In this document: positions 1 to 64,000 of the stretch, one piece after another | How positions within the stretch are numbered: position 1 is the stretch's first letter | Layout of the letters: the number at the start of each line of letters is the position of its first letter | NCBI GenBank assembly: GCA_030770425.1 | Contig: JASJFT010000051.1 | Span: 1 to 64,000 of the forward strand | Source: Darksidea phi | Lineage: Eukaryota; Ascomycota; Dothideomycetes; Pleosporales; Lentitheciaceae | Length of the DNA stretch: 64,000 nucleotides | Reading direction: 5' to 3' | Position numbers and translations under genes: made by a program | The notes under the pieces: generated by a model | What the model was told of the DNA's origin: nothing | Database searches by the model: none | The model's input: only the letters and a program-made list of their open reading frames with translations

Positions 1-232
1 GGTGTGGGTATAGCACCTCTACTGTGTACAAACTCCTACTGTGTTTCGTGCGGACCTTCTGAAGAGACTCCCACTATCCAAATCCAAATCATCAAATAAT
101 GATCAAGACCCGTATTTATTATTTATCTATTTGATTTGGATTTGTATAGTGGGAGTCTCTTTATAAGGTCCGTACGAAATACAGTAGGAGTTTGTATATA
201 GTAGAGGTACTATACCTATACCTTATATAGTA
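1..232. repeat. Fold-back (palindromic) MITE-like element
   Basis: Arms at about 1-97 and 129-226 are reverse complements separated by a short AT-rich spacer. Both arms carry the same ordered words (a TATAGCACCTCTACTGTGTA-like block, a CTCCTACTGTGTTTCGTGCG-like block, GAGACTCCCACTAT, CAAATCCAAATC). The right arm differs mainly by C-to-T/G-to-A changes, as RIP would leave. Single-arm relatives occur at 12793-12911 and at the window end. There is no coding capacity; it is probably a non-autonomous element, and the left end may extend beyond the window. Confidence 0.8.
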
Positions 233-1209
233 CTGTCGATCGTAAGATACCGACGAGGTGATGTTTCGAATATTAAGGCGCTGGACGAGAAATGATATAT
301 GATGCCGAACCACGGAGCGTTAGGAGACCAACAGTAGTAGCGAGGAGTTAGCGTACCAATACTACTACCTATAGTATAAAAATTACCTGCGATGATACTA
401 GTATCCTACTTATATCTATTTCTTATCCTTAGCCGGCTTCCTTATATCTATCTCTTATCCTTAGCCAGCTTCCTTACTACATATCCTTAGTCTTCTGGTA
501 ACGGCGAGAGTAGTAGTACCAACATACCCTCTTCCTTAAACTTACTATTAATACCTACTAACTATATATCTTTACTAACGATCGTTCGCCTAGTCCTTTA
601 GGAGGACCTTTAGTAGGAGGTAGAATATAATAGACTATTCGAGTATAGCGCTCTAAACCTTTCGGGTATCGCGGCGGAGCATCCCCGGTACTACAAGCGG
701 GAGGTACTATCGACAGGGCTCTTCGATTATAATAACTATTAGTATAAAACCAACTATATATTAGACATATTCGAGGGAACGAGTAGCGACAGGATTCTCG
801 TATAGCTATTGGTAGTTACCTGTAATATGTTCCTGTCCGAGGCCCTGTAAGATGAGAATAGGCGTTTCGTTAAGAGGTAGCTATACCGTCTACGTAGGCT
901 GGAGGAAATACTTATATAAGGAGGATAGTTGACGAAGAAGGAATTTACCTTCGTAGTAGGCTATCGAGGGAGCTAATACCTGACGTAGAAGATAGAGCTG
1001 GTTTCTATAGTAGATACGATACGAACGATGGCGTAGGGGCGGAGGACGACGGGGATACCTGGCTGGGGAGGGTAGGGGGTTCGGCGTTGTCGGCGCGTTT
1101 AACTGTCTGCATGTATCATTAGTGAATTAGGAGCTATCATTATCGTATAGTTGCTGCCTGTACTATTGCGTGAGATGTCGAAATATTGAAAGACAATGAG
1201 GTGATTAGA
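233..1209. other. Degenerate repeat-type DNA, no gene seen
   Basis: No open frame longer than about 60 codons is present in either strand. The sequence is rich in TAG/TAA in all frames yet has GC-rich islands around 660-1080, which suggests an old RIP-touched mobile element. No protein motif could be recognised, so no family is named. Confidence 0.4.
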
Positions 1210-1357
1210 ATTACGAAAAACACAGCCAGCCCAGGAGCCAACGTGACGTCACGCCGGGTAGTGGCCCAAGCTCCTGGGGGAGGGGTTATTATTTATCTAT
1301 AAATTATGGGAATGAGGCTAGAGTAAGCACAGTGACTGACCAGGATATCAGAGCGGA
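1210..1357 (+). repeat. LTR-like block with primer-binding-like site
   Basis: Positions 1210-1283 match the reverse complement of 33890-33964 over about 75 bp, with differences that are mostly C/T or G/A transitions. About 60 bp further on lies GATATCAGAGC (1344-1354), which resembles the TATCAGAGC-type primer-binding site that follows the 5' LTR of many Copia elements. I infer the end of an LTR and the start of the internal region. No integrase or reverse transcriptase follows, so this is a relic. LTR ends and target duplication were not defined. Confidence 0.45.
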
Positions 1358-2390
1358 GACTCGTCCTATAGGCTGCCATGTCGTCTATGCCGACGATGTG
1401 CCGTTAGGAAAGTACGTGGCTCGTGATCGTCTCAGGCCCCCCTTCCGATTGGTTGCGAGGAGGTTGGCGTACCCACTTTAATCGTTTTAAAGATGTTCTA
1501 CAGGCATTGAGATGATGCGATTCACCCAAAATGCGTATTATTGCAACATAGTGTCACGGAGAGACGGTCCGACAGTACCGCGCTTCCATTTCTTTTGGCG
1601 GATCATAGACAGTACACCGTGGCATCAATCACTTGCTGTCGCTGTTCTCTGCCGTTTCCTGCCCTTGCCCTCAGCTTCAAGCTCACACCTTTCCGCACAC
1701 TACTGCAGCCAAGTCGAGGACATCACCTCAGCCTTCCACTGACTCACAACTGGAAGCGGCACGCTGGTATCGGAGATTGGAGCCCACTGAACGCGCGTCG
1801 CCCATGCCGTATCTAAGCCCAAGAGGATGCCGCAAGCACGAAAGGCTTCCGTCTCAATTGGCCGCCTACCTAAGGCAGTAGGCGCACTATTATGTAAACC
1901 TACCCGCCTTCCACCTTGTGTCCTCCAGTCGGAAACGCACCCAGCAGCCACAATATCATGTGTTCTGTGAAAAAGAACTGATACAAGTAGTGATCGGTGA
2001 CCCCTCATGGGGCGATGAAAGTTTAGACCGCGTAGCTTTCCACATCTCTGAAACCCTGGGGGCTCTTTTTCGGAAGCGGAAATCAATAGCGACTTGCGCG
2101 GATGTTCCAGTGCCAGCAGGGGCTGAAACCGACGGCACTTTAATTATTGGACTTGCTTTATTGGCTTCAACGATAATGGAAATATTGATGATGCTCTGCC
2201 GAGGCGCACGGGCATCAACAAAGCGCCACAATCGCCGATAGCACAAGAGTACCCCGAACCTTCTCAATTTCAGGTTTGGACTCCGCATGGGGCGGTCACT
2301 TTAACTTGCCCTCAGCCTAGTTGACCGCCTTCGTATCCGCCCGCCCTCGCGTCTGCAGCTCGGAACGAGCATTTGAAATTGGACTGATGA
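1358..2390. other. Intergenic, no supported gene
   Basis: Overlapping short frames of 76-128 codons exist on both strands between 1512 and 2288 but overlap each other, have no recognisable motif and no convincing splice structure. I see no gene here. Confidence 0.4.
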
Positions 2391-2529
2391 TGCTTGCTGG
2401 GGTGACACCAAATACGTGTTTGCTTGCTGGGGTGACACCAAATACGTGTTTGCTTGCTGGGGTTACACGAAATACCTGTTTTGGGGTTACACCAAATACC
2501 TGTTTTGGGGTGACACCAAAATACCTGTT
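2391..2529 (-). repeat. Tandem repeat of 30-bp then 24/25-bp units, partly in an open frame
   Basis: Three 30-bp units (2391-2420, 2421-2450, 2451-2480) share TGCTTGCTGGGGTGACACCA followed by AATACGTGTT. They are followed by two shorter units (2481-2504 and 2505-2529) lacking the first six bases. Because most units are multiples of three, a 93-codon minus frame from ATG 2598 to 2317 reads through as repeated FGVTP(A/K) peptides, and the plus strand is also open. There is no homology, promoter or intron support for a gene, so I treat it as a minisatellite with a coincidental frame. Confidence 0.75.
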
Positions 2530-3160
2530 CTCAGGATGAGCATCGGATGAGCTGTTCTGGTCCAGTGGCTGCTTAAGTGGTTTTTGTCTAATTTCCATGT
2601 ATCGTTCCGTACGAACCTTGAATATCGGTTCTAGAGCCAGTCAATTCGCAGGTGCCTTAGCTATGACGACACACATGCTTCAGTGGAGGGGTTCACGGCC
2701 GAGACCTTAGAGAGCGGTAATTACTGGTTGGAGGGTTGCTATACATGCATCAGAGTGTGAATCACTGTAAGATGTAGATGTGAAGAACTGCGTTGATTGC
2801 AATAGCTCTGTAGGGAACCAGCTCATATACTGGTATGAGGAGTAAGTACATGCACGGGTTGTTATATGAGCTAGCCTGATGACATGCAATATTTCCTGCT
2901 GAGACATGCTTCTGAGCAAAGAGTAGGGATCTTCAACAGCTTTCTTCTCGCGTGTGATACGAAAGATTGCTGCCGTCATTGAGAGCTTTGTGCAGAGGTG
3001 TTAGCTATGCTGTGGTTGTTGCAGCGTTATAATGCACCAACGCGGCTATCTCGAGCAGAGAGCTTTTAATCGGGAAAGAAACTATCGCATCTGCGTATGG
3101 AGCTTGTTCCAAAAAAGCAATGGGGGTAAGAGCGCTCGTGTCCGCTGACAGACAGTCTCA
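2530..3160. other. Intergenic 3' flank of the Hsp70-like gene
   Basis: The only ATG frame of note is a 90-codon minus frame (2979-2707) without recognisable motifs. It could be a spurious frame. Nothing else is supported. Confidence 0.35.
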
Positions 3161-5682
3161 TCAAGCGGTGCCAGGCTCGAAGGCCGCGACCATGCTGAAA
3201 GTCCCCTCCGACATGTTGACTTTTTCACCCTCGTGCACATTTCCATCCTCAGTCGCTGGCCAACGAACATGGAACTTCAAATTGCGATCCACGACCACCA
3301 TCTGAATTTCCACGGAAACCTTATAGAATGGCGTGCCCTTCTCAGGTACTGTCAGAGGAATGCGCCCTTTGAGACGAGTAAGATTGAACTTGATCTTTCC
3401 TAGCTCTGACGTTTTACCTAAATCATTTTAGTTGGCGCGTGACTGAAGTGATGGTGGAGAGTTGCATACCTCTGTTCTTGGGATGACTACGCCGATAGTA
3501 ATCTTCGTGGCACACTTCTGAAACGATCAGCAATTCCTCTGCCGACCACAGCTTCGTGTCCTTCTTAAAGCAATGGACAGAGGTGAATGTTTCTGAATGA
3601 ACTGGTTGAAGCTGGCCTTGCCCCTGTGGAAGAGTTAGTGTGACGGCTCTTGAAAGCTGTCAACCAAGTGGCGACATACAGCTTTGATGACCCATAATAA
3701 GGTATTCCGAATCTCATAGACATGGTCGAACTTGGACAACTCCTTCGTCTGCTTCATGTATTCCAGATCTGAATCGGGATCCCACTCTTCGTGGCGCACC
3801 ACCCCATAGCTGAGACCTGGTTTTCTCGCAGGACCACATCGCTTATCCCGTGCTCGTAGGATAGCACCTGTAGCTACACCAGTTGCCGATTCATTTCTGG
3901 TGCCCGTCAGCTCCATTTTGAGGGCAGACACTATGTTGAATTGATACATACGGAGGTGCCTTGATCAGCTTGATCGTCGTACCATACTCCTCATTTATCC
4001 GGGAGAGAGCTTGCTGCAAGTAACTTTGCAACGCAGGCGAGTCCCCAAAGCCGCCGACCAGAAGAACCTTGTTTATATTGATTTTCTTCTCCAGCGCTTC
4101 CTTAATTTGCTCCTCCATGAGTCCCTTGATTACGCTGAGGGAGGGCTCGAATATCTTCCACATATCATCACTATAAGAGTTAGCCAGTAAAACAATATCA
4201 AGGGATAGGCATACTAAGTAAGGACTAGCATGTCCTTATGAAAACGTGTATCGGTCTGGCTCGGTCTCAACCCATGGACGACGAACACAAACTTCTGGTT
4301 CTTGTCACCAACTCTAAAAGAACGTTTGTGTTCATCCTCGAAAATCCGCACAATGTCTCTTTCGATGATGTACTCCAGCGTGTTGCCGGTGTGAAGGCCT
4401 CTGAGGTATTCAGGGAGATGTTTGTATGCGAAATGACGCATTCGTTCGTTGAGATCACTCGACCCCGTCCATGTCCCTGTTCAATGATGAGCACAGCGCT
4501 TGTATGGAACACTTCCTGGCGTACCAGTCTGCTTGGTGATCTCTTTGCCTAGTCGCAAAGGCGTATCCTTGGCGACTTGGAACATCCCCAAGTCAGTAGT
4601 CCCACCACCGCAATCTATAGTTAGGAAAACCTCCTCGGGCTATTTAAGGTGTCAGCGACCGAGACCTAGACATTCGCGCATGAGCTTGGACCTACCAAGA
4701 GATCGTGCAGCCCTGAGCTAAGTGCATGTATAGCCGCAGCCTCAGCTTCGCTAACCATGAATATATTAGGAACACATGAGTCATCTTGCGCTCCGAGATT
4801 GGTGCGTCTGAGGGCAGATATGATGCAGTTCGTCATCATTGAGTTCGCTTTGATACTCCAGCAAACGGGTACCGTGAAGGTGACTTCCACTAGAAGTAAA
4901 AGAGGTTAGAAAACAAGGCTCGAGGCGGGAGAAAAGGAGAATTTACCAGTACTTTGATCATTAAGGCCGGCAATTTCCATAAGAAAGTCCCTGGAATGGC
5001 CGAAGATGCTCTCGAGGAAATCGGTCATTACATCCTTGATGTCCTTGATGTGGCCTTTGGCCTTGAGAGTCTCTGCTACTTTCAGTAGCTCCTTACGATA
5101 ACCCCGTGTATCATCATTATCGTAGAAAAGAAGCTTCATGCGTCGAACTCTTGTGGGTATCTCGTAGCGGCAACGTTCTTTATCAGTATCAGGAAGCTCG
5201 TAGAATCTGTGTACCTGGTAGCCAAAACGCTTGTCCAGTACTTTAGTCTGATTGTTTGTAGTGCCAAGTTTCGACCAGAGATATAGGCTCTCAGTCGGAA
5301 CCTGTGTGCCGTTGCGACTCAGGTTGCGATCTCCAGGAAATCTTTCTACGGTCCGTATAAGGTCTTGGTTTCCACCTCGCTTCTGGTATGTGACTGCAGT
5401 CATTGTAGTCCCAAGGTCAATTGCAAGACGGATGTCGGGATCATCGGATTGGCCGGTCAGGGATGAACGAAATTGGGCCTCGCCTTGGCTCTGAGGGGGT
5501 CGCGGTGGTGCAAGTCCATTGCCACGGGGATCTGCCGGTATAGTGGGTGGTCCCGGAGGCGGCGACGAGATTGGAGTTAGACTCGTCCGTAGTTTCTTCC
5601 GCAAAGGCTCTGAAGCCGGATTGATTGGATTCCAAGTCTTTCGTTGAAGACCGGAGGAAGAGTCGCGCAGTTGTCTAGACAT
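3161..5682 (-). CDS. Hsp70 family protein, HSPA12-like (8 exons, 717 aa)
   Basis: Exons in gene order: 5682-4947, 4889-4696, 4639-4525, 4476-4215, 4170-3952, 3896-3680, 3623-3470, 3417-3161. All seven introns (44-57 nt) start GT, end AG and keep phase; the summed 2154 nt give 717 codons plus TGA. After a proline-rich, probably disordered N-terminus of about 85 residues comes the actin-type ATPase fold. It shows phosphate-1 loop AIDLGTTMTAV (about 88-97), phosphate-2 loop IDCGGGTTDLG (about 318-328) and adenosine motif LLVGGFGDSP (about residue 475), followed by VATGAILRA. The C-terminus is short and lacks the canonical Hsp70 substrate domain, as in the divergent HSPA12-like proteins expanded in Pezizomycotina. 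It probably binds ATP through intact loops; the client is unknown. It is divergent from the gene at 6136. The family call is firm and the function is open. Confidence 0.88.
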
Positions 5683-6135
5683 GCTGTCAATAACAGTTGT
5701 AGGGAAGACACAAGGTTTTGCAATGATAGTTAAGCGTCAAGGGATCGCGTCGCTGAAAAGAGTTGCGAGCAATGAAGACGAAGGTGGATTCTAAAGAGGA
5801 ACTTCGTCACGATTTCTCAGATGTTGTTGTCGGGCTGACTATGCTAAACAGTAGGTGTTTTGTTACCACAACCGTGTGTGAAAGTACTCTATTGAAATGT
5901 CGCACAAGCCTCCCGCCCCGCGGTGAGCAAGCGCGGTTGTGCACTAACTCCGACTTCGGAAGCGCCACCTCAAACCTTAGGTGATAAGGCAACTGCCCCC
6001 ACTTGGTCTAATTTGCCTGCTGTCTCGGCGCCAACATCAGTTGGTGTTCAGCCGCTTGTTTTATTCGCGTTGCGGCCGCACTGCAGCTTCTTCCTCCACA
6101 ATAACCACATATTTGCAACACTGTCTTTACGAATC
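5683..6135. promoter_or_regulatory. Divergent intergenic promoter region
   Basis: This 453-bp spacer separates the start codons of the minus-strand Hsp70-like gene (5682) and the plus-strand gene at 6136, so both promoters must lie here or overlap. No clear TATA box or palindromic operator was found. Pyrimidine-rich tracts (about 6090-6125) precede the plus-strand start. Confidence 0.4.
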
Positions 6136-8152
6136 ATGGGGAAGAGCCCGGCGAAGAAAGCAGGAGCAAATTGGGACGAAGTTGAGATCGCCTTCATACT
6201 CAACTGGAGCGACTATTGTCGGAAAAACAAAGAATCATACTGGGGTACAGTGAAAGAGGGGCTGTTAAAACAGGCTCGACGTGACGGCCGCGTTCGAAAG
6301 TCAGTGACGGACAAACAGGTATACGACAAAATCTACAGAATCTGCAAGAATGTAACAAGATTTATCGAGGATGGCACCACCTACATTGTCCTCGACAATT
6401 TGCAGAAGCGATGGATAACTGAAATGAACCGGCAACGAAAACGGCTGGAGCTAGAACCACTAGGGTTCTTATCGTCTGAACATCAGAACACTGAGCCCCC
6501 ACACGTCTACAATGTGAGGATCGTCTTGTGTTCCGTTTGCAACACATCTAATGAAGGCGTAGGACACCAATCGTATTCAACCACAACATCGCGGCGATCC
6601 GAATGCAGCGCTGGAGCAGAGCGGACAGCTTGAGCTTACCGATACGCTTGATGCCGAAGAAGCTGCTCCCCCTCTTACCACTTCGAATCCAAAGCCATTA
6701 CAGATGCAGGATGATGGTCATAATTTCAACAACTTCCAGTATCCGGACGAGGGTTTTAGTTGTGGCAACCATCATACGGTAGATAGTCAGCTTCCAGCCT
6801 CGAGATCGCTTCAGCCAGCACTAGACACACCGCGACCGACAATTGAGCCGCTTTCGCCGCTTGAGGCACCTAACATCTCATGCTATGGTCAACATTGTAC
6901 ACCACCTGATCCTCTAATTCAATCCTCTGAGCCCACTGATCCGCATTCTCGAAGCAATGCTCTTCTTCTACTTAGCAACAACCTCGAGCAAGAATTCAAC
7001 GCGATGCACGACATCATCTGTTGGGTCATACAGAGAGTGGTGGCATTAGAGGGAGGTGAACCTCCCGGATTGATCGACCGATTGACACGGCTGAAGGGAG
7101 TTCTCGGAAAAGGCCCAGGCTCCGTAGTGGGGACGCTGACTGCAGATCTGATTGCAGCGGATGAGGCAAAGCGTCGTTACCGCAACGATCTCATTAAGTT
7201 GGTCGGGAAGCGTGATTGGATTAAGGAAATGAGTTACCCCATCACCCCTCCTCCACAAACTGTCGCTCGCGGGTGGAACTCCATCTGGTGTGGCATCAAG
7301 AATACCTTCGATTTTCCATCTTCGCTCGGACCTCCCACAATACTCTCTACCGGCTATTACGTTGCGCGTATGGAAGATATCCTGGATGGCACAATGAGCG
7401 AGCCAAAGATGTATGATTGGATGAGAAAACTTGCCAGTATTCCGTACAAGCCGTACGAGATACGAATGTTTCTGGGTGCCTTTCTTCTCAGACGCATATT
7501 CATGTCTCCCGAACCAATGTGCGCCGGGCAACATTCTGATCAAATTATCATTCTATATGAGCTGATTGAATCGTTGGGTAAGTCCTTTCTTCCTACTATT
7601 CTTGATTATATGACTGATGATCTGATAGAGGGGATTTCTGAAGTGGAACATATCGACAGGATCACAACGCAACTGCTCTTCAAGGATAAAGCATTCCAAG
7701 AGGGATGCACGAATAACCGTGTGCGGGAACTATGCGAGAATTTTCGCGACGCTTTCAGGCTCACGATTCCTTCCACTCAGAGCCTCAAGCTTGAGTCTAT
7801 CACCGATCCATCCTATTGGCTCCAAAGAGCCTTAGAGTTGAAGCAGACTCTGATGCTTAGCCCGCAATCCTACCGCATACATTCATGCACTCCAGGTACA
7901 GAATTTGATCTTCGCTGGATGCAGGCAGAAGACGTCAATGGCCATCCACGTCCTGATGTTGAGTGCAGTCGTAAGGCTGTCAAGGTTTGCGCGTTTCCCG
8001 CACTGTTTCAACAACCAGCCGACGCGTTGCCTGATAGCGCAAATATTCGTTCAGCTTTGGTGAGCCATAAGTTGTTTTTTCCTTCTAATGAAGAAAAGGA
8101 CGCTCTGGATCCCGGCAATGTTATTTCGAAAGCTGTCGTGATAATAGAGTGA
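6136..8152 (+). CDS. Uncharacterised fungal protein (638 or 655 aa)
   Basis: ATG 6136 (TCATGGGGAAG context) opens exon 1 (6136-6513). An intron at 6514-6562 (GTGAGG..GTAG, 49 nt) joins in phase to exon 2 (6563-8152). A second GTAAGT..CTGATAG intron is likely at 7578-7628: it is 51 nt, in frame and stop-free, so the product is 638 aa if spliced or 655 aa if retained. The N-terminal about 95 residues are Lys/Arg/Trp-rich (NWDEVEIAFILNWSDYC, later LDNLQKRW) and could be a compact helical DNA- or protein-binding module, but no named domain is recognised. A Ser/Pro/Thr-rich stretch follows (about 175-250), then a mostly helical C-terminal half. No signal peptide or membrane segment is seen. Function is unknown. 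Confidence 0.7.
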
Positions 8153-9324
8153 ACCAAGGGGCATTTGAACGACTGGTATGAGGTCCGATGTGATGGAGAG
8201 TTGTGGTATGGAGAGTGATCAGGGTGCGTCCATGAACTGTTGTGCAGTTTGGCGATGATTGAAATTGTTTGACACTGGGCGTAACGGCATCTGGCATGGA
8301 CTTTTTTTCTTTTGTACAGTAGAGTTATTCGCTCAGATCACTGTGAGTATCACCAGGCCAACAATGCATCAAGTCACAGAAAGCGAATGTGTGTTGCGCA
8401 ATGGACTAAACTACTGTACAACGGTAGGCTTGGTTGAGTCGTGCGCCACCAAAAGTTGCAGCTGCCTCAACATTGTTCTCATAGTGTGGCTATGCTTTAC
8501 GCACTTTTGCCTGCCGAAGCGTAACATAGAGACTTTCTCTGTAAATGCTTATGCAGCATTTGCAACTAGTTACGCGTCAGCTTCTTCTCGAGCAGTGAAT
8601 ATCTCGGCATAAGAAAATAAACCTTCCCGGAGTTACGCTTGTCTCTCGTTATCCTCCCAATTTTCTTTCCCTTTTACTACTGTAGCATGCAAGACCTGGA
8701 GGCCACAGACTCCGCAAATTTTGAGTATATCACTCTCCGGCATCCCAACATCAGCAAACGCTCAACAATCATCTTCCATCTGCGGAGCCCATACACAGTC
8801 ACTGTGCTGTGTCACAGTCGCCTCGCTTGTGAGCACAGTAGCAACCGAAGAGAGAGATTGGCCAGAAAAAGTAGACGCTTAGCGGAGCCTGCATAAGGCC
8901 ACCAGCCAGTCAGCGCTCGACCGCTGGCACAAATGGCGAACACACTATCATCTGTGCCAGAATACGAGTGCTGATTGGCCAAACTCTCTAGCCGAACTTG
9001 ACGCTAGCACGGCCCTTCGAATATATTAACCACCCGAAGCGCGTGGATGAGAGCGTCAAACCCCAACTGGCTACAGAGAACATCCTATTCATAGACAGAG
9101 TTAATACTCATGCTCTTTATGTTCCTAGGACCTAATTTGGGCACCAGAGTACTGGGCGCCGAACCTTTGACCGTACAGAGACTGCCAATCATGCTCGATC
9201 TGAAGCTCAGAGACTACACAAAGCAACTGTTCGTAGAGCACTTATAGGTAGAGAACATAGTAACGCGGAACAAAGTGCAAGCACTTTGAATTCAAGGTAC
9301 TTGATTATATGATGTCGAAACGCT
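8153..9324. other. Intergenic, no gene seen
   Basis: Short frames of 83-117 codons (8259-8612, 8639-8896) have no motifs, and the first starts at a non-ATG codon. The stretch is ordinary composition with no repeat. It separates the converging genes ending at 8152 (plus) and 9325 (minus), so it would hold both 3' UTRs. Confidence 0.4.
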
Positions 9325-10788
9325 TCATGTCGCATCCACATCGTACAATACATCTGTTCTAATGACGTACTTCGCCGAGGGTTTAATCTCCTGACGCACA
9401 CCGGTGCCTTCATGCAACAAACTACCGTTCGTCTCGCCATGAGGAAACATGAGCACACTTCCCTGAACTGGCTTCACCGAATACGCATTCATGCTTCCTT
9501 CCCTTGCACTCGGTAGGAAGAAGGTCGTCTCCCCAGCCTCGAACTCGTCGTTCAAGTATATCAGGAAGGTGAAAAGGGAGGATTGCTTCGCATTGGGCGG
9601 GGAGTTGTCGTAGATGTATGTGTCCGTGGTTGGGTGTATTCCAGAGGGAGGCCACGCTCCATCTATATGGGCGCGATATTCTGCGCCTGGAACATATCGG
9701 TATACGCGGAATCGTCGATTGATTCCTCTGACTTGTTTGCCGTCTACGTTGTGAGGCACGAAGGCCTTTACTCTACTCCATAGGTTCTGATTGAAAGCTT
9801 CGTCAACGACCCAGTAGAAGTTGTGGGCAAGAATGCTGCTCTCTTCGCCTTCAGTCCGGATTGGTGCATCGGGTGTGAAGCCTATGGTCTCTGCCGCTGC
9901 GATGATCCGTATACATTCGTCTGGCGCCAGCACATCTTTCAGAAGATGTAGATTCGGGACTATTGGATGTCTGTGGTGCGATACGTCCGGTGGAATTGAC
10001 GATAGCGGTATTGCGTTGTCTTTCGAAGCAAAGACGATTGCAGGATGCAGATTCGGCGGCTTGCGTTCTAGGCCAGGTGTAGTTTCAATGATGCGAAATT
10101 CAGCCTTGGTGCGGGGTGGTAAGGAGCTGAGAATGCTGCGATCCAAAACAGTGTCGTAGACATTCTTTCGCTGGTTGCCTCCCCTCAAGTTCCAGGCTTG
10201 CCTTGGAATGATGGGTCCTGATAGTGGTATCGTATTATCCTCTGTAGTGTAATCGGTCGGGCCGGTGAGCCGCAGTATCGCATCCAAGACTGCCAGAAGC
10301 TCTTCCTCTCTCGCCGTCCTGCTTGCGCCATGCTCATCAAGCTGCTGCGCAAGCCCACTCACGATATCCAGATCCCGCACCCATCTGCATAATGCCCCCA
10401 GCTTTACCGTCTGCTCCCTTATCCTCATCTCAGCTAACAATATCCGTGCCTCGGTGTATCCTCCATCTGCTAGCGCGCCGCTTATCCGAGAGGTGAGATT
10501 CGTGTCGACCGAGGCGTTGAAGCCTGTAATGCAGGCTTTTTGGAATTGGTACACAGCAGTTCGGATCTCTTTGCATGCTTTGGACTTAAGGACATGCGGA
10601 TTCGCTGCCAGAGTATTGAGTGCATCAATGGCTATTTCGAGGTCGTCGTTGTGTAGACCGATGCTGTGGATCGTCGTAGGCTTGTCGGCGTCGGGTGGAG
10701 GGGTGATGACGCCCGCGGTCTTTTGTATCTTCGAGGGACCGTCGCTCTGTAGTGCCGGCTGCTTGCGCTTGTTCTTGTTCTTAACCAT
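9325..10788 (-). CDS. 2-oxoglutarate/Fe(II) dioxygenase, prolyl-4-hydroxylase type
   Basis: A single-exon 487-aa protein starting at ATG 10788. Residues 1-45 are basic (MVKNKNKRKQ), possibly a nuclear or nucleolar targeting stretch. Residues 45-270 are helical without a known domain. Residues about 273-485 form a P4Hc-type double-stranded beta-helix. The iron triad is H374-x-D376 (YRAHIDG) and H459 (SLLHEGTGV), and the 2OG-binding basic residue is R477 (KYVIRTDVLY). By family knowledge it hydroxylates an amino-acid side chain using O2 and 2-oxoglutarate and releases succinate and CO2; the substrate is unknown. All catalytic residues are present, so activity is expected. No secretion signal is seen, unlike ER collagen-type P4Hs. 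Confidence 0.88.
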   Translation of the reverse strand: MVKNKNKRKQPALQSDGPSKIQKTAGVITPPPDADKPTTIHSIGLHNDDLEIAIDALNTLAANPHVLKSKACKEIRTAVYQFQKACITGFNASVDTNLTSRISGALADGGYTEARILLAEMRIREQTVKLGALCRWVRDLDIVSGLAQQLDEHGASRTAREEELLAVLDAILRLTGPTDYTTEDNTIPLSGPIIPRQAWNLRGGNQRKNVYDTVLDRSILSSLPPRTKAEFRIIETTPGLERKPPNLHPAIVFASKDNAIPLSSIPPDVSHHRHPIVPNLHLLKDVLAPDECIRIIAAAETIGFTPDAPIRTEGEESSILAHNFYWVVDEAFNQNLWSRVKAFVPHNVDGKQVRGINRRFRVYRYVPGAEYRAHIDGAWPPSGIHPTTDTYIYDNSPPNAKQSSLFTFLIYLNDEFEAGETTFFLPSAREGSMNAYSVKPVQGSVLMFPHGETNGSLLHEGTGVRQEIKPSAKYVIRTDVLYDVDAT

Positions 10789-11029
10789 TGTGGCGTTAAT
10801 TGCCCTCGACGATGAGCACAGTGTGTTGGTGTGTGGCCAATGTCGAATGCCAAGGCTTGAGGGAATGTGGCGGTATTACGTAAACCTTCCATTAGGTATC
10901 TACCCCATTTGCATGTGGAACTTCAATGTAGTTACAGAGGATCAGATTTGGACCTGGATTCGAGAATGCACATAGCATGCACATTGCTCACCTCAGGAAC
11001 ATGTGCAGCTACCGCGGCGTCTCCTCGAT

Positions 11030-11375
11030 CTTCGTTCCAGCCGAGACTCTACCCGCATACGACTAGTTGAGTTTGAAGGGCATGTTGGAAATATGCAGCA
11101 TTATCGTACTGCTGGGGAAACTCATCTGCATCGCTGCTGACCAGGTCAGCCACCAAAGTGTTTAAGCAAAGTCTAGATACTCGAACACTGCCTCGGGCAA
11201 TCCAAGATGCCGTCTCGGCGGCACGCGTTATCCCAGTAGACTATTTGTGGGTGGATACCCTCTGCATCATCAAAGACTCCAGCTCGGGCAAGGTCGCTGA
11301 AATCGCGAAGATGCAGAACATATACCACGATGCACTCGTCGTCATCGGCGCTGCCAATTCGTTACGCTTTTGTTG
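11030..11375 (+). pseudogene. Truncated HET-domain gene remnant
   Basis: The first half of a HET domain is recognisable: RLVEFEG (about 11049-11070), then, one frame over, YAALSYCWG, RTLPRAIQDAV and YLWVDTLCIIKD, ending in DALVVIGAANS near 11370. A one-base loss near 11090 separates the first block from the rest, no ATG precedes it, and the second half of the domain and the C-terminal region are absent. HET proteins trigger incompatibility-associated cell death; this copy cannot encode one. The intact paralogue type in this window is at 59786-62284. Confidence 0.8.
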
Positions 11376-12792
11376 TATACATGCCCAACAATTCAAGCAA
11401 CCCGCACAGTTTCGACAATGTTACTACTCATCCGTCACTAGTTTGGAAGACTGACAGAACTGACGTTGAAGTGTACCAATAGCGCCAACGTCAAGACAAC
11501 CTAGGCCTTACTGCTGAGATAAACGATCCCAATAGAATTTTGAAAGGAAAATTTCAGTTCGACGTTCCACGATTACTTTCATCGGATTGGACTACAGGGT
11601 ACGCATCTGTCTATCACTCTTCAATAAGTTGGGACTCGTTCTTGAAGAAGTAACAGGTGGGTGTGGCGTTGCCGATGCTGCAGATGGCAAAGTGTATCGT
11701 GGGATGGATACTTGGGTCTGAAGGAACTAGGGAGGGCATGGTACTACTCGGACCCTCCTTTTGAGAATCAATCCGAGGAAACAGTCATGATCTTGTAGTA
11801 GAGTGTCCGTAATCAGCACTGCGCATTCATCATGGCCACACTCTCGTTTTCAGAGTTGCAGTTACTTGAGCCGCCCGTATAATTACGTCTACTGCATTGC
11901 ATCTTTTCTGCGTATTATCGCGCCTTCAAGCTACAAACCTCATATCTTGTTCATCTTGAGTCACTTCCATCTTTGTATTCCAATCTTAACCACATCTTAC
12001 ATAGCAGGAATCGTTCCCCATTCTCGCGCTCTCCAAAAATCCCCCCGCATGTTAGAAACTTCAGCATTTCACCTCAACCCAAGCAGTCAGTTTCCCAACC
12101 CAAAGCATCCACTCCAAGCTAATCACATCTCCTCCCATCGTCGAGCCCTGGTGCCTTCCCACCCACCTTGCTCATGAAGTCACCACCCTCCTGTATTCCC
12201 CAGGCTTCCCCGTCGTCATGAGGTACAAGTTCATCAAACTATCTAGACGCGCTTGTAATTGCGATGAACATATCATCTAAGTTAAGAAATAGAGTCACTC
12301 AATTGTGTAGCTAGCGAAACCTAGTGGTCTAGCTCTACACCGAGGTCTGCACGACTGATACTTGAAACATTCTCAACAGAGTAGACAACGACCTTGTCAC
12401 CGTCGCCTTGACTTCATAGCTAAGCATTAGCGCGTAAGCATGATCTAAAATAGAGAGTTAGGTTGTTTCTTCAAGGAGTTCTCCCAATGGGTTGGTACAA
12501 CACAAGGGCATGAGCTGGAAGCTAAAATAAAGGGCTGTGCTTTTCCTGCTCCGCCAATTCCTAGTCTTAGAGAACTAGACCTACCATCAGATCCCATCAT
12601 CACAAACAAGCATGGCCAGCACATACTTACAAGACTAATGAACACCTACTATACAATAGTCTTCTACCAATTCAGACATCATCCTTTCGATTCGGCCCAC
12701 TGTCCCAGTATCCAGAACAACAGCTCACTGGTCCACTCACCAATATAGCCGTGCAATCCCTCAATGCTCGATATTCGAAACATCACCTCGTC
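11376..12792. other. Intergenic, no supported gene
   Basis: Contains a few short frames (for example 11803-12177, which begins with a non-ATG start) and pyrimidine-rich tracts. Part of 11560-11770 could be the eroded tail of the HET remnant, but I found no motif to support that. Nothing else is recognised. Confidence 0.35.
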
Positions 12793-12911
12793 GGTATTAC
12801 TGTGTACAGTTCTACAGCTCTATTATCGTGTATAAGGTGCGGGTATAGCACTTCTACTGTGTTTTGTGCGGACCTTACAGACTCCCACTATGCAAATCCA
12901 AACCAAATAGC
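12793..12911 (+). repeat. Partial copy of the fold-back element
   Basis: The segment carries GGTATTACTGTGTAC, CTACAGCT, GTGCGGGTATAGCAC, TCTACTGTGT, TTGTGCGGACCTT, GACTCCCACTAT and CAAATCCAAACC, in the same order as positions 1-97 and, for the first words, as 63973-64000. It is a single arm with a small internal deletion and no second arm. It shows that the left boundary of the family extends upstream of what is visible at base 1. Confidence 0.75.
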
Positions 12912-13205
12912 CGTGCAATCCAACGGATATCTCCTAGAATTAAAAGTTCATTTTGCATAAGCATACTATACACGCTAGAATCGAACCCTCTTGTCCTCAC
13001 ATCCTCTGGCAAAGCCATACCCTCCAAAACCACCGCCCATTGTCTATCCTACAAAAATGCTCACATGTGCCGCTAAAGCGAAAATCTTTCACTCTCTCAA
13101 ATACCTCTTTCATTCCTCACCCTCCATCATGGTCTAGAACGCCCAGAGCAACTTGACATGTCCAAAACGAACTCTGAAAACCAGAGTGAGAACGCGGTGC
13201 TGTTT

Positions 13206-16200
13206 CTACCTGCCACCAGCCATGACATTGCGATAGTAGCTCGCGCTCAAATCGCAACTGTGCTTGAGCCACAAGTCCTCTGTGAGCGGCAACCTCAACA
13301 CTCTCGCCCTTTCTGAATGCTGTGTATTCATTAGTATACAGTCACACTCTACTCCAACCTCATAGATCTAACATACCTTGTTCTTAGAGACCAGCCCAGC
13401 CACAACGCCCGAGATCTCGCTTAGCGCGACCCTCTCCTCAAGTCCGCACGCCTCCCAACGATCCCTCGCTACAACTTCAAGCGCCCGCTGCAGCGAACCG
13501 AGCAGCTCATTGATCTTGTGATTCAACTCTTCATCCACGCGATACGCTGAGCGCTGCCCAGTGAGATCCAGCAACTCAATGTAGTCGAAGTAGATGGCAC
13601 CACCTTGGTTCCAACCTGGAACGGGCTCCTTCGTCTTGCCCGACCTTGCAAACCGCGATCCATGGTCAGATGTCGGACTACTCGTAGGTGTAGGAATGAA
13701 ACCACCCATGAGTTCGCGGAGAGCATCATAGTCGCGGGAAATGATGGACTCGGGACCAACATTTCGGCATAGGACCTCGTGAGCTTCTTCGGGCTCTTCT
13801 GCTTGTATGAGATGCATAGCTTGTCGAAGCGCATCGCCTTCGGTCTTGGCTTGCAGAGCTGCTGCTGCATGCATCCATGTCCCCGGGATGGATAGAGTAC
13901 GAGAGAGGTACGTGTAGGTGGGATCGGAGTCGGTAACAGAGTAGGTGTTCGAGAACTGATTGAGGAGGGAGCGGATGTAGTGAGCACGCATGGCGGGCCG
14001 GGAGACATGCATGTACACCCATGCCGCGGTCGTCCAGTGCTCAGGAGTGTGAAGCGATGCAGCGTAAGTAATGGCGAGCTTGTCGCCGAGCTCAGCAAGA
14101 GGATCCTCCGCTTGGTCGTCGCCCGAATCTGTTGCTGTGGAAGAGAGGAACGAGGATTGCACGTCGATACCTTTGCTGCGAACGGTTGGCATGCCCACGA
14201 TGCGTTCCTCATCTTCATCAGGGTCTTCGCGGCGTGACTTGAACACGTGGAAGAGTTGGAACGACATTCGTGCGTTCAGAGGATGACCGGAGACGTTCTC
14301 GGGCGCAATCACATCTTCAACGTTGACCGGCAGCGGGAGCTCCATCTTTGCAGAAGCATAAAGCTTCAACACGCCCCAGAGCAGGTCCTCGCGGTTGTCT
14401 TTCTCAAGGTCGTTCCAGCCCATGTCCTTGCCTTCTTCAACGAACCAAGGGATGGGCTTCACATCCTCCTTTCCGTAAGCCAAGGCATCAGCAAACTGTG
14501 CAACAGCCATCTCAATCGACTCGTCAGCCCTGATACCATACCAAAGGCGGAGGCCGAAAGCACGACGCCAGTCGAGATTGAATCGGCTTGCGATGTTGAA
14601 AGTAGACGCCTTGTTCTCGCGCCCACCTCCAGTCTTACCCTCGGACTGCGCGCAGTTGCCAGCGACGAGCTCATACAAAGCACGGACCGGCTCATCAATC
14701 TCGGCAAGCACATCCATACGTCGCCACTCCTCAATTTGCGATGTCATATCCTGACGTGTCGTATCATCGCCTCCAATCTGAGCAACCATGGTTGCCAAGC
14801 GGAGATCGAAGCCCTCTAGAAGGGCGTTGCAGGCGTCAGCAACGGAGTTGCAGCTAAGATACGCAATAGCCTTTTCCTCGGGAGTTCCGGCAGCCCGAGC
14901 ATGCTTCTGTGCGTCCTCGTACACGAGAGACTTCCAGAACTCCGACAGTTGCTCCTTTCGCACCCGGGTTTTATGCTGGTTAAACTCCTCTTGGTCCATG
15001 TCTGATGGAGATTGACCTCCCGCATCGAAGAGAAGAGAAAGCAACTTCCATGCCTGCTGCTCGTGTGTTCCAGTTACTGTACCGAGGGGGACGAATTTGG
15101 CTAAAGCCTCGAAGTCCAGCTGATCCGGTTCAGTCCGCAGTTTACCGAAAGGAACATCTTGTGTATCCTGCGAAGAAAATACTTTAGTGTGCTCTTTCTG
15201 AAGACCTATAGTTGGTGGGACGGCCTAGGTAGGTTAGATACATGACAAAACCCGTGATAGAATTCCCTTACATCAACGAAGGTGGGGAGCCTCTTGAAAC
15301 GGATGTCCTTCTCGGCGCCTGCGATAGAGTCGCGCGGGTAGTGGTATATATCTTGATTAGGCGTGTCGAGGTTCTTGCTGGTGTATACAAGGACCCCGGT
15401 TTCGCTGAAGTGAGGTTTGTTGCAGCTGTGGAAGTCTTTGTCGGCGCCATCCAATTGGTCGAGATCGTGGGATGTTTTGGGTCGCTTCGCATATGGATAC
15501 TAGACATGGAATTCAGCAATCTTGTTCTCATTTAATTTGTGTTTACATACAGATGGACTCTAGGTCCAGGGCGTCAATCTATCAAAAGACCCGTAAGGGA
15601 AGCCAAGACAAGTTGCGCCCGAAACAAAATATAAAATGGGGAAGGGAAATCAAACCTGCATGCCATGTCCAGTCCTCTTCGTTGTCGAATCCATGCGCTT
15701 ATCCGTTCCACCAAACAAAGAATCCATCAGATCCATTCGGTCCATCGTAGTCTTGGTGTTTCGACCAACTGACTGCGCCAATACAGTCGGATTTGCATCT
15801 CGCTCTCGAAGAGCCTTGATCTGCGTCTCGCGCAGAGCTTGTCGATCCTGCTTCTTCGGGCTGATGGTGCGCTGGAGGGTGTTTGCCCAGTTATCATCGA
15901 ATACATAGGGGCCTTTCGAAGGTGTACCTGTCGGTCGCAGTAGTTGGCTGGTCTTGAGTATCGACTTGGGCTTGATAGAGTCCTTGAAAAGCTCGGGCTC
16001 TTTGACGGCTGCTTGCTCCGTGGTGCGAATCGGTCTAGACACAGAGTCCGTCATGTCCTGGTCATCTGCCGATTCGGATCCGCTTTCATCAGTGTAGTCT
16101 TGCTGACCATCAAGCGAACCCACGGAGCGCTCCCCTAAAAAAGACTCGCCTCGGGATTCCTCCATCTCTTCGTCTTCTTCGTAAGCTGCTTGGTCACCAA

Positions 16201-19200
16201 ACTGGCCGGGGACACTGGCGCGCTTGCGCATGCCCTTCTTGAAGTCAAAAGTGTCGTCGGGGCTGGACTGCGCACCGGGGCTAGACTCGGAAGGGCTGAC
16301 GAACGAACTACCCTGAGCACCGGAACCAGGTTGGGCAGGCGTGTCAGGCACTGCGCTCAAAGGGCTGGATTCATCTTCGTCATCATCGTAGTCGAAACCG
16401 TACGTTGAGAAGTGAGGCACGGTAAAGACCCACTCGCCGGTCTCTGGGCGGTAATCCTCGAATGTTGTGCCGCCGACACGCTTTAGGCGCTCCAGATGCT
16501 TTGTATCTTTCTTGCCAGGCCGCGAGGCGCCGCGTGGCCACGAGTTCCCAAGTGTAATGCGGGAATGATGGTTCAGGCCAGAGCCTAGTGGAGGCTTCGG
16601 GACAGAACAAGTCTCACCGTAGCAAGTCGCATTACGGTGGTTGAGCTGCACGATATCGCCAAAGAGCTTGTCAAGAGGAACTTCGGACAAGTTAACTGGT
16701 TTGCCCATATTGAACTCGATTTTGCCAATCTTGTCACGACCGACAACGAAGTTGGAAATGTTCTCCAGTTGGCGCTTATTCATTTTCTTTAGTTCGTCAA
16801 GGCTGGGCGACGAGTAGTACGCGCCGGCTTTGGGGTCGAGAACCTGGCCGTTCTGAACGTTCAGCGAGGCAGATGTACGTGGTGCCAAAGCGCCATTCTC
16901 GGGGACGGGTGTCAGTTCCTTTCCATTGACCTGCTGCATTTCCGGGCGGTTAGAAGATCCGTTGGACGGCTCGCTGTTTGCAGTCGTCGAAGAACTTCCT
17001 GGAGAAGTATCACGAGACTCTTCACGCACAATGAGGGCTCCACTGCTCGAGCCATTGACGGTAGGGCCATTCGAAAGTGTATTCTCAGAGCTGGGTCCAG
17101 CAAAGCTCACACGCTTAGCGGGAGAGGCGTCTTCGAACAGCGAGGGGCGTGAATTGATCGACCGATTGATGTTCAATTTCTTGAGGCTACCACTGCCAAA
17201 TGAACGTCCAGTCGTCGAAAAAGCGCCAGGAGCAAGGATGCTGGTGTCTGGCGTGAAGCTGTTTCGTAGATTGCTCGTCGACAGGCTCTTACCCAGCGAG
17301 CGAGAAAGGCTACCGGGGCTGAACAAGCTTCCACTGAGAGGGCTAGACTGGCTGGATGCACTGGTCGGAGTGCCGTACGTCGAGTAGGTGAAGCCATAGC
17401 CGCCGTTCCGCTTGCCTTGAGGGGTGAGGAGACGTGTTGACTGAGAAGGGTTCAGCTTGTGCTGAGGAATAATAGAGCTCTTCCGGTTCTTTTGGCTGCT
17501 AGATAGAGGAGTAGCGAGTGGTCCAGGGCTCTGGACCGGGGTTGCAAGACCTGCGAAGAGAGCATCGTTTCCGTACGGATTGGTGTTCATGGAGGTCTGG
17601 AGCAAAGAGTTTCCAGATGCGCCAAACAGGCTGTTGCCAGCGGGCTGCTGGTTCTGTTGCTGCTGATTTTGGCTGCCAAATAGCGAACCGCCTAGAGTGG
17701 ACTGATTTGCGGTGTTTTGTCCCATGTTGTTGAAGAGCCCACCACCAGTGTTTGTGGTGGTGGAGCCTCCGAAGAGGCCGCCTGGCTTCTGCTGATTGTT
17801 GGAGGCACCGAAGAGGCTCCCACCGGCATTCTGCTGGGTATTCTGCGTGTTCACGTTGCCGAAGAGACCACCACCAGTGTTTCCGGTATTCGTATTCGTG
17901 CTACCGAAAAGACCTCCAGTCGCGGTAGGTTGATTAGCGGGTGCACTTCCGAAGAGGCCACCAGTAGACTTGTTCTGTCCGAAGAGCCCCCCTGCCGGCT
18001 GCTGTTGTTGCTGTTGCTGATTGTTGTTGCCAAACAAACCGCCTCCAGTCGTGTTAGTGGCCGAGCCGCCGAAGAGACCTCCTGGCTTTTGCTGGTTGGC
18101 TTGATTGTTCTGACCGAAACCACCACCACCGCCGAAGAGACCGCCAGATGTCTGGTTCTGGGGCTGATTCTGCTGGGTTTGGCCGAAAGCGCCGCCAGTA
18201 TTTCCAAAGAGACCTCCACCTGTTCCTGTAGTCTGTGTGTTGTTGCCGAAGCCTGTTGGAGCGGTTTGATTCTGCTGACCAAATAGCCCGCCACCAGTAT
18301 TCGATTGCCCCCCCAAGGTAGTGCCACCGAAAGATGTGGTGGTGTTGGGCGTATTTGTGCTGCCGAATCCTCCGAACGCTGTCTTATTTTGAGCCTGATT
18401 GTTCTGGCCGAAGAGACCACCGCCAGTTGATGCACCAAAGCCAGTGCCACCTGAGCCGAAGGCGCCGCCTGTGTTTGTGTTGGTGCCACCACCAAAAAGG
18501 TTTCCTCCGGTGGTGCCCGTCTGGGCCGTAGTTGACCCGAACAGTCCTCCTGTAGGCTTGTTCTGACCGAATAGACCGCCGCCGCTCGTGTTGGTGTTGT
18601 TGGCGCCAAAGCCAGTGCCTGTGCCCCCGCCGAACGATGTGCCTGTATTGCCAGTGTTTCCAAACATGCCACCGCCCGTGTTAGCGTTCGCGCCAAAGCC
18701 AGTCGAGGTGTTATTAGCAGCTGTGTTTGACCCGAAGCCTCCAAACCCGGTGCTCTGGCCGAAAGCACCCGCCTGCCCATTCTGATTGCCATATCGTCGG
18801 CCTTGATTGTAATCCGCCATTCTCAGTTCTTCCAGCGAGTAGTTCTGATACGGTTGCTGAAATGTGATAGTCTGATACTGGGCCTGGCCGTTTGTACCGG
18901 TTTCCTTCTCTTGGAAAGCTTGGAAGGGGGTCGCTGCGGTGCCATTGTTAGGCGCATTCGACGCAGCGGCGCCAAATGCACCACCACTGGATCCGCCAAA
19001 GCCGCCAGATGTAGTCCCAAATCCAGAAGTGGTGTTGGTTGCTCCTCCGCCGAACAGGTTACCCCCGGTGTTCGTTGCAGAGGCGCCAAAGCCCGTCTTG
19101 TTCTGACCGAACAGACCGCCGCTGGTGTTACCGCCACCGAAACCGGTCGATGTGTTGGTGTTGGCCGTCGCTCCAAATCCGCCAAACGTTGTGCCTGACG

Positions 19201-19841
19201 TAGAGCCACCGCCGCCAAAGAGGTTACCACCGCCGGACCCGAACGGTTTCGAGCCGAAGCTGGTTTGTGTGTTGGTGCCAAAGCCGCCTATAATGTGAAG
19301 TGGTCAGTCAAGGTCCATAGTGGTCAATCAGAAATTTCGCTAAATCAATAGGTGACGCTCCAACAGTTCGAAAAACGCGTCGTCGGCGCCGTGAGTGAAT
19401 CTGCTAATTCGAACCTAGCGCCCAAAATCCAAGACAAGCAACAAATTGCAAGACAGCCGCGAGAGAGACGCGCAAAATTCGACGTACCTCCGCCTCCGAA
19501 TGGAGAGCTCGTGGTGTTGCTGGTATTGCCGAACAAGCTGCCGCCGGTGTTGCCCGACTGGCCGCCAAAGATGCTGCCTGAGTTCGAATTGGAACCGAAG
19601 CCTGGAGACGCGGAGAGCGAGTTAGAGATGTTGGACCGGCGCGGCGTGGCACTCGTCGTTCAGGGCGTTTCATCTACCGTGACGCAAGGGCGAGGAGCGA
19701 AAACTGTCATAGAGAGAAATGTGTGTACGTACCTGAGCCGGTGGTGTTGTTGTTGTTGTTGTTGGCACCAAATCCCCCGAAGGTGGACTGTTGCTGGTTA
19801 TTGGAGCCGAAGCCCCCGAAGCCGCCAGACCCAAACGACAT
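13206..19841 (-). CDS. Nup98-Nup96 precursor nucleoporin (1995 aa, 6 exons)
   Basis: Exons: 19841-19733, 19601-19488, 19287-15656, 15499-15272, 15167-13377, 13319-13206; total 5988 nt, phase-consistent. The third donor (GTTTGA) is weak. Residues 1 to about 700 are FG/GLFG-rich (MSFGSGGFGGFGSNN at the start) and are interrupted by a GLEBS motif at about 194-230 (TPFQAF..QTITFQQPYQNYSLEEL), the binding site for Rae1/Gle2. Residues about 898-1040 are the nucleoporin autopeptidase domain, with the cleavage triad HFS at 1033-1035, so self-cleavage F1034/S1035 would release Nup98-like and Nup96-like halves. The C-terminal half (DLWLKHSCDLSASYYRNVMA near the end) is the Nup96/Nup145C helical scaffold of the Y complex. 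It corresponds to yeast NUP145, fission yeast nup189 and Aspergillus sonB. Its role is nuclear pore assembly and mRNA/protein transport. Confidence 0.95.
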
Positions 19842-20986
19842 TTTGGGGCCGCCGAAACGAAACGCGCGTGAGAGCTCTCGCGTGTAGAAATATCGCTGCG
19901 CGGAAAGCGTTCGCGTGGATGGGGTTGCGAGTGCGGATGCGCGGGTGTGCGGGCGAGGTGAAGTGGAGGCAGGAGTTGCCCTTTAAGTGGCAGAGAAAAC
20001 GCGCCAAGACTGCGAGCAAGCAGTGCGGGGCTTGCACGGGTTACAGCGCGGGCGAAAGAGCGGAAGAAGCTCAAAGAGCGAGCAGATAAAGTGGTGAAAA
20101 GGCCGTCATGGAAAGGAAGGAGCGACGGGGGTATATGTGTGCAGTGGAAGCCGTGAGGTCGCGATTAATTGGGGCCCGAGGACTACGTTAGGTAAGCACT
20201 TAGCGCACTAACAGACATCACGTGGTATCCTTTCTACCCACACCGCAGCAGAGTTTGGTCCCCTGGGCCAGAAATGACAAAACGGGTGCGCAATTGGCGA
20301 ATGGTAGGGGTTTGTTCTGAGCTCAGTGTTGCAGCCTGCGTGGTTTCCTAGAGATACCTACTGCTGCCTGCTGCCTGAGGCCACTGAGCCCCGAATCGAC
20401 CGTATTCTTAGACCGTGAAACACTTCCCACAACACTTCTCACATCAATAGATGCATCGAGACCAGTCATGTCGCCCAACAAGACCCTCCATTCGTACAAG
20501 CAAGCGACAGCCCAACCTCTGTCAGCCACTGCCCACAGCAATCGTCACAACGTCATCATTACCCTACAATGTGCGAGGTGAATGATACGAAGGGCTAAGC
20601 AGGCCACATCGTCGTGAAACCCACTGACAACATACCTATCAAAAATTAGGCCACGCAAAACTCTCAAACCTGATATGGGTCCCGTCGGACATCCCGCCAC
20701 CCAATGCGTCCTAGCGCCGTCCAATCGCGCTAAGCCATCAAGCTTTCAGCAACCACGCGAACGCGCCGTCGGTCCCGCAGCATATCTCAACTCGACCCAA
20801 AACGAAAACAAAGAACCCAGAAACATCTTCACTCCAAACACAGCTACGAGACCAGAAACAAAATAACCCCTCCTCTCTACACTGTCAATTCACCCTCCGA
20901 TTTACCTTTGCTTCGAAGTGCGCCCACGCAGCCCTACACCTACCTCACCCTCCATCCACCGCATCCGGCGCCAGACAGAAGAATAG
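19842..20986. promoter_or_regulatory. Divergent intergenic region, nucleoporin and centrin promoters
   Basis: 1145 bp between the minus-strand nucleoporin start (19841) and the plus-strand centrin start (20987). It holds CT/CA-rich tracts typical of fungal core promoters (about 20870-20960). Short frames here (for example 20323-20541) have no motif. No TATA box was assigned. Confidence 0.45.
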
Positions 20987-21703
20987 ATGGCAACATCCTC
21001 GACAAACCCACCCCTAGCATCGCGCTACGGCCTCGGCCGCCCTCCCCCCTCCACCTCGCACGCGCAAACCCAACACCAACAATCCTTCGCGCAACACTCG
21101 CAAAAGCCCGCGCAACGCCTCGAAGCCGAGCGCCTAGAAGCATCGCGAAAAGCGCGCGAAGACCGTGAAAGAATGGACACCCTGCACCAAGAAGCCCTCG
21201 CCGCGCTCTCTGAAGAGCAACGCGAGGAAATCACCGAAGCCTTCAATCTGTTCGACCTAGACAAGGATGGATATATCGATTATCACGAGTTGAAAGTCGC
21301 TATGAAGGCGTTGGGGTTTGATCTCCCTAAATCGGAGATACTGGGCTTGTTGCAGAGTCATGGCGTGCAGAGTCAGCAGCAGAGCGCTGTGGGGAAGGGG
21401 AAGAGGGCTGAAGGGCAATATACACCGCCGGCAAGACTGCTGCTGTCCTTTCAAACTTTCCAGACCCTTATGGCTCAACGGATAGAGGCTCGCGATCCGC
21501 AGGAAGAAATCCTAAGGGCCTTCGAACTGTTTGACGAAGGTGGGAAGGGTAGGATTACACTGCAGGACCTCACGCGCGTGGCGCGGGAACTAGGCGAAGG
21601 ACTCCAGCACGAGGAATTGGTGGCTATGATTGAGGAATTCGACATGGACGGCGATAATGCTATTAGCCGGGAAGAGTTCATTAATATTTGCTTGGGTACA
21701 TAG
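20987..21703 (+). CDS. Centrin (Cdc31-like EF-hand protein)
   Basis: A single-exon 238-aa protein from ATG 20987 to TAG 21701-21703. The N-terminal about 75 residues are Gln/Ser/Ala-rich then charged and helical. EF-hand 1 has a canonical loop ([12 protein letters not shown]) preceded by [13 protein letters not shown]-hand 2 is degenerate, and in its place lies an unusually long polar segment ([20 protein letters not shown]). EF-hand 3 ([12 protein letters not shown]) is weak, while EF-hand 4 ([12 protein letters not shown]) looks functional. Strong centrin signatures are [14 protein letters not shown] and RVARELGE. Centrin binds Ca2+ and acts in spindle-pole-body duplication; the yeast homologue also associates with the nuclear pore/TREX-2, which fits loosely with its nucleoporin neighbour. 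No intron was found in the extra segment. Confidence 0.9.
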
Positions 21704-21978
21704 CATTGGAAATTGGTGAATAAGAACGGGCGTCTTTTATTCTGTTGCATTTCAGATTGAGCGAATCAGGCGTTTGGGTGCGGTTGAGACGCTGAAGGAG
21801 CATTCGGGGCGAAAACCGGAGTAAGGCGATGCAGATACCATGTTACTTCCAATCAAGCACTCTCGAACTGCAACGGTCATTTTGCACTGAGGATTATATG
21901 CACAATTCAGTGACCTGGCCACCCCAAGACACGCGACAAAAGAAAAGACACTCATTGTACAGGATTGCTCTTCCACCT

Positions 21979-23681
21979 CTACTGGCCTGGGGAGATCAAC
22001 TGCCCCCTCTTCACTGCATCATGTGCCCAACCACCAGCCAGCGCCACTCCACCATTCTTCGCCCCATAATCCTTAATCCTAGCCTCAAGTTCCGGCCTGA
22101 AATGCCTGATCAACCCCTGCAAAGGCCATGCGAACGCCTCTCCCAATGCACAGATCGTATGGCCCTCGACTTGCTTGGTCAACTCCTGCAACATATCGAT
22201 CTCACGTTCTCGCGCCTGGCCCTTGGAGAAGCGGTCCATGATCTGGTGCGTCCACTTCGAGCCTTCACGGCAGGGCGTGCACTGGCCGCAGGATTCATGA
22301 TGGTAGAATTTTGCGAGGCGGGTAATGGCGCGAACGACGTCAGTAGATTTGTCCATGACGATGACGGCGGCTGTACCAAAGCCGGATTGCGAGTCTTTCA
22401 GGGCGTCGAAGTCCATAAGTTGGTCGTCACAGATGTGCTTGGGGAGAATAGGGGTGGATGAGCCGCCAGGGATGACGGCGAGTAGGTTGTCCCAGCCGCC
22501 ACGGACACCGCCGCAGTGTCGGTCGATCAGGTCACGAAGTGGGATAGACATCTCTTCTTCAACGGTACAGGGCTGGTTAACGTGGCCGGAGATGGCAAAG
22601 AGCTTGGTTCCTGAATTACGTTCACGGCCGAAGCTGGCGAACCAACTACCTCCTCGTCGGCAGATGGTGGGCGCTACGGCGACAGTCTCAACGTTGGCGA
22701 CGGTGGTGGGGCATCCGAAAAGACCAACGGCGGCCGGGAACGGGGGCTTTAGACGAGGCTTTCCGGGCTTGCCTTCCAGAGACTCAATGAGCGAGGTCTC
22801 CTCTCCACAGACGTATGCGCCCATTCCTCGGTGGACAAAGACGTCAAAGTCGTAGCCGGACCCGCATGCATTCTTGCCAATCAAGCCAGCCTGGTATGCT
22901 TCCTGGATAGCGCGCTGTAGAACGGTGGCCTCGTGGTAGAACTCGCCGCGGATATAAATGTAAGCAGCGGTAGCGTTCATGGAACGGCCAGCAACGAGAC
23001 AGCCCTCGATGAGCTTGTGGGGGTCTTTGCGCATGATCTCGCGGTCCTTGCAGGTTCCGGGCTCGCCCTCGTCGGCGTTGACGACCAGGTAGCGGGGCTT
23101 GTTGTCCTTGTCCCAGTCCTTGGTATTCATGAATGACTACGCTCGGTGAGTAACTGCACGTCTCCATCGCCTATTGTTTGCGTACCCATTTCAATCCGGA
23201 GGGGAAACCAGCACCACCTCGGCCGCGCAGACCAGATGCCTTCATCTCCGAAATGATCTGCTTTCATCAGATATGCTCACTACCTCGTCGACCTTTTAGG
23301 TATACACACCCAGTCATGGCCCTTTAGGATAATTTCCTTCGTCTTGTACCAATCGCCATATTTCATAGCGCTCTTCAAATCCGCGCCATGGTGTCCATAC
23401 AGGTTCTGAAAGATCCGGTCCTGGTCCCTCAGCCCTCCATACGTCCGCTTCGGCGCATCCTGGACCGTGGCCAAATTCCTCCTCTGCGATCGCGACGGGG
23501 TGGCGGGTGAAAGGCGAGAAGCCGCTGTGGCGGCCGGGAGAGCTCGGTGGGCGACAGCGCTCAGCGTCTGCGTGCCGGGAGCGTGGCGGACGAGCATCGT
23601 GGGCACAGGATTGAGCTGCAGCCGTGCAATTGATGCGCTGGGGGCGTGCTTCGAGATGTGTCGAGGGAGGCGATATGGCAT
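21979..23681 (-). CDS. nuo-51: NADH:ubiquinone oxidoreductase 51-kDa subunit (complex I, NDUFV1 type)
   Basis: Exons 23681-23310, 23257-23186, 23136-21979; introns of 52 and 49 nt (GTGTGT..GCAG and GTACGC..GTAG), both in phase. The longest frame gives 533 aa. A start at ATG 23597 ([10 protein letters not shown]) gives 505 aa and a better Arg/Ala-rich mitochondrial presequence, so the true start is uncertain. Motifs: glycine-rich NADH/FMN site [43 protein letters not shown], and the 4Fe-4S ligands [11 protein letters not shown] plus the later Cys in HTICALGEA. It oxidises NADH, passes electrons through FMN to the N3 cluster, and sits in the matrix arm of complex I. All key residues are intact. 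Convergent with centrin; the 275-bp spacer holds both 3' UTRs. Confidence 0.95.
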
Positions 23682-24387
23682 GAGCTCCGCGATGGAGTAG
23701 CGCCAAGATCTGCATAGGTCATCCGAAATTCCATCGCGTGATTGGTCAACGCGGGATCGTGGACATCAAGCCGAGATTTTTGTGGCCGAGACGCCGAAAC
23801 AATCGACCTCGAAAATTGCGTCGCGATAACATTTCGACAAAGACGTAACTGATGTTCTCCTAGGAGGGTGTTCATGGACTTGAAAATATATCAAGCGTGT
23901 CTCCTTTAGAATTCAACTAACTGCAATGTCACTACGGTCAAGCGCCAACAGGCCCACCACGTACAGTACCCCAACTGCTAGCATAGAACCCCAAATTGGT
24001 CCCACAAAGCTTTGCTATATCCTATACCTTTAGATGTCTTTTGTATCAACGGTTGAGGTCAACATCGTCCTCGCAAATTCCCTTCGTTCACTTTGCATTA
24101 CTCTACGAGGGCTACCCGGCTCAGCAAAGCCTTCACTTCCAGTCGCTCCATCGTTGCTTGAACGACTACACGCCCTCTTCTTCTCTCACCTTGCTAATGG
24201 CCTTATCATACTTACCAGCTATATAACGTCCACCGCAATCCCGCAATCCCGCAATCCCGCAATCCACTGCTTCTCTTCTCCCACTCTTTCCACACTTGCT
24301 TCAACAGGGCGCTTCCAACCCTAACTTCTACGTCTCTTCGTGATAATCTTCTCGACAGACCATACTTCCATCATTTCTACATCCACA
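23682..24387. promoter_or_regulatory. Divergent intergenic region with a short tandem repeat
   Basis: 706 bp between the complex I gene start and ATG 24388. It contains four near-perfect copies of CGCAATCC at about 24233-24266, just downstream of a TATATAA-like word (about 24220), 120-150 bp before the downstream ATG. The repeat could be regulatory or a simple slippage product. Confidence 0.4.
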
Positions 24388-25980
24388 ATGGCGGACGTCC
24401 AACCAAAAAAACCAGCGCTACTCTCTGACGGTAAACGCATGCGCCTAATTTGGAATACCCGTGACGGTAACGGCGAGCCTTCCCGCCACCTGGTCGAACG
24501 CTCTGCCAACACCCTCAAGGGTCATCCCACCTGGAAACTCTTCACAGATGATATCGAGCTTCCCATCCTCCGGGGTAGCGATAACGAACCGCCCCACTAC
24601 GTCTATCTCGATGACAAGGCGTGCTACACTATCTGGTGCACTAAAGCCTACACCAAAGAGGAGATGCGCGAGTTCTGGCCCTTCGACTTCGACCACATGG
24701 GCAACGTCAAGACTAGCAGAAAGAATCGGGGTCGTCCCGCGTACTCGGATGAGGAAGAGACGACATATGCGAAGACACCTCTGAGAGCCAAGGGTAAATG
24801 GTATGAGTACTTTGGGGCACCCGATGTAGTTACGAAGTACGAGCCGATTCGGCCGAAGGTGAAAAGCAAGATGGAGAAGCTCGTTGAAAAAGAGCATACT
24901 CAAAAGGCCCGCAGAGACGGAGAGGCTAGTGAGCATAGTCAGTATCGTGAATCCCTCGACAGTAGCCAGACGGTGTTCACCACAACCGGCATACCTATCG
25001 ACGATACGGAAGACATCTATCCCTCGCGCCCGCAGCCATCCCGCCCTATGAAATTCCAACGCCCCACGCCTCCCCTTCCCAAATCCTCGTTGCTCCTTGG
25101 TATCAAGCCTCTAAATCTCAGTACTCATCCCATGGTCGACCCTACTTATGGCGACACTCCGGCCTCAAACTTCGGGATCACTCCCCAACCTCTCTCCGGT
25201 GACTTAGAGCACAACTCTAAGCGCGCTAGCTCGGAGGCCGTAATATCTGATAATGAACAGCTTATTCAGCAAGTGCAGCCGAAGCGAAAGTTCATCCAGC
25301 CATTCGAGGTCCGTTCCGCAGAGACCAGCCCCTCTATGTCCTCGTCAAAACGTGTAAAAACTGGACCAGGCAGTCCTATTGGAACGCCCTCGAGAATCTT
25401 CTCGACCAACTTTGGAGGTGACGATGTAAATGGCGATGACGGTGAGTACAACAAACCCCTAGCCACGCGCAGGCTGCGCTCTCAGAACGCCCGACTCGAG
25501 TCTCAGCTCAGCATTAGGCTGGAGGCCGTCGTACAGCTCAAATATGGCAACGAGGCTCTAGTGCGCAGCTGATCTAGTATACATTTACACCCGCTAACAT
25601 CCAAGCAGGCCGGTCACGTCAAGTATGTCACCGACCAGAATCGGTAGCTCCGCGCCATGATCATCCAGCTCCTCACCGCCAACTCAACCCACCAGACCAA
25701 TCTCAGTAGCCGCGTAATAGCCTTCCAGAAAGCCTCCAATGGGTTTCGCGCACTCGGCGATGAGATCAATCGCATGACGGTGACGGCGGCTGCTGAGGTC
25801 GTTCCTACTATGCGGCTGAGTGATGGATTAGGTACTATTCTCGACGGCCCGGGCGAATACATGTATGAACACGGACTTGATGAGGAGTGGAAGGTGTTAC
25901 GGGCTGAGGCAGACAAATTGAACAGGAAGTCGGGCGAAACGCCGCCGAGATCCCAGCAAAGGAACTGGAGCTTTTCCTGA
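24388..25980 (+). CDS. Uncharacterised fungal protein, probably 501 aa
   Basis: ATG 24388 (CACAATGGCGGAC) is preferred over the non-ATG upstream opening of the frame. Exon 1 24388-25560 and exon 2 25648-25980 join in phase if an 87-nt intron GTGCGC..GGTAG (with CTAAC inside) is removed. Without splicing the protein stops at 25572 (394 aa). Residues 1 to about 110 look folded (KRMRLIWNTRDGNGEPSRHL, KAYTKEEMREFWPFDF). The middle is Ser/Pro-rich and probably disordered, with a nuclear-type basic stretch near residue 310. The junction region is heptad-like and could be a coiled coil. No known domain was recognised. Exon 1 is well supported; exon 2 is an inference from phase and open frame. Confidence 0.6.
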
Positions 25981-27076
25981 AAAGTGGGTCAAGCGTTAGG
26001 GATACTCTGAACGGGGTTTGCCTGCTCGATGTTCGATGTCGGACGGGCGTGCGAGGTGTTTCAGGTTTGGCCTTGCCTGTGGGGTCCTGGTTACCTTCTA
26101 ATAATTTTGCGTCTCTTAACTGGTTTTAACCTCTCTTTTAGCGTACCCCTAAAAATGCGTACTAATGGGTTTTCTATATGTACAATCTTTTATCCGCATT
26201 CTCCATATCTAGTGGACTCAAACGTTTCTGTTCTACAAGTTTCCACGTTGCGGTACCTCATGCATCGCCGTTGCGCCTCTCTTCAGCAATTCAACTGGCT
26301 CGGCGGGCCTGACACTAAAACGTCCATCAGCATGCATGTCACCACTATTCTCTTTCTTCAATGTTTTGACCCACCTTCTCCATTTTGCGTTACCGACAAC
26401 CTACTATCAACGTTAAATATCATGGCACAGTTTGAAAAATGATCAGGGACGCTCTGGCGCTATTCTACTTCCAGAGGCAGAACGCAAACACATGTTTGTC
26501 TCCTCTCCACTTTCTCAACTCCACGTCCCGCTCATATCCCAATGTTTCAGTCATCTGTTCGGAGGGGTGCGGCGGTGTGGACACGAAGGGAGAGAAAGAA
26601 TTTGGGTGCTTATACCTCGTCATTCTTAGACCTAACATGCTTTTCAGAGCAGCTCTTTCCGGTTCCATCATCTACCTTTTTCCTGCTGCAGCTCAACGTC
26701 TGCGATCATTGATCACCACCACCACCGTCAATCTACCAACTGGAAAGCCTTTCTCCTCTCCTCACTTCCGCGCCTCAAAAACCCCTCCGCTATGATTGCT
26801 TGGTTTCTGAACCAGCTTCCCCTTTTTATCGTACTTTTCATCTTCCTCATCTCCTCAGCTTCTCACAAACGAACTATATGTATTGATAACGACTTAGTTT
26901 TTAGTACTACGAAAACTAGGGAGGAGGACTGATCACCAGCCCATGAAGGGCTCCAGTGTCGTTTTATAGTCTCCTATCATATGCTACTTCCATAATGGCT
27001 TTTGGCTTCTAACAAAGGGAGTGGGATGTGTGTGAAGAAGAAAGCAAGGAAGACGGGTGGGGCGGAATTTATAGTT
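25981..27076. other. Intergenic, no gene seen
   Basis: Frames at 26029-26442 and 26439-26795 have no motif and the sequence is pyrimidine-rich (CTTCC tracts near 26740-26880), consistent with untranslated or promoter DNA. A few AT-rich words appear just before the transposon. Nothing else is supported. Confidence 0.4.
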
Positions 27077-28422
27077 TACAGGCACATGACAAAAGTCTGG
27101 TTCGCCAAGCACCCCACCAAATGCGACACGTATCAACACCTATACTAAAGCTATTTATACTAAAGCTATTTACAACATGACCCTACAAAGCTCGTTTGGT
27201 ACAGAAATTAGTGTAAATCGTCGCCTGAATGGAGAGCTATCTATCGACGCGCGGAATAGTATTATATCGAAATCTAAGTCTAGCGTAATAATAGTAGAGC
27301 TTATGGCTAAATTTTCGGTTATATCTAAATACGTACACGATACCCTTTATAGATATAATAAAATAGGTAGTAACGCCTTACGCCCTTACTCTAGTAGGCA
27401 TTCTATACTTACGAAGAGGGAGAAGAGAATACTATTTATACTATACTCGAAAAATCCTAAAGATTTTATAAATAGCTTATCGAGGAAGCCTATCTAGAGA
27501 AGGATTACTTCCGCCGTACAGCTTATAGAGCCTTAAAAAATAAGGGTCTTACTAACTTTAGAGTAGCTAGAAGGTCTAAAATCGATAGGGTTACTACTTA
27601 GAAATATCTAGAGTTCTACCGTATATATAGGAATATCGATTAGCGCTAGATAACTATTCGTTCTCTAATAAGTACTTAGTTTAGAAGGGTATAGTACTAA
27701 ATACTAAGTAGGTTTTTCGATACCTATAGGAGAAATAGAATTATTCTATAACTATAGAGTAGAGTACTAGCCGGCTATCTTAGTAGATAGTATAGGCTTC
27801 TATATAGATCGATTCTAGAAGGTATATTTAGAGATCTCTACTTATTATTATAGAGAGGGACCTTAACGCTCTACGCGGAGGTTATTTAGTAAATAGTTAT
27901 TATAGCGCCCTCGAGGAAGGCCTTCTATCTAGTTATTAGATAGGAGAGCGCTTTATATAGGATAACGGTTATATCTATACTACGCGTAGTATAATAGAGT
28001 TTCTAGAGAATTACGGGATTTAGACTATCGATTTCCTCCCCTATTTACTAGACCTTAATCCTATTAAATACCTCTAGTAGGTACTTAAATAGCTACTTTA
28101 GAAGTACTACCCTTATCTATTAACTCGTAGCCGTAGCTAGGAGGAGTAGGATTAGTTCTATAAGGCCTTAAAGGACTATTAGCGTAGGATCCCTATAAAA
28201 TAGATTCGTACCCTTATTTTGAGTATACCGCGTCGAATTCGAGCTATACGGGCTGTACGTGGCTATTAGACGAAATATTAAGTAGCTATTACCCCGAAAA
28301 ATACTAAAAAGCCATGTATTTACTATATAAATCACTATTGTGGGGGGTTGTTGATGGGGGCAGATCAGCTGCCGAATTCGGGAAAACTCCTTGGCGAACC
28401 AGACTTTTGGCCTAGTACTGTA
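27077..28422 (+). mobile_element. RIP-degraded Tc1/mariner-type DNA transposon with TA target duplication
   Basis: Ends are imperfect inverted repeats. The left starts CAGG at 27079 and the right, read inward on the other strand, starts CAGT at 28420; both contain the identical 20-bp block CAAAAGTCTGGTTCGCCAAG (27090-27109 and 28409-28390). TA dinucleotides lie exactly outside (27077-27078 and 28421-28422), the hallmark Tc1/mariner target duplication. The element is about 1342 bp, the usual size. The interior is AT-rich and full of TAG/TAA on the transposase strand, while the termini remain near normal composition. It is non-autonomous now. Confidence 0.9.
27177..28090 (+). pseudogene. Tc1/mariner transposase remnant
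   Basis: Within the transposon, the plus strand opens with a helix-turn-helix-like N-terminus (ELSIDARNSIISKSKSS). Later, in one frame, it shows the catalytic-core tail with DNG...TTRSIIEFLENYGI and FLPYLLDLNPIKYL (about 27960-28080), the counterpart of the DN and SPDLNPIE motifs of Tc1 transposases. Many former Gln/Trp codons are TAA/TAG, as expected from C-to-T and G-to-A RIP changes. No protein can be made. Confidence 0.88.
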
Positions 28423-28586
28423 TCTCCTACTACGTTGATTTCGAATGGCTAGTGTTGTCTTGCTACAGTGTAGGAGCTTGTATGTGGTTCCCGGCAGGAT
28501 ACCGCTTCTTTAGGGGTTGAGCCCATTAACGGTTCCTCAAGACTTGATGGCTCCTGAGACGGTTCAGGAATGGGCGTGGGCTGAGA

Positions 28587-31374
28587 CTAAGATTCGTCTT
28601 CTTCAACTTCGTATTCCATGTCACTTGGATCTCCAGATTTCGGAAGATCGTTGTTCATGCTGCTACTAATCTCCTCTTCTGTTGGAAAGTTGTAGCGACG
28701 CTCTGAAATATCTCGATGGTTCTCTTTGAAGTGTTGCTCTAGCAAGATCTTGCCAGACCGTGAGCGTCGCACACCGCATGTGTCATTGTTGGCGTTGTCG
28801 GCATCGGTATTCTCTTCCGAGGCTCCGTCTTCGTCCTCGTCCTCATTGTAGTTGGAAGGCACGGCATGCTCGATGTTGTTTGGAAGACCATTGCGATGTA
28901 GAGTTTGGGTGACCGCATTATCTTGGGCGACAGATGTGAGAAGATGCTGGTTGATGGCTTCATTAGGATAGGCTTGCTGCACAACGCGGAGAACACAGTC
29001 GTCGAGATGCTCGTAGAACTCTTGCGCGTTGGCAAAGGTTACTGAACAAGTAGAGCAAATGCTAGCCATAGATTGGGAGCCAATATATATCTTGCGGCCT
29101 GCAGGAGACTCCTTATGGCTGTTGGGAGGGTTCTGCTCGATGCCATGGATAGAGGTAAGATGCCTCTTGAAGACGTCGACGCGGTTGAACGACTTCTCGG
29201 CCGCCGAGCTAGATCTGGGACAGAAACCGCACACCATGGTGTCTTTGTAGTGCATCAGGGTGTGGCGGTTCCTATCATACTTGCGTGAAAAGCCCTTGAG
29301 GTGGTATTCGCACGTGGCAATGGGGCACTTCTCCGGTCGCTCGTTCTGATGGGTAAGCATGTGTGCCTTCAAGTCCTTGAAGACACGACCACACTCGGGA
29401 AGGGGGCAGAGGCCTTTCTCACGGGTCTCGTCGTCAATCTCGTAGCTGATTTCGCTCTTGCGGCTTGTGCCAGAATGTTGTACGTGCAGGGAGGCATCAG
29501 ACCGCCGCCTTGTGTAGATGGGATCTTTCTGGAATTGTTGAATGTCGAGATAGGTGGAAATGATATCTCTTTTAGAGTCTTCCTCATACTGCGTTCGGAG
29601 CCATTGCGAGGCTCGCTCTGGTTCATCCAACGTCCTAAGATCCTTGGATGTTGAATCATCCGGCCTTTTACGCGACTTAGCACCAAAGTCTTGCATGAGC
29701 ATCGCGGCTGCTTCCAAAGCAACCTCGTCGTCATAGTTAGCGCTGCTACCGTAGTTACTATTATTGAGCGTCCCGAAAGTTTCATGAGTTCGATCGGTGA
29801 TAGATTCGAAGTTGTTATTGGAGTTCTCATTGGTGCTGACGGGGATCTTGGGACTTCCTATCAGATTCCTCAACCTGGAAACGTCTGAATCGAGCTCTTC
29901 GTCATCAGATAGATTTTTCTCCATCTGACTCCCAAATCTACTCGGTGTATCAGTCGCGGATTCATCATCAGAATCCACACCCGAAGGTAATATCGCAAGA
30001 GCAATCTCCTCCATATGACGCGCAAGATGTAACAATAGAGCATCACGATCGCCGGTGGTATATTCGAGACAGAGAGGGCATGTTACTTCGGAGATTGCCA
30101 CGTCCATACCATGACGCTCTTCAAGATGCCTCATCATCGCGTCTCGATCTTCAAAGAAAACATCGACGACAGAACACTCTGTGAAGATACAGGCATAAGC
30201 CAAGATATCGTCGAAGATGTGCTTTCTATAAATTAATCCGTCAGCTATATCCCACGCATATCGCTGCACAGATAGGATAACTCACTTCCAAGCTTTGGTT
30301 CTCCGATAAACCACTGTCCTGTTGCATATTGCACAAGTAAAAGGGTCGCCTGACCGTGCTTGAGGGGGTAAGGGCGAGAGCCGTCTGTGACTTGCCTCCG
30401 CCCTGCTAGATATTATAGAAGGCGCGTGGATGGATTGAGCATCAGAAATAATTTCTACTATGTTCAAACCAGCCTCTGATTGTGCTGGGACAGAGGTTCC
30501 CAGTCCCGAGTCATGAAAGATAGTCTTGGCCTTCTCCATGGCTATCACCCCTAGCTCTTGATCGACAGCTTCGTGCTGGAGACGAATCATGTGATTGTAT
30601 CTTTCCCAATTTAGCTTGCCCAGATGATTTACTACCGTTCGCTCGGCTAGGGGAAATCTTTCTGCAACACTATTGATGTAGACTTGTTCCGGCAAATGCT
30701 CATCAATGTTTCCAATGGCTCGAGGCTCCTCGTTATCGAAATTTTCCGGGGCTGGAGACTCAAGGCTAGGACCCAACATAACGAGCGTATCAACCTTCAT
30801 ACGCAAAGTCCGACATAGTGTTTCTTCATCCTGCTCCACTTGGGAGGCGGTATGTTGTGATTGACCAAGGATGTGCATGGCTTGTTCTAGAGAAACGACA
30901 ATACTTGTCGAGTCCAAGACGTCTTTCTGTTGATCTTTGCTACTAAGTAAGTGGGCAGATGCTATACGAGCTCAGTAACGACACGGGTAATGACTTTTGT
31001 ATCAGAGACATACCAAAGACGATAAATTGTCCGATAGACACAAGAACCAGCAGGCAAGTATCGCGCAGCTCGTAAGAATCTTGCAGCACCTTATCAAGCT
31101 CGCCTCTTGACACACCAAGGTCAGTTCCCCAAAAGAACAATGCCGCAGAACTGGTTTCTAATGATTGGTACTGCTCTGATATGTTCGGTCGTGTTTTCAT
31201 GTCGATAAGTATAAGACCCAGGAGCTCTACAATAGAGTTGAATAGTAGCCCTATTGGGCCCGTTCCTATTCCTTCATCTTTTCGCACAATAGTGGCGGCC
31301 TGCTGCCAACGCTCGATGTCCACACCAGCATCCTCGACAGGGGAAGCCTCGCGACTAGGTTTGATGGAAGCCAT
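28587..31374 (-). CDS. C2H2 zinc-finger protein, fungal type (891 aa)
   Basis: Exons 31374-31014, 30961-30286, 30225-28587; introns of 52 and 60 nt (GTATGT..ATAG, GTGAGT..ATAG); 2676 nt in phase. The ATG at 31374 (MASIKPSREASP) is chosen because the seven codons before it begin with a non-ATG. Residues about 35-125 form a helical module (FFWGTDLGVSRGELDKVLQD) common at the N-terminus of Pezizomycotina C2H2 proteins. A Cys-x2-Cys pair (FTCAICNRTVVYRR) ends exon 2. Exon 3 carries CPLCLEY..LHLARH, CPLPECGRVFKDLKAHMLTH, CPIATCEYHLKGFSRKYDRN, CGFCPRS..FKRHLTSIHG and CSTCSVTFANAQEFYEHLDD. The tail is acidic. It is likely a nuclear regulator, but the N-terminal module also suggests a signalling scaffold; the target is unknown. 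Head-to-head with the gene at 31617. Confidence 0.85.
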
Positions 31375-31616
31375 ATCGTGAACAAATCTCTCCAAACCTC
31401 AACTTCAGCGCGGGCTTGAAATCTTTTGCGTGTTCTCTCGCGTCGTGTGCTTGTTGAGTGATATGTTGATGCAGCTGAGTATACGATACGATCAGGCTGA
31501 GCCTTGGAGGGGTAGTGATGCATGCCTGTCGCTTTGTAATCAAAGTCTGCGCCTCATTTTTGGAGTTATCCCCGATCTTTCAGCCTGGTCCTCTCTCAAA
31601 ATCAAACCCCAACATC
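31375..31616. promoter_or_regulatory. Short shared bidirectional promoter
   Basis: Only 242 bp separate the ATG of the minus-strand C2H2 gene (31374) from the ATG of the plus-strand DUF7580-like gene (31617). The two must share or interleave promoter elements, which suggests co-expression. No TATA box was identified with confidence. Confidence 0.55.
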
Positions 31617-33524
31617 ATGTCCGGTATCGAGATCGCAGGCCTGGCCTTCGGCATCGTTCCCATCGTCGTGGAAATATTGAAGACTTACAGTACAGCCAAA
31701 CGCAGGCTAGTGACTTTCTCACGACATACCGAGGTTGCAAACGACATCCTTCTACGATTCCAAGTCGCGGCAGCGAATTTCAACAATGATTGCCGTCTTC
31801 TACTCCAGGCAGTGGTATCTCAGCCTGGCGAGGTTTCGGAGATGATTAGGGACCCCAAGCACAAAGGATGGCAGGAACAAGGAAAGGACATCGAAGAACG
31901 ACTGCGAAACCTGATGCAACAAGACTATGATCTATGCCAGAACATCGCCACTCGTTTACGTAACATTCTGCGCGAAACACAAGAGAGCCTGGCCAAGCTT
32001 GAAGGCGGGCTGGAGAACTCGAAACAATCGCATCACGAATTGAAGCAGAAAATCTGGCACGCTTTCAACGTATCGCGGAAAGAGAACGAGTACATTCGAC
32101 AGCTCGATTCCTTAGACAAATGGAATAAAATGCTGAGCAAACTGCGGAAACAGAGGGGTGAGATCCAGAAACCTCGCACTGTTTCTTCATCCTGCATCAT
32201 TCGAAAAGCGCTACCAAAGAGCTACCAGCAGATTCGCGCCGCCTCGCAACAATTGGGGGAATCGCTACACGAGTCATGGTCCTGTACAAACATCTCGCAC
32301 AGCGGACATCAAGCGAAATTATCACTTGAGGCACGAAATGTCAGTGAGGATGTTCAGCTCGACATTGTCGTCGCGTGTCAAACAAAACCAAGTGAAACAA
32401 ATCGAAATATGTAGGATCATTCCGTGTCTGCTTCACTGCAATGCATATACTAACAGCATCTACAATCAAGGCCTCCGCTAGATAAACCGATTTGGTTGCA
32501 AATTCGATCGATCATCTCACTAGCAACACCAAAGGCGCCGACGTTGCCTCCTCCGATGTTCGTGGATACTTTGCGCGATTCATTCAAAGACAGAGTTGCC
32601 CAAGCCTCAGCCAAAGCTAAACCGAAAAAGTCAGCTGCGAAAAAGAGGGTACGATTTGATAACCCTGGAGATGATGGCGGAAGTGTTCAAAGGCCGAATT
32701 TGGGGAGCACGGGAATAACGAATTCCCAATCTTTTGTTATGCTCGATCTGAAGACAACGAAGAGCGTGTGCTGTCATGTGAGCAGGGTACGCTCTTCAAC
32801 GTCTTCTTGTCAAGATGGGTGTGTAGGCTACCTCGAAGTTTCGAGGGCTATGCCAGTCACGCGCTTCATCTTCTACGATGCGAGCAAGCTTGCGGCCAAA
32901 GAAGCAGACTCATTGTCCACCCCTCAAGAAGCGGCTCCCATCAACAGCCTCGTCAGACGTTTGCATGCTTTGCAACAAATCACTTTGGCACATAAATTAG
33001 CTGAGGCCGTTTTACACCACCATTCCACTCCGTGGTTACCACAAGCCTGGACCCTACAGGACATAGGTTATTTTACAAACTCAACGCAGTCCACTGCGAA
33101 TGACATATCCGACGCGCTGGATAGCCTGCATATCAATAATCGATTTCCGGATCAAGAATCTCTCGATCCGGAGACAAAGCAAGAAGTTCTCAATTGGAAG
33201 CACACTTACGGCATTCGGAATCTTACACTGGCCAAACTCGGAGTTGCATTGCTAGAGATCTGTGCTCAAGAAAACATTACTGCGCCCGGTTTATCTCAGA
33301 CTCCTCACGAGATCATCGAGGCGAGAAAGTTGCTTGACGAGAAACATTACTCGATTATGACTTTGGGCCCCCGATATCTCGAGCTCGTGCGAAAGTGTAT
33401 TCACTGTGACTTTTCTTGTGATGATGATTTGAATAGTGAAGCACTGCAAAGCGCGGTGTACACCGAGGTAGTGTGTGCTTTACAGGACATGAAAACTCGA
33501 TGGGAGAATGTTTCCAGTATTTGA
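31617..33524 (+). CDS. DUF7580-like fungal protein (615 aa)
   Basis: Exon 1 31617-32410, intron 32411-32470 (GTAGGA, perfect ACTAAC branch, CAAG), exon 2 32471-33524; 1848 nt in phase. The start MSGIEIAGLAFGIVPIVVE at ATG 31617 gives a hydrophobic N-terminal helix typical of fungal HeLo-like/DUF7580 proteins. The frame upstream has only non-ATG codons. Residues about 30-230 are helical and charged (LRNLMQQDYDLCQNIATRLR). A Lys-rich segment (AKPKKSAAKKRVRFD) is followed by a conserved C-terminal domain, including APINSLVRRLHAL, TPWLPQAWTLQDIGYF, TLAKLGVALLEIC and HYSIMTLGPRYLELVRKCI. The latter resembles a degenerate kinase-like C-lobe without catalytic residues. The biochemical role is undefined; the N-terminal resemblance to membrane-active HeLo-type domains is suggestive only. 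Confidence 0.78.
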
Positions 33525-33889
33525 AATCTCTCCACCCGCGGATGTCGCGCTGTTACCAGTACGACTGACAGCCGTGTTCGGCGGGTAGGAGGATGGGTTC
33601 GAGGAAGGTGCCGGGGAGATATTGCTATCACTGGCCATTGTAGAGTCGTTAGTAAGTTGAGATATGAGCGGGTTCGTAGCGTTCATCTGTTAATAAGCTG
33701 CGCAGCTTAAAGCAGCCTTTATATATAATTCTGGTTCTACTTAAGCTTACGTAATTTATATACCGAATCTCGAGTATCGCGAAAACGCTCCGCTTCTTCT
33801 ATTAGGTTATAACCCCTATCCATCGTATCTAGATATTATATAGTAGAACAACTTATATCTATTATTATATAATAAAGCTATAGTTATCT
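33525..33889. other. Intergenic, becoming AT-rich and repeat-like
   Basis: From about 33690 the sequence turns AT-rich with TATATAAT-type words and stop codons in every frame, marking entry into repeat DNA. No gene is seen. Confidence 0.4.
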
Positions 33890-33964
33890 CCTCCCCTAGG
33901 AGCTTGGGCTACTACCCGGCGTGACGTTACGTTGGCTCCTAGGCTTGCTGTATTTTTCGTAATA
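33890..33964 (-). repeat. LTR-like block, second copy in inverted orientation
   Basis: The reverse complement matches 1210-1283 nearly base for base (shared words GGAGCCAACGT, ACGTCACGCCGGGTAGT, GCCCAAGCTCCT). Almost all differences are transitions that raise AT content here, as RIP would. Surrounding AT-rich sequence (33700-34100) is probably the rest of the same family but is too eroded to type. Confidence 0.65.
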
Positions 33965-34109
33965 AGTCGCTATCTAGTATAAGGAAAACGGGAGTATTAT
34001 ATATAATATAACTTACTAGATATTATAGTCTAATTAATATATTCTACTAAGCGTTAGTATAGACGCTATTATATTATTGGTTAGAAGTTACTAGATATTA
34101 CCACGTTAT

Positions 34110-34185
34110 ATCAAGGTTTAGACCCGGTCACGTGCATGCTTAGTTAGTGCGAGGGCGCTAGCTCTACACCACTAGGCCGACCAAC
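34110..34185 (-). other. tRNA-like sequence, probably a SINE head or tRNA pseudogene
   Basis: On the minus strand GGCCTAGTGGTGTAGAGC (34179-34162) resembles a tRNA A box. About 40 nt further GGTCTAAACC (34124-34115) resembles the B box GGTTCRANNCC. The spacing fits RNA polymerase III internal promoters, and the intervening TAAGCATGC recalls the anticodon arm of tRNA-Ala. Acceptor and D stems do not fold cleanly and the anticodon arm is over-long, so it is not called as a functional tRNA gene. Confidence 0.45.
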
Positions 34186-34278
34186 GAACCGGCAAAAGGA
34201 TACGTACTTAGTATCGGAATCGATACTAGGGGTAGTGTAGAATAATAGATATACTAATACGAAGGTATGTGGGGTAGG

Positions 34279-34305
34279 CTCGCTTAGCCCACCAGGCTAA
34301 GCGAG
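34279..34305. repeat. Perfect 11-bp hairpin
   Basis: CTCGCTTAGCC (34279-34289) and its exact complement GGCTAAGCGAG (34295-34305) enclose a 5-nt loop CACCA. No T-run follows, so it is not an obvious terminator. It lies in the repeat-rich gap next to the tRNA-like unit and may be part of the same short element. Confidence 0.7.
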
Positions 34306-34500
34306 GCGCACAACCAATATCGGCGTGACAGTTAGACCTTGTAATAACGTTACGCGCTTCCATGGCCTATTCTCGGCTCCTTGAGCAACCTTCTTCGTCA
34401 ATACCAACCATGTTAGCTGCATTATACCTCTGCGAATAAACTTTTCAGAGGAGCCTTTGAAAAATTCTATACCACGCCTGCATTTTGCCCCGCTTTTATA

Positions 34501-35933
34501 ATGCCTATGTGGACATGTGACTTTAGCGGTTGCTCAGAACCTGCAGTCCGCACCGGTGACTGCATCCTCTGTAATCGTCATCTTTGCTCCTCTCATCTCG
34601 GTACTCCTTCTCATCAATGCCCTCCCTGGAAAGTCTGTCGTCCACTTCTACTATTATACTGTTAATATATCTAATGCCATGGCAGGATGCGGAACGCTAC
34701 GATCCCGCTGCCCGGAAAGCAGAGGAAAAAGAGTTGGAAACCCTATTCAGAAAAGTCAATAGAAAAGCTCTTTCCGCACGTGCGAGTGACTTACGGGGTG
34801 GCATGCATTGTGCTATCCCTGCACTTCAGCATGATAGAACTAGACGAAGCTCTATTATGGGTGGTATGAATTATCACATCGAAATTGTATTCGAGGATGG
34901 GGTTGTTTGGTTGGCGCGGATTCGCCGTTTTAATGCTACGTCTCCTCCTTCCCCTTTACGAGACTACATTTTCCAGAGCGAATTTGCCACGATGAAGTTT
35001 CTCGAGAAAACAGCGGTACCGACTCCGAAGGTATTTGACTTTGCTCTGGAAAGCCATGACAATTCAGTTGGCGTTGGCTATATGCTAGTTGAGAAGATGG
35101 CAGGTACATCGCTGCGATGGTCGATTGCTTCCCCGGAGCAAAGAAGAAGAGTTGTGGAGCAGCTGGCGGACATCTTCATCGAACTTCGGAGGCATCCATT
35201 CGACAAAATGGGATGTCTTGATACTTCTGGTTCTTGTCATATTGGGCCATTTGCTCGCGAGTCCCTAACGGATTTTGATGGCTCCCGAATGTCGCCCCTC
35301 GGCCCATACTCCACACTCCAGGAATATCATACTTCTTCGATCTGGCTCATATTGGACCTTATCATACGAGATGAGATGTACTCTCAAAATCCTATCGATG
35401 CATATCTTGTTCATCGGTTTCTCCTCGACCTTGTTCCTTCAGTCCTTTCTTTCCAAGGCGAAGCTGGTCATCAATTCTTTCTGAAGCATGCCGATGATAA
35501 GGGTGACCACATCCTCGTTGACAAGGACTACAATATTACCGCTATTATCGACTGGGAATGGGCTTATACTGCCCCGGAAGCGATTGCTTTCAATTCGCCC
35601 ATAGGACTCCTTCCAGTAAACGAGTTCTACGACGGCCTTAACGCATTGGGAGAAGAGGAGAAGCTGCTAGCTACGACATTTGAAAAGAAAGACGAACTAG
35701 GCCTAGCGCAAGCTGTGAGAAACGGGCGATTACAGCATCGGTTTGCGTTCTGTTGCGGATATGACCTTTCTGATTGGGAAGGATTCCTTGGCCTTTTTAA
35801 AGGGTTAAGGGAAGCAGTTAGCTTTGACCAGGGACTGGAATGGGAGGAATGGAAACAAATCGCATTGGAGCGCTATCGGGGTGATGGTGGATTAACCTTT
35901 TTACTATCCAAAACGCAACGAATCAATCAGTAA
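34501..35933 (+). CDS. APH-type kinase with N-terminal zinc finger (459 aa)
   Basis: Exon 1 34501-34632, intron 34633-34685 (GTCTGT..GGCAG, TCTAATG branch), exon 2 34686-35933; 1380 nt in phase. The first 44 residues form an AN1/B-box-like finger with C6, C11, C21, C24, H27, C29, H32, H38 and C40. The rest is an aminoglycoside/choline-kinase-like (APH) fold. It has WLARIRRF carrying the N-lobe strand, YMLVEKMAGTSL as hinge, a degenerate catalytic loop LKHADDKGDHILVD (D retained, the usual downstream Asn replaced), and the metal-binding segment ITAIIDWEWA. An alternative start at ATG 34674 would drop the finger. Fungal APH-family proteins are numerous and mostly of unknown substrate; some act on small molecules. 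Confidence is high for the fold and moderate for activity. Confidence 0.82.
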
Positions 35934-36612
35934 TTAAACGCGAGCATCACTCAATAGTCGCGGCACAAGTCACCGAATGAATGAATGAATGCTTTCGTAC
36001 CTTCGTCTCCACTAAGATCTCAATAGCAACAACAGCATGCTTCGAAGGAGCGTCAAGGTGGCATCTACCTCCAGTGAATTGGTTGGTCAGAATCCGGTAC
36101 AAGTTGCACCAGATGGATTGGTACATCATGCGCCGGATATACTCTACAGGGAGTTGTCCGATGGACGGAAGGCGTATTGACGTCCAGCACATCCACGTCC
36201 AGACCTCACCACCGCTTTCTGTGCTGGCGGCGATCGTGATTGTACGAAAATGGTGCCCCGTCTAAAATTTGTACGTGGGGCAGTGATTCATGCATACACC
36301 GCTTTATGTCCCTGTAGCACCACACCTGGTGTCATGTGCAAAGCCAAAATAAATATTAGGAGGCTAGACTCTTAACTACGCAGGCGGAGGAGGTATTATT
36401 GGAGGCTCAACAGTTTACCATACAAAGAATCCACAGCCTGTTGTAACCAGTGTTAAAAGATGGAACGAAGTGACGGAAAAGACACGAAAAAATCTTAACC
36501 TCCAGTTCTCATCATTACCCATGTCCTGCTGAGCACCTACCGGCGCCTTAAGATTCTACACATCCAACAGCACCCCTCGATCCAGTACCAGACACTCCTC
36601 GCTCATGAAAGG
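35934..36612. other. Intergenic, no gene seen
   Basis: Contains a short GAAT microsatellite (about 35976-35990) and small frames without motifs (35947-36265). No repeat or RNA gene is recognised. It separates the APH-type gene from the decayed gene cluster. Confidence 0.4.
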
Positions 36613-37175
36613 TCACTCATTGACCGTAGTACCGGATAGCGGCCATGCGCCCTCAGAAAATTCCCGAAGCATCCGCTTCAGCAAAGCGATATGCGCTTCG
36701 TTAATCAGATTTTGCTTATACAAAATACAGTATTGAATTCCCTCGTCCCTTTCATACGCATCGACAAGAAGCGGAAACAGGGCAGTCCGTTCATCACGAA
36801 ACCACCGATAATGAACACAGACCTCGGAACCAGTCTCCTCACACGTCATATCCATGACGGCTTCTTTTCTATGGAAGGAGACCATTACGTCGAAAAGGGA
36901 TACGCGATTTTCTGATACAGTGTACTGGATCGATTGAAAGGGCATGATATGCGATAGTGACTGGTGGAGTTGATCTTGAACGTGTGAGATAAATGAAGTG
37001 CATGAGCGCAGTGTTTCGGGGGTGAGCCGGATTCGAATAGGGAGTCGATCGAGGAATAAGCCGACTAGCGACTGGGTGCCAGGGTCTGAACGGAGACTGT
37101 GGGAAGTACCGATTACGATGTTGTGGAGCCCATTGGAGCGAGGACTAGTTCCCCATCCATGGCGTATTTGATGGA
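36613..37175 (-). pseudogene. NRPS condensation-domain remnant
   Basis: A minus-strand frame of about 188 codons, open from just after a TGA near 37178 and without an initiator, reads LHNIVIGTSHSLRSDPGTQ, LVGLFLDRLPIRI, LHQSLSHIMPFQSIQ and later HIALLKRMLREFSEGA. These are the hinge, latch and C-terminal helices of a condensation domain of a nonribosomal peptide synthetase or PKS-NRPS. The catalytic HHxxxDG half, adenylation and carrier domains are absent. A different frame upstream (ATG 37316, ending 37113) may be a displaced linker. It is a truncated relic, next to other damaged metabolism genes. Confidence 0.75.
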
Positions 37176-37596
37176 GTCATGTTGTAGGCGGAGGCGGTCG
37201 TACACGTTCTCCGACCGTGGTCCGGCATATGTATCCTCCTCGGGCTTGTGTTGTAGGTGCGGAGCCGTCGTATACTCGTTGGGAAGTGCAGGGGGAGACA
37301 TTTCAGAAGTAGCCATTTTGGTAAGGAATAAGGGGGAGATCGAGGACTTATTGAATAAGGCTCGCAATTATATGGAAGCTTTTTTGCGTATGGCATGAGT
37401 TAGTGTTAGTGTTCACTGATTGGCTCGCCAGAATATGCACCGTTCGGCGCGAAATTTCTATACTTCGCCGCACTGTGCCGCACTTTACGTCACGGGTAAT
37501 CTTCCACTCGAATAAAATGCACTCAGGCACACCAACAACTCACTCTGATGCCAGCGATAGCGCGAATAGTAACTCTTCTTCTATCACTTCCAGTAC
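37176..37596. other. Spacer between NRPS remnant and methyltransferase
   Basis: 421 bp. It includes a small minus frame (37316-37113 region) that may belong to the NRPS remnant and a plus frame from ATG 37519 that stops at 37595, just before the methyltransferase ATG. No regulatory site is identified. Confidence 0.35.
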
Positions 37597-38633
37597 ATGA
37601 TGGCATCAACGCTAGAAAAAGACAAGGCGGATCCAAGCCGTTCCGGCTTCTACAAGGGTATGGAAGTCCGCCAGAACGACGAGTACGGCAGACTTCGTCG
37701 GCAGCATCTCCTTCACAAGAAAGTGATGGATGACAAGTTGATCCGCGTCCCACTTCCCACGGATACCCCAATCACAATACTCGATTCTGGGACAGGCGAC
37801 GGCCTTTGGATGCTCGACGCAGCCGACCAATACCCGGACGCGACCTTCATCGGAACCGACATCTTCCCGAAGCATTTCGAGCAGATCAAGGATTTAAATT
37901 ATAATAAATTTATTTATTTTATTTTTATTCTTAACTCTTATAATATTATTTTATTAAAGTTAAAGATTATATAAGTACTAGATAATTATAATAAGCTACT
38001 TCGCCCATCCATCACTTTCAAAGTCCAGAACCTTCTAGACGAGTGGCTGGCCCAAGACCAGGGAAAGTACGATCTTGTGCACCAGCGGTACTGCCTTGCG
38101 CAGTTTAATCCGGCCAAAGACGCGGAGATTGTTAAGAGGTTGTGGACGCTTGTGAAGCCAGGTGGCTACATAGAGTTCGTCGAAGCGGATATGATGAGCT
38201 TTGAGGGTGGGGAAGGGCATGCAGGGATGAGTAAGTTCATGGAGTTCGTCGACAAGGCATTCCCGCAGGCGAATATGAATCATCGGCCCGGCCCGGGGAT
38301 TCAAAAGTGGTTGGAGGGCTCTGGTGCGACTGAAATCAACGAGGAGATCTTTGAGTTCAAGATGGGGGCTGCGGCTACCGATGAGGATATGCGGAAAGCT
38401 ACGACCGAGAACATGAACGCCATCATCGCGAATTTCGCCATGGTATGCTCCAGTAAGTTTGAATCTTGCGTCATACATGGGTGAATCTTACTGACTGACT
38501 ATCAGAATGGCCAGGATATTGGTATACCCCGGACGATTTCAAGATGTTGGCGGATGCAGTAGCTCATGAGATGGATACCGCGGGGAACACATGGAAGTTC
38601 TGGCTTGTTACTGCTAAGAAAATGAATCAGTAA
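37597..38633 (+). pseudogene. LaeA-like SAM methyltransferase, interrupted by an AT-rich insert
   Basis: ATG 37597 opens SGFYKGMEVRQNDEYGRLRR, then SAM motif I ILDSGTGDGLWMLDAADQYP and FIGTDIFPKHFEQIKDL. At 37897 an AT-rich stretch intervenes, with an in-frame TAA at 37972-37974. From about 37995 the same frame resumes: ITFKVQNLLDEW, DLVHQRY, LVKPGGYIEFVEADMM. A GTAAGT..ATCAG intron (38453-38505) leads to the last exon (WPGYWYTPDDFKMLADAV, stop 38631-38633). Both parts share frame 1, so removing a multiple of three would restore continuity. LaeA-like proteins regulate or decorate secondary metabolites. As it stands a truncated 125-residue product is predicted unless the insert is spliced; I found no GT..AG pair spanning it. 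Confidence 0.78.
37897..37994. repeat. AT-rich insertion bounded by 11-bp direct repeats
   Basis: AATTATAATAA occurs at 37897-37907 and again at 37984-37994, flanking 76 bp of almost pure A/T. One repeat plus spacer is 87 bp, a multiple of three, which explains why the frame is kept. It looks like an insertion with target-site duplication, though AT composition makes chance repeats easier. Confidence 0.55.
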
Positions 38634-38988
38634 GGAGTATGGATGATGGAGGAGAAGTGAACGCGTTCCAAGATGTGCATGTAACTGGATTCAATAATTG
38701 GAACACCGCGCAAGTTCTATAGAAGTCAAAATTCTACACCATGCTTGAATCCAACGATTTCCATTGGAGATCCAGGGTGAATGTCGAGCCCGGAGGAACT
38801 GCCGGCGACTAAGTAAGTGAGGGATATATTTGAGCGCCGTCCTTCTGTCACCGACAGAAGAGTGGAGAATATCATTTCCTGATTGGCTTGAACCTATGTG
38901 TAACCAAAAAATTCCATTTCGGCCCATATATACTTCTGTTTAAGTCATCAACGGTATCTCGACGAAACGCTCCACGCACGAAATCGGA
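38634..38988. other. Spacer between methyltransferase and P450 relic
   Basis: 355 bp, tandem orientation of flanking genes. It includes TATATACT (38926-38933) about 55 bp before the P450 ATG, a possible TATA element. Nothing else is seen. Confidence 0.35.
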
Positions 38989-40844
38989 ATGCTATCGGAG
39001 TGGTTAACGCTTTTACCACAAAAAATATTTGGGTACTATGTTCCCTCCGTTCTCTGGGGAATTAGTCTCCTCGCGACATGTATCTCAGTTCTATGCTACA
39101 CCGCGAACGGGCACCCAAAGTATCCGAAATACATACGAGTCGGGAAGAGTCTCTTGGAGCCGTGGCTACGGTGGGAACCGCCAGCGCGTTGGCGCCTTCA
39201 TGAATATGAAGCGGAAGGCTACGAAAAAGTTTGTGACTTACACACGAAAGTTACACTAGAGAGAGTGTTGATGAGATTTTAGTTTAGTAGAAAGGGGGAG
39301 CCGTTCGTCATAAATATGTACGGCGTCGACGCCATGATACTGCCGCCCAAGTATCTGCCTGCCATCAAGAACCATAACCAGCACGCTTTGAGCCTGTCGC
39401 AAACTCTACATGATGTGAGTAGAAGATGACTAGTGTTTTGAATCCATGCTCTTTTGAGTCGCGTACGCTGATTATAGTGCAGAATTTGCAAATGGATGCT
39501 ACCGTGGGAGACATCGCCGTGTCGAACGACATGGAAATTGACCTAGTAACGAAGAACATCAACCCGAAGATGGGTGCGCTATCATCCAAGTCCTATAAGT
39601 TCCCCTACGCTAATCTCATACGCAGAAAAGATCATTAGTTCATTAGCTGAGGAAGCAGACTTCCAATTTGGCACCCTGCTTGGAGTCCTACCAGGTAAGT
39701 AATAACCAACTTCCCTCCCAATCCGCGCTGCCACTAATGATTTAACAGACTTCAAAACCTTCAATACCTTCGATATCTCCGAAAAGCTCGTACTCAACAT
39801 CTCAAACCGTCTCTTCGTTGGACCCAAGCACTGCCGCAATGCTAAATACACTGCTGCATGCAAAGGCTGCATGAAGTCAGCTTTTCTATACGGCGTAATT
39901 TGGAATTTTTTGCCGTTGGGTAGGTTGCGAAATTGGTGGTACCGGCTCGCATCCTTCAAGTTCCGCCAAGACGTTCGCTATGCGTCGGAGTGCCTCGTTC
40001 CGACTCTCCAAGAGCGAATGGCGCTGAGAGACTCTGGAGCAGTGAAGAAGGATAAACCGACCGAAGCTCTCTAATTCGCCGTTGACCAACCCATCTCGTC
40101 CAACCGTGAAAACGACGCCCGTCGACATTCTATTCGAGTCATTCAGCTCACCTTTGCCAGCACAGGAACAGCCATCACGCTATTGTATCGCTTGATGTAT
40201 CTAATCTTACTATTTCCGGAGTACTTGGGGCCTTTGCGCAACGAGATAACCGAAGTACTTCCAAAAGATGGGGTATTCGGGGACGTCAAGACGCTTAACT
40301 CGCTCACCCTGCTGGATAGCTTTATTCGAGAAACGATGAGATTTTATCCAGCTGCCTGCTTCTTTGGACAGCGGACTGCTAGGGAAGAGGTGGTACCCGA
40401 AGACCTGAGGTTGGAGCCAAAGAGTTGCATCGCGTTTCCTGCAGCGGGCATCAACATGGATCCCGAAACCACAAGGACGCTTTGACGTTTGATGGCTTTC
40501 GATTCGCCGGTTCGGAGTACTCCCCAAGAATTGAGGGCCATATCAGCGCTTCTACTGCAGTCTCCAAGTTCCTATCGTACGTATGCATGCTTGATAGCAC
40601 TGTGCGAACCCAGCTAACCAGATGTGAAAGGTGGGGATTTGGCAATCAGGCATGCTCAGGTAGATTTTATGCCGTCCGCCTTGTGAAGCTCATGTTTGGT
40701 CGACTGCTTCACGAGTATGAGTTTGACTGGGCTTCTTCTGCGGCCGAGAATACCAGGGAGATGCCGAAGGGAATGTGCATTGAAGGCATGTTTCTACCTG
40801 ATATTAAATCACAGATTCGAATCAAGAGTCGATACTCCGAGTAG
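38989..40844 (+). pseudogene. Cytochrome P450 with one nonsense codon and one frameshift
   Basis: ATG 38989 begins MLSEWLTLLPQKIFGYYVPS with a hydrophobic anchor (VLWGISLLATCISVLCY). Exons 38989-39228, 39283-39414, 39483-39573, 39626-39694 and 39749 onward splice in phase with GT..AG introns of 52-68 nt. Coding continues through ALRDSGAVKKDKPTEAL to TAA at 40072-40074, then immediately in frame FAVDQPIS. Family members usually have Gln at this point, so CAA-to-TAA is inferred. I-helix-like TFASTGTAITLLYR, then E-x-x-R (ETMR) follow. A one-base shift near 40465-40480 leads to KDALTFDGFRFAG and, after an intron (about 40577-40630), the heme motif WGFGNQACSGRFYA with its cysteine. The gene looks recently lost. 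It would have been an ER monooxygenase of a secondary-metabolite pathway. Confidence 0.85.
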
Positions 40845-41330
40845 TTATTAGAGTTACTTCCGTAATAGATGGAGAGTATCAGGATAGAAGTTACACTCGT
40901 GCGGTAATGTGTCATTTGCTATTGCGCACCGCAAATAAACGGTGCAAAAGCCTATTTTGAATGTTGGGTGCGCCTCAGTCGGAGCTGCCATCTCTGCCTA
41001 CTGGAGAGAAAGGACTATAAGCGCCGCGCTCATCAGCCATCCTTTGCTTTTCTCATTTAGGCCTCATGCCACGAAAGGAGGCCCAAGCACCCAATAGTGG
41101 AACATAGCAATAGGTAGGTATACTTACTGGGGCGTCGGTTTCCAAGGATAATCAGCCGCGCATCGTCCATCATGCCGTGCAACCTAAAGCAAGCTAATGC
41201 ACTTCCACGGCGATTAAACTGGACCTTAATATCATTACGGCCGCGCCCACATGAGCCGAAAGATAAGTCTGGCGTATTTGGCGTATTTCTACATCTTCAC
41301 CACACAGTTCCTAGAATCACGTTGACGCAA
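40845..41330. other. Intergenic, no gene seen
   Basis: 486 bp without long frames or repeats. A 66-codon frame at 41172 has no motif and overlaps the start of the next relic. Confidence 0.35.
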
Positions 41331-41640
41331 TGGCTCCCTACGCTATCCGCAATGGGCGTCAAAAGATCTTGATCATCGTACCCACCGTTTTCACCTTCCT
41401 TGCTATTCTCTTTACTAGCACGAGGTTGTACGCGCGACGTCTCAAGAAAACAAAAGTTCTACTCGATGACTACCTCTGTATCCTTGTGTGAAAGTAAAAA
41501 CATAGATTCCTTGATCCATGCCCGGGATGCAGAGACATCGCTAATACTCGACCAGATATTCTCGCTGGCTCTGCTGGGCGGAAACGTGGCCATGGTCGTC
41601 ACAGCCGGTGGCGACACCAGTATGCCAGAGCTGCACAGCC
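41331..41640 (+). pseudogene. N-terminal fragment of a Pth11/rhodopsin-type membrane protein
   Basis: ATG 41331 reads MAPYAIRNGRQKILIIVPTV then a hydrophobic helix (TVFTFLAILFTSTRLYARRL) and LLDDYLCIL. This is the first transmembrane helix and the conserved DDYL motif of fungal rhodopsin-domain/Pth11-like integral membrane proteins. After a probable intron (GTGTGA at about 41489 to CCAG near 41554) comes the second helix IFSLALLGGNVAMVV. Reading stops soon after; helices 3-7 are missing. Helices 5-7 of the same protein type appear at 48621-49227 in the same orientation. Confidence 0.7.
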
Positions 41641-41679
41641 CCAATGATTCCCTCTTGTAATAGTTGATTCTGGCGTCTT

Positions 41680-42103
41680 TTGTGAGGGCGGCCTGTTTTT
41701 GGTAGGTGGGCGGCTACTAGGCCCGGGCGGAGCCGTTTTGTAAGTAGACTACGAGCCTCCCTTGGCTGGCCCGTTTAGTAAGCAATCCTCTCTCGCATCT
41801 TGTATTTACACCATTCGGTTTGGGTACAAACCCTTCCATGATCTCGAAGCACCTATTAGGGTTCGATTTCCTTCGACAAAAGCAGACGTTATCTTCGGTG
41901 ACTTGACACTAAGATGTTGGCACAGTGATTACCATTCAGTTAAGGCAGTGGAACAAGAGGTCATATCTCTACTTAAGAAACATATGGGCATAAAAGGACA
42001 TTTAGAAAACGACAAGCTGGGTTTGGACGATATGAAAGCGCAATATACCGCCTTTCTAGAAAAGGAGGCCAGAATCGGCATATTACAGAATTCGTATACC
42101 TAG
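41680..42103 (+). pseudogene. Protein kinase C-lobe fragment
   Basis: One frame reads SCIYTIRFGYKPFHDLEAP and FPSTKADVIFGDLTLRCWHS, then VKAVEQEVISLLKKH, ending at 42103. This matches the segment after the activation loop (helices F-H) of a fungal Ser/Thr-kinase-like family. No ATG, N-lobe, HRD or DFG motif is present. It lies only 0.56 kb upstream of the intact Hsp70-kinase fusion and in the same orientation, but its sequence is clearly different from that kinase domain, so it is not a simple tandem duplicate. Confidence 0.65.
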
Positions 42104-42659
42104 ACTATACTAACCATCCGATATCGTACAGCTCTAAAGAAGCTTTAGAAGAAGAGGCTAATAAGTCTAACGTAAATAACCCCAGCTTCCTCCAGTACGT
42201 CGTCTAAATATTTACGGTGTCCCTATCAAGCCACTCGCTTAATCGGATGTCCCTAGTCCTTAAATAGCCTAGCGACTGTCCGGCTCGTATTCGCCAAGAG
42301 CTGGCCCTGTAATGCCCCTCATCCCGCTACCTACCAGACAACACTATCAAGTCCATCGCCGTCCAGGGAATGTCGCTCCAGGCTAAGAATTTCGCCATCA
42401 CGCTACTTTCATAACACACTCACAACATTGGAACTCACCGTACAAAGCGTCGCCTTCCGGTCAGCTCATTCGACTCCCACAGGCTGCTGCCCCGCCGGAG
42501 CTGAAGAGGCTGGGACTAGAAGCCGCATACCACACGCCTTCCATTTTCTAGAGCTCGACTTTGGAGCATCTACCCCGTTCAAGTACTGGATGACACTCTT
42601 GTGGACATTATTTCAATAAAACGTGGCTTGTCGTTACGCGACTAGGCTAGCCTACAAAG
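42104..42659. other. Upstream region of the Hsp70-kinase gene
   Basis: 556 bp. The first part (42104-42200) is AT-rich with stops. The remainder has normal composition and a 63-codon frame (42428-42619) without an identifiable motif. A TTTCAATAAA word lies about 50 bp before the ATG at 42660; no clear TATA box. Confidence 0.35.
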
Positions 42660-45600
42660 ATGGGGCTCGCCATTGGTATTGACCTCGGAACGGCCAATAC
42701 TCGCATTGCTATCCTTCGCCATGACCAATTTGAGGTATTACCCCACGAGGGTCAATCTATGATGCCTTCCTATGTCGCCTTCACGAGAACGGGCCGCCTC
42801 ATCGGGCAAGCAGCGAAAAACCAGGCTAGCGTCAATCCAAAGAACACCATCTTTGATGCACTCAGATTTGTTGGTTGCACATTTAACGATCCCTACGTAC
42901 AAGCAATGATCAAGCTGCTACCCTTTACGGTCACCCACGATGGCGCCATCGCAGAGGAGAAGCGGAAGCCCGTCTTCAAGGTCATGTACAAGGACGACCT
43001 CACGACCTTCACGCCTGTGGAGATTCTAGCCATGATCATAAAAAGAGCTAAGAAGGACGCAGAGAAATATCTTAACCACCCAATCGTCGACGCTGTTGTT
43101 ACGATACCATCTTACTTCAACTTAAGTCAACGGTTCGCAATCAAAGACGCTCTCTTGATCGCTGGAATCAACGCACTTCGGGTCAATCATGCTCCGACGG
43201 CTGCTCTGGTTGATTTGTATGCCACGCGGAAGATGCCTCCTGCGTTGCAGTACGCTCTGATATGCGATATTGGCGCTGGCTACTATGGTGTCGTTCTATC
43301 AGACTCATTTGAGGGCGTCCATGAAGTTAGGGCCGTCTGGGGTGATAACTGTTGTGTGGGGAACGACTACGACAGGCGTTTGATGAATCACATGATCAAC
43401 TCGTTCATACACGCGACGAAGAAAGAAGGCCAAGTTGACCCCACCGATGTTACCAATAATGCTCGAGCGCTACGTCGCTTACGCACAGCCTGCGAGAAGG
43501 CGAAGCATCAACTCTCCTCTGCCGAAGAGGCCATCGTAGAGATCGAACAGCTGCACGATGGCAAGGATCTAAAGGCGAGTATCACTCGGAAACAATTTGA
43601 GGGACTCATTCAAGATCTCATACGCTCTCTGTTGGAGCCAATCGAACGAGTCCTTAGGGACGCGAGGTGTGATAAGAGTCAGGTCTGTGACATCGTTCTA
43701 GTTGGCGGCTCTTCTCGGATCCCGAAAATCCAAAAAGTGATATCCGACTTCTTCAACGGCAAGGCACTTATACGATGCTTAAATCTTGAAGAAACTTCGG
43801 CCCGAGGCGCGGCCATTCTCGCGGCCATCCTTTCGGGGGACGAAACCTCGAAATCTGCGAACAATACGTTATTGGTGGACGTAGCGTCCAGATCACTGGG
43901 AATCGAAACGGCTGGTGGTGTTATGACGCCACTCATAAAACGCGGAACAGGCATCCCGAATAAGAAGAGCGAAATCGTTTCCACGTCCCAAGACAGCCAA
44001 GAGTCCTTTTTAGTGACCTTTTACGAAGGCGAGCGAGCACGAACGAAAGATAATATAGAACTAGGTCATACTCAAGTCTCTATCGCACCAGCGCCTCGAG
44101 GCGTTCCGCAGCTAGAGGTAACACTCGACATTGATGCCGATTACATCATCGAAGCGTCAGTTTTAGACAAAGCCACCGGCAAAAATTCTTCAGTGAGCTT
44201 TGACGGTTACAATGCACGCAGCTTCGATCGAATAAGCAAGGAAAAAGTAGAGCACTTGATCCTCGCTGAGGAGCAGATGGAGGCTGAGGACGGTCTTGAA
44301 GAAACGCGAATCGAAGCCAGGAACGTCACCGAAGAGCTTGCCTATAGGATCAAAGATTGGGGGAACGGGTTGCCACCGGAACGAAAATGCAACAGCGCCA
44401 TAGACCTTGAGACACTAGCAGACACCTATCTCCTCTGGCTAGATGAGAACCAGTTCGCTACGGCTCAAGAATACGAGGCCCGCACGCAGCAACTACTGGC
44501 CATGGGGCTTACGGTAGGGGAGCAGTTTGTTCACGGGGGGTCTTACTCACAGCAGAAACTAGGGCGGTCAGAAGGAACCGGAGAAGAAAGCGAAGTTGGT
44601 TCAAAATCAGATGAGTGGGAAGTGTTAGGGTTGGCGTTTGACGGTGGCACGCAAAAGAAGGAAAAGAAGGCGATGGTCGTGATCGAAGAGCCTACACTAC
44701 CACCTCCCATACCAACTCAGCACAGAAGAAATCCTATGCCTACCCCCAGCAGGCCGACAACGGATGATGGAATAAAAGCCAGTGCGATACATTCGAGACG
44801 AATAACTGTAGAGGATGTTCCGGATGACGACGAAAGAGAGATGGAGTATGTCCAACCTCTTTCAAACCAGAGGGGAGAGGAAAGAAGCGAGCGGAATGAA
44901 GAGATGAAGCAAAGATATGAGGGCGTGGATTCAGCTCCCAATGACAATATGCCGAGTGAGATCCCCGGACCCGAGCTGCAACCTGATGGGAAAGGCCGGC
45001 AGTTGAAGGCAAGACCATCGAACAGCTCGCCGAATGAGGTTGCTAGTGGACGGGATCGAATAGAGGTAGGTCTTGATGAAGCACTAGGGCATATCGATCA
45101 GGCCATGAAGCCGCCCTTATGGAGTTCAACCCCAACCGCAAAACAAGTCATGGAGAGACAAGGCCCCGCACGACCGGATACTCCTCGCACCGCTGCAAGA
45201 GGTATGGCCTCGCTGTTTGAAAAGCCAACCGAAGGGAGTCTCACATACACCGATACCGAGTTCATCCAGATCTCCATGTACCTAAAGAACACAGGTCAGC
45301 CGGACTGGAGTAAGATTCCACGACTCTACACTGTGCTTCGACTGATCAATCAACTGGATATGTTGGATGTATTTATTGAGCAAGGCATCACCGATATCTG
45401 GTTTCCATTTGCGCAATCGACTTTACCCCGTGCTCTGTCGCCATCTGCGAGCGCGAACTTCCTTAAGCATCAAGAGGCGGTGCTCTCAAAATCGTTGATG
45501 TTTGAGAAGAGCCCAGGAAGGAAGCATACGAGGTTCCTACAAGGCGAACCGCTGCCGTACGAGGTGGTTGGTAAGCTTGGAGCGGGTGCACACGGTCAGG

Positions 45601-46573
45601 TCGACAAGGTCATGAGCACAGTAAGCCACCGAGAGTATGCCCGGAAGCTGTTCCGAAGAGTGCGTGGCATGTCCAAGGATGCGATCAACAGCTTCTTGAT
45701 AGAGTTACAGGTGCTCAAAAGGGTGCGGTATTACCATTGTATTGAGCTGGTACGTCTATCGCTTAAGAACCTGACTCTCCAGATACTCATTGAATGTAGG
45801 TGCAAAGCTATACGGACCCCAAATATTTCGCCTTAATCATGTCACCTGTTGGCGACTGTAACCTTCTCGAGTACTACTCAATAGCTCTTAGCAACCCAGA
45901 TAAGAGCTCACTGCTACGAAGCTTCTTCGGCTGTCTCGCTAATGCTTTGGAATATATCCACAGCATTAAAATCCGCCACCGTGATATTAAGCCGCATAAC
46001 ATTCTCGTTAAAGGCGATCGTGTATTTCTAACCGATTTCGGTATTGCATTGGACTGGGAAGAGCTATCGAGATCAACGACGACTGCCGACTCTGGGAAAA
46101 CGTGGGTCTACGCAGCACCGGAAATTGCGAAGTTCGAGAAGCGCAATACCGCGGCCGATGTGTGGTCTCTTGGATGTGTTTTCATGGAAATGGCGACGAT
46201 TATCAAGGGCCAACCGATTACCGCCATGCGCAAGTTCTTTGAGGAAGCGAGTGGAAGTAATCGCTTCTATGCCAACATTTCTCGCCTAACTTCCTGGGCG
46301 GATAATTGCCGCCAAATCGGATCGGAGAAGGACGACGTTGTTTTCGATTGGATCTTGCTGATGTTGGAAGAGGACCCGAAGAATAGGCCTACTGCCGCGA
46401 CACTGCACCACGATATTAGTGTTGAATGTACGAGGCAGGGCGTGTCGTTCAGCGGCACGTGTTGCTTGGAGAACGTGGAATCGAGTGGAATTGAAGATGA
46501 AGATGATGAGGCATGGGATGTGGGTGGCGAAGAGTTGACCCTTGTGCCTGGCAAAGCGCCCGAGATGGCATAA
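42660..46573 (+). CDS. Hsp70-Ser/Thr protein kinase fusion (1287 aa)
   Basis: Exon 1 42660-45749, intron 45750-45799 (GTACGT..TGTAG, 50 nt), exon 2 45800-46573; phase 0. Residues 1 to about 390 are an Hsp70 ATPase domain (AIGIDLGTANTRIA, VLVGGSSRIPKIQKVI) and about 400-560 the substrate-binding domain (LGIETAGGVMTPLIKRGT), then the helical lid region. Compared with canonical Hsp70, the catalytic Lys (human K71) aligns with L68, the Glu of NEPTAA is Ala, and the GGGTFD loop is GAGYYG. ATP hydrolysis is therefore doubtful. Residues 640-890 are polar and low-complexity. Residues 890-966 are the pre-kinase segment typical of a fungal kinase family. Residues 967-1240 are a complete kinase: GKLGAGAHGQV, K996, E1015, HRDIKPHN (D1092), DFG (D1109) and APE. 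The tail is acidic. No signal peptide. It is predicted to be an active cytosolic kinase coupled to a chaperone-like sensor or scaffold; the function is inferred. Confidence 0.9.
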
Positions 46574-48620
46574 AAACCTTCACGAAACAGGGAAGGAACT
46601 AGTCACGTACAATTATTCTTATTTGCCTCCAAATCAATTCACTTAGCTTAGTACGTTCGTTCCGATTCCTTTCGATCTCTAACCGACTGATGCTCTCAGG
46701 TGCTTCAGGTCGATCGAAGTAGTAACGTGCGTCGACTGATCCTGTACGTTACTGCTTTAGTGCGGTACAGATATGCCTCTCCCTCGCTTGTTTAGGCACG
46801 TGCTTGGTTTCGAACGGCCTACGAATGGGGCGTGCCTTCTAAATAGGAACGCTATTACTGTACAAGGGAGGAGGGTTGTGCAGAGTCTAGTATGATGATT
46901 AGGCATTCATACGTTATAGGTAGTAGCTTTCTATGGGAAGGATTGATATCTGCCGTCGAACCTATTCTTCTCCCGTACCAATATACCTGTGCATACCATC
47001 TATAGCATATTTCTACGTCGTTTCCCTAACTTTTCATGAGCATCGTGAGTTCCTGCCTGAAGTTCTCGTTTATCTTAGCCCAATCTTGAATGAATTTCCC
47101 GTCCATCTTAGCCTACTGTTGAAAGATATCTATCCTCTTTACCTTCTCTTCTTCTAGCGCTTCGACCCTCGCTTCCATATCCTGTATCTTTTGTCTGGCT
47201 GTTAATAGGGATAAGTGTTCCTACCTACGTATAAGTATCCTGCTCGTTTTGCCATACCTTCGTAGAATAGCTTACCGTTTTAGAAAGTTTTCTCTTAACG
47301 TTAAGACGCCCATCGTCTGAGTCCGAATCTTTGAAGCGAACTCGGTTATTAGTAGAGCGGTCTACGTGTTTGTCGCCTTAGGATACAGGGCCTAGCTGAG
47401 ATAGCTAACCGCTATATAGATCTGCCAGCTCTACGGCTGGCTACCATAATAACAGGTAAGCGTTAGTAAAAGTACGTACATTAGTATTACTAACCTGACT
47501 TTTCCTCTCTTCTCTACCTATTTTCTCCCTAAGTGCCCTATATACTTCCTCTTTATAGAGAGTCCTGTCCTTAATAGTTACGGTGGAGTCGGTCAGACTT
47601 TATAATATTGCTAGATAGGAATGTACTAGAGCGGGTAAAGAAGTAGGAGAAGCGGACGAAGGGAGCGAAGTAAAGTAGTAGGTACGTCCTTTATCCTCCC
47701 TGCTACGACAGCTAAGAAAGCAAGCTATACTCCAACCCAACATTATAGACCTAAGTTAGACTCCGCGCCTGCCCTCCGTTTATGCTTACCCCCGGTCCGC
47801 CCTAAGTTAGCTAAGGGAGTGACCCCGCGGTAAATGTAACGAGAATGTAGGTAGCTGAATAGAAACTCGACGACGCCTCCAGCCATATTGTCTTGACTTG
47901 TAAGTAACGAGTATACGAGACCAATACCTATATAGCATCGCTAGCGCTAGCTACGCCTTCAGCTTGTAAGGGTGTTTCATACAGAGTGCCGTTACGTCTT
48001 ATATGCTTCGATCGAGCTATTACCTCCTATATACGATGAAGGGGGATATGTCGGTACGGCCGCTTAGAGATAATACCTTTATGCGGCGAAAGGGGCGTAT
48101 AACTGTAGTGATACTACTAGTTCGCCATAATCGTGGCGTATTAAGATGGCATAGTACAGCCTCTACCTGGCGGAAAAGAGCGTAGGGTATACGGTCTAAA
48201 TTGGGAAAACGGTTTCTAAGGGCCTAGTATATCGTGTGTATAACGTTATACGGACCTAGTCCCGTCAAGGAGGGTTTCTTCTAGTAATATAGGTGGTATA
48301 TAGCGTAATATAGATCCGTAAGATATCTATAAGACCTTAGAGAGGACTATTACGGGAGGATTTTATATCCCGTAATTAGGCTTGTTAATAAGCAATTTAG
48401 TTAATTTAAGTAATAGAAATTAAGTCTATTAAGTAAATAGAGCATTCTAATTAACCAGATTAACTTATTTTAATAGCTAGGGTAAATTAAATCGTAGATT
48501 AATTAATTTAGAATAAAATAAAGAAAATATATAATTTATATAGTAATATCTACGAGTTAAGATTCTAATTATATAAGCTATATGTTCTATTAATTACTGT
48601 ATTAAAGAATACTATAAACC
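46574..48620. other. Repeat-type debris without intact genes
   Basis: About 2 kb with interrupted frames. The distal part (48300-48600) is very AT-rich with TAATTAA-type words. The only protein-like trace is the minus-strand coiled-coil relic at 47010-47340. Other short frames (46933-47157, 48003-48185) show nothing. Confidence 0.45.
47010..47340 (-). pseudogene. Coiled-coil ORF remnant with nonsense codons
   Basis: One minus frame reads VLTLRENFLKR, stop, AILRRYGKTSRILIRR, stop, EHLSLLTARQKIQDMEARVE, ALEEEKVKRIDIFQQ, stop, AKMDGKFIQDWAKINENFRQ, with TAG/TAA where Gln or Trp would fit. The heptad pattern suggests a long coiled coil. It resembles tails of repeat-borne fungal proteins, but no family is recognised. 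The damage pattern agrees with RIP. Confidence 0.45.
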
Positions 48621-49227
48621 CTCTCACGGACGGTACTTGTGGCGACTTCAAGAAGATGTGTAAAGATGTGTAACGCCATCGGGCTGACGCATGCCATTAT
48701 CGACTTCAGCGCTCTGTTCATCCCCATTCCGTTGATCTGGAACCTGAAGATCTCGATAATAAAGAAATTTTGGATCTCCTTCCTGCTGCTGGCGGGAATC
48801 TTGTAAGTGTAACCCCTCCCTGTCGATGGACTCTGTACATTATTAACTTCGTTCGCTCAGTGCAAGCATTTCCTCTATACTCCGGCTTCAGTGTGTCTTC
48901 GACTTCAGTGGATTCGATCCCAACGATCCCATCAGGAGCATGTGGCTGCCTTGGGTCTACTACTTTACCGAGCTTCCCATCGCAATTATTTGCTGCTCAG
49001 CTCCTTCCATGCCTCCAGTCGTAAAACGCCTCTGGACTTCCGCATTCGGAAAATATACTAGGGCCATCACCTCTCGCGGCTTTGGTTCTTCAAAATTGAG
49101 GTTGCGGTCGAGAGAGGCTCCGGCTGGAGCCTCTCAGGCGCCGTCTGGTGGAGAAGGAAGTGACAAGGATAATCGATCTATGGAGCTTCAGACGTACCAT
49201 TTCGTTGATGGCTCCGATGCTAGGTGA
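48621..49227 (+). pseudogene. C-terminal fragment of a Pth11/rhodopsin-type membrane protein
   Basis: After LTDGTCGDFKK a 10-bp tandem duplication (AGATGTGTAA at 48654-48663 and 48664-48673) shifts the frame. Then THAIIDFSALFIPIPLIWNL, KKFWISFLLLAGI, an intron 48803-48860 (GTAAGT..CTCAG, 58 nt), ASISSILRLQCVFDFSGF and WLPWVYYFTELPIAIICCSA follow to TGA 49225-49227. The PIPLIW motif and helix spacing are those of helices 5-7 of fungal rhodopsin-domain proteins, and the Gly/Ser-rich cytoplasmic tail is also typical. The N-terminal half is absent here; a fitting fragment lies at 41331-41640. Confidence 0.75.
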
Positions 49228-49379
49228 GGGTTAAGCCGCAGAATGAATAGAGCAACGGGCTTGTGCCAGTGGAGTGAAAGGGAGTGAAATGTGAATTAGG
49301 GGAACAGTCGGTTTGTATAATGGGAAAATTCCATAGACTGAACTACCTGTACCATCTAAACGACACAATCGCGGCCCTA
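49228..49379. other. Short spacer
   Basis: 152 bp between convergent pseudogenes (plus-strand membrane protein fragment and minus-strand reductase tail). Nothing recognisable. Confidence 0.3.
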
Positions 49380-49595
49380 TTACTTCTGTGCTTCGCGGAG
49401 GACTTCACCTAAGCTCTTTTGACCCTGCAACCGACTTTGAACATGGCCAGCAACGCCAGACGCCGCCATCGCGCCTGTGTTGAATGCATTCGGCACTATC
49501 CTGGTTGTTGACATCGCGTCTCCTGCGGCAAAGCATCCCGGAACACTGGTCTCACCAAATGGAGGCTGCACCACAATACCACCCTGGGGCGTGAC

Positions 49596-49610
49596 TTCAA
49601 GCCCAAGCTG
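49596..49610. repeat. Left 15-bp target-site duplication
   Basis: TTCAAGCCCAAGCTG at 49596-49610 is repeated exactly at 55872-55886. The two copies border the AT-rich insertion and are single-copy coding sequence of the interrupted reductase gene. Confidence 0.92.
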
Positions 49611-50934
49611 GCTCACCGAACACTAACTTTTAATTTTAATAGGACCCTTAATTTTAAGGCCAAAACCTATTAGAATTACCTTCTTTTTACTAAATAATTA
49701 ATTTTAAGACCTACCCTCTATTCCTACGCGCTGTGTAGAGAAGAAATAGTAGATTTAGCGACCCCGTAGTGGCTACTACCGCTCCTAGATAGTGGTATAA
49801 GGCCTATAGAGCTAGAATCTATCTAATAGTATAACCTACGTACCTTAAAGTACTAGAGAGCTAATTATAAAGCTCTAGCGTATATTAGTAGAGGCGCGAA
49901 TAATTAGGATAATAGTAGTAAAGAGGAGGGTATAGAGGGTATTTCTATAGCTACCTCTATTACTACCTACCTTAGTATAGTACGATAAGTTTTCGAGGCC
50001 TATAAGGCTATTATAATAGTCTTAGTAAGAGCTATTAATATTTATATTAAGAGCTTTAATAGTTTAGAAGAGAAAGAGGTCGTAATTAACCTATACTAAT
50101 AGATTATTAGAATCTTTACGACTATATTAGGCTTCTTCTTAGACCCCTCCTTAAGCTACTAAATAAGTAGTAATAATAGTATATATATCTATAAAAGTTA
50201 GATAAAAATTATAATAACCTCTAAAAATTTAGAGGAAAGTAATTATACTATAGACGGTTTAGATAGTTTAAAGAGGTAAGTACTAATAAATACCTAGGCC
50301 GCCTAGGTATTCTAATAGTAACTAGAAAGAAAGGACTTAAGGATTCTTATTACTATACTAACTTATAAGTAAGCTATCTAGCTATTACTATATAAAGTAT
50401 ACTTTATAATATATAATATAATTAAATAAATAGAGATAAAGTATATTTCTAAGGTTAATTTAATTAATATAGACTAGACTATTATATTTATATATCTAAA
50501 GATCTAAAATATACTTATAAAGTAGAAAAATAAAAAGCTTATACTTAGAACTTTAAAAGAGGAATTAGTAGAGGTTTCTTAATAATAATATAACTATATA
50601 GTTCTAAGTATAGTAATTTTATACTATAATATATTTAGTATATCTTTATTTATTACTAGTAAGTAAGTAGAGGAGAAGATAGTAACTTAGATAGAGGTCT
50701 AGCTAATTAGTTATAGATTCTCCTATTATAATCTAAATATAAAAAAAGGAATAGTAATCTAAGTTATCTTATTTTTAATACTTATTAGATCTTTCTAGCT
50801 CTTTAGAACGAGTAATAAATCCTATAAGATAATTTAGAAACTAATTATTTAATAATATAATCTAGAATACTAGGACTACTATAACTTATAAAAGTATAAT
50901 AGAATTCTACTCTATAATAAGTATAATACCCTAA

Positions 50935-51035
50935 TTAAGAAATATAATAGTCCTATAGACTATAACTATATATATAGTAAGAAGTATATAAACTACTTCG
51001 GATCCTATAGATCTAGTAACTAGAAATACCTAATA
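50935..51035 (+). pseudogene. LINE ORF1 (gag) zinc-knuckle relic
   Basis: The frame reads KYNSPIDYN..YSKKYINYFGSYRSSN. Replacing TAT/AAT by their unmutated TGT/TGC-type precursors gives the paired C-x-G-P-H and CxxCGGPH-like spacing of Tad1 gag knuckles. It is identification by pattern after allowing for C-to-T/G-to-A change, so moderate only. Confidence 0.5.
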
Positions 51036-51889
51036 ATATTTAAGTAAGAGAATAGCTATACTATACGACCTATAAAGAAGAAGATAATATTAATTAAATA
51101 AGTAGATTATTATACCTTTTAATATTTATACTAGATAGTAGAATAGATAGTAGAGGAGTATCTTATATAAGCTTCTACTATAAAATAATAGACTTTAATA
51201 ATAGGAATATAGGGGGCCCTAGCTACTCTAGGTTTAATATAGAGTAACTACTCTAATAAAAGAAATAGATAAGAAGATAGTAATAAAGCTCTAATAACGA
51301 CCCTTTTAAGAACGTCTATCTAGTAAAAAAGTATTATTAAAAGAAGCTTAAATCTTAGATATTTATTAATAACTAGTATATATTCTACTAATAAGTTTAT
51401 ATAATTCTTATCCTCTAAGTAGAAGAATATAATTATATTAGAATTTAACTAATAATAGTATAATAATAATAATATTACTTCCTATAAAGGAATAAGACTA
51501 TATAGATAGGTTAGATTAATATAGATAAGAGCTTACCCTACTATATAGTAGTTCTAAAGATTACTTTTAATAACTATTTTAATATTTTATATATATAGGA
51601 ATCCTTTATTTACTAAGATACTAGAGTCTTAATATATCTAACTTTTATATACTACCCCTCTATTAATATCTAAGGTAATTTAGATAGATAGAAGGATTAA
51701 AAGATATAATAACCCTATATTATAATATATATTTAGAAAGAAGTTAGACTTTAATATATATTAAGATAATCTTTATAAGATAAAGATATACTATAGATAA
51801 ATATTAATAATATAGCGATACTTAACGTCTATAAATAGCTATAACTATTAAGAGTATTAAAGTATATTACTTATTTTATACCCCTAGTC

Positions 51890-53470
51890 TACTATATAAT
51901 AGGTAGGAATTTTAATATAAAATATAATATCTTTAAATTTAAGGTCTAAATAAGTTAAAATAGAGCTAAGCTTATATAATAGATTATAAAAAGTAGTATA
52001 GACTTTATTAGATAACTAAAGAGAATAACTTATTAAGCTAGTTATATTATTAATCTTTCTTTTTCTAATATATTCTTTATAAAGACTATAATCTACGAGA
52101 ATATTTACTATAAGTTAGACTACTATATACTAGTTACTACTATACTAGAATATAGTAAGAAGTCTCTTAAGTAGTATTACTATAAAATTAAGACTATTAA
52201 TATATATATCTTTTAGGGTCTTAAAAAGCTAGAGATATACTAAATCTTTAGTTTAAAGATAATATTCTTACTATATAAGGTAGATAACTATATTAAAGTT
52301 TTTATAGATATTTTTAATAAAGTTTTAAGAATAGCTAGTAAGTCTAACTAGGGGGTAGAGTATATAGTACTTTAGTAAATAGAGAAATATAAGACTACCT
52401 ATTAATAATATCTAGAGTTATAGTACGACTACTCGAGCTATACTATAATAGAAGAGATAAGAGCTTTTTTTATAGTAGTATATAAGATAAAATAGGACTA
52501 CTAGTAATACTAAATAGATAGAGCTAAGAATAATAGAAATTTATATAGAATTATAGACTAGTATAAACTAAAATCTATATAATAAAAAGTACCTCTTAAA
52601 TATAATAGTTATATTATAGTAGACCTAATAGAGAAAGCTAAAGTCTTATAATAAGCTATTTTAGGTCGTTTTAGTATAGAGAATAACTTAATATTATTAT
52701 TAAAAGTATAGAATAACTTAATTCTCCTTTAGAATATAAATCTAACCTTAAAGAAAGTTAAAAAAAATACTATTAATATTACTAGTACCTTTCTAAGAGT
52801 TAATAGGATTATAGTTTATCTACTTAAGATATATTAAACCTATATTTAATATTTTATCTATAATATATATAGTAAATATTTAGAATATAACTACTTCTTA
52901 AACTAATAGAAAATAGTAGAGGTCGTAATAATATCTAAAGTAGGTAAGTTAGACTATTTATTAGTTAGATTCTTCTATCTAATAATTCTACTCTTATACC
53001 TTAGTAAGGGCTTAAAGAGAATTATTATAAGATAAATAGTTTAGACTACGATATTATATAATATCCTTAGTCTATAATATAGTAATATATTACTAAAGTA
53101 GTTTACTATAGATCTAGTAGTAGTCTTTATATATAATATAGAGGTAGCTTTTATAAAAAGACGATATATTACTATAGTAATACTAGATATTCTAGAAGCT
53201 TTTAATACTCTTTTTAAAAATAGACTACTATACTATATAAAGGACTAGGGCTAGCTACTTTAGCTACTATATCTAATAAAAAGCTTTCTAACCTAGAGGT
53301 AGATATAGATTTAACTAAAACGAGTAATATTCTAATAATATATAGTAAAGTATAGGACCTCTTAAAACTTTCTATTATTATCTATACTATATATACTATA
53401 TATAGCTAAACTACTTAATTAAGATACTAGATACTATTTCGAATATATAGATAATATATATATATATAGA
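51890..53470 (+). pseudogene. LINE ORF2 endonuclease/reverse transcriptase relic
   Basis: At about 51897-51960 a frame reads IGRNFNIKYNIFKFKV, the counterpart of the GGDFNxHHxxW motif of APE-type endonucleases. At 53183-53420 another reads VILDILEAFNTLFKNRLLYY, IKD, stop, G, stop, then KSFLT, stop, R, and later NFLLLSILYILYIA. These are the reverse-transcriptase segments DVKGAFD..NRLL, GW, SFLxxR and GLPQGSPLSPxLFxLYIA after RIP. Spacing of about 1.3 kb between the two is normal for LINE ORF2. Confidence 0.75.
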
Positions 53471-55871
53471 ATAGTCTATATACTAGAGAATAGTAACTAC
53501 TAAATAGTAGTAAATATTTAATAAATATAGTAGTAAGAAGTAGATAATAGAGTTATCTTTATCTTAGAGAAATATAAGATTATTTATCTTATAAGAAAAA
53601 AAGAATTAAACTATCTAGATATTATTATAAATAAGGAGAATAGAATTACTCTTATATAATAGAACCTAGTTAAAGATAAGTAAGTAACTTTATACTAGCT
53701 TAAAGTATAGTTTAATAAGAAACTTACCTTTAAAAGATATATAGCTATATATATAGTAAAAGTATATAAAATAGTTCTATATATTTATAGTCTAATAAAG
53801 ACTATATATAGACTTCTAGCTATCTTATTATATAAGATAGTTATAATATATATTATCTTAAGACTTTTCTATAGATCTAAAGCCTAGTATAGTAGATATA
53901 CTAAGCTATCTAGAATAATAAAAGAGATACGTAGTAAGAAGATTAGTACTTATTTAAACTAGTACGTTATATTAGTAGATAAGATACTAACCTTTATAAT
54001 TAAAGATATCCTTCTATTATATAGAATAATATTTATAGTTATACTTTTTAAAAATATAAATCTCTCTTTAGGGTATATAGTCCTAGAAGAGGCTAAGATT
54101 AAATTTACTATACGTATATATATAGTAGACGAAGACTACCCCTTTATCTTAAGAATAGAGATCTTAATAATATAGAGAGGTTATAGAACTAGATATCTAT
54201 AGTAATTTAAAATAAAAGTCTAGTAATTAGACTAGCTTCTATAGCTAGTACTATAACTAAAGCTTACTTATCTATACTATACCTCTAGAAGTTAAAGCGA
54301 TTTAATAGAAGAAGTAAAAAAAATAGAAGTTACTAGGGTATTTAAGATCTAATAGATAAGTTTATTAGTTATAGATATTACTCTCTTTTTAAATAGGTCT
54401 AAATAAATATAAGATAGTATAAGATATATTATATATAGATATATAATATATAAGAGAGATAAATAGTTAATAAAGAATTATAGCTCTTTTAATCTATACT
54501 TATATATCTTTAATATAAAGATAGTAGATATATAAAGAGAACTATAATATATCTTATATTTAAAGAAGAACTAGTTAAATAAAATCTAGATATATATTAA
54601 TAGTATATTAGTAATCTAGTACCTATATAGTAATCTAGTACCTATATAGTAATATAGTACTATTATTATAATAGATATTTATATCTTATTAGAAGGTAAT
54701 AAAGATATTTAATATATAAGTTAAGTAGTTACCTAGATATATAGAAATAGAGGGTAATAAGAAAATAAATAGACTAGTAAATTTAGAGGTCTATAGCCCT
54801 ACCCCTCTATATAAATAGATAGTAGAATCGATAGTTACTAGCCTTTAAATAGATATAAGAATTCTATATTAGGTAGTAGAAACTAACTAGTAGAATAAAT
54901 ATATTATAAAGCTTTTATAATAGTATAAATAGTAATAACTACCTTATAAATCTTTTAAATAACTAGTAGAGCTAAAGCTTATTTATTTAATATTAATAAA
55001 GCTATTAATTATTTAAATAAGTTATAGAGACTACGCGTAATATTATATAAAGTTTTACTATAATAATATAAAACTTATATACTTATATAATAAGTATAAA
55101 ATATTTAAGTATATTATATATTATAAGAAGATCTATAAATACTTTTATTTTTAGTTAAAGAGATTATAATATCTACTAAGTAACTCCTATAAGAGAATAT
55201 AGTACTTAAAGGAGCTACTAAGTACTCTAAAAAACTTTACTACTCTATTAGTACTAATATATAAGGATTATATTAGGCCTAACTATTTTTACTATCTCTT
55301 AATAGAAGTAGCTTCGTAGTAAGACTTTAAGGAGTTACTACTTCTTCTTATATTCCTTTTAGTAAATCTCTTTATCCCGCTAGTATAAGTAAGCTAGTTA
55401 TTACTTTAGTTTACTAAGGGCCTATTATTTAGCTTAAGAGCTACTATTCTATTCTATATTATAATAGTACGTTATATTACTTATTTAATTTTTTATTACT
55501 TTTTTATTTTATTTTTCGTTATTATATAAAATATAAGATATATTATAAGGAGAAATAAGAGAAATAAAAAAAATAAAAGAAATAAATAAGAGACGCCCCC
55601 GAAGGGGGGTAATAAACTAAGAGGATATAAAAGTAGTCTAGATCTATATAACTTTTACTATAAGTTAGTATTAATAAAAATACCTTTAGTATCTATAAGG
55701 AGGGATACTAGGGACTAAATTACTACCTAGCGGCATCTTATAATCACGATCCGCCTTTTGCGCCTATTAGGCTGCACTTAGGCGCGTCCCCTTTTATACC
55801 CCACGGGAGGCTTATGTAGATAGGGCAAAGCCATTTCTATAGGACGTAAATCAATCTCACTCACTCACTCA

Positions 55872-55886
55872 TTCAAGCCCAAGCTG
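55872..55886. repeat. Right 15-bp target-site duplication
   Basis: Exact repeat of 49596-49610. It lies directly after the TCAC/TCAT tail of the element and directly before intact reductase coding sequence (TTCCACCAACTTGGC on the plus strand). Confidence 0.92.
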
Positions 55887-56686
55887 TTCCACCAACTTGG
55901 CGCTTCTAAGCTTAACTTCAGGATTGTGTGCCAGAAATGCCTCGTGCTTAGACATTCCACCATCGAAAGTAATCGTCACGTCGACACCGTCCTCCCCAAG
56001 CGCAAAGCTTGTGATGCGGCGCTCGTCAATAGTAATGGCAGCCTTGCTGCCGACGGCTGCTTGGAAAGCGGTGGTACGGGACGTGTCTCCATTTGTGTAG
56101 ATAGTAACGGCGTCAGAGAGTTGCAGAGCGTTGCGGGCTACGTGCATGTAGAGAGGAACCTGGAGGCTCATGTCGGCGGCGAGAATGCCCGATGAAGCGC
56201 TACCGCGCTGCTCGTAGCCGAAGCAGAAAAGGCAGTGGAATCTGTGCGTATGAGCTCCTCGTTCAGCCAAGCCGAGAGATATACATACATGCTTCTGCCC
56301 CAGCACTCGGCAAATCCTGGGATGTCGAGCATCACGTCTGCTACCCCGCTTGCGAACACCAAGCCCCTCCCCGTCCAGCTCGCGCCCGTGTCATCGGTGA
56401 CAATGAAAAATTCGTCCGACTTCTTCGCGGCCGTGATCTTGGTGTCCACGAACGAAATGAAACTGTAATGCTCGGTGGTGTTCTTCCGCGCTGCCTCTCG
56501 GAAAGCTTTGGGGTCTGTGCCGTCCAAGGCTGGTACCATGTGCATATGGTTCGCTCGCTCGTTGCGGTATTCGTGTGAGTCAAACACGATGGCAGTGTGC
56601 ACATTGCGCGCAACGCTGACTGCTGCGGCCTGGCCTGCCGGTCCGCCGCCGATGATTAGCACGTCAACGATGTCGGGAAGAGCCAT

Positions 56687-57945
56687 ATTGCCCGATTAAG
56701 GAGAGCCTCCGACGAGGGGTGCGAAGAGTGTCTAGCTGTATTTCCTAAGAGTTTAACTGTACTGTGCCTCATTGTTACATAAGCTTTTCAATCACCGAGA
56801 TGCGCTGCCGACCGCATGCTCTTGCGGGGTTGTTGCATACAAACATCAGTATATATCTGGTGAGACCGAGGGTTTGTGGCACCTTGATGAACGCGCCACG
56901 CTTAGCATGGCTTCTGACGCACATTCCGGATGTGCAAGCCTGCTATCGCCATGCGGGTGCGCACTTAACGATACTCCATGACGGAAAGACCATCGCCGCA
57001 TGGGTCTAGGGTATACTACTGGGTCGCTGTAAGCCGGATATCCGGCGAGGAGGGCCAGCGTGAAGGTACCTGGGCTACCTTCTGAGCATGATTCCTGCCG
57101 GCGACATTGTGGAATACTTCTTCAGAGCTACCCGCCTGTAGGTACATCTTCGAGATCTTGAGCACTGCCTCTTTGTGCGATGCCATGATTGCGGGTGAAA
57201 GGCTTTCGTGTCAGTAATTCACGCAGTTGAAGTGGGCATTACTGTACAGAAGACGATTATAGCTAGGATCCAATCTTCGGCTATTTGGGGCTTTGGTTTC
57301 TCTTCTCCATTTCCCTTTTACAGCTAGGAGTAGTAGGGTCACTAGGAGGCCTGAGCAGAGCTGCGCGCCCATCTCCCACCAGCGAGCCGACCAACGACAT
57401 TTGTAGGTGCCATTAGAATAGATTTCTTCGATACATCGCTGGCTGTTGCAGCGTTCATTCTTTGCAATTCCGCTTTGTGGGTCACTCGAGGCCGCACTCG
57501 TGAACCTTCCCCCCACGCACTAGATATATTTGGCACGAGACCCATAAAGCTCGCCGCTAATGATCCATCTCAGCCTGAGATTACCGCTTTTACGTAGAAG
57601 GTGCCGGCTTGGGTCTCGATCCAACCATACTGGGAGAAAACTTGGCCGCAGTTAAACGTTGGCGTGTGTGAGCCGTTGGCTCCAAGGCTCCGTGTGAGTA
57701 GTTTCGGCTTGGCGACTTCCGTAGACCCCGTTTGACGAAGAAGCGCACGAACTTAGCTCCGGGTCGTGTATAGGGCAGGATATCGCTCCCGCTCAACCGT
57801 TTTACGAACAAATGACGCTATGATCGCAGATAGGGCTGGAAGCTTCCGTGTTGGTTCGCGCCGTATAGTAAATCACTCGTTTAGTGCCTAAGAATTAAAA
57901 CTATCAATGATGGATTACTCCAAGGAGGGAAAGGATTAAAATAGA
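56687..57945. other. Intergenic with minor open frames
   Basis: No convincing gene. A minus frame from ATG 57184 (MASHKEAVLKISKMYLQAGS) runs 56 codons to about 57014 and could be a first exon or relic, but has no identifiable partner. Frames at 57211-57545 and 57590-57811 lack motifs. Composition is normal until about 57890. Confidence 0.35.
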
Positions 57946-59638
57946 CTGAGCGAACTTAGCCCTTGGATAAGATATAAGTAGTTAGAAAACTAGCTAGATA
58001 TATAAATATACTCTATGCAACCAAAGCTGGATTTGTTCAACCCCCCCGACTGTATTTCGTGCGTTCTGTATATACCCAAATATAGTTACCACAATGGAAA
58101 TCCTTACCAAATAAATATACTCTATTTAGATTTTAAATGCTTAACCAGAGAAAGATTTTTATTAAATTACTTTATTTACGATATATAAGTAACTTAAGAA
58201 ATAAATATATAGATAGATAATTATATTACTTTTTTAGGCGAATTATATATAGTCGTAGATAGAAACTGGACTACAAGCGGAGGCAAGGGGATCGCTGGCC
58301 ATACTCTTGGTATAGCGTTCGGCAAGCGTCGGCTGTTTGCCAAACCTCCGCATCCGGGCATAGCCGCGTAGAAATCGCGGCTGAAACCGAGTAGGAATCA
58401 ATCAATCAATCAATCAAACATCTTCTAACCTAAACCGAGCTAGCACGGGGAAACGATTGCTAGCATTACTATAGATGTCTAACGCTAGTAATCGTGCAGT
58501 CTCTGGCGCAAGCATTAAGCTTAGGACTTAAAGTCAAGGCCAGAATGAGGAACCACTTCATAAGAATCAATAAGACTACGATTAATAACAAAGTTATAGA
58601 GGAATACAAATGAAATTTAAGCCTGAGCCGCAATCAGCTCGGCCTGCCTTGCCATTAATCATGCCCTTCTCCGCCGTTTTGATTTGCCGCCTTTATCCTC
58701 GGTCTTCTCCCCGTACGACCTCTTTAGTCTGCCAGCGTCGTTCTTAGACCCGCTTCTTCCTATTCTCTTTAACCTTCTACCCTTATCCTCGGAATCCTCA
58801 CTGCGTAATCTCTTCTACAAGCCTCTATCGGTGTCGAATCTACCTTTTACCCGCTTTGACCTGACTTCTCCGCCCTCGATCCTACTACTAGTTTGGTATA
58901 GGTATATATCGAATATAGAGGGCGGAGCTCACGACCCGTAGTCGGAGGGATGGGAGAGGTGATAGGATAGGCGGCCGAATAATCAATCAATTCAACTATT
59001 TATTCTATGTCAGGTGGGATGGGATGGGATATCCAGCTGAAGATACTCCCGGACGATCTCCTCTCGGGCCCCGGCCTAACGTTTCTCCGCTCACCTAAGC
59101 ATTCAATACTCGATCGGGCTCCCCTTACAACTACTACACCACACTAGCTTTTCTTTTCCTTATCAATGTGCTAACTTCTTTCTTGAGAGTGTCCATAGAA
59201 ACCCCAAGCTCCCTCAAGCTGTCTGTTTGCTAAAAAAATAATACACTTTTGGTATTCAACATACTTTAAAAGGGCCCCAACGAACTCGAGGAGCCGTTTA
59301 AAATCGTTAGGGAAGCTTTCTCCAACAGCACCATGCTCGGCTGGCCCAATCTTGTCGACCAATCCTTGGATTCTGCACCGTGCTGTCAAAAGCTAGACGG
59401 TAGATTTAGCTGGTGAGGAAGCTTTTGCGATCGCCGCCGTCTACTCGTACTTTTTCTTCGCGTCAACGCTGACATTGCTCGAGTCGAGTCTGTGGCCAAG
59501 CTCGCGACAGCCACGATCCACTCACGGCGCCAGACTCCGCCAGACTCAGCCGCACCGTTTTCAGCCGCATGCGATATATCAAACTGCTGATAAAAGTTGG
59601 TGTAAGAGATGTGGATTGGTTTAGGCAGGAGGCCTTGC
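57946..59638. other. Repeat-rich intergenic DNA
   Basis: 57946-58260 is AT-rich and stop-filled. 58397-58418 is a (AATC)n microsatellite. 58680-58940 is pyrimidine-rich with an uninterrupted 85-codon plus frame of no recognisable family. A 72-codon minus frame (59389-59171) also lacks a known domain. GGATGGGATGGGAT occurs near 59016. No gene is supported. Confidence 0.4.
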
Positions 59639-59648
59639 CTATATAAAG
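59639..59648 (+). promoter_or_regulatory. TATA-box-like element upstream of the HET gene
   Basis: CTATATAAAG lies about 138 bp before the chosen ATG at 59786, a usual fungal distance given a leader of about 100 nt. It supports transcription starting around 59670-59680 and argues that ATG 59786 is the first usable start. Confidence 0.5.
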
Positions 59649-59785
59649 ACTAGCGCTAGCACAGACCCCAAGCAGTGGCCTACCGCCACTTCCGCCAACA
59701 ACCGCACGATCCTGTGATCATCCTTGACGGAAAACAACAAAGCCCCGGCGAGGAATTTGTGCAATCAACTCGACCCTCAGTCCAG

Positions 59786-62284
59786 ATGGAAGGTTTTGAA
59801 TGGCCGCAAGCTCCTTGCAGCCGAAGCTGTCATACGTACATCCCTAACAATTGTCGACGCACAAAAGCTCCTGATCAAGAACTTTATCAGCCTCATGTGC
59901 CATCGTTCCGACTTTGCGATGTCTGCTCGCTAGTCGACTTCACGAAATTCGCCTGGCGCGGTGAGCTAAGACTTGCCGAAGCCTTCCCTGGGGCATCCAT
60001 CACGGCAAATCAGGGCTGCCTGCGGTCGAATACCGCGAAAAGAGCACGTCTAAGACCGAGGCTGGGCAGTGTAGACGAGATATTCGAAAGAGCAAGGAGT
60101 TGTGATTTGTGCAACGTGATCAAGAGGAGGCTGCAAGAAGGACAGTTTGTCAAAGCTGTCCGTATCTCGATTCAGAGCCAGGACTTCTGCCATGCAGAGC
60201 CGGAGATCAACGCGATGCCAGCAGACGATCCAGACCATGTTCATCCCGTAACCAGTCTTCCGGATGCGGGTTTCAATCGATTTTTGAGGGGATATTTCCA
60301 GCTTGACGAACGGCTGCAAGAAATCCAGCGACCAAAGACGATTACCACGAACAGACTGACGGTGATTGTGGAGCTGGAGAAGGAGGACACGTCTATCTAC
60401 TCGTTACCCGACTACGACGCAGAAATACTCGTCACCTTCCAACCGTGTTCCCCGTCACACATCCCCACGGTGGAGGACACCGTGCGTCACACCGCCGGCA
60501 CGACGGGACTCCGCTTGAGCGGCCGGCAGCTGCTCGAGTCCCGGGTGGACCTACGCCTGTTGCAGTTCTGGCTGAATCACTGCGACTCGCACCATCAGCA
60601 GCGATGCTGTACTCGCCAATGGACAACCCATCTGCCCTGGGCCAAGAACCTCCTCCTCATCGATGTTCAGGACATGTGCATCGTTCCAGCGCCCGAGAAA
60701 TGCCCATACGCCGCGCTCAGCTACGTCTGGGGACAGTGCAGCAACTACAGATCCAGAAAGGACGATTTTGCAGCAGCGCGGCAACGAGGAGCCCTGCGGC
60801 ACCGATATCTCCCAGCCACAGTGCAGGATGCAATTACCGTCACCGGGGCAATCGGCCTCCGCTACCTCTGGGTAGATGCGATCTGCATCATCCAGGACGA
60901 CGACGTCCACTTCCAATCCCAGATTTCGCAAATGGCATCCGTCTACGCCCGCGCGACCGTAACACTAATCGCCGCTGCGGGCGACGACGCTAACGCCGGG
61001 CTCGCGGGGGTCCGATCGCGTCCCAAGCCGCACCGCCCGGACATCGTCAAAGCACCAGGCGTCACGCTGATGAGCGTCGAGCCCCAGGGGAGGCAGAAGA
61101 CGGGCAAAACAGCCTACGAGCGCACACCGTACACGACCTGGTACGCGCGGGCCTGGACCATGCAGGAGCACCTCTTCGCGGCGCGGAAGCTCATCTTCGC
61201 CGACGACCAGGTGTACTGGCGCTGCGACGAGGCGCACTGGGTCGAGGAGACGGTGCTGGAGTTCGACCAGACGCGCGGCTACGACGGCTTCGTCTTCGGC
61301 AACGACACGATCAACACGTACGAGTACGACCTGACGATGCCCGAACGCCTCGATTCCCATCCATACAACCAACTGGAAAGGCTTGGCCAGCAATACCTGT
61401 CCCGCCAGCTCACCCACGAATCCGATCGTCTCAACGCCTTCATGGGCGTCCTAGGCGCGTTGACTTGCTCCACCGGAGAAAAATATGTCTGGGCTCTGCC
61501 CGAGTCGCGGTTCCCCGCGGCCCTATTCTGGCGGCTTGCGAAACAGCCTCGCACGCTGGCTTCGCACCGCAAGGTCTCGTCTGGAGGCGACACGGTGTCC
61601 GTGCCCATACCGAGCTGGAGCTGGCTCGCGTGGCGTGGGTCGAAGAAACAGAGTAGCCAACTGCATTTCGCCGGAGCCTTGGACGGAATTCTGCCCTTGG
61701 TCGACGTCTACCGGGTGGATTCGAACGGATCGCGAGTGCGGATTGGACAGTCGGCATCCGCAATGAACACCGAGCAGGGAAACTCGTGTGCTTGCGCCTA
61801 CGAGGGGGACTTCGATGAGGACCTCGACACCGGCTATCTGCAGTTCTGGGCGAATACCGCGCCGGTGTACATCCAACGCGACCACGAACAAGACTACAGT
61901 GGGACGCGGTACTATCTCCTGCGCAGCAACACCAGCAAGTACAAAACCACGCCTGCGGAATTCTGCATGGGCTCGACGGTCCACTTGGCCGGAAACGATC
62001 CCACGGTGCGCGAAAACGTGCCGCATCTGGTGAAGGTAGTGAGCCAGCGGAACAAGACCGGCTGCAAAAAGGACCTGATTCAGCTGTATTTTGTAGTGCT
62101 CGGGAGAGATGGGCCGGGCGGCTCGTGGAATCAGGCTGTTACTGATGATGGGTCGAGTGCTTTGCGGGCTTTGGTGGTGGAGAGGAAGGATGACGTTGCG
62201 TATCGGGTTGGGTTTGCGGTCATTTCGGAGAAGAATTGGTCTGCTATACCGAATAGGAACTGGGAGCTGGTTACTCTAGGTTGA
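59786..62284 (+). CDS. HET-domain heterokaryon incompatibility protein (832 aa)
   Basis: A single-exon frame. It is open from 59675, but the first in-frame ATG is 59786 (MEGFEWPQAPCSR), which I take as the start. The N-terminal part has a Cys pair typical of these proteins (SFRLCDVCSLVDFTKF, then CDLCNVIKRRL). The HET domain spans about residues 308-480: YAALSYVWGQC, RYLPATVQDAITV, YLWVDAICIIQDD, QISQMASVYARATVTLIAAA. Downstream conserved blocks are ARAWTMQEHLFAARKLIFAD, QVYWRCDEAHW and PSWSWLAWRG. HET domains are TIR-related and execute cell death after non-self recognition; the partner is unknown. GC content is higher than in its surroundings and the gene shows no RIP damage. No NACHT or WD repeats are attached. 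Confidence 0.9.
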   Translation: MEGFEWPQAPCSRSCHTYIPNNCRRTKAPDQELYQPHVPSFRLCDVCSLVDFTKFAWRGELRLAEAFPGASITANQGCLRSNTAKRARLRPRLGSVDEIFERARSCDLCNVIKRRLQEGQFVKAVRISIQSQDFCHAEPEINAMPADDPDHVHPVTSLPDAGFNRFLRGYFQLDERLQEIQRPKTITTNRLTVIVELEKEDTSIYSLPDYDAEILVTFQPCSPSHIPTVEDTVRHTAGTTGLRLSGRQLLESRVDLRLLQFWLNHCDSHHQQRCCTRQWTTHLPWAKNLLLIDVQDMCIVPAPEKCPYAALSYVWGQCSNYRSRKDDFAAARQRGALRHRYLPATVQDAITVTGAIGLRYLWVDAICIIQDDDVHFQSQISQMASVYARATVTLIAAAGDDANAGLAGVRSRPKPHRPDIVKAPGVTLMSVEPQGRQKTGKTAYERTPYTTWYARAWTMQEHLFAARKLIFADDQVYWRCDEAHWVEETVLEFDQTRGYDGFVFGNDTINTYEYDLTMPERLDSHPYNQLERLGQQYLSRQLTHESDRLNAFMGVLGALTCSTGEKYVWALPESRFPAALFWRLAKQPRTLASHRKVSSGGDTVSVPIPSWSWLAWRGSKKQSSQLHFAGALDGILPLVDVYRVDSNGSRVRIGQSASAMNTEQGNSCACAYEGDFDEDLDTGYLQFWANTAPVYIQRDHEQDYSGTRYYLLRSNTSKYKTTPAEFCMGSTVHLAGNDPTVRENVPHLVKVVSQRNKTGCKKDLIQLYFVVLGRDGPGGSWNQAVTDDGSSALRALVVERKDDVAYRVGFAVISEKNWSAIPNRNWELVTLG

Positions 62285-62750
62285 AGGTGGCTACGAACAG
62301 TTGCGGGCGATTTCGTGCATACAGAGGTACTAGTGTCAGCACGTGGTATTTCTCTGGGTTTTTATTGTGGAGGCCTGAATCAACGAGCGCGTCGTGAAAG
62401 GACTGTACGGTACACAATAGCCGCTCGTCAGTCCGTCAACGATGTACCGAAATGGGCGCAGCCAGGTAGGCAGGTAGTGGCTCAGGGTGCCCCAGCCAAG
62501 GAAGGAGAAGGGAGAAGATGCGGGGGGGAGGGGGGTAGGCAACTGCTTCCATCTAAAGTACAGCTAAAGAGGTCTGTGCATGCACCTCTTCTTATCTAGT
62601 TATTTAGATTTCTGCGAGACTTGTGGGCTAATTATTCCTAGGACGGAATGGGCTAATTATATTTTACGCCCCGTTGCCAGCCAACCCGAAAGTAATTGCT
62701 CGTTCCTCGCTGCGCAATAACACAATTTATCTTATCCTAAACCCAAGCGA
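62285..62750. other. 3' flank of the HET gene, no gene seen
   Basis: A 94-codon plus frame at 62315 begins with a non-ATG codon and has no motif. A G-rich tract (GGGGGGGAGGGGGG) occurs at about 62523-62536. Nothing else supported. Confidence 0.4.
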
Positions 62751-62751
62751 A

Positions 62752-62796
62752 CCCCCCCAAAACACACACACACACACACAAAAAAAAAAAAAAAAC
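62752..62796. repeat. C-run, (CA)n and poly(A) simple repeats
   Basis: CCCCCCC followed by about ten CA units and a run of about 16 A. The arrangement could be the poly(A) tail of a retroelement insertion, but no element is recognisable upstream, so it is listed as simple sequence. Confidence 0.85.
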
Positions 62797-62827
62797 ACCC
62801 CAGCTAGTTACTGAGCCTCATACTAAG

Positions 62828-62959
62828 CCTGATACTGATCCTAATACTGTACCTAATACTATACCTAATACTGTACCTAATACTATACCTAATACTATAC
62901 CTAATACTATACCTAATACTATACCTAATACTATACTTAATACTGTGCCTGATACTATA
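62828..62959 (+). repeat. 12-bp minisatellite, 11 units
   Basis: Eleven tandem units of consensus CCTAATACTATA, with variants CCTGATACTGAT, CCTAATACTGTA and CTTAATACTGTG. Every unit is 12 bp, so in one plus frame it encodes repeated Pro-Asn-Thr-(Ile/Val). No surrounding open reading frame with start codon was found. Confidence 0.9.
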
Positions 62960-63335
62960 CCCCGATTCTTAATAAGGCTGCCCTAATCCTTGATAGGGAC
63001 GCCCTCATCAAGGATGAGGGCACGGTACCATAGTGGTATATGGAGCTTTGGCATTTGGTTTGCGTGCCTGCGATTGCATCTTTTGAGATGGAGATTTCAT
63101 CCATTGCTGGTGGTTCTTTGATGGGCTTCGTTGGTCGGAGTGAGTGATGTCTTGTCTTGCACCGTGTCGGGGGCTTGATGCAGTGTGGTTGTTTTTTGTG
63201 CGCCGGACTGAGAGAAGAAGTAGACGCGGTAGTTATACTACAAGCTTACGCAAGCTCAACCTCAACCAGCCGCCCACGAAGTCCCATCTATTGTTTCGAG
63301 CGGACGCGACGTCTTCATGCGTTAATGACGCTGAT
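62960..63335. other. Intergenic, no gene seen
   Basis: Includes a small palindromic stretch CCTTGATAGGGACGCCCTCATCAAGG near 62988-63015 and a 69-codon frame at 63144 without motif. Nothing else is recognised. Confidence 0.35.
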
Positions 63336-63657
63336 ATCGAGCTCAACAGCTAGCCTATATAGAGCTCAGCGGCTAGCCTATATCGAGCTCAGGAGCTGGC
63401 TGAGGTCGTTGGGTAGTATTAAGGGCGCGCGGGTGTTCGCGGGTATCACATGCTAGCACGTGAAATCTTCTATGTCATATACTCAACAACCTTAATATTA
63501 TATACTTACCTCCCGCTCCTCCTTAAGAGTAATATACTAAGAACTATATAGTTTATACGACTGAGAAAGGTACCCTTCTAAGCTCGATATAGGCTAGCTA
63601 CTAAGTTCGATATAGGTTAGCCGCTGAGCTCCATATAGGCCAGCCGCTGAGCTCACG
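63336..63657. repeat. Inverted arrays of a 23-bp unit
   Basis: Left array: three 23-bp units at 63336-63358, 63359-63381 and 63382-63404 (consensus ATCGAGCTCAGCGGCTAGCC plus TAT). Right array: units 63589-63611, 63612-63634 and 63635-63657 in reverse-complement orientation, with a partial unit before them. The two arrays face each other across about 180 bp and could form a cruciform. The inner sequence is not repeated elsewhere in the window. Confidence 0.85.
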
Positions 63658-63703
63658 CGATTAGTTGTTAAATCGCGAGGGCTGTTGGTTTGCTATACCT
63701 GGT

Positions 63704-63739
63704 GAGCCCTTACGATTAGCCGACTATTCGTAAGGGCTC
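63704..63739. repeat. 12-bp perfect inverted repeat (hairpin)
   Basis: GAGCCCTTACGA at 63704-63715 and its exact complement TCGTAAGGGCTC at 63728-63739, with a 12-nt loop. It could be an end of a small element or part of the neighbouring repeat cluster. Confidence 0.8.
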
Positions 63740-63912
63740 TAGATAGTATATAAAGTAAGAAGACAAATTAATTTTCTTAAAATATTTCTAAAATCGTGAA
63801 AAAAAAGGAAAAAAAAAAATATAAATAATTTTTCTAGAATATTTTACTATCTTTAAACTTTTTTTTTTCCCTTAAAGTTAGGGCCTGCGCCCCCCTAATC
63901 GCGTGGCAGTCT

Positions 63913-63930
63913 GGGCCCTAATTAGGGCCC
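63913..63930. repeat. 18-bp perfect palindrome
   Basis: GGGCCCTAATTAGGGCCC is fully self-complementary and sits in a GC-rich island (63888-63960) after an AT-rich A/T-run block (63790-63880). No protein-binding assignment is made. Confidence 0.8.
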
Positions 63931-63972
63931 CGCCGGGCTCCCCTAATTTAGGGAGGACTGGAACCGTAGTGG

Positions 63973-64000
63973 CAGTATTACTGTGTACGACTCTACAGCT
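63973..64000 (+). repeat. Start of a further fold-back element copy, cut by the window end
   Basis: AGTATTACTGTGTAC followed by CTCTACAGCT matches 12794-12819 with two or three differences. In the 12.8-kb copy these words directly precede the arm found at base 1, so a third copy very likely continues past position 64000. Confidence 0.6.

Follow-up and report, generated by a model that had tools for sequence, protein, structure and literature searches.

A fungal fusion of a degenerate Hsp70 to a protein kinase, with a candidate role in sensing

We found that one gene of the ascomycete Darksidea phi encodes a whole Hsp70 fold joined to a protein kinase, and that the fusion family to which it belongs is widespread and, as far as we searched the open-licence literature, undescribed. 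The gene lies in the window, by which we mean the whole stretch of 64,000 nucleotides analysed (contig JASJFT010000051.1, positions 1 to 64,000 of the forward strand). At the level of sequence, the Hsp70-kinase fusion is confirmed as real. The combination of a degenerate Hsp70 with intact kinase motifs, in several fungal classes, suggests a role in sensing and signalling, not one as a chaperone. Our preferred reading, to which we assign a probability of a little under one half (about 0.48), is that the Hsp70-derived part would be a non-cycling, fast-changing recognition module that gates the EXT-kinase, EXT being a conserved domain immediately before the kinase.

Gene model and domain layout

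The reading frame is open from 42651, and its first ATG is at 42660. Exon 1 (42660-45749) is one uninterrupted frame of 1030 codons, holding the Hsp70, a polar linker, EXT and the kinase N-lobe; the intron that follows was predicted from the sequence and from relatives. The features are as follows, all on the + strand and with residues numbered in the encoded protein (the window protein).

42660..46573, +, whole fusion gene, 1287 aa, two exons
42660..43814, +, Hsp70 nucleotide-binding domain (NBD), approximately residues 1-385, with the D10, T13 and D199 equivalents and the GGS.R motif kept
42861..42863, +, K71 equivalent, Leu (residue 68)
43191..43193, +, E175 equivalent, Ala (residue 178)
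43281..43289, +, T204 and D206 equivalents, Tyr (residue 208) and Gly (residue 210)
43842..44204, +, substrate-binding beta domain (SBD-beta), approximately residues 395-515, from the HSPA1A alignment and a homologue model
44217..44519, +, helical lid, approximately residues 520-620, from the same alignment and model
44577..45236, +, polar linker, approximately residues 640-859, mostly unalignable except at its end
45237..45554, +, EXT, conserved domain before the kinase, predicted to be all helical, approximately residues 860-965
45555..45749, +, kinase N-lobe in exon 1, with glycine loop, K996 and E1015
45750..45799, +, predicted intron, 50 bp, phase 0, GTACGT...TAG with internal CTGAC
45800..46573, +, kinase C-lobe and tail (exon 2), with HRD at 45977-45985, DFG at 46034-46042 and APE at 46115-46123

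The Pfam HSP70 profile (PF00012) matched residues 4-622 with 491 bits over profile positions 1-596 of 599, and residues 3-612 matched human HSPA1A (7kw7_C; E = 7.5e-158); identity to fungal Hsp70s of the ordinary type is approximately 47-50%. The Pkinase profile (PF00069) scored 99.8 bits on exon 2 and 19.4 bits on the exon-1 N-lobe, the latter falling below the cut-off of 31.7 with the kinase domain divided by the intron. The kinase motifs are complete: GAGAHG, K996, E1015, HRD (1090-1092), DFG (1109-1111) and APE (1136-1138). At E = 10, Pfam matched neither the polar linker nor EXT, and at E = 1e-3 it matched neither NACHT nor NB-ARC anywhere in the window protein.

As the Hsp70, EXT and the start of the kinase lie in one exon, the fusion is independent of splicing. 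Chance is ruled out by the length of the open exon (1030 codons), by the 491 bits to HSP70 and by the finding that 64 of the 319 proteins fetched contain both parts. Alignments to 20 unspliced gene calls from relatives end between window residues 1031 and 1045, just past the last residue of exon 1 (1030); this fits an intron common to the relatives, its position in them being judged from the ends of BLAST alignments. The earlier note was right in describing an intact Hsp70-kinase fusion and a kinase with every catalytic motif. Its 'full-length Hsp70' holds for the fold and fails for the ATPase site, where residues are replaced, and it misplaced the Hsp70-kinase junction at 45600-45900: the junction is inside exon 1, and that region bears on the kinase intron and not on the fusion.

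The note had also described a HET/C2H2/DUF7580-like setting. Pfam matched a HET-domain ORF (59660-62281, + strand, 110 bits) and a DUF7580 ORF (32454-33521, + strand, 47.8 bits), and matched nothing at 1e-3 in the two C2H2-looking ORFs (28590-30281 and 30285-30971). The HET and DUF7580 neighbourhood is weak evidence for an immune role. The fusion gene has a TpA/ApT ratio of 0.68 and no RIP-like shift; the DNA to its right (46574-55300) is RIP-like, with TpA/ApT of 1.41 and then 1.56, the latter in a stretch (50000-55300) of 21% GC in which (CpA+TpG)/(ApC+GpT) is 0.0. Elsewhere in the window, an ORF at 4909-5736 (- strand) carries an Hsp70/actin-like phosphate motif, IRLAIDLGTTMTAVTYQ, and looks HSPA12-like by eye only, with no Pfam match at 1e-3; a Condensation-domain ORF at 36616-37176 (- strand, 187 aa, 62 bits) matches only the last part of its profile.

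Degeneration and divergence of the Hsp70 part

Few known proteins are as strongly conserved as Hsp70. We mapped ATPase residues through the HSPA1A alignment and checked five of them (K71, E175, D199, T204 and D206) in 54 fusion proteins, namely the window protein and 53 of the 120 matches listed in our family search. In the window protein K71 is replaced by Leu, E175 by Ala, T204 by Tyr and D206 by Gly, and D10, T13 and D199 are retained. Across the 54 fusions, K71 is retained in 20 (with two gaps), E175 in five, D199 in 46, T204 in 11 and D206 in 20, counts that misalignment in the most divergent sequences may shift for single residues. None keeps all five; zero, one, two, three and four are kept by 2, 13, 29, 9 and 1 fusions respectively, the sole protein with four being P0032. 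Among the matches listed in a control Hsp70 search (P0121-P0236), all five residues are present in 112 of 116; the exceptions are P0127, with four and a gap at K71, and P0121, P0122 and P0128, with one each, and these last three group with the fusions. Four further proteins from that search are fusions already in the set and stand outside the 116.

D10, T13 and G338 are mostly retained (49, 45 and 53 of the 54 fusions), which indicates that the nucleotide pocket is altered, not erased. K71 is present in most proteins from Sordariomycete-named sources, in P0032 from Cadophora and in P0010, and has been lost on the window's own side of the family as well as in a few other proteins; given its retention in 20 fusions, its loss belongs mainly to the window's side. 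Some changes recur: GTTYS becomes GTANT (positions at 78-82%), and Ala replaces the middle glycine of GGG (85%). Of the 617 Hsp70 columns examined, 52 are at least 85% conserved and identical to the canonical residue. Excerpts of PMC12406271 single out the DnaK residues T11 and K70 (T13 and K71 in Hsc70) as key sensors of the gamma-phosphate and report that DnaK T199A has strongly lowered ATPase activity with allostery intact; according to the title of PDB entry 1atr, T204 is not essential for ATP hydrolysis. The residues replaced in the fusions make reduced ATP hydrolysis by the Hsp70 part likely, and some family members may still hydrolyse ATP.

To compare rates we picked 26 of the 54 fusions, excluding near-copies and cut or incomplete sequences. 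Over the resulting 325 pairs, median identity is 0.359 for the NBD, 0.246 for SBD-beta, 0.194 for the lid, 0.513 for the EXT part and 0.549 for the kinase, and kinase identity exceeds NBD identity in 324 pairs. For ordinary Hsp70s (the first 60 of the 112 with all five residues) the NBD median is 0.932, in a set chosen by similarity and not species-matched to the fusions. Among the 36 fusions that reach window residue 1200, K996 and E1015 are each kept in 35 and the aspartates of HRD and DFG each in 34, with one Ala at HRD and the rest gaps; over all 54, the HRD aspartate position holds D in 34, S in two, A in one, V in one and a gap in 16. Conservation was measured on amino-acid sequences only, and the fast divergence of the Hsp70 part may reflect relaxed constraint or recognition-driven change.

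The predicted structure of a homologue (P0013; 1150 aa, 48 rows; mean pLDDT 81.7, pTM 0.59) contains an NBD, a beta-sandwich and a lid, the Hsp70 part being modelled confidently and the linker with low pLDDT. The modelled Hsp70 part resembles ATP-state structures (TMt 0.87 to 6asy, 0.86 to 5tky and 0.87 to 5e84) more than the undocked structure 1yuw (TMt 0.62), although the state preferred by AlphaFold is not proof of the real one. A model of EXT and the N-lobe of the window protein (171 residues, pLDDT 88.8) predicts EXT as all helical, with blocks at 96-98. In a Foldseek search with this model, GRK1 and GRK2 span both parts poorly (E = 0.03-0.06, rmsd approximately 13-15), and VIA-align matches cover mostly the kinase N-lobe.

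Distribution and ancestry of the fusion family

The family search used residues 885-1287 as the query, with a length filter of approximately 708-2252 aa, and the best 120 of 867 matches were taken. The Hsp70 part of the window protein is matched by 54 of these 121 proteins, counting the window protein itself. Three protein searches, each biased to its query and contributing its best 120 rows, yielded 319 fetched proteins, among which 104 match EXT (assessed with window residues 885-970), 252 match SSA-type Hsp70 and 64 match both; one protein (P0066) has Hsp70 and kinase and no EXT match. Relatives in which the two parts are separate genes are not the rule, and the same domain order, which the earlier note had proposed to look for, does occur in other fungi. 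Its view that the architecture is undescribed also stands, no description having been found by title or abstract in the open-licence literature searched; the term 'hsp70' is absent from the main text of the fungal-immunity papers searched by term.

The sources include Kalmusia, Byssothecium, Bimuria, Paraphoma, Fusarium, Dactylonectria, Purpureocillium, Apiospora, Diaporthe and Cadophora; of the four genera whose class was looked up, Kalmusia belongs to the Dothideomycetes, Cadophora to the Leotiomycetes, and Dactylonectria and Diaporthe to the Sordariomycetes. The closest full-length named relative among the matches listed is from Kalmusia (P0001; kinase 84%, NBD 64%). Many relatives are gene calls, and among the 54 fusions many are calls cut at the kinase intron. 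Two species names each carry two different fusion proteins: Dactylonectria estremocensis (P0007 and P0259) and D. macrodidyma (P0019 and P0025). The three control proteins that group with the fusion Hsp70s (P0121, 707 aa; P0122, 637 aa; P0128, 769 aa) have no EXT match, and may be real losses, broken copies or the ends of gene calls. A plasmid search with 70 Hsp70 residues was uninformative, giving 124 records below 60% identity; both of the annotated records displayed are DnaK.

Kinase and Hsp70 trees were quick trees without bootstrap, so that the support values given here are not bootstrap values. The kinase tree comprised 80 of the 120 listed matches, the window protein and four sequences from its own genome, and 23 of its 81 inner branches were open. 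In this tree, 32 of the 34 Hsp70-fused sequences group together (support 99) with P0014, a member of the fusion clade in which Hsp70 is not detectable; P0010 and P0032 fall outside the main clade. Their placement raised the candidate explanation of several Hsp70 captures, which is outweighed by the higher likelihood of a tree constrained to join all fusions (p-AU = 0.832) over the free tree. A first Hsp70 tree joined 45 fusions and the three single proteins (support 95), with P0032 apart on weak support; with two long rows (L004 and L008) removed, all 49 fusion-type sequences lie on one side of a branch (support 98), adjoining SSA and other Hsp70s of the window's own genome. These trees neither reject nor prove that the fusion arose once, from an SSA-like Hsp70.

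Other EXT-kinases among the matches listed in the family search carry different partner-domain accessions, which we take to be ankyrin (ANK), TPR, WD40, SH3, WW, LIM and PNP_UDP. In the 27 ankyrin proteins of the kinase tree the EXT-kinase begins at or before residue 210, unlike in the Hsp70 fusions, where it is C-terminal. Within the window's own genome we found 22 matches to PF00012 (exon pieces counted apart) and 87 to the EXT-kinase query, many of the latter being general kinases; among these matches, the two adjoin only at the window. EXT was matched in eight of ten kinase loci fetched from this genome; one (C17) has a TPR match below the cut-off, and ORFs beside the kinase hold ankyrin repeats at two (C10 and C222). 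A further locus (L041, G000:C208:18067-18501) encodes a 153-aa stretch with 60% identity to the C-lobe of the window kinase; the fetched 9 kb contain no match to EXT, the N-lobe or Hsp70, and the locus is possibly a broken relative.

Interpretation and comparison with known systems

A sensor or decoy role would be the interpretation best supported by the sequences. The sensing part would be a former cytosolic SSA-like Hsp70 set within a fungal EXT-kinase family, one that retains the fold and some of the nucleotide pocket and probably no longer runs the ATP-hydrolysis cycle. In the strongest form of this proposal it would serve as an Hsp70-like bait for foreign Hsp70-targeting proteins: binding would change the conformation of the Hsp70 part or gather copies of the fusion, EXT would relay the signal to the kinase, and the kinase would phosphorylate a downstream partner. 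We infer low ATPase activity and EXT gating, and the immune role and kinase target of the fusion are likewise putative. A bolder extension, which we consider somewhat improbable, is that the family represents a NOD-less class of fungal non-self receptor, in which an ATPase-degenerate Hsp70, acquired a single time by an ancestor common to several classes of Pezizomycotina, became bait that switches the kinase via EXT on attack by viral, bacterial or rival-fungus factors directed at Hsp70, with ankyrin, TPR or WD40 sensors in its place elsewhere in the family.

The earlier note had proposed that a chaperone-derived module senses misfolded protein and controls the kinase. Control of the kinase by such a module is supported in part, and fits a kinase family that has other partners too; sensing by a working chaperone is weakened, because ATPase residues are lost family-wide and the substrate-binding part has diverged beyond the ATPase part. 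A sensor of proteotoxic stress, in which the Hsp70 part would still capture unfolded protein, whether or not it turns over ATP, and so release or activate the kinase, strikes us as unlikely. In its favour are the homologue model, with its three Hsp70 subdomains and ATP-state likeness, and the retention of T13 and some of the pocket, but generic peptide binding predicts conservation of the beta domain and lid, which are the least conserved folded parts (0.25 and 0.19), and the window protein has lost K71, whose DnaK counterpart is a gamma-phosphate sensor in the excerpts of PMC12406271. We think it very unlikely that a working chaperone presents clients to the attached kinase for phosphorylation: the 20 fusions with K71 and the four residues of P0032 would allow it, yet not one of the 54 fusions has the full set, and the window protein has L, A, Y and G at four of the five positions.

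The high divergence and altered active site, together with the Hsp70-less P0014 inside the fusion clade, could also mean that the Hsp70 part has been left to drift as a remnant, or serves as a passive scaffold, and that the kinase alone matters. This seems quite unlikely to us, as the NBD, beta domain and lid are kept despite deep divergence and 52 of 617 columns stay canonical at the 85% level. That the fusion is an assembly or gene-model artefact is scarcely credible; although many relatives are gene calls and the window gene model is predicted, a single exon runs over the Hsp70, EXT and kinase N-lobe, and assemblies from many named genera have the same domain order, which rules out an artefact of a single annotation. 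A recognition module that gates the kinase is our preferred reading. A whole Hsp70 that loses catalytic residues and outpaces its own kinase in divergence is an unusual and testable receptor-like candidate.

The window protein shares the whole Hsp70 fold with cytosolic Hsp70s of the SSA type (PF00012) and differs from them in its replaced catalytic residues, its fast divergence and its fusion to an EXT-kinase. Animal RIPK4 and ANKK1 join a kinase to ankyrin repeats, as do some EXT-kinases, and are not known to contain Hsp70 or EXT. If the sensor reading is true, the EXT-kinase scaffold would offer a natural series of swapped partners for comparison, and fungi would have kinase-based sensors built like the wheat kinase fusion proteins. 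In the DNAJ-PKAc cancer fusion (PMC6533061) a chaperone-system domain is also joined to a kinase, but that domain is a J-domain recruiting Hsp70, not Hsp70 itself, and the fusion is tumour-born. Fungal NLRs likewise pair effector domains modularly with repeat partners (excerpts of PMC4986451, PMC10197012 and PMC12258605), and integrated decoys are proposed for those of Sordariales (in part of PMC12258605); the comparison is an analogy, and the window protein differs in having no NACHT or NB-ARC match. Integrated decoys are also proposed for kinase fusion proteins (in part of PMC10260397), and those of the Triticeae such as Sr43, Lr9 and Pm4 combine a functional kinase with a second, often non-functional domain that is the proposed decoy (excerpts of PMC10260397; also PMC10260399 and PMC12830362). 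These are plant proteins with other partner domains, and the likeness is one of analogy, not homology.
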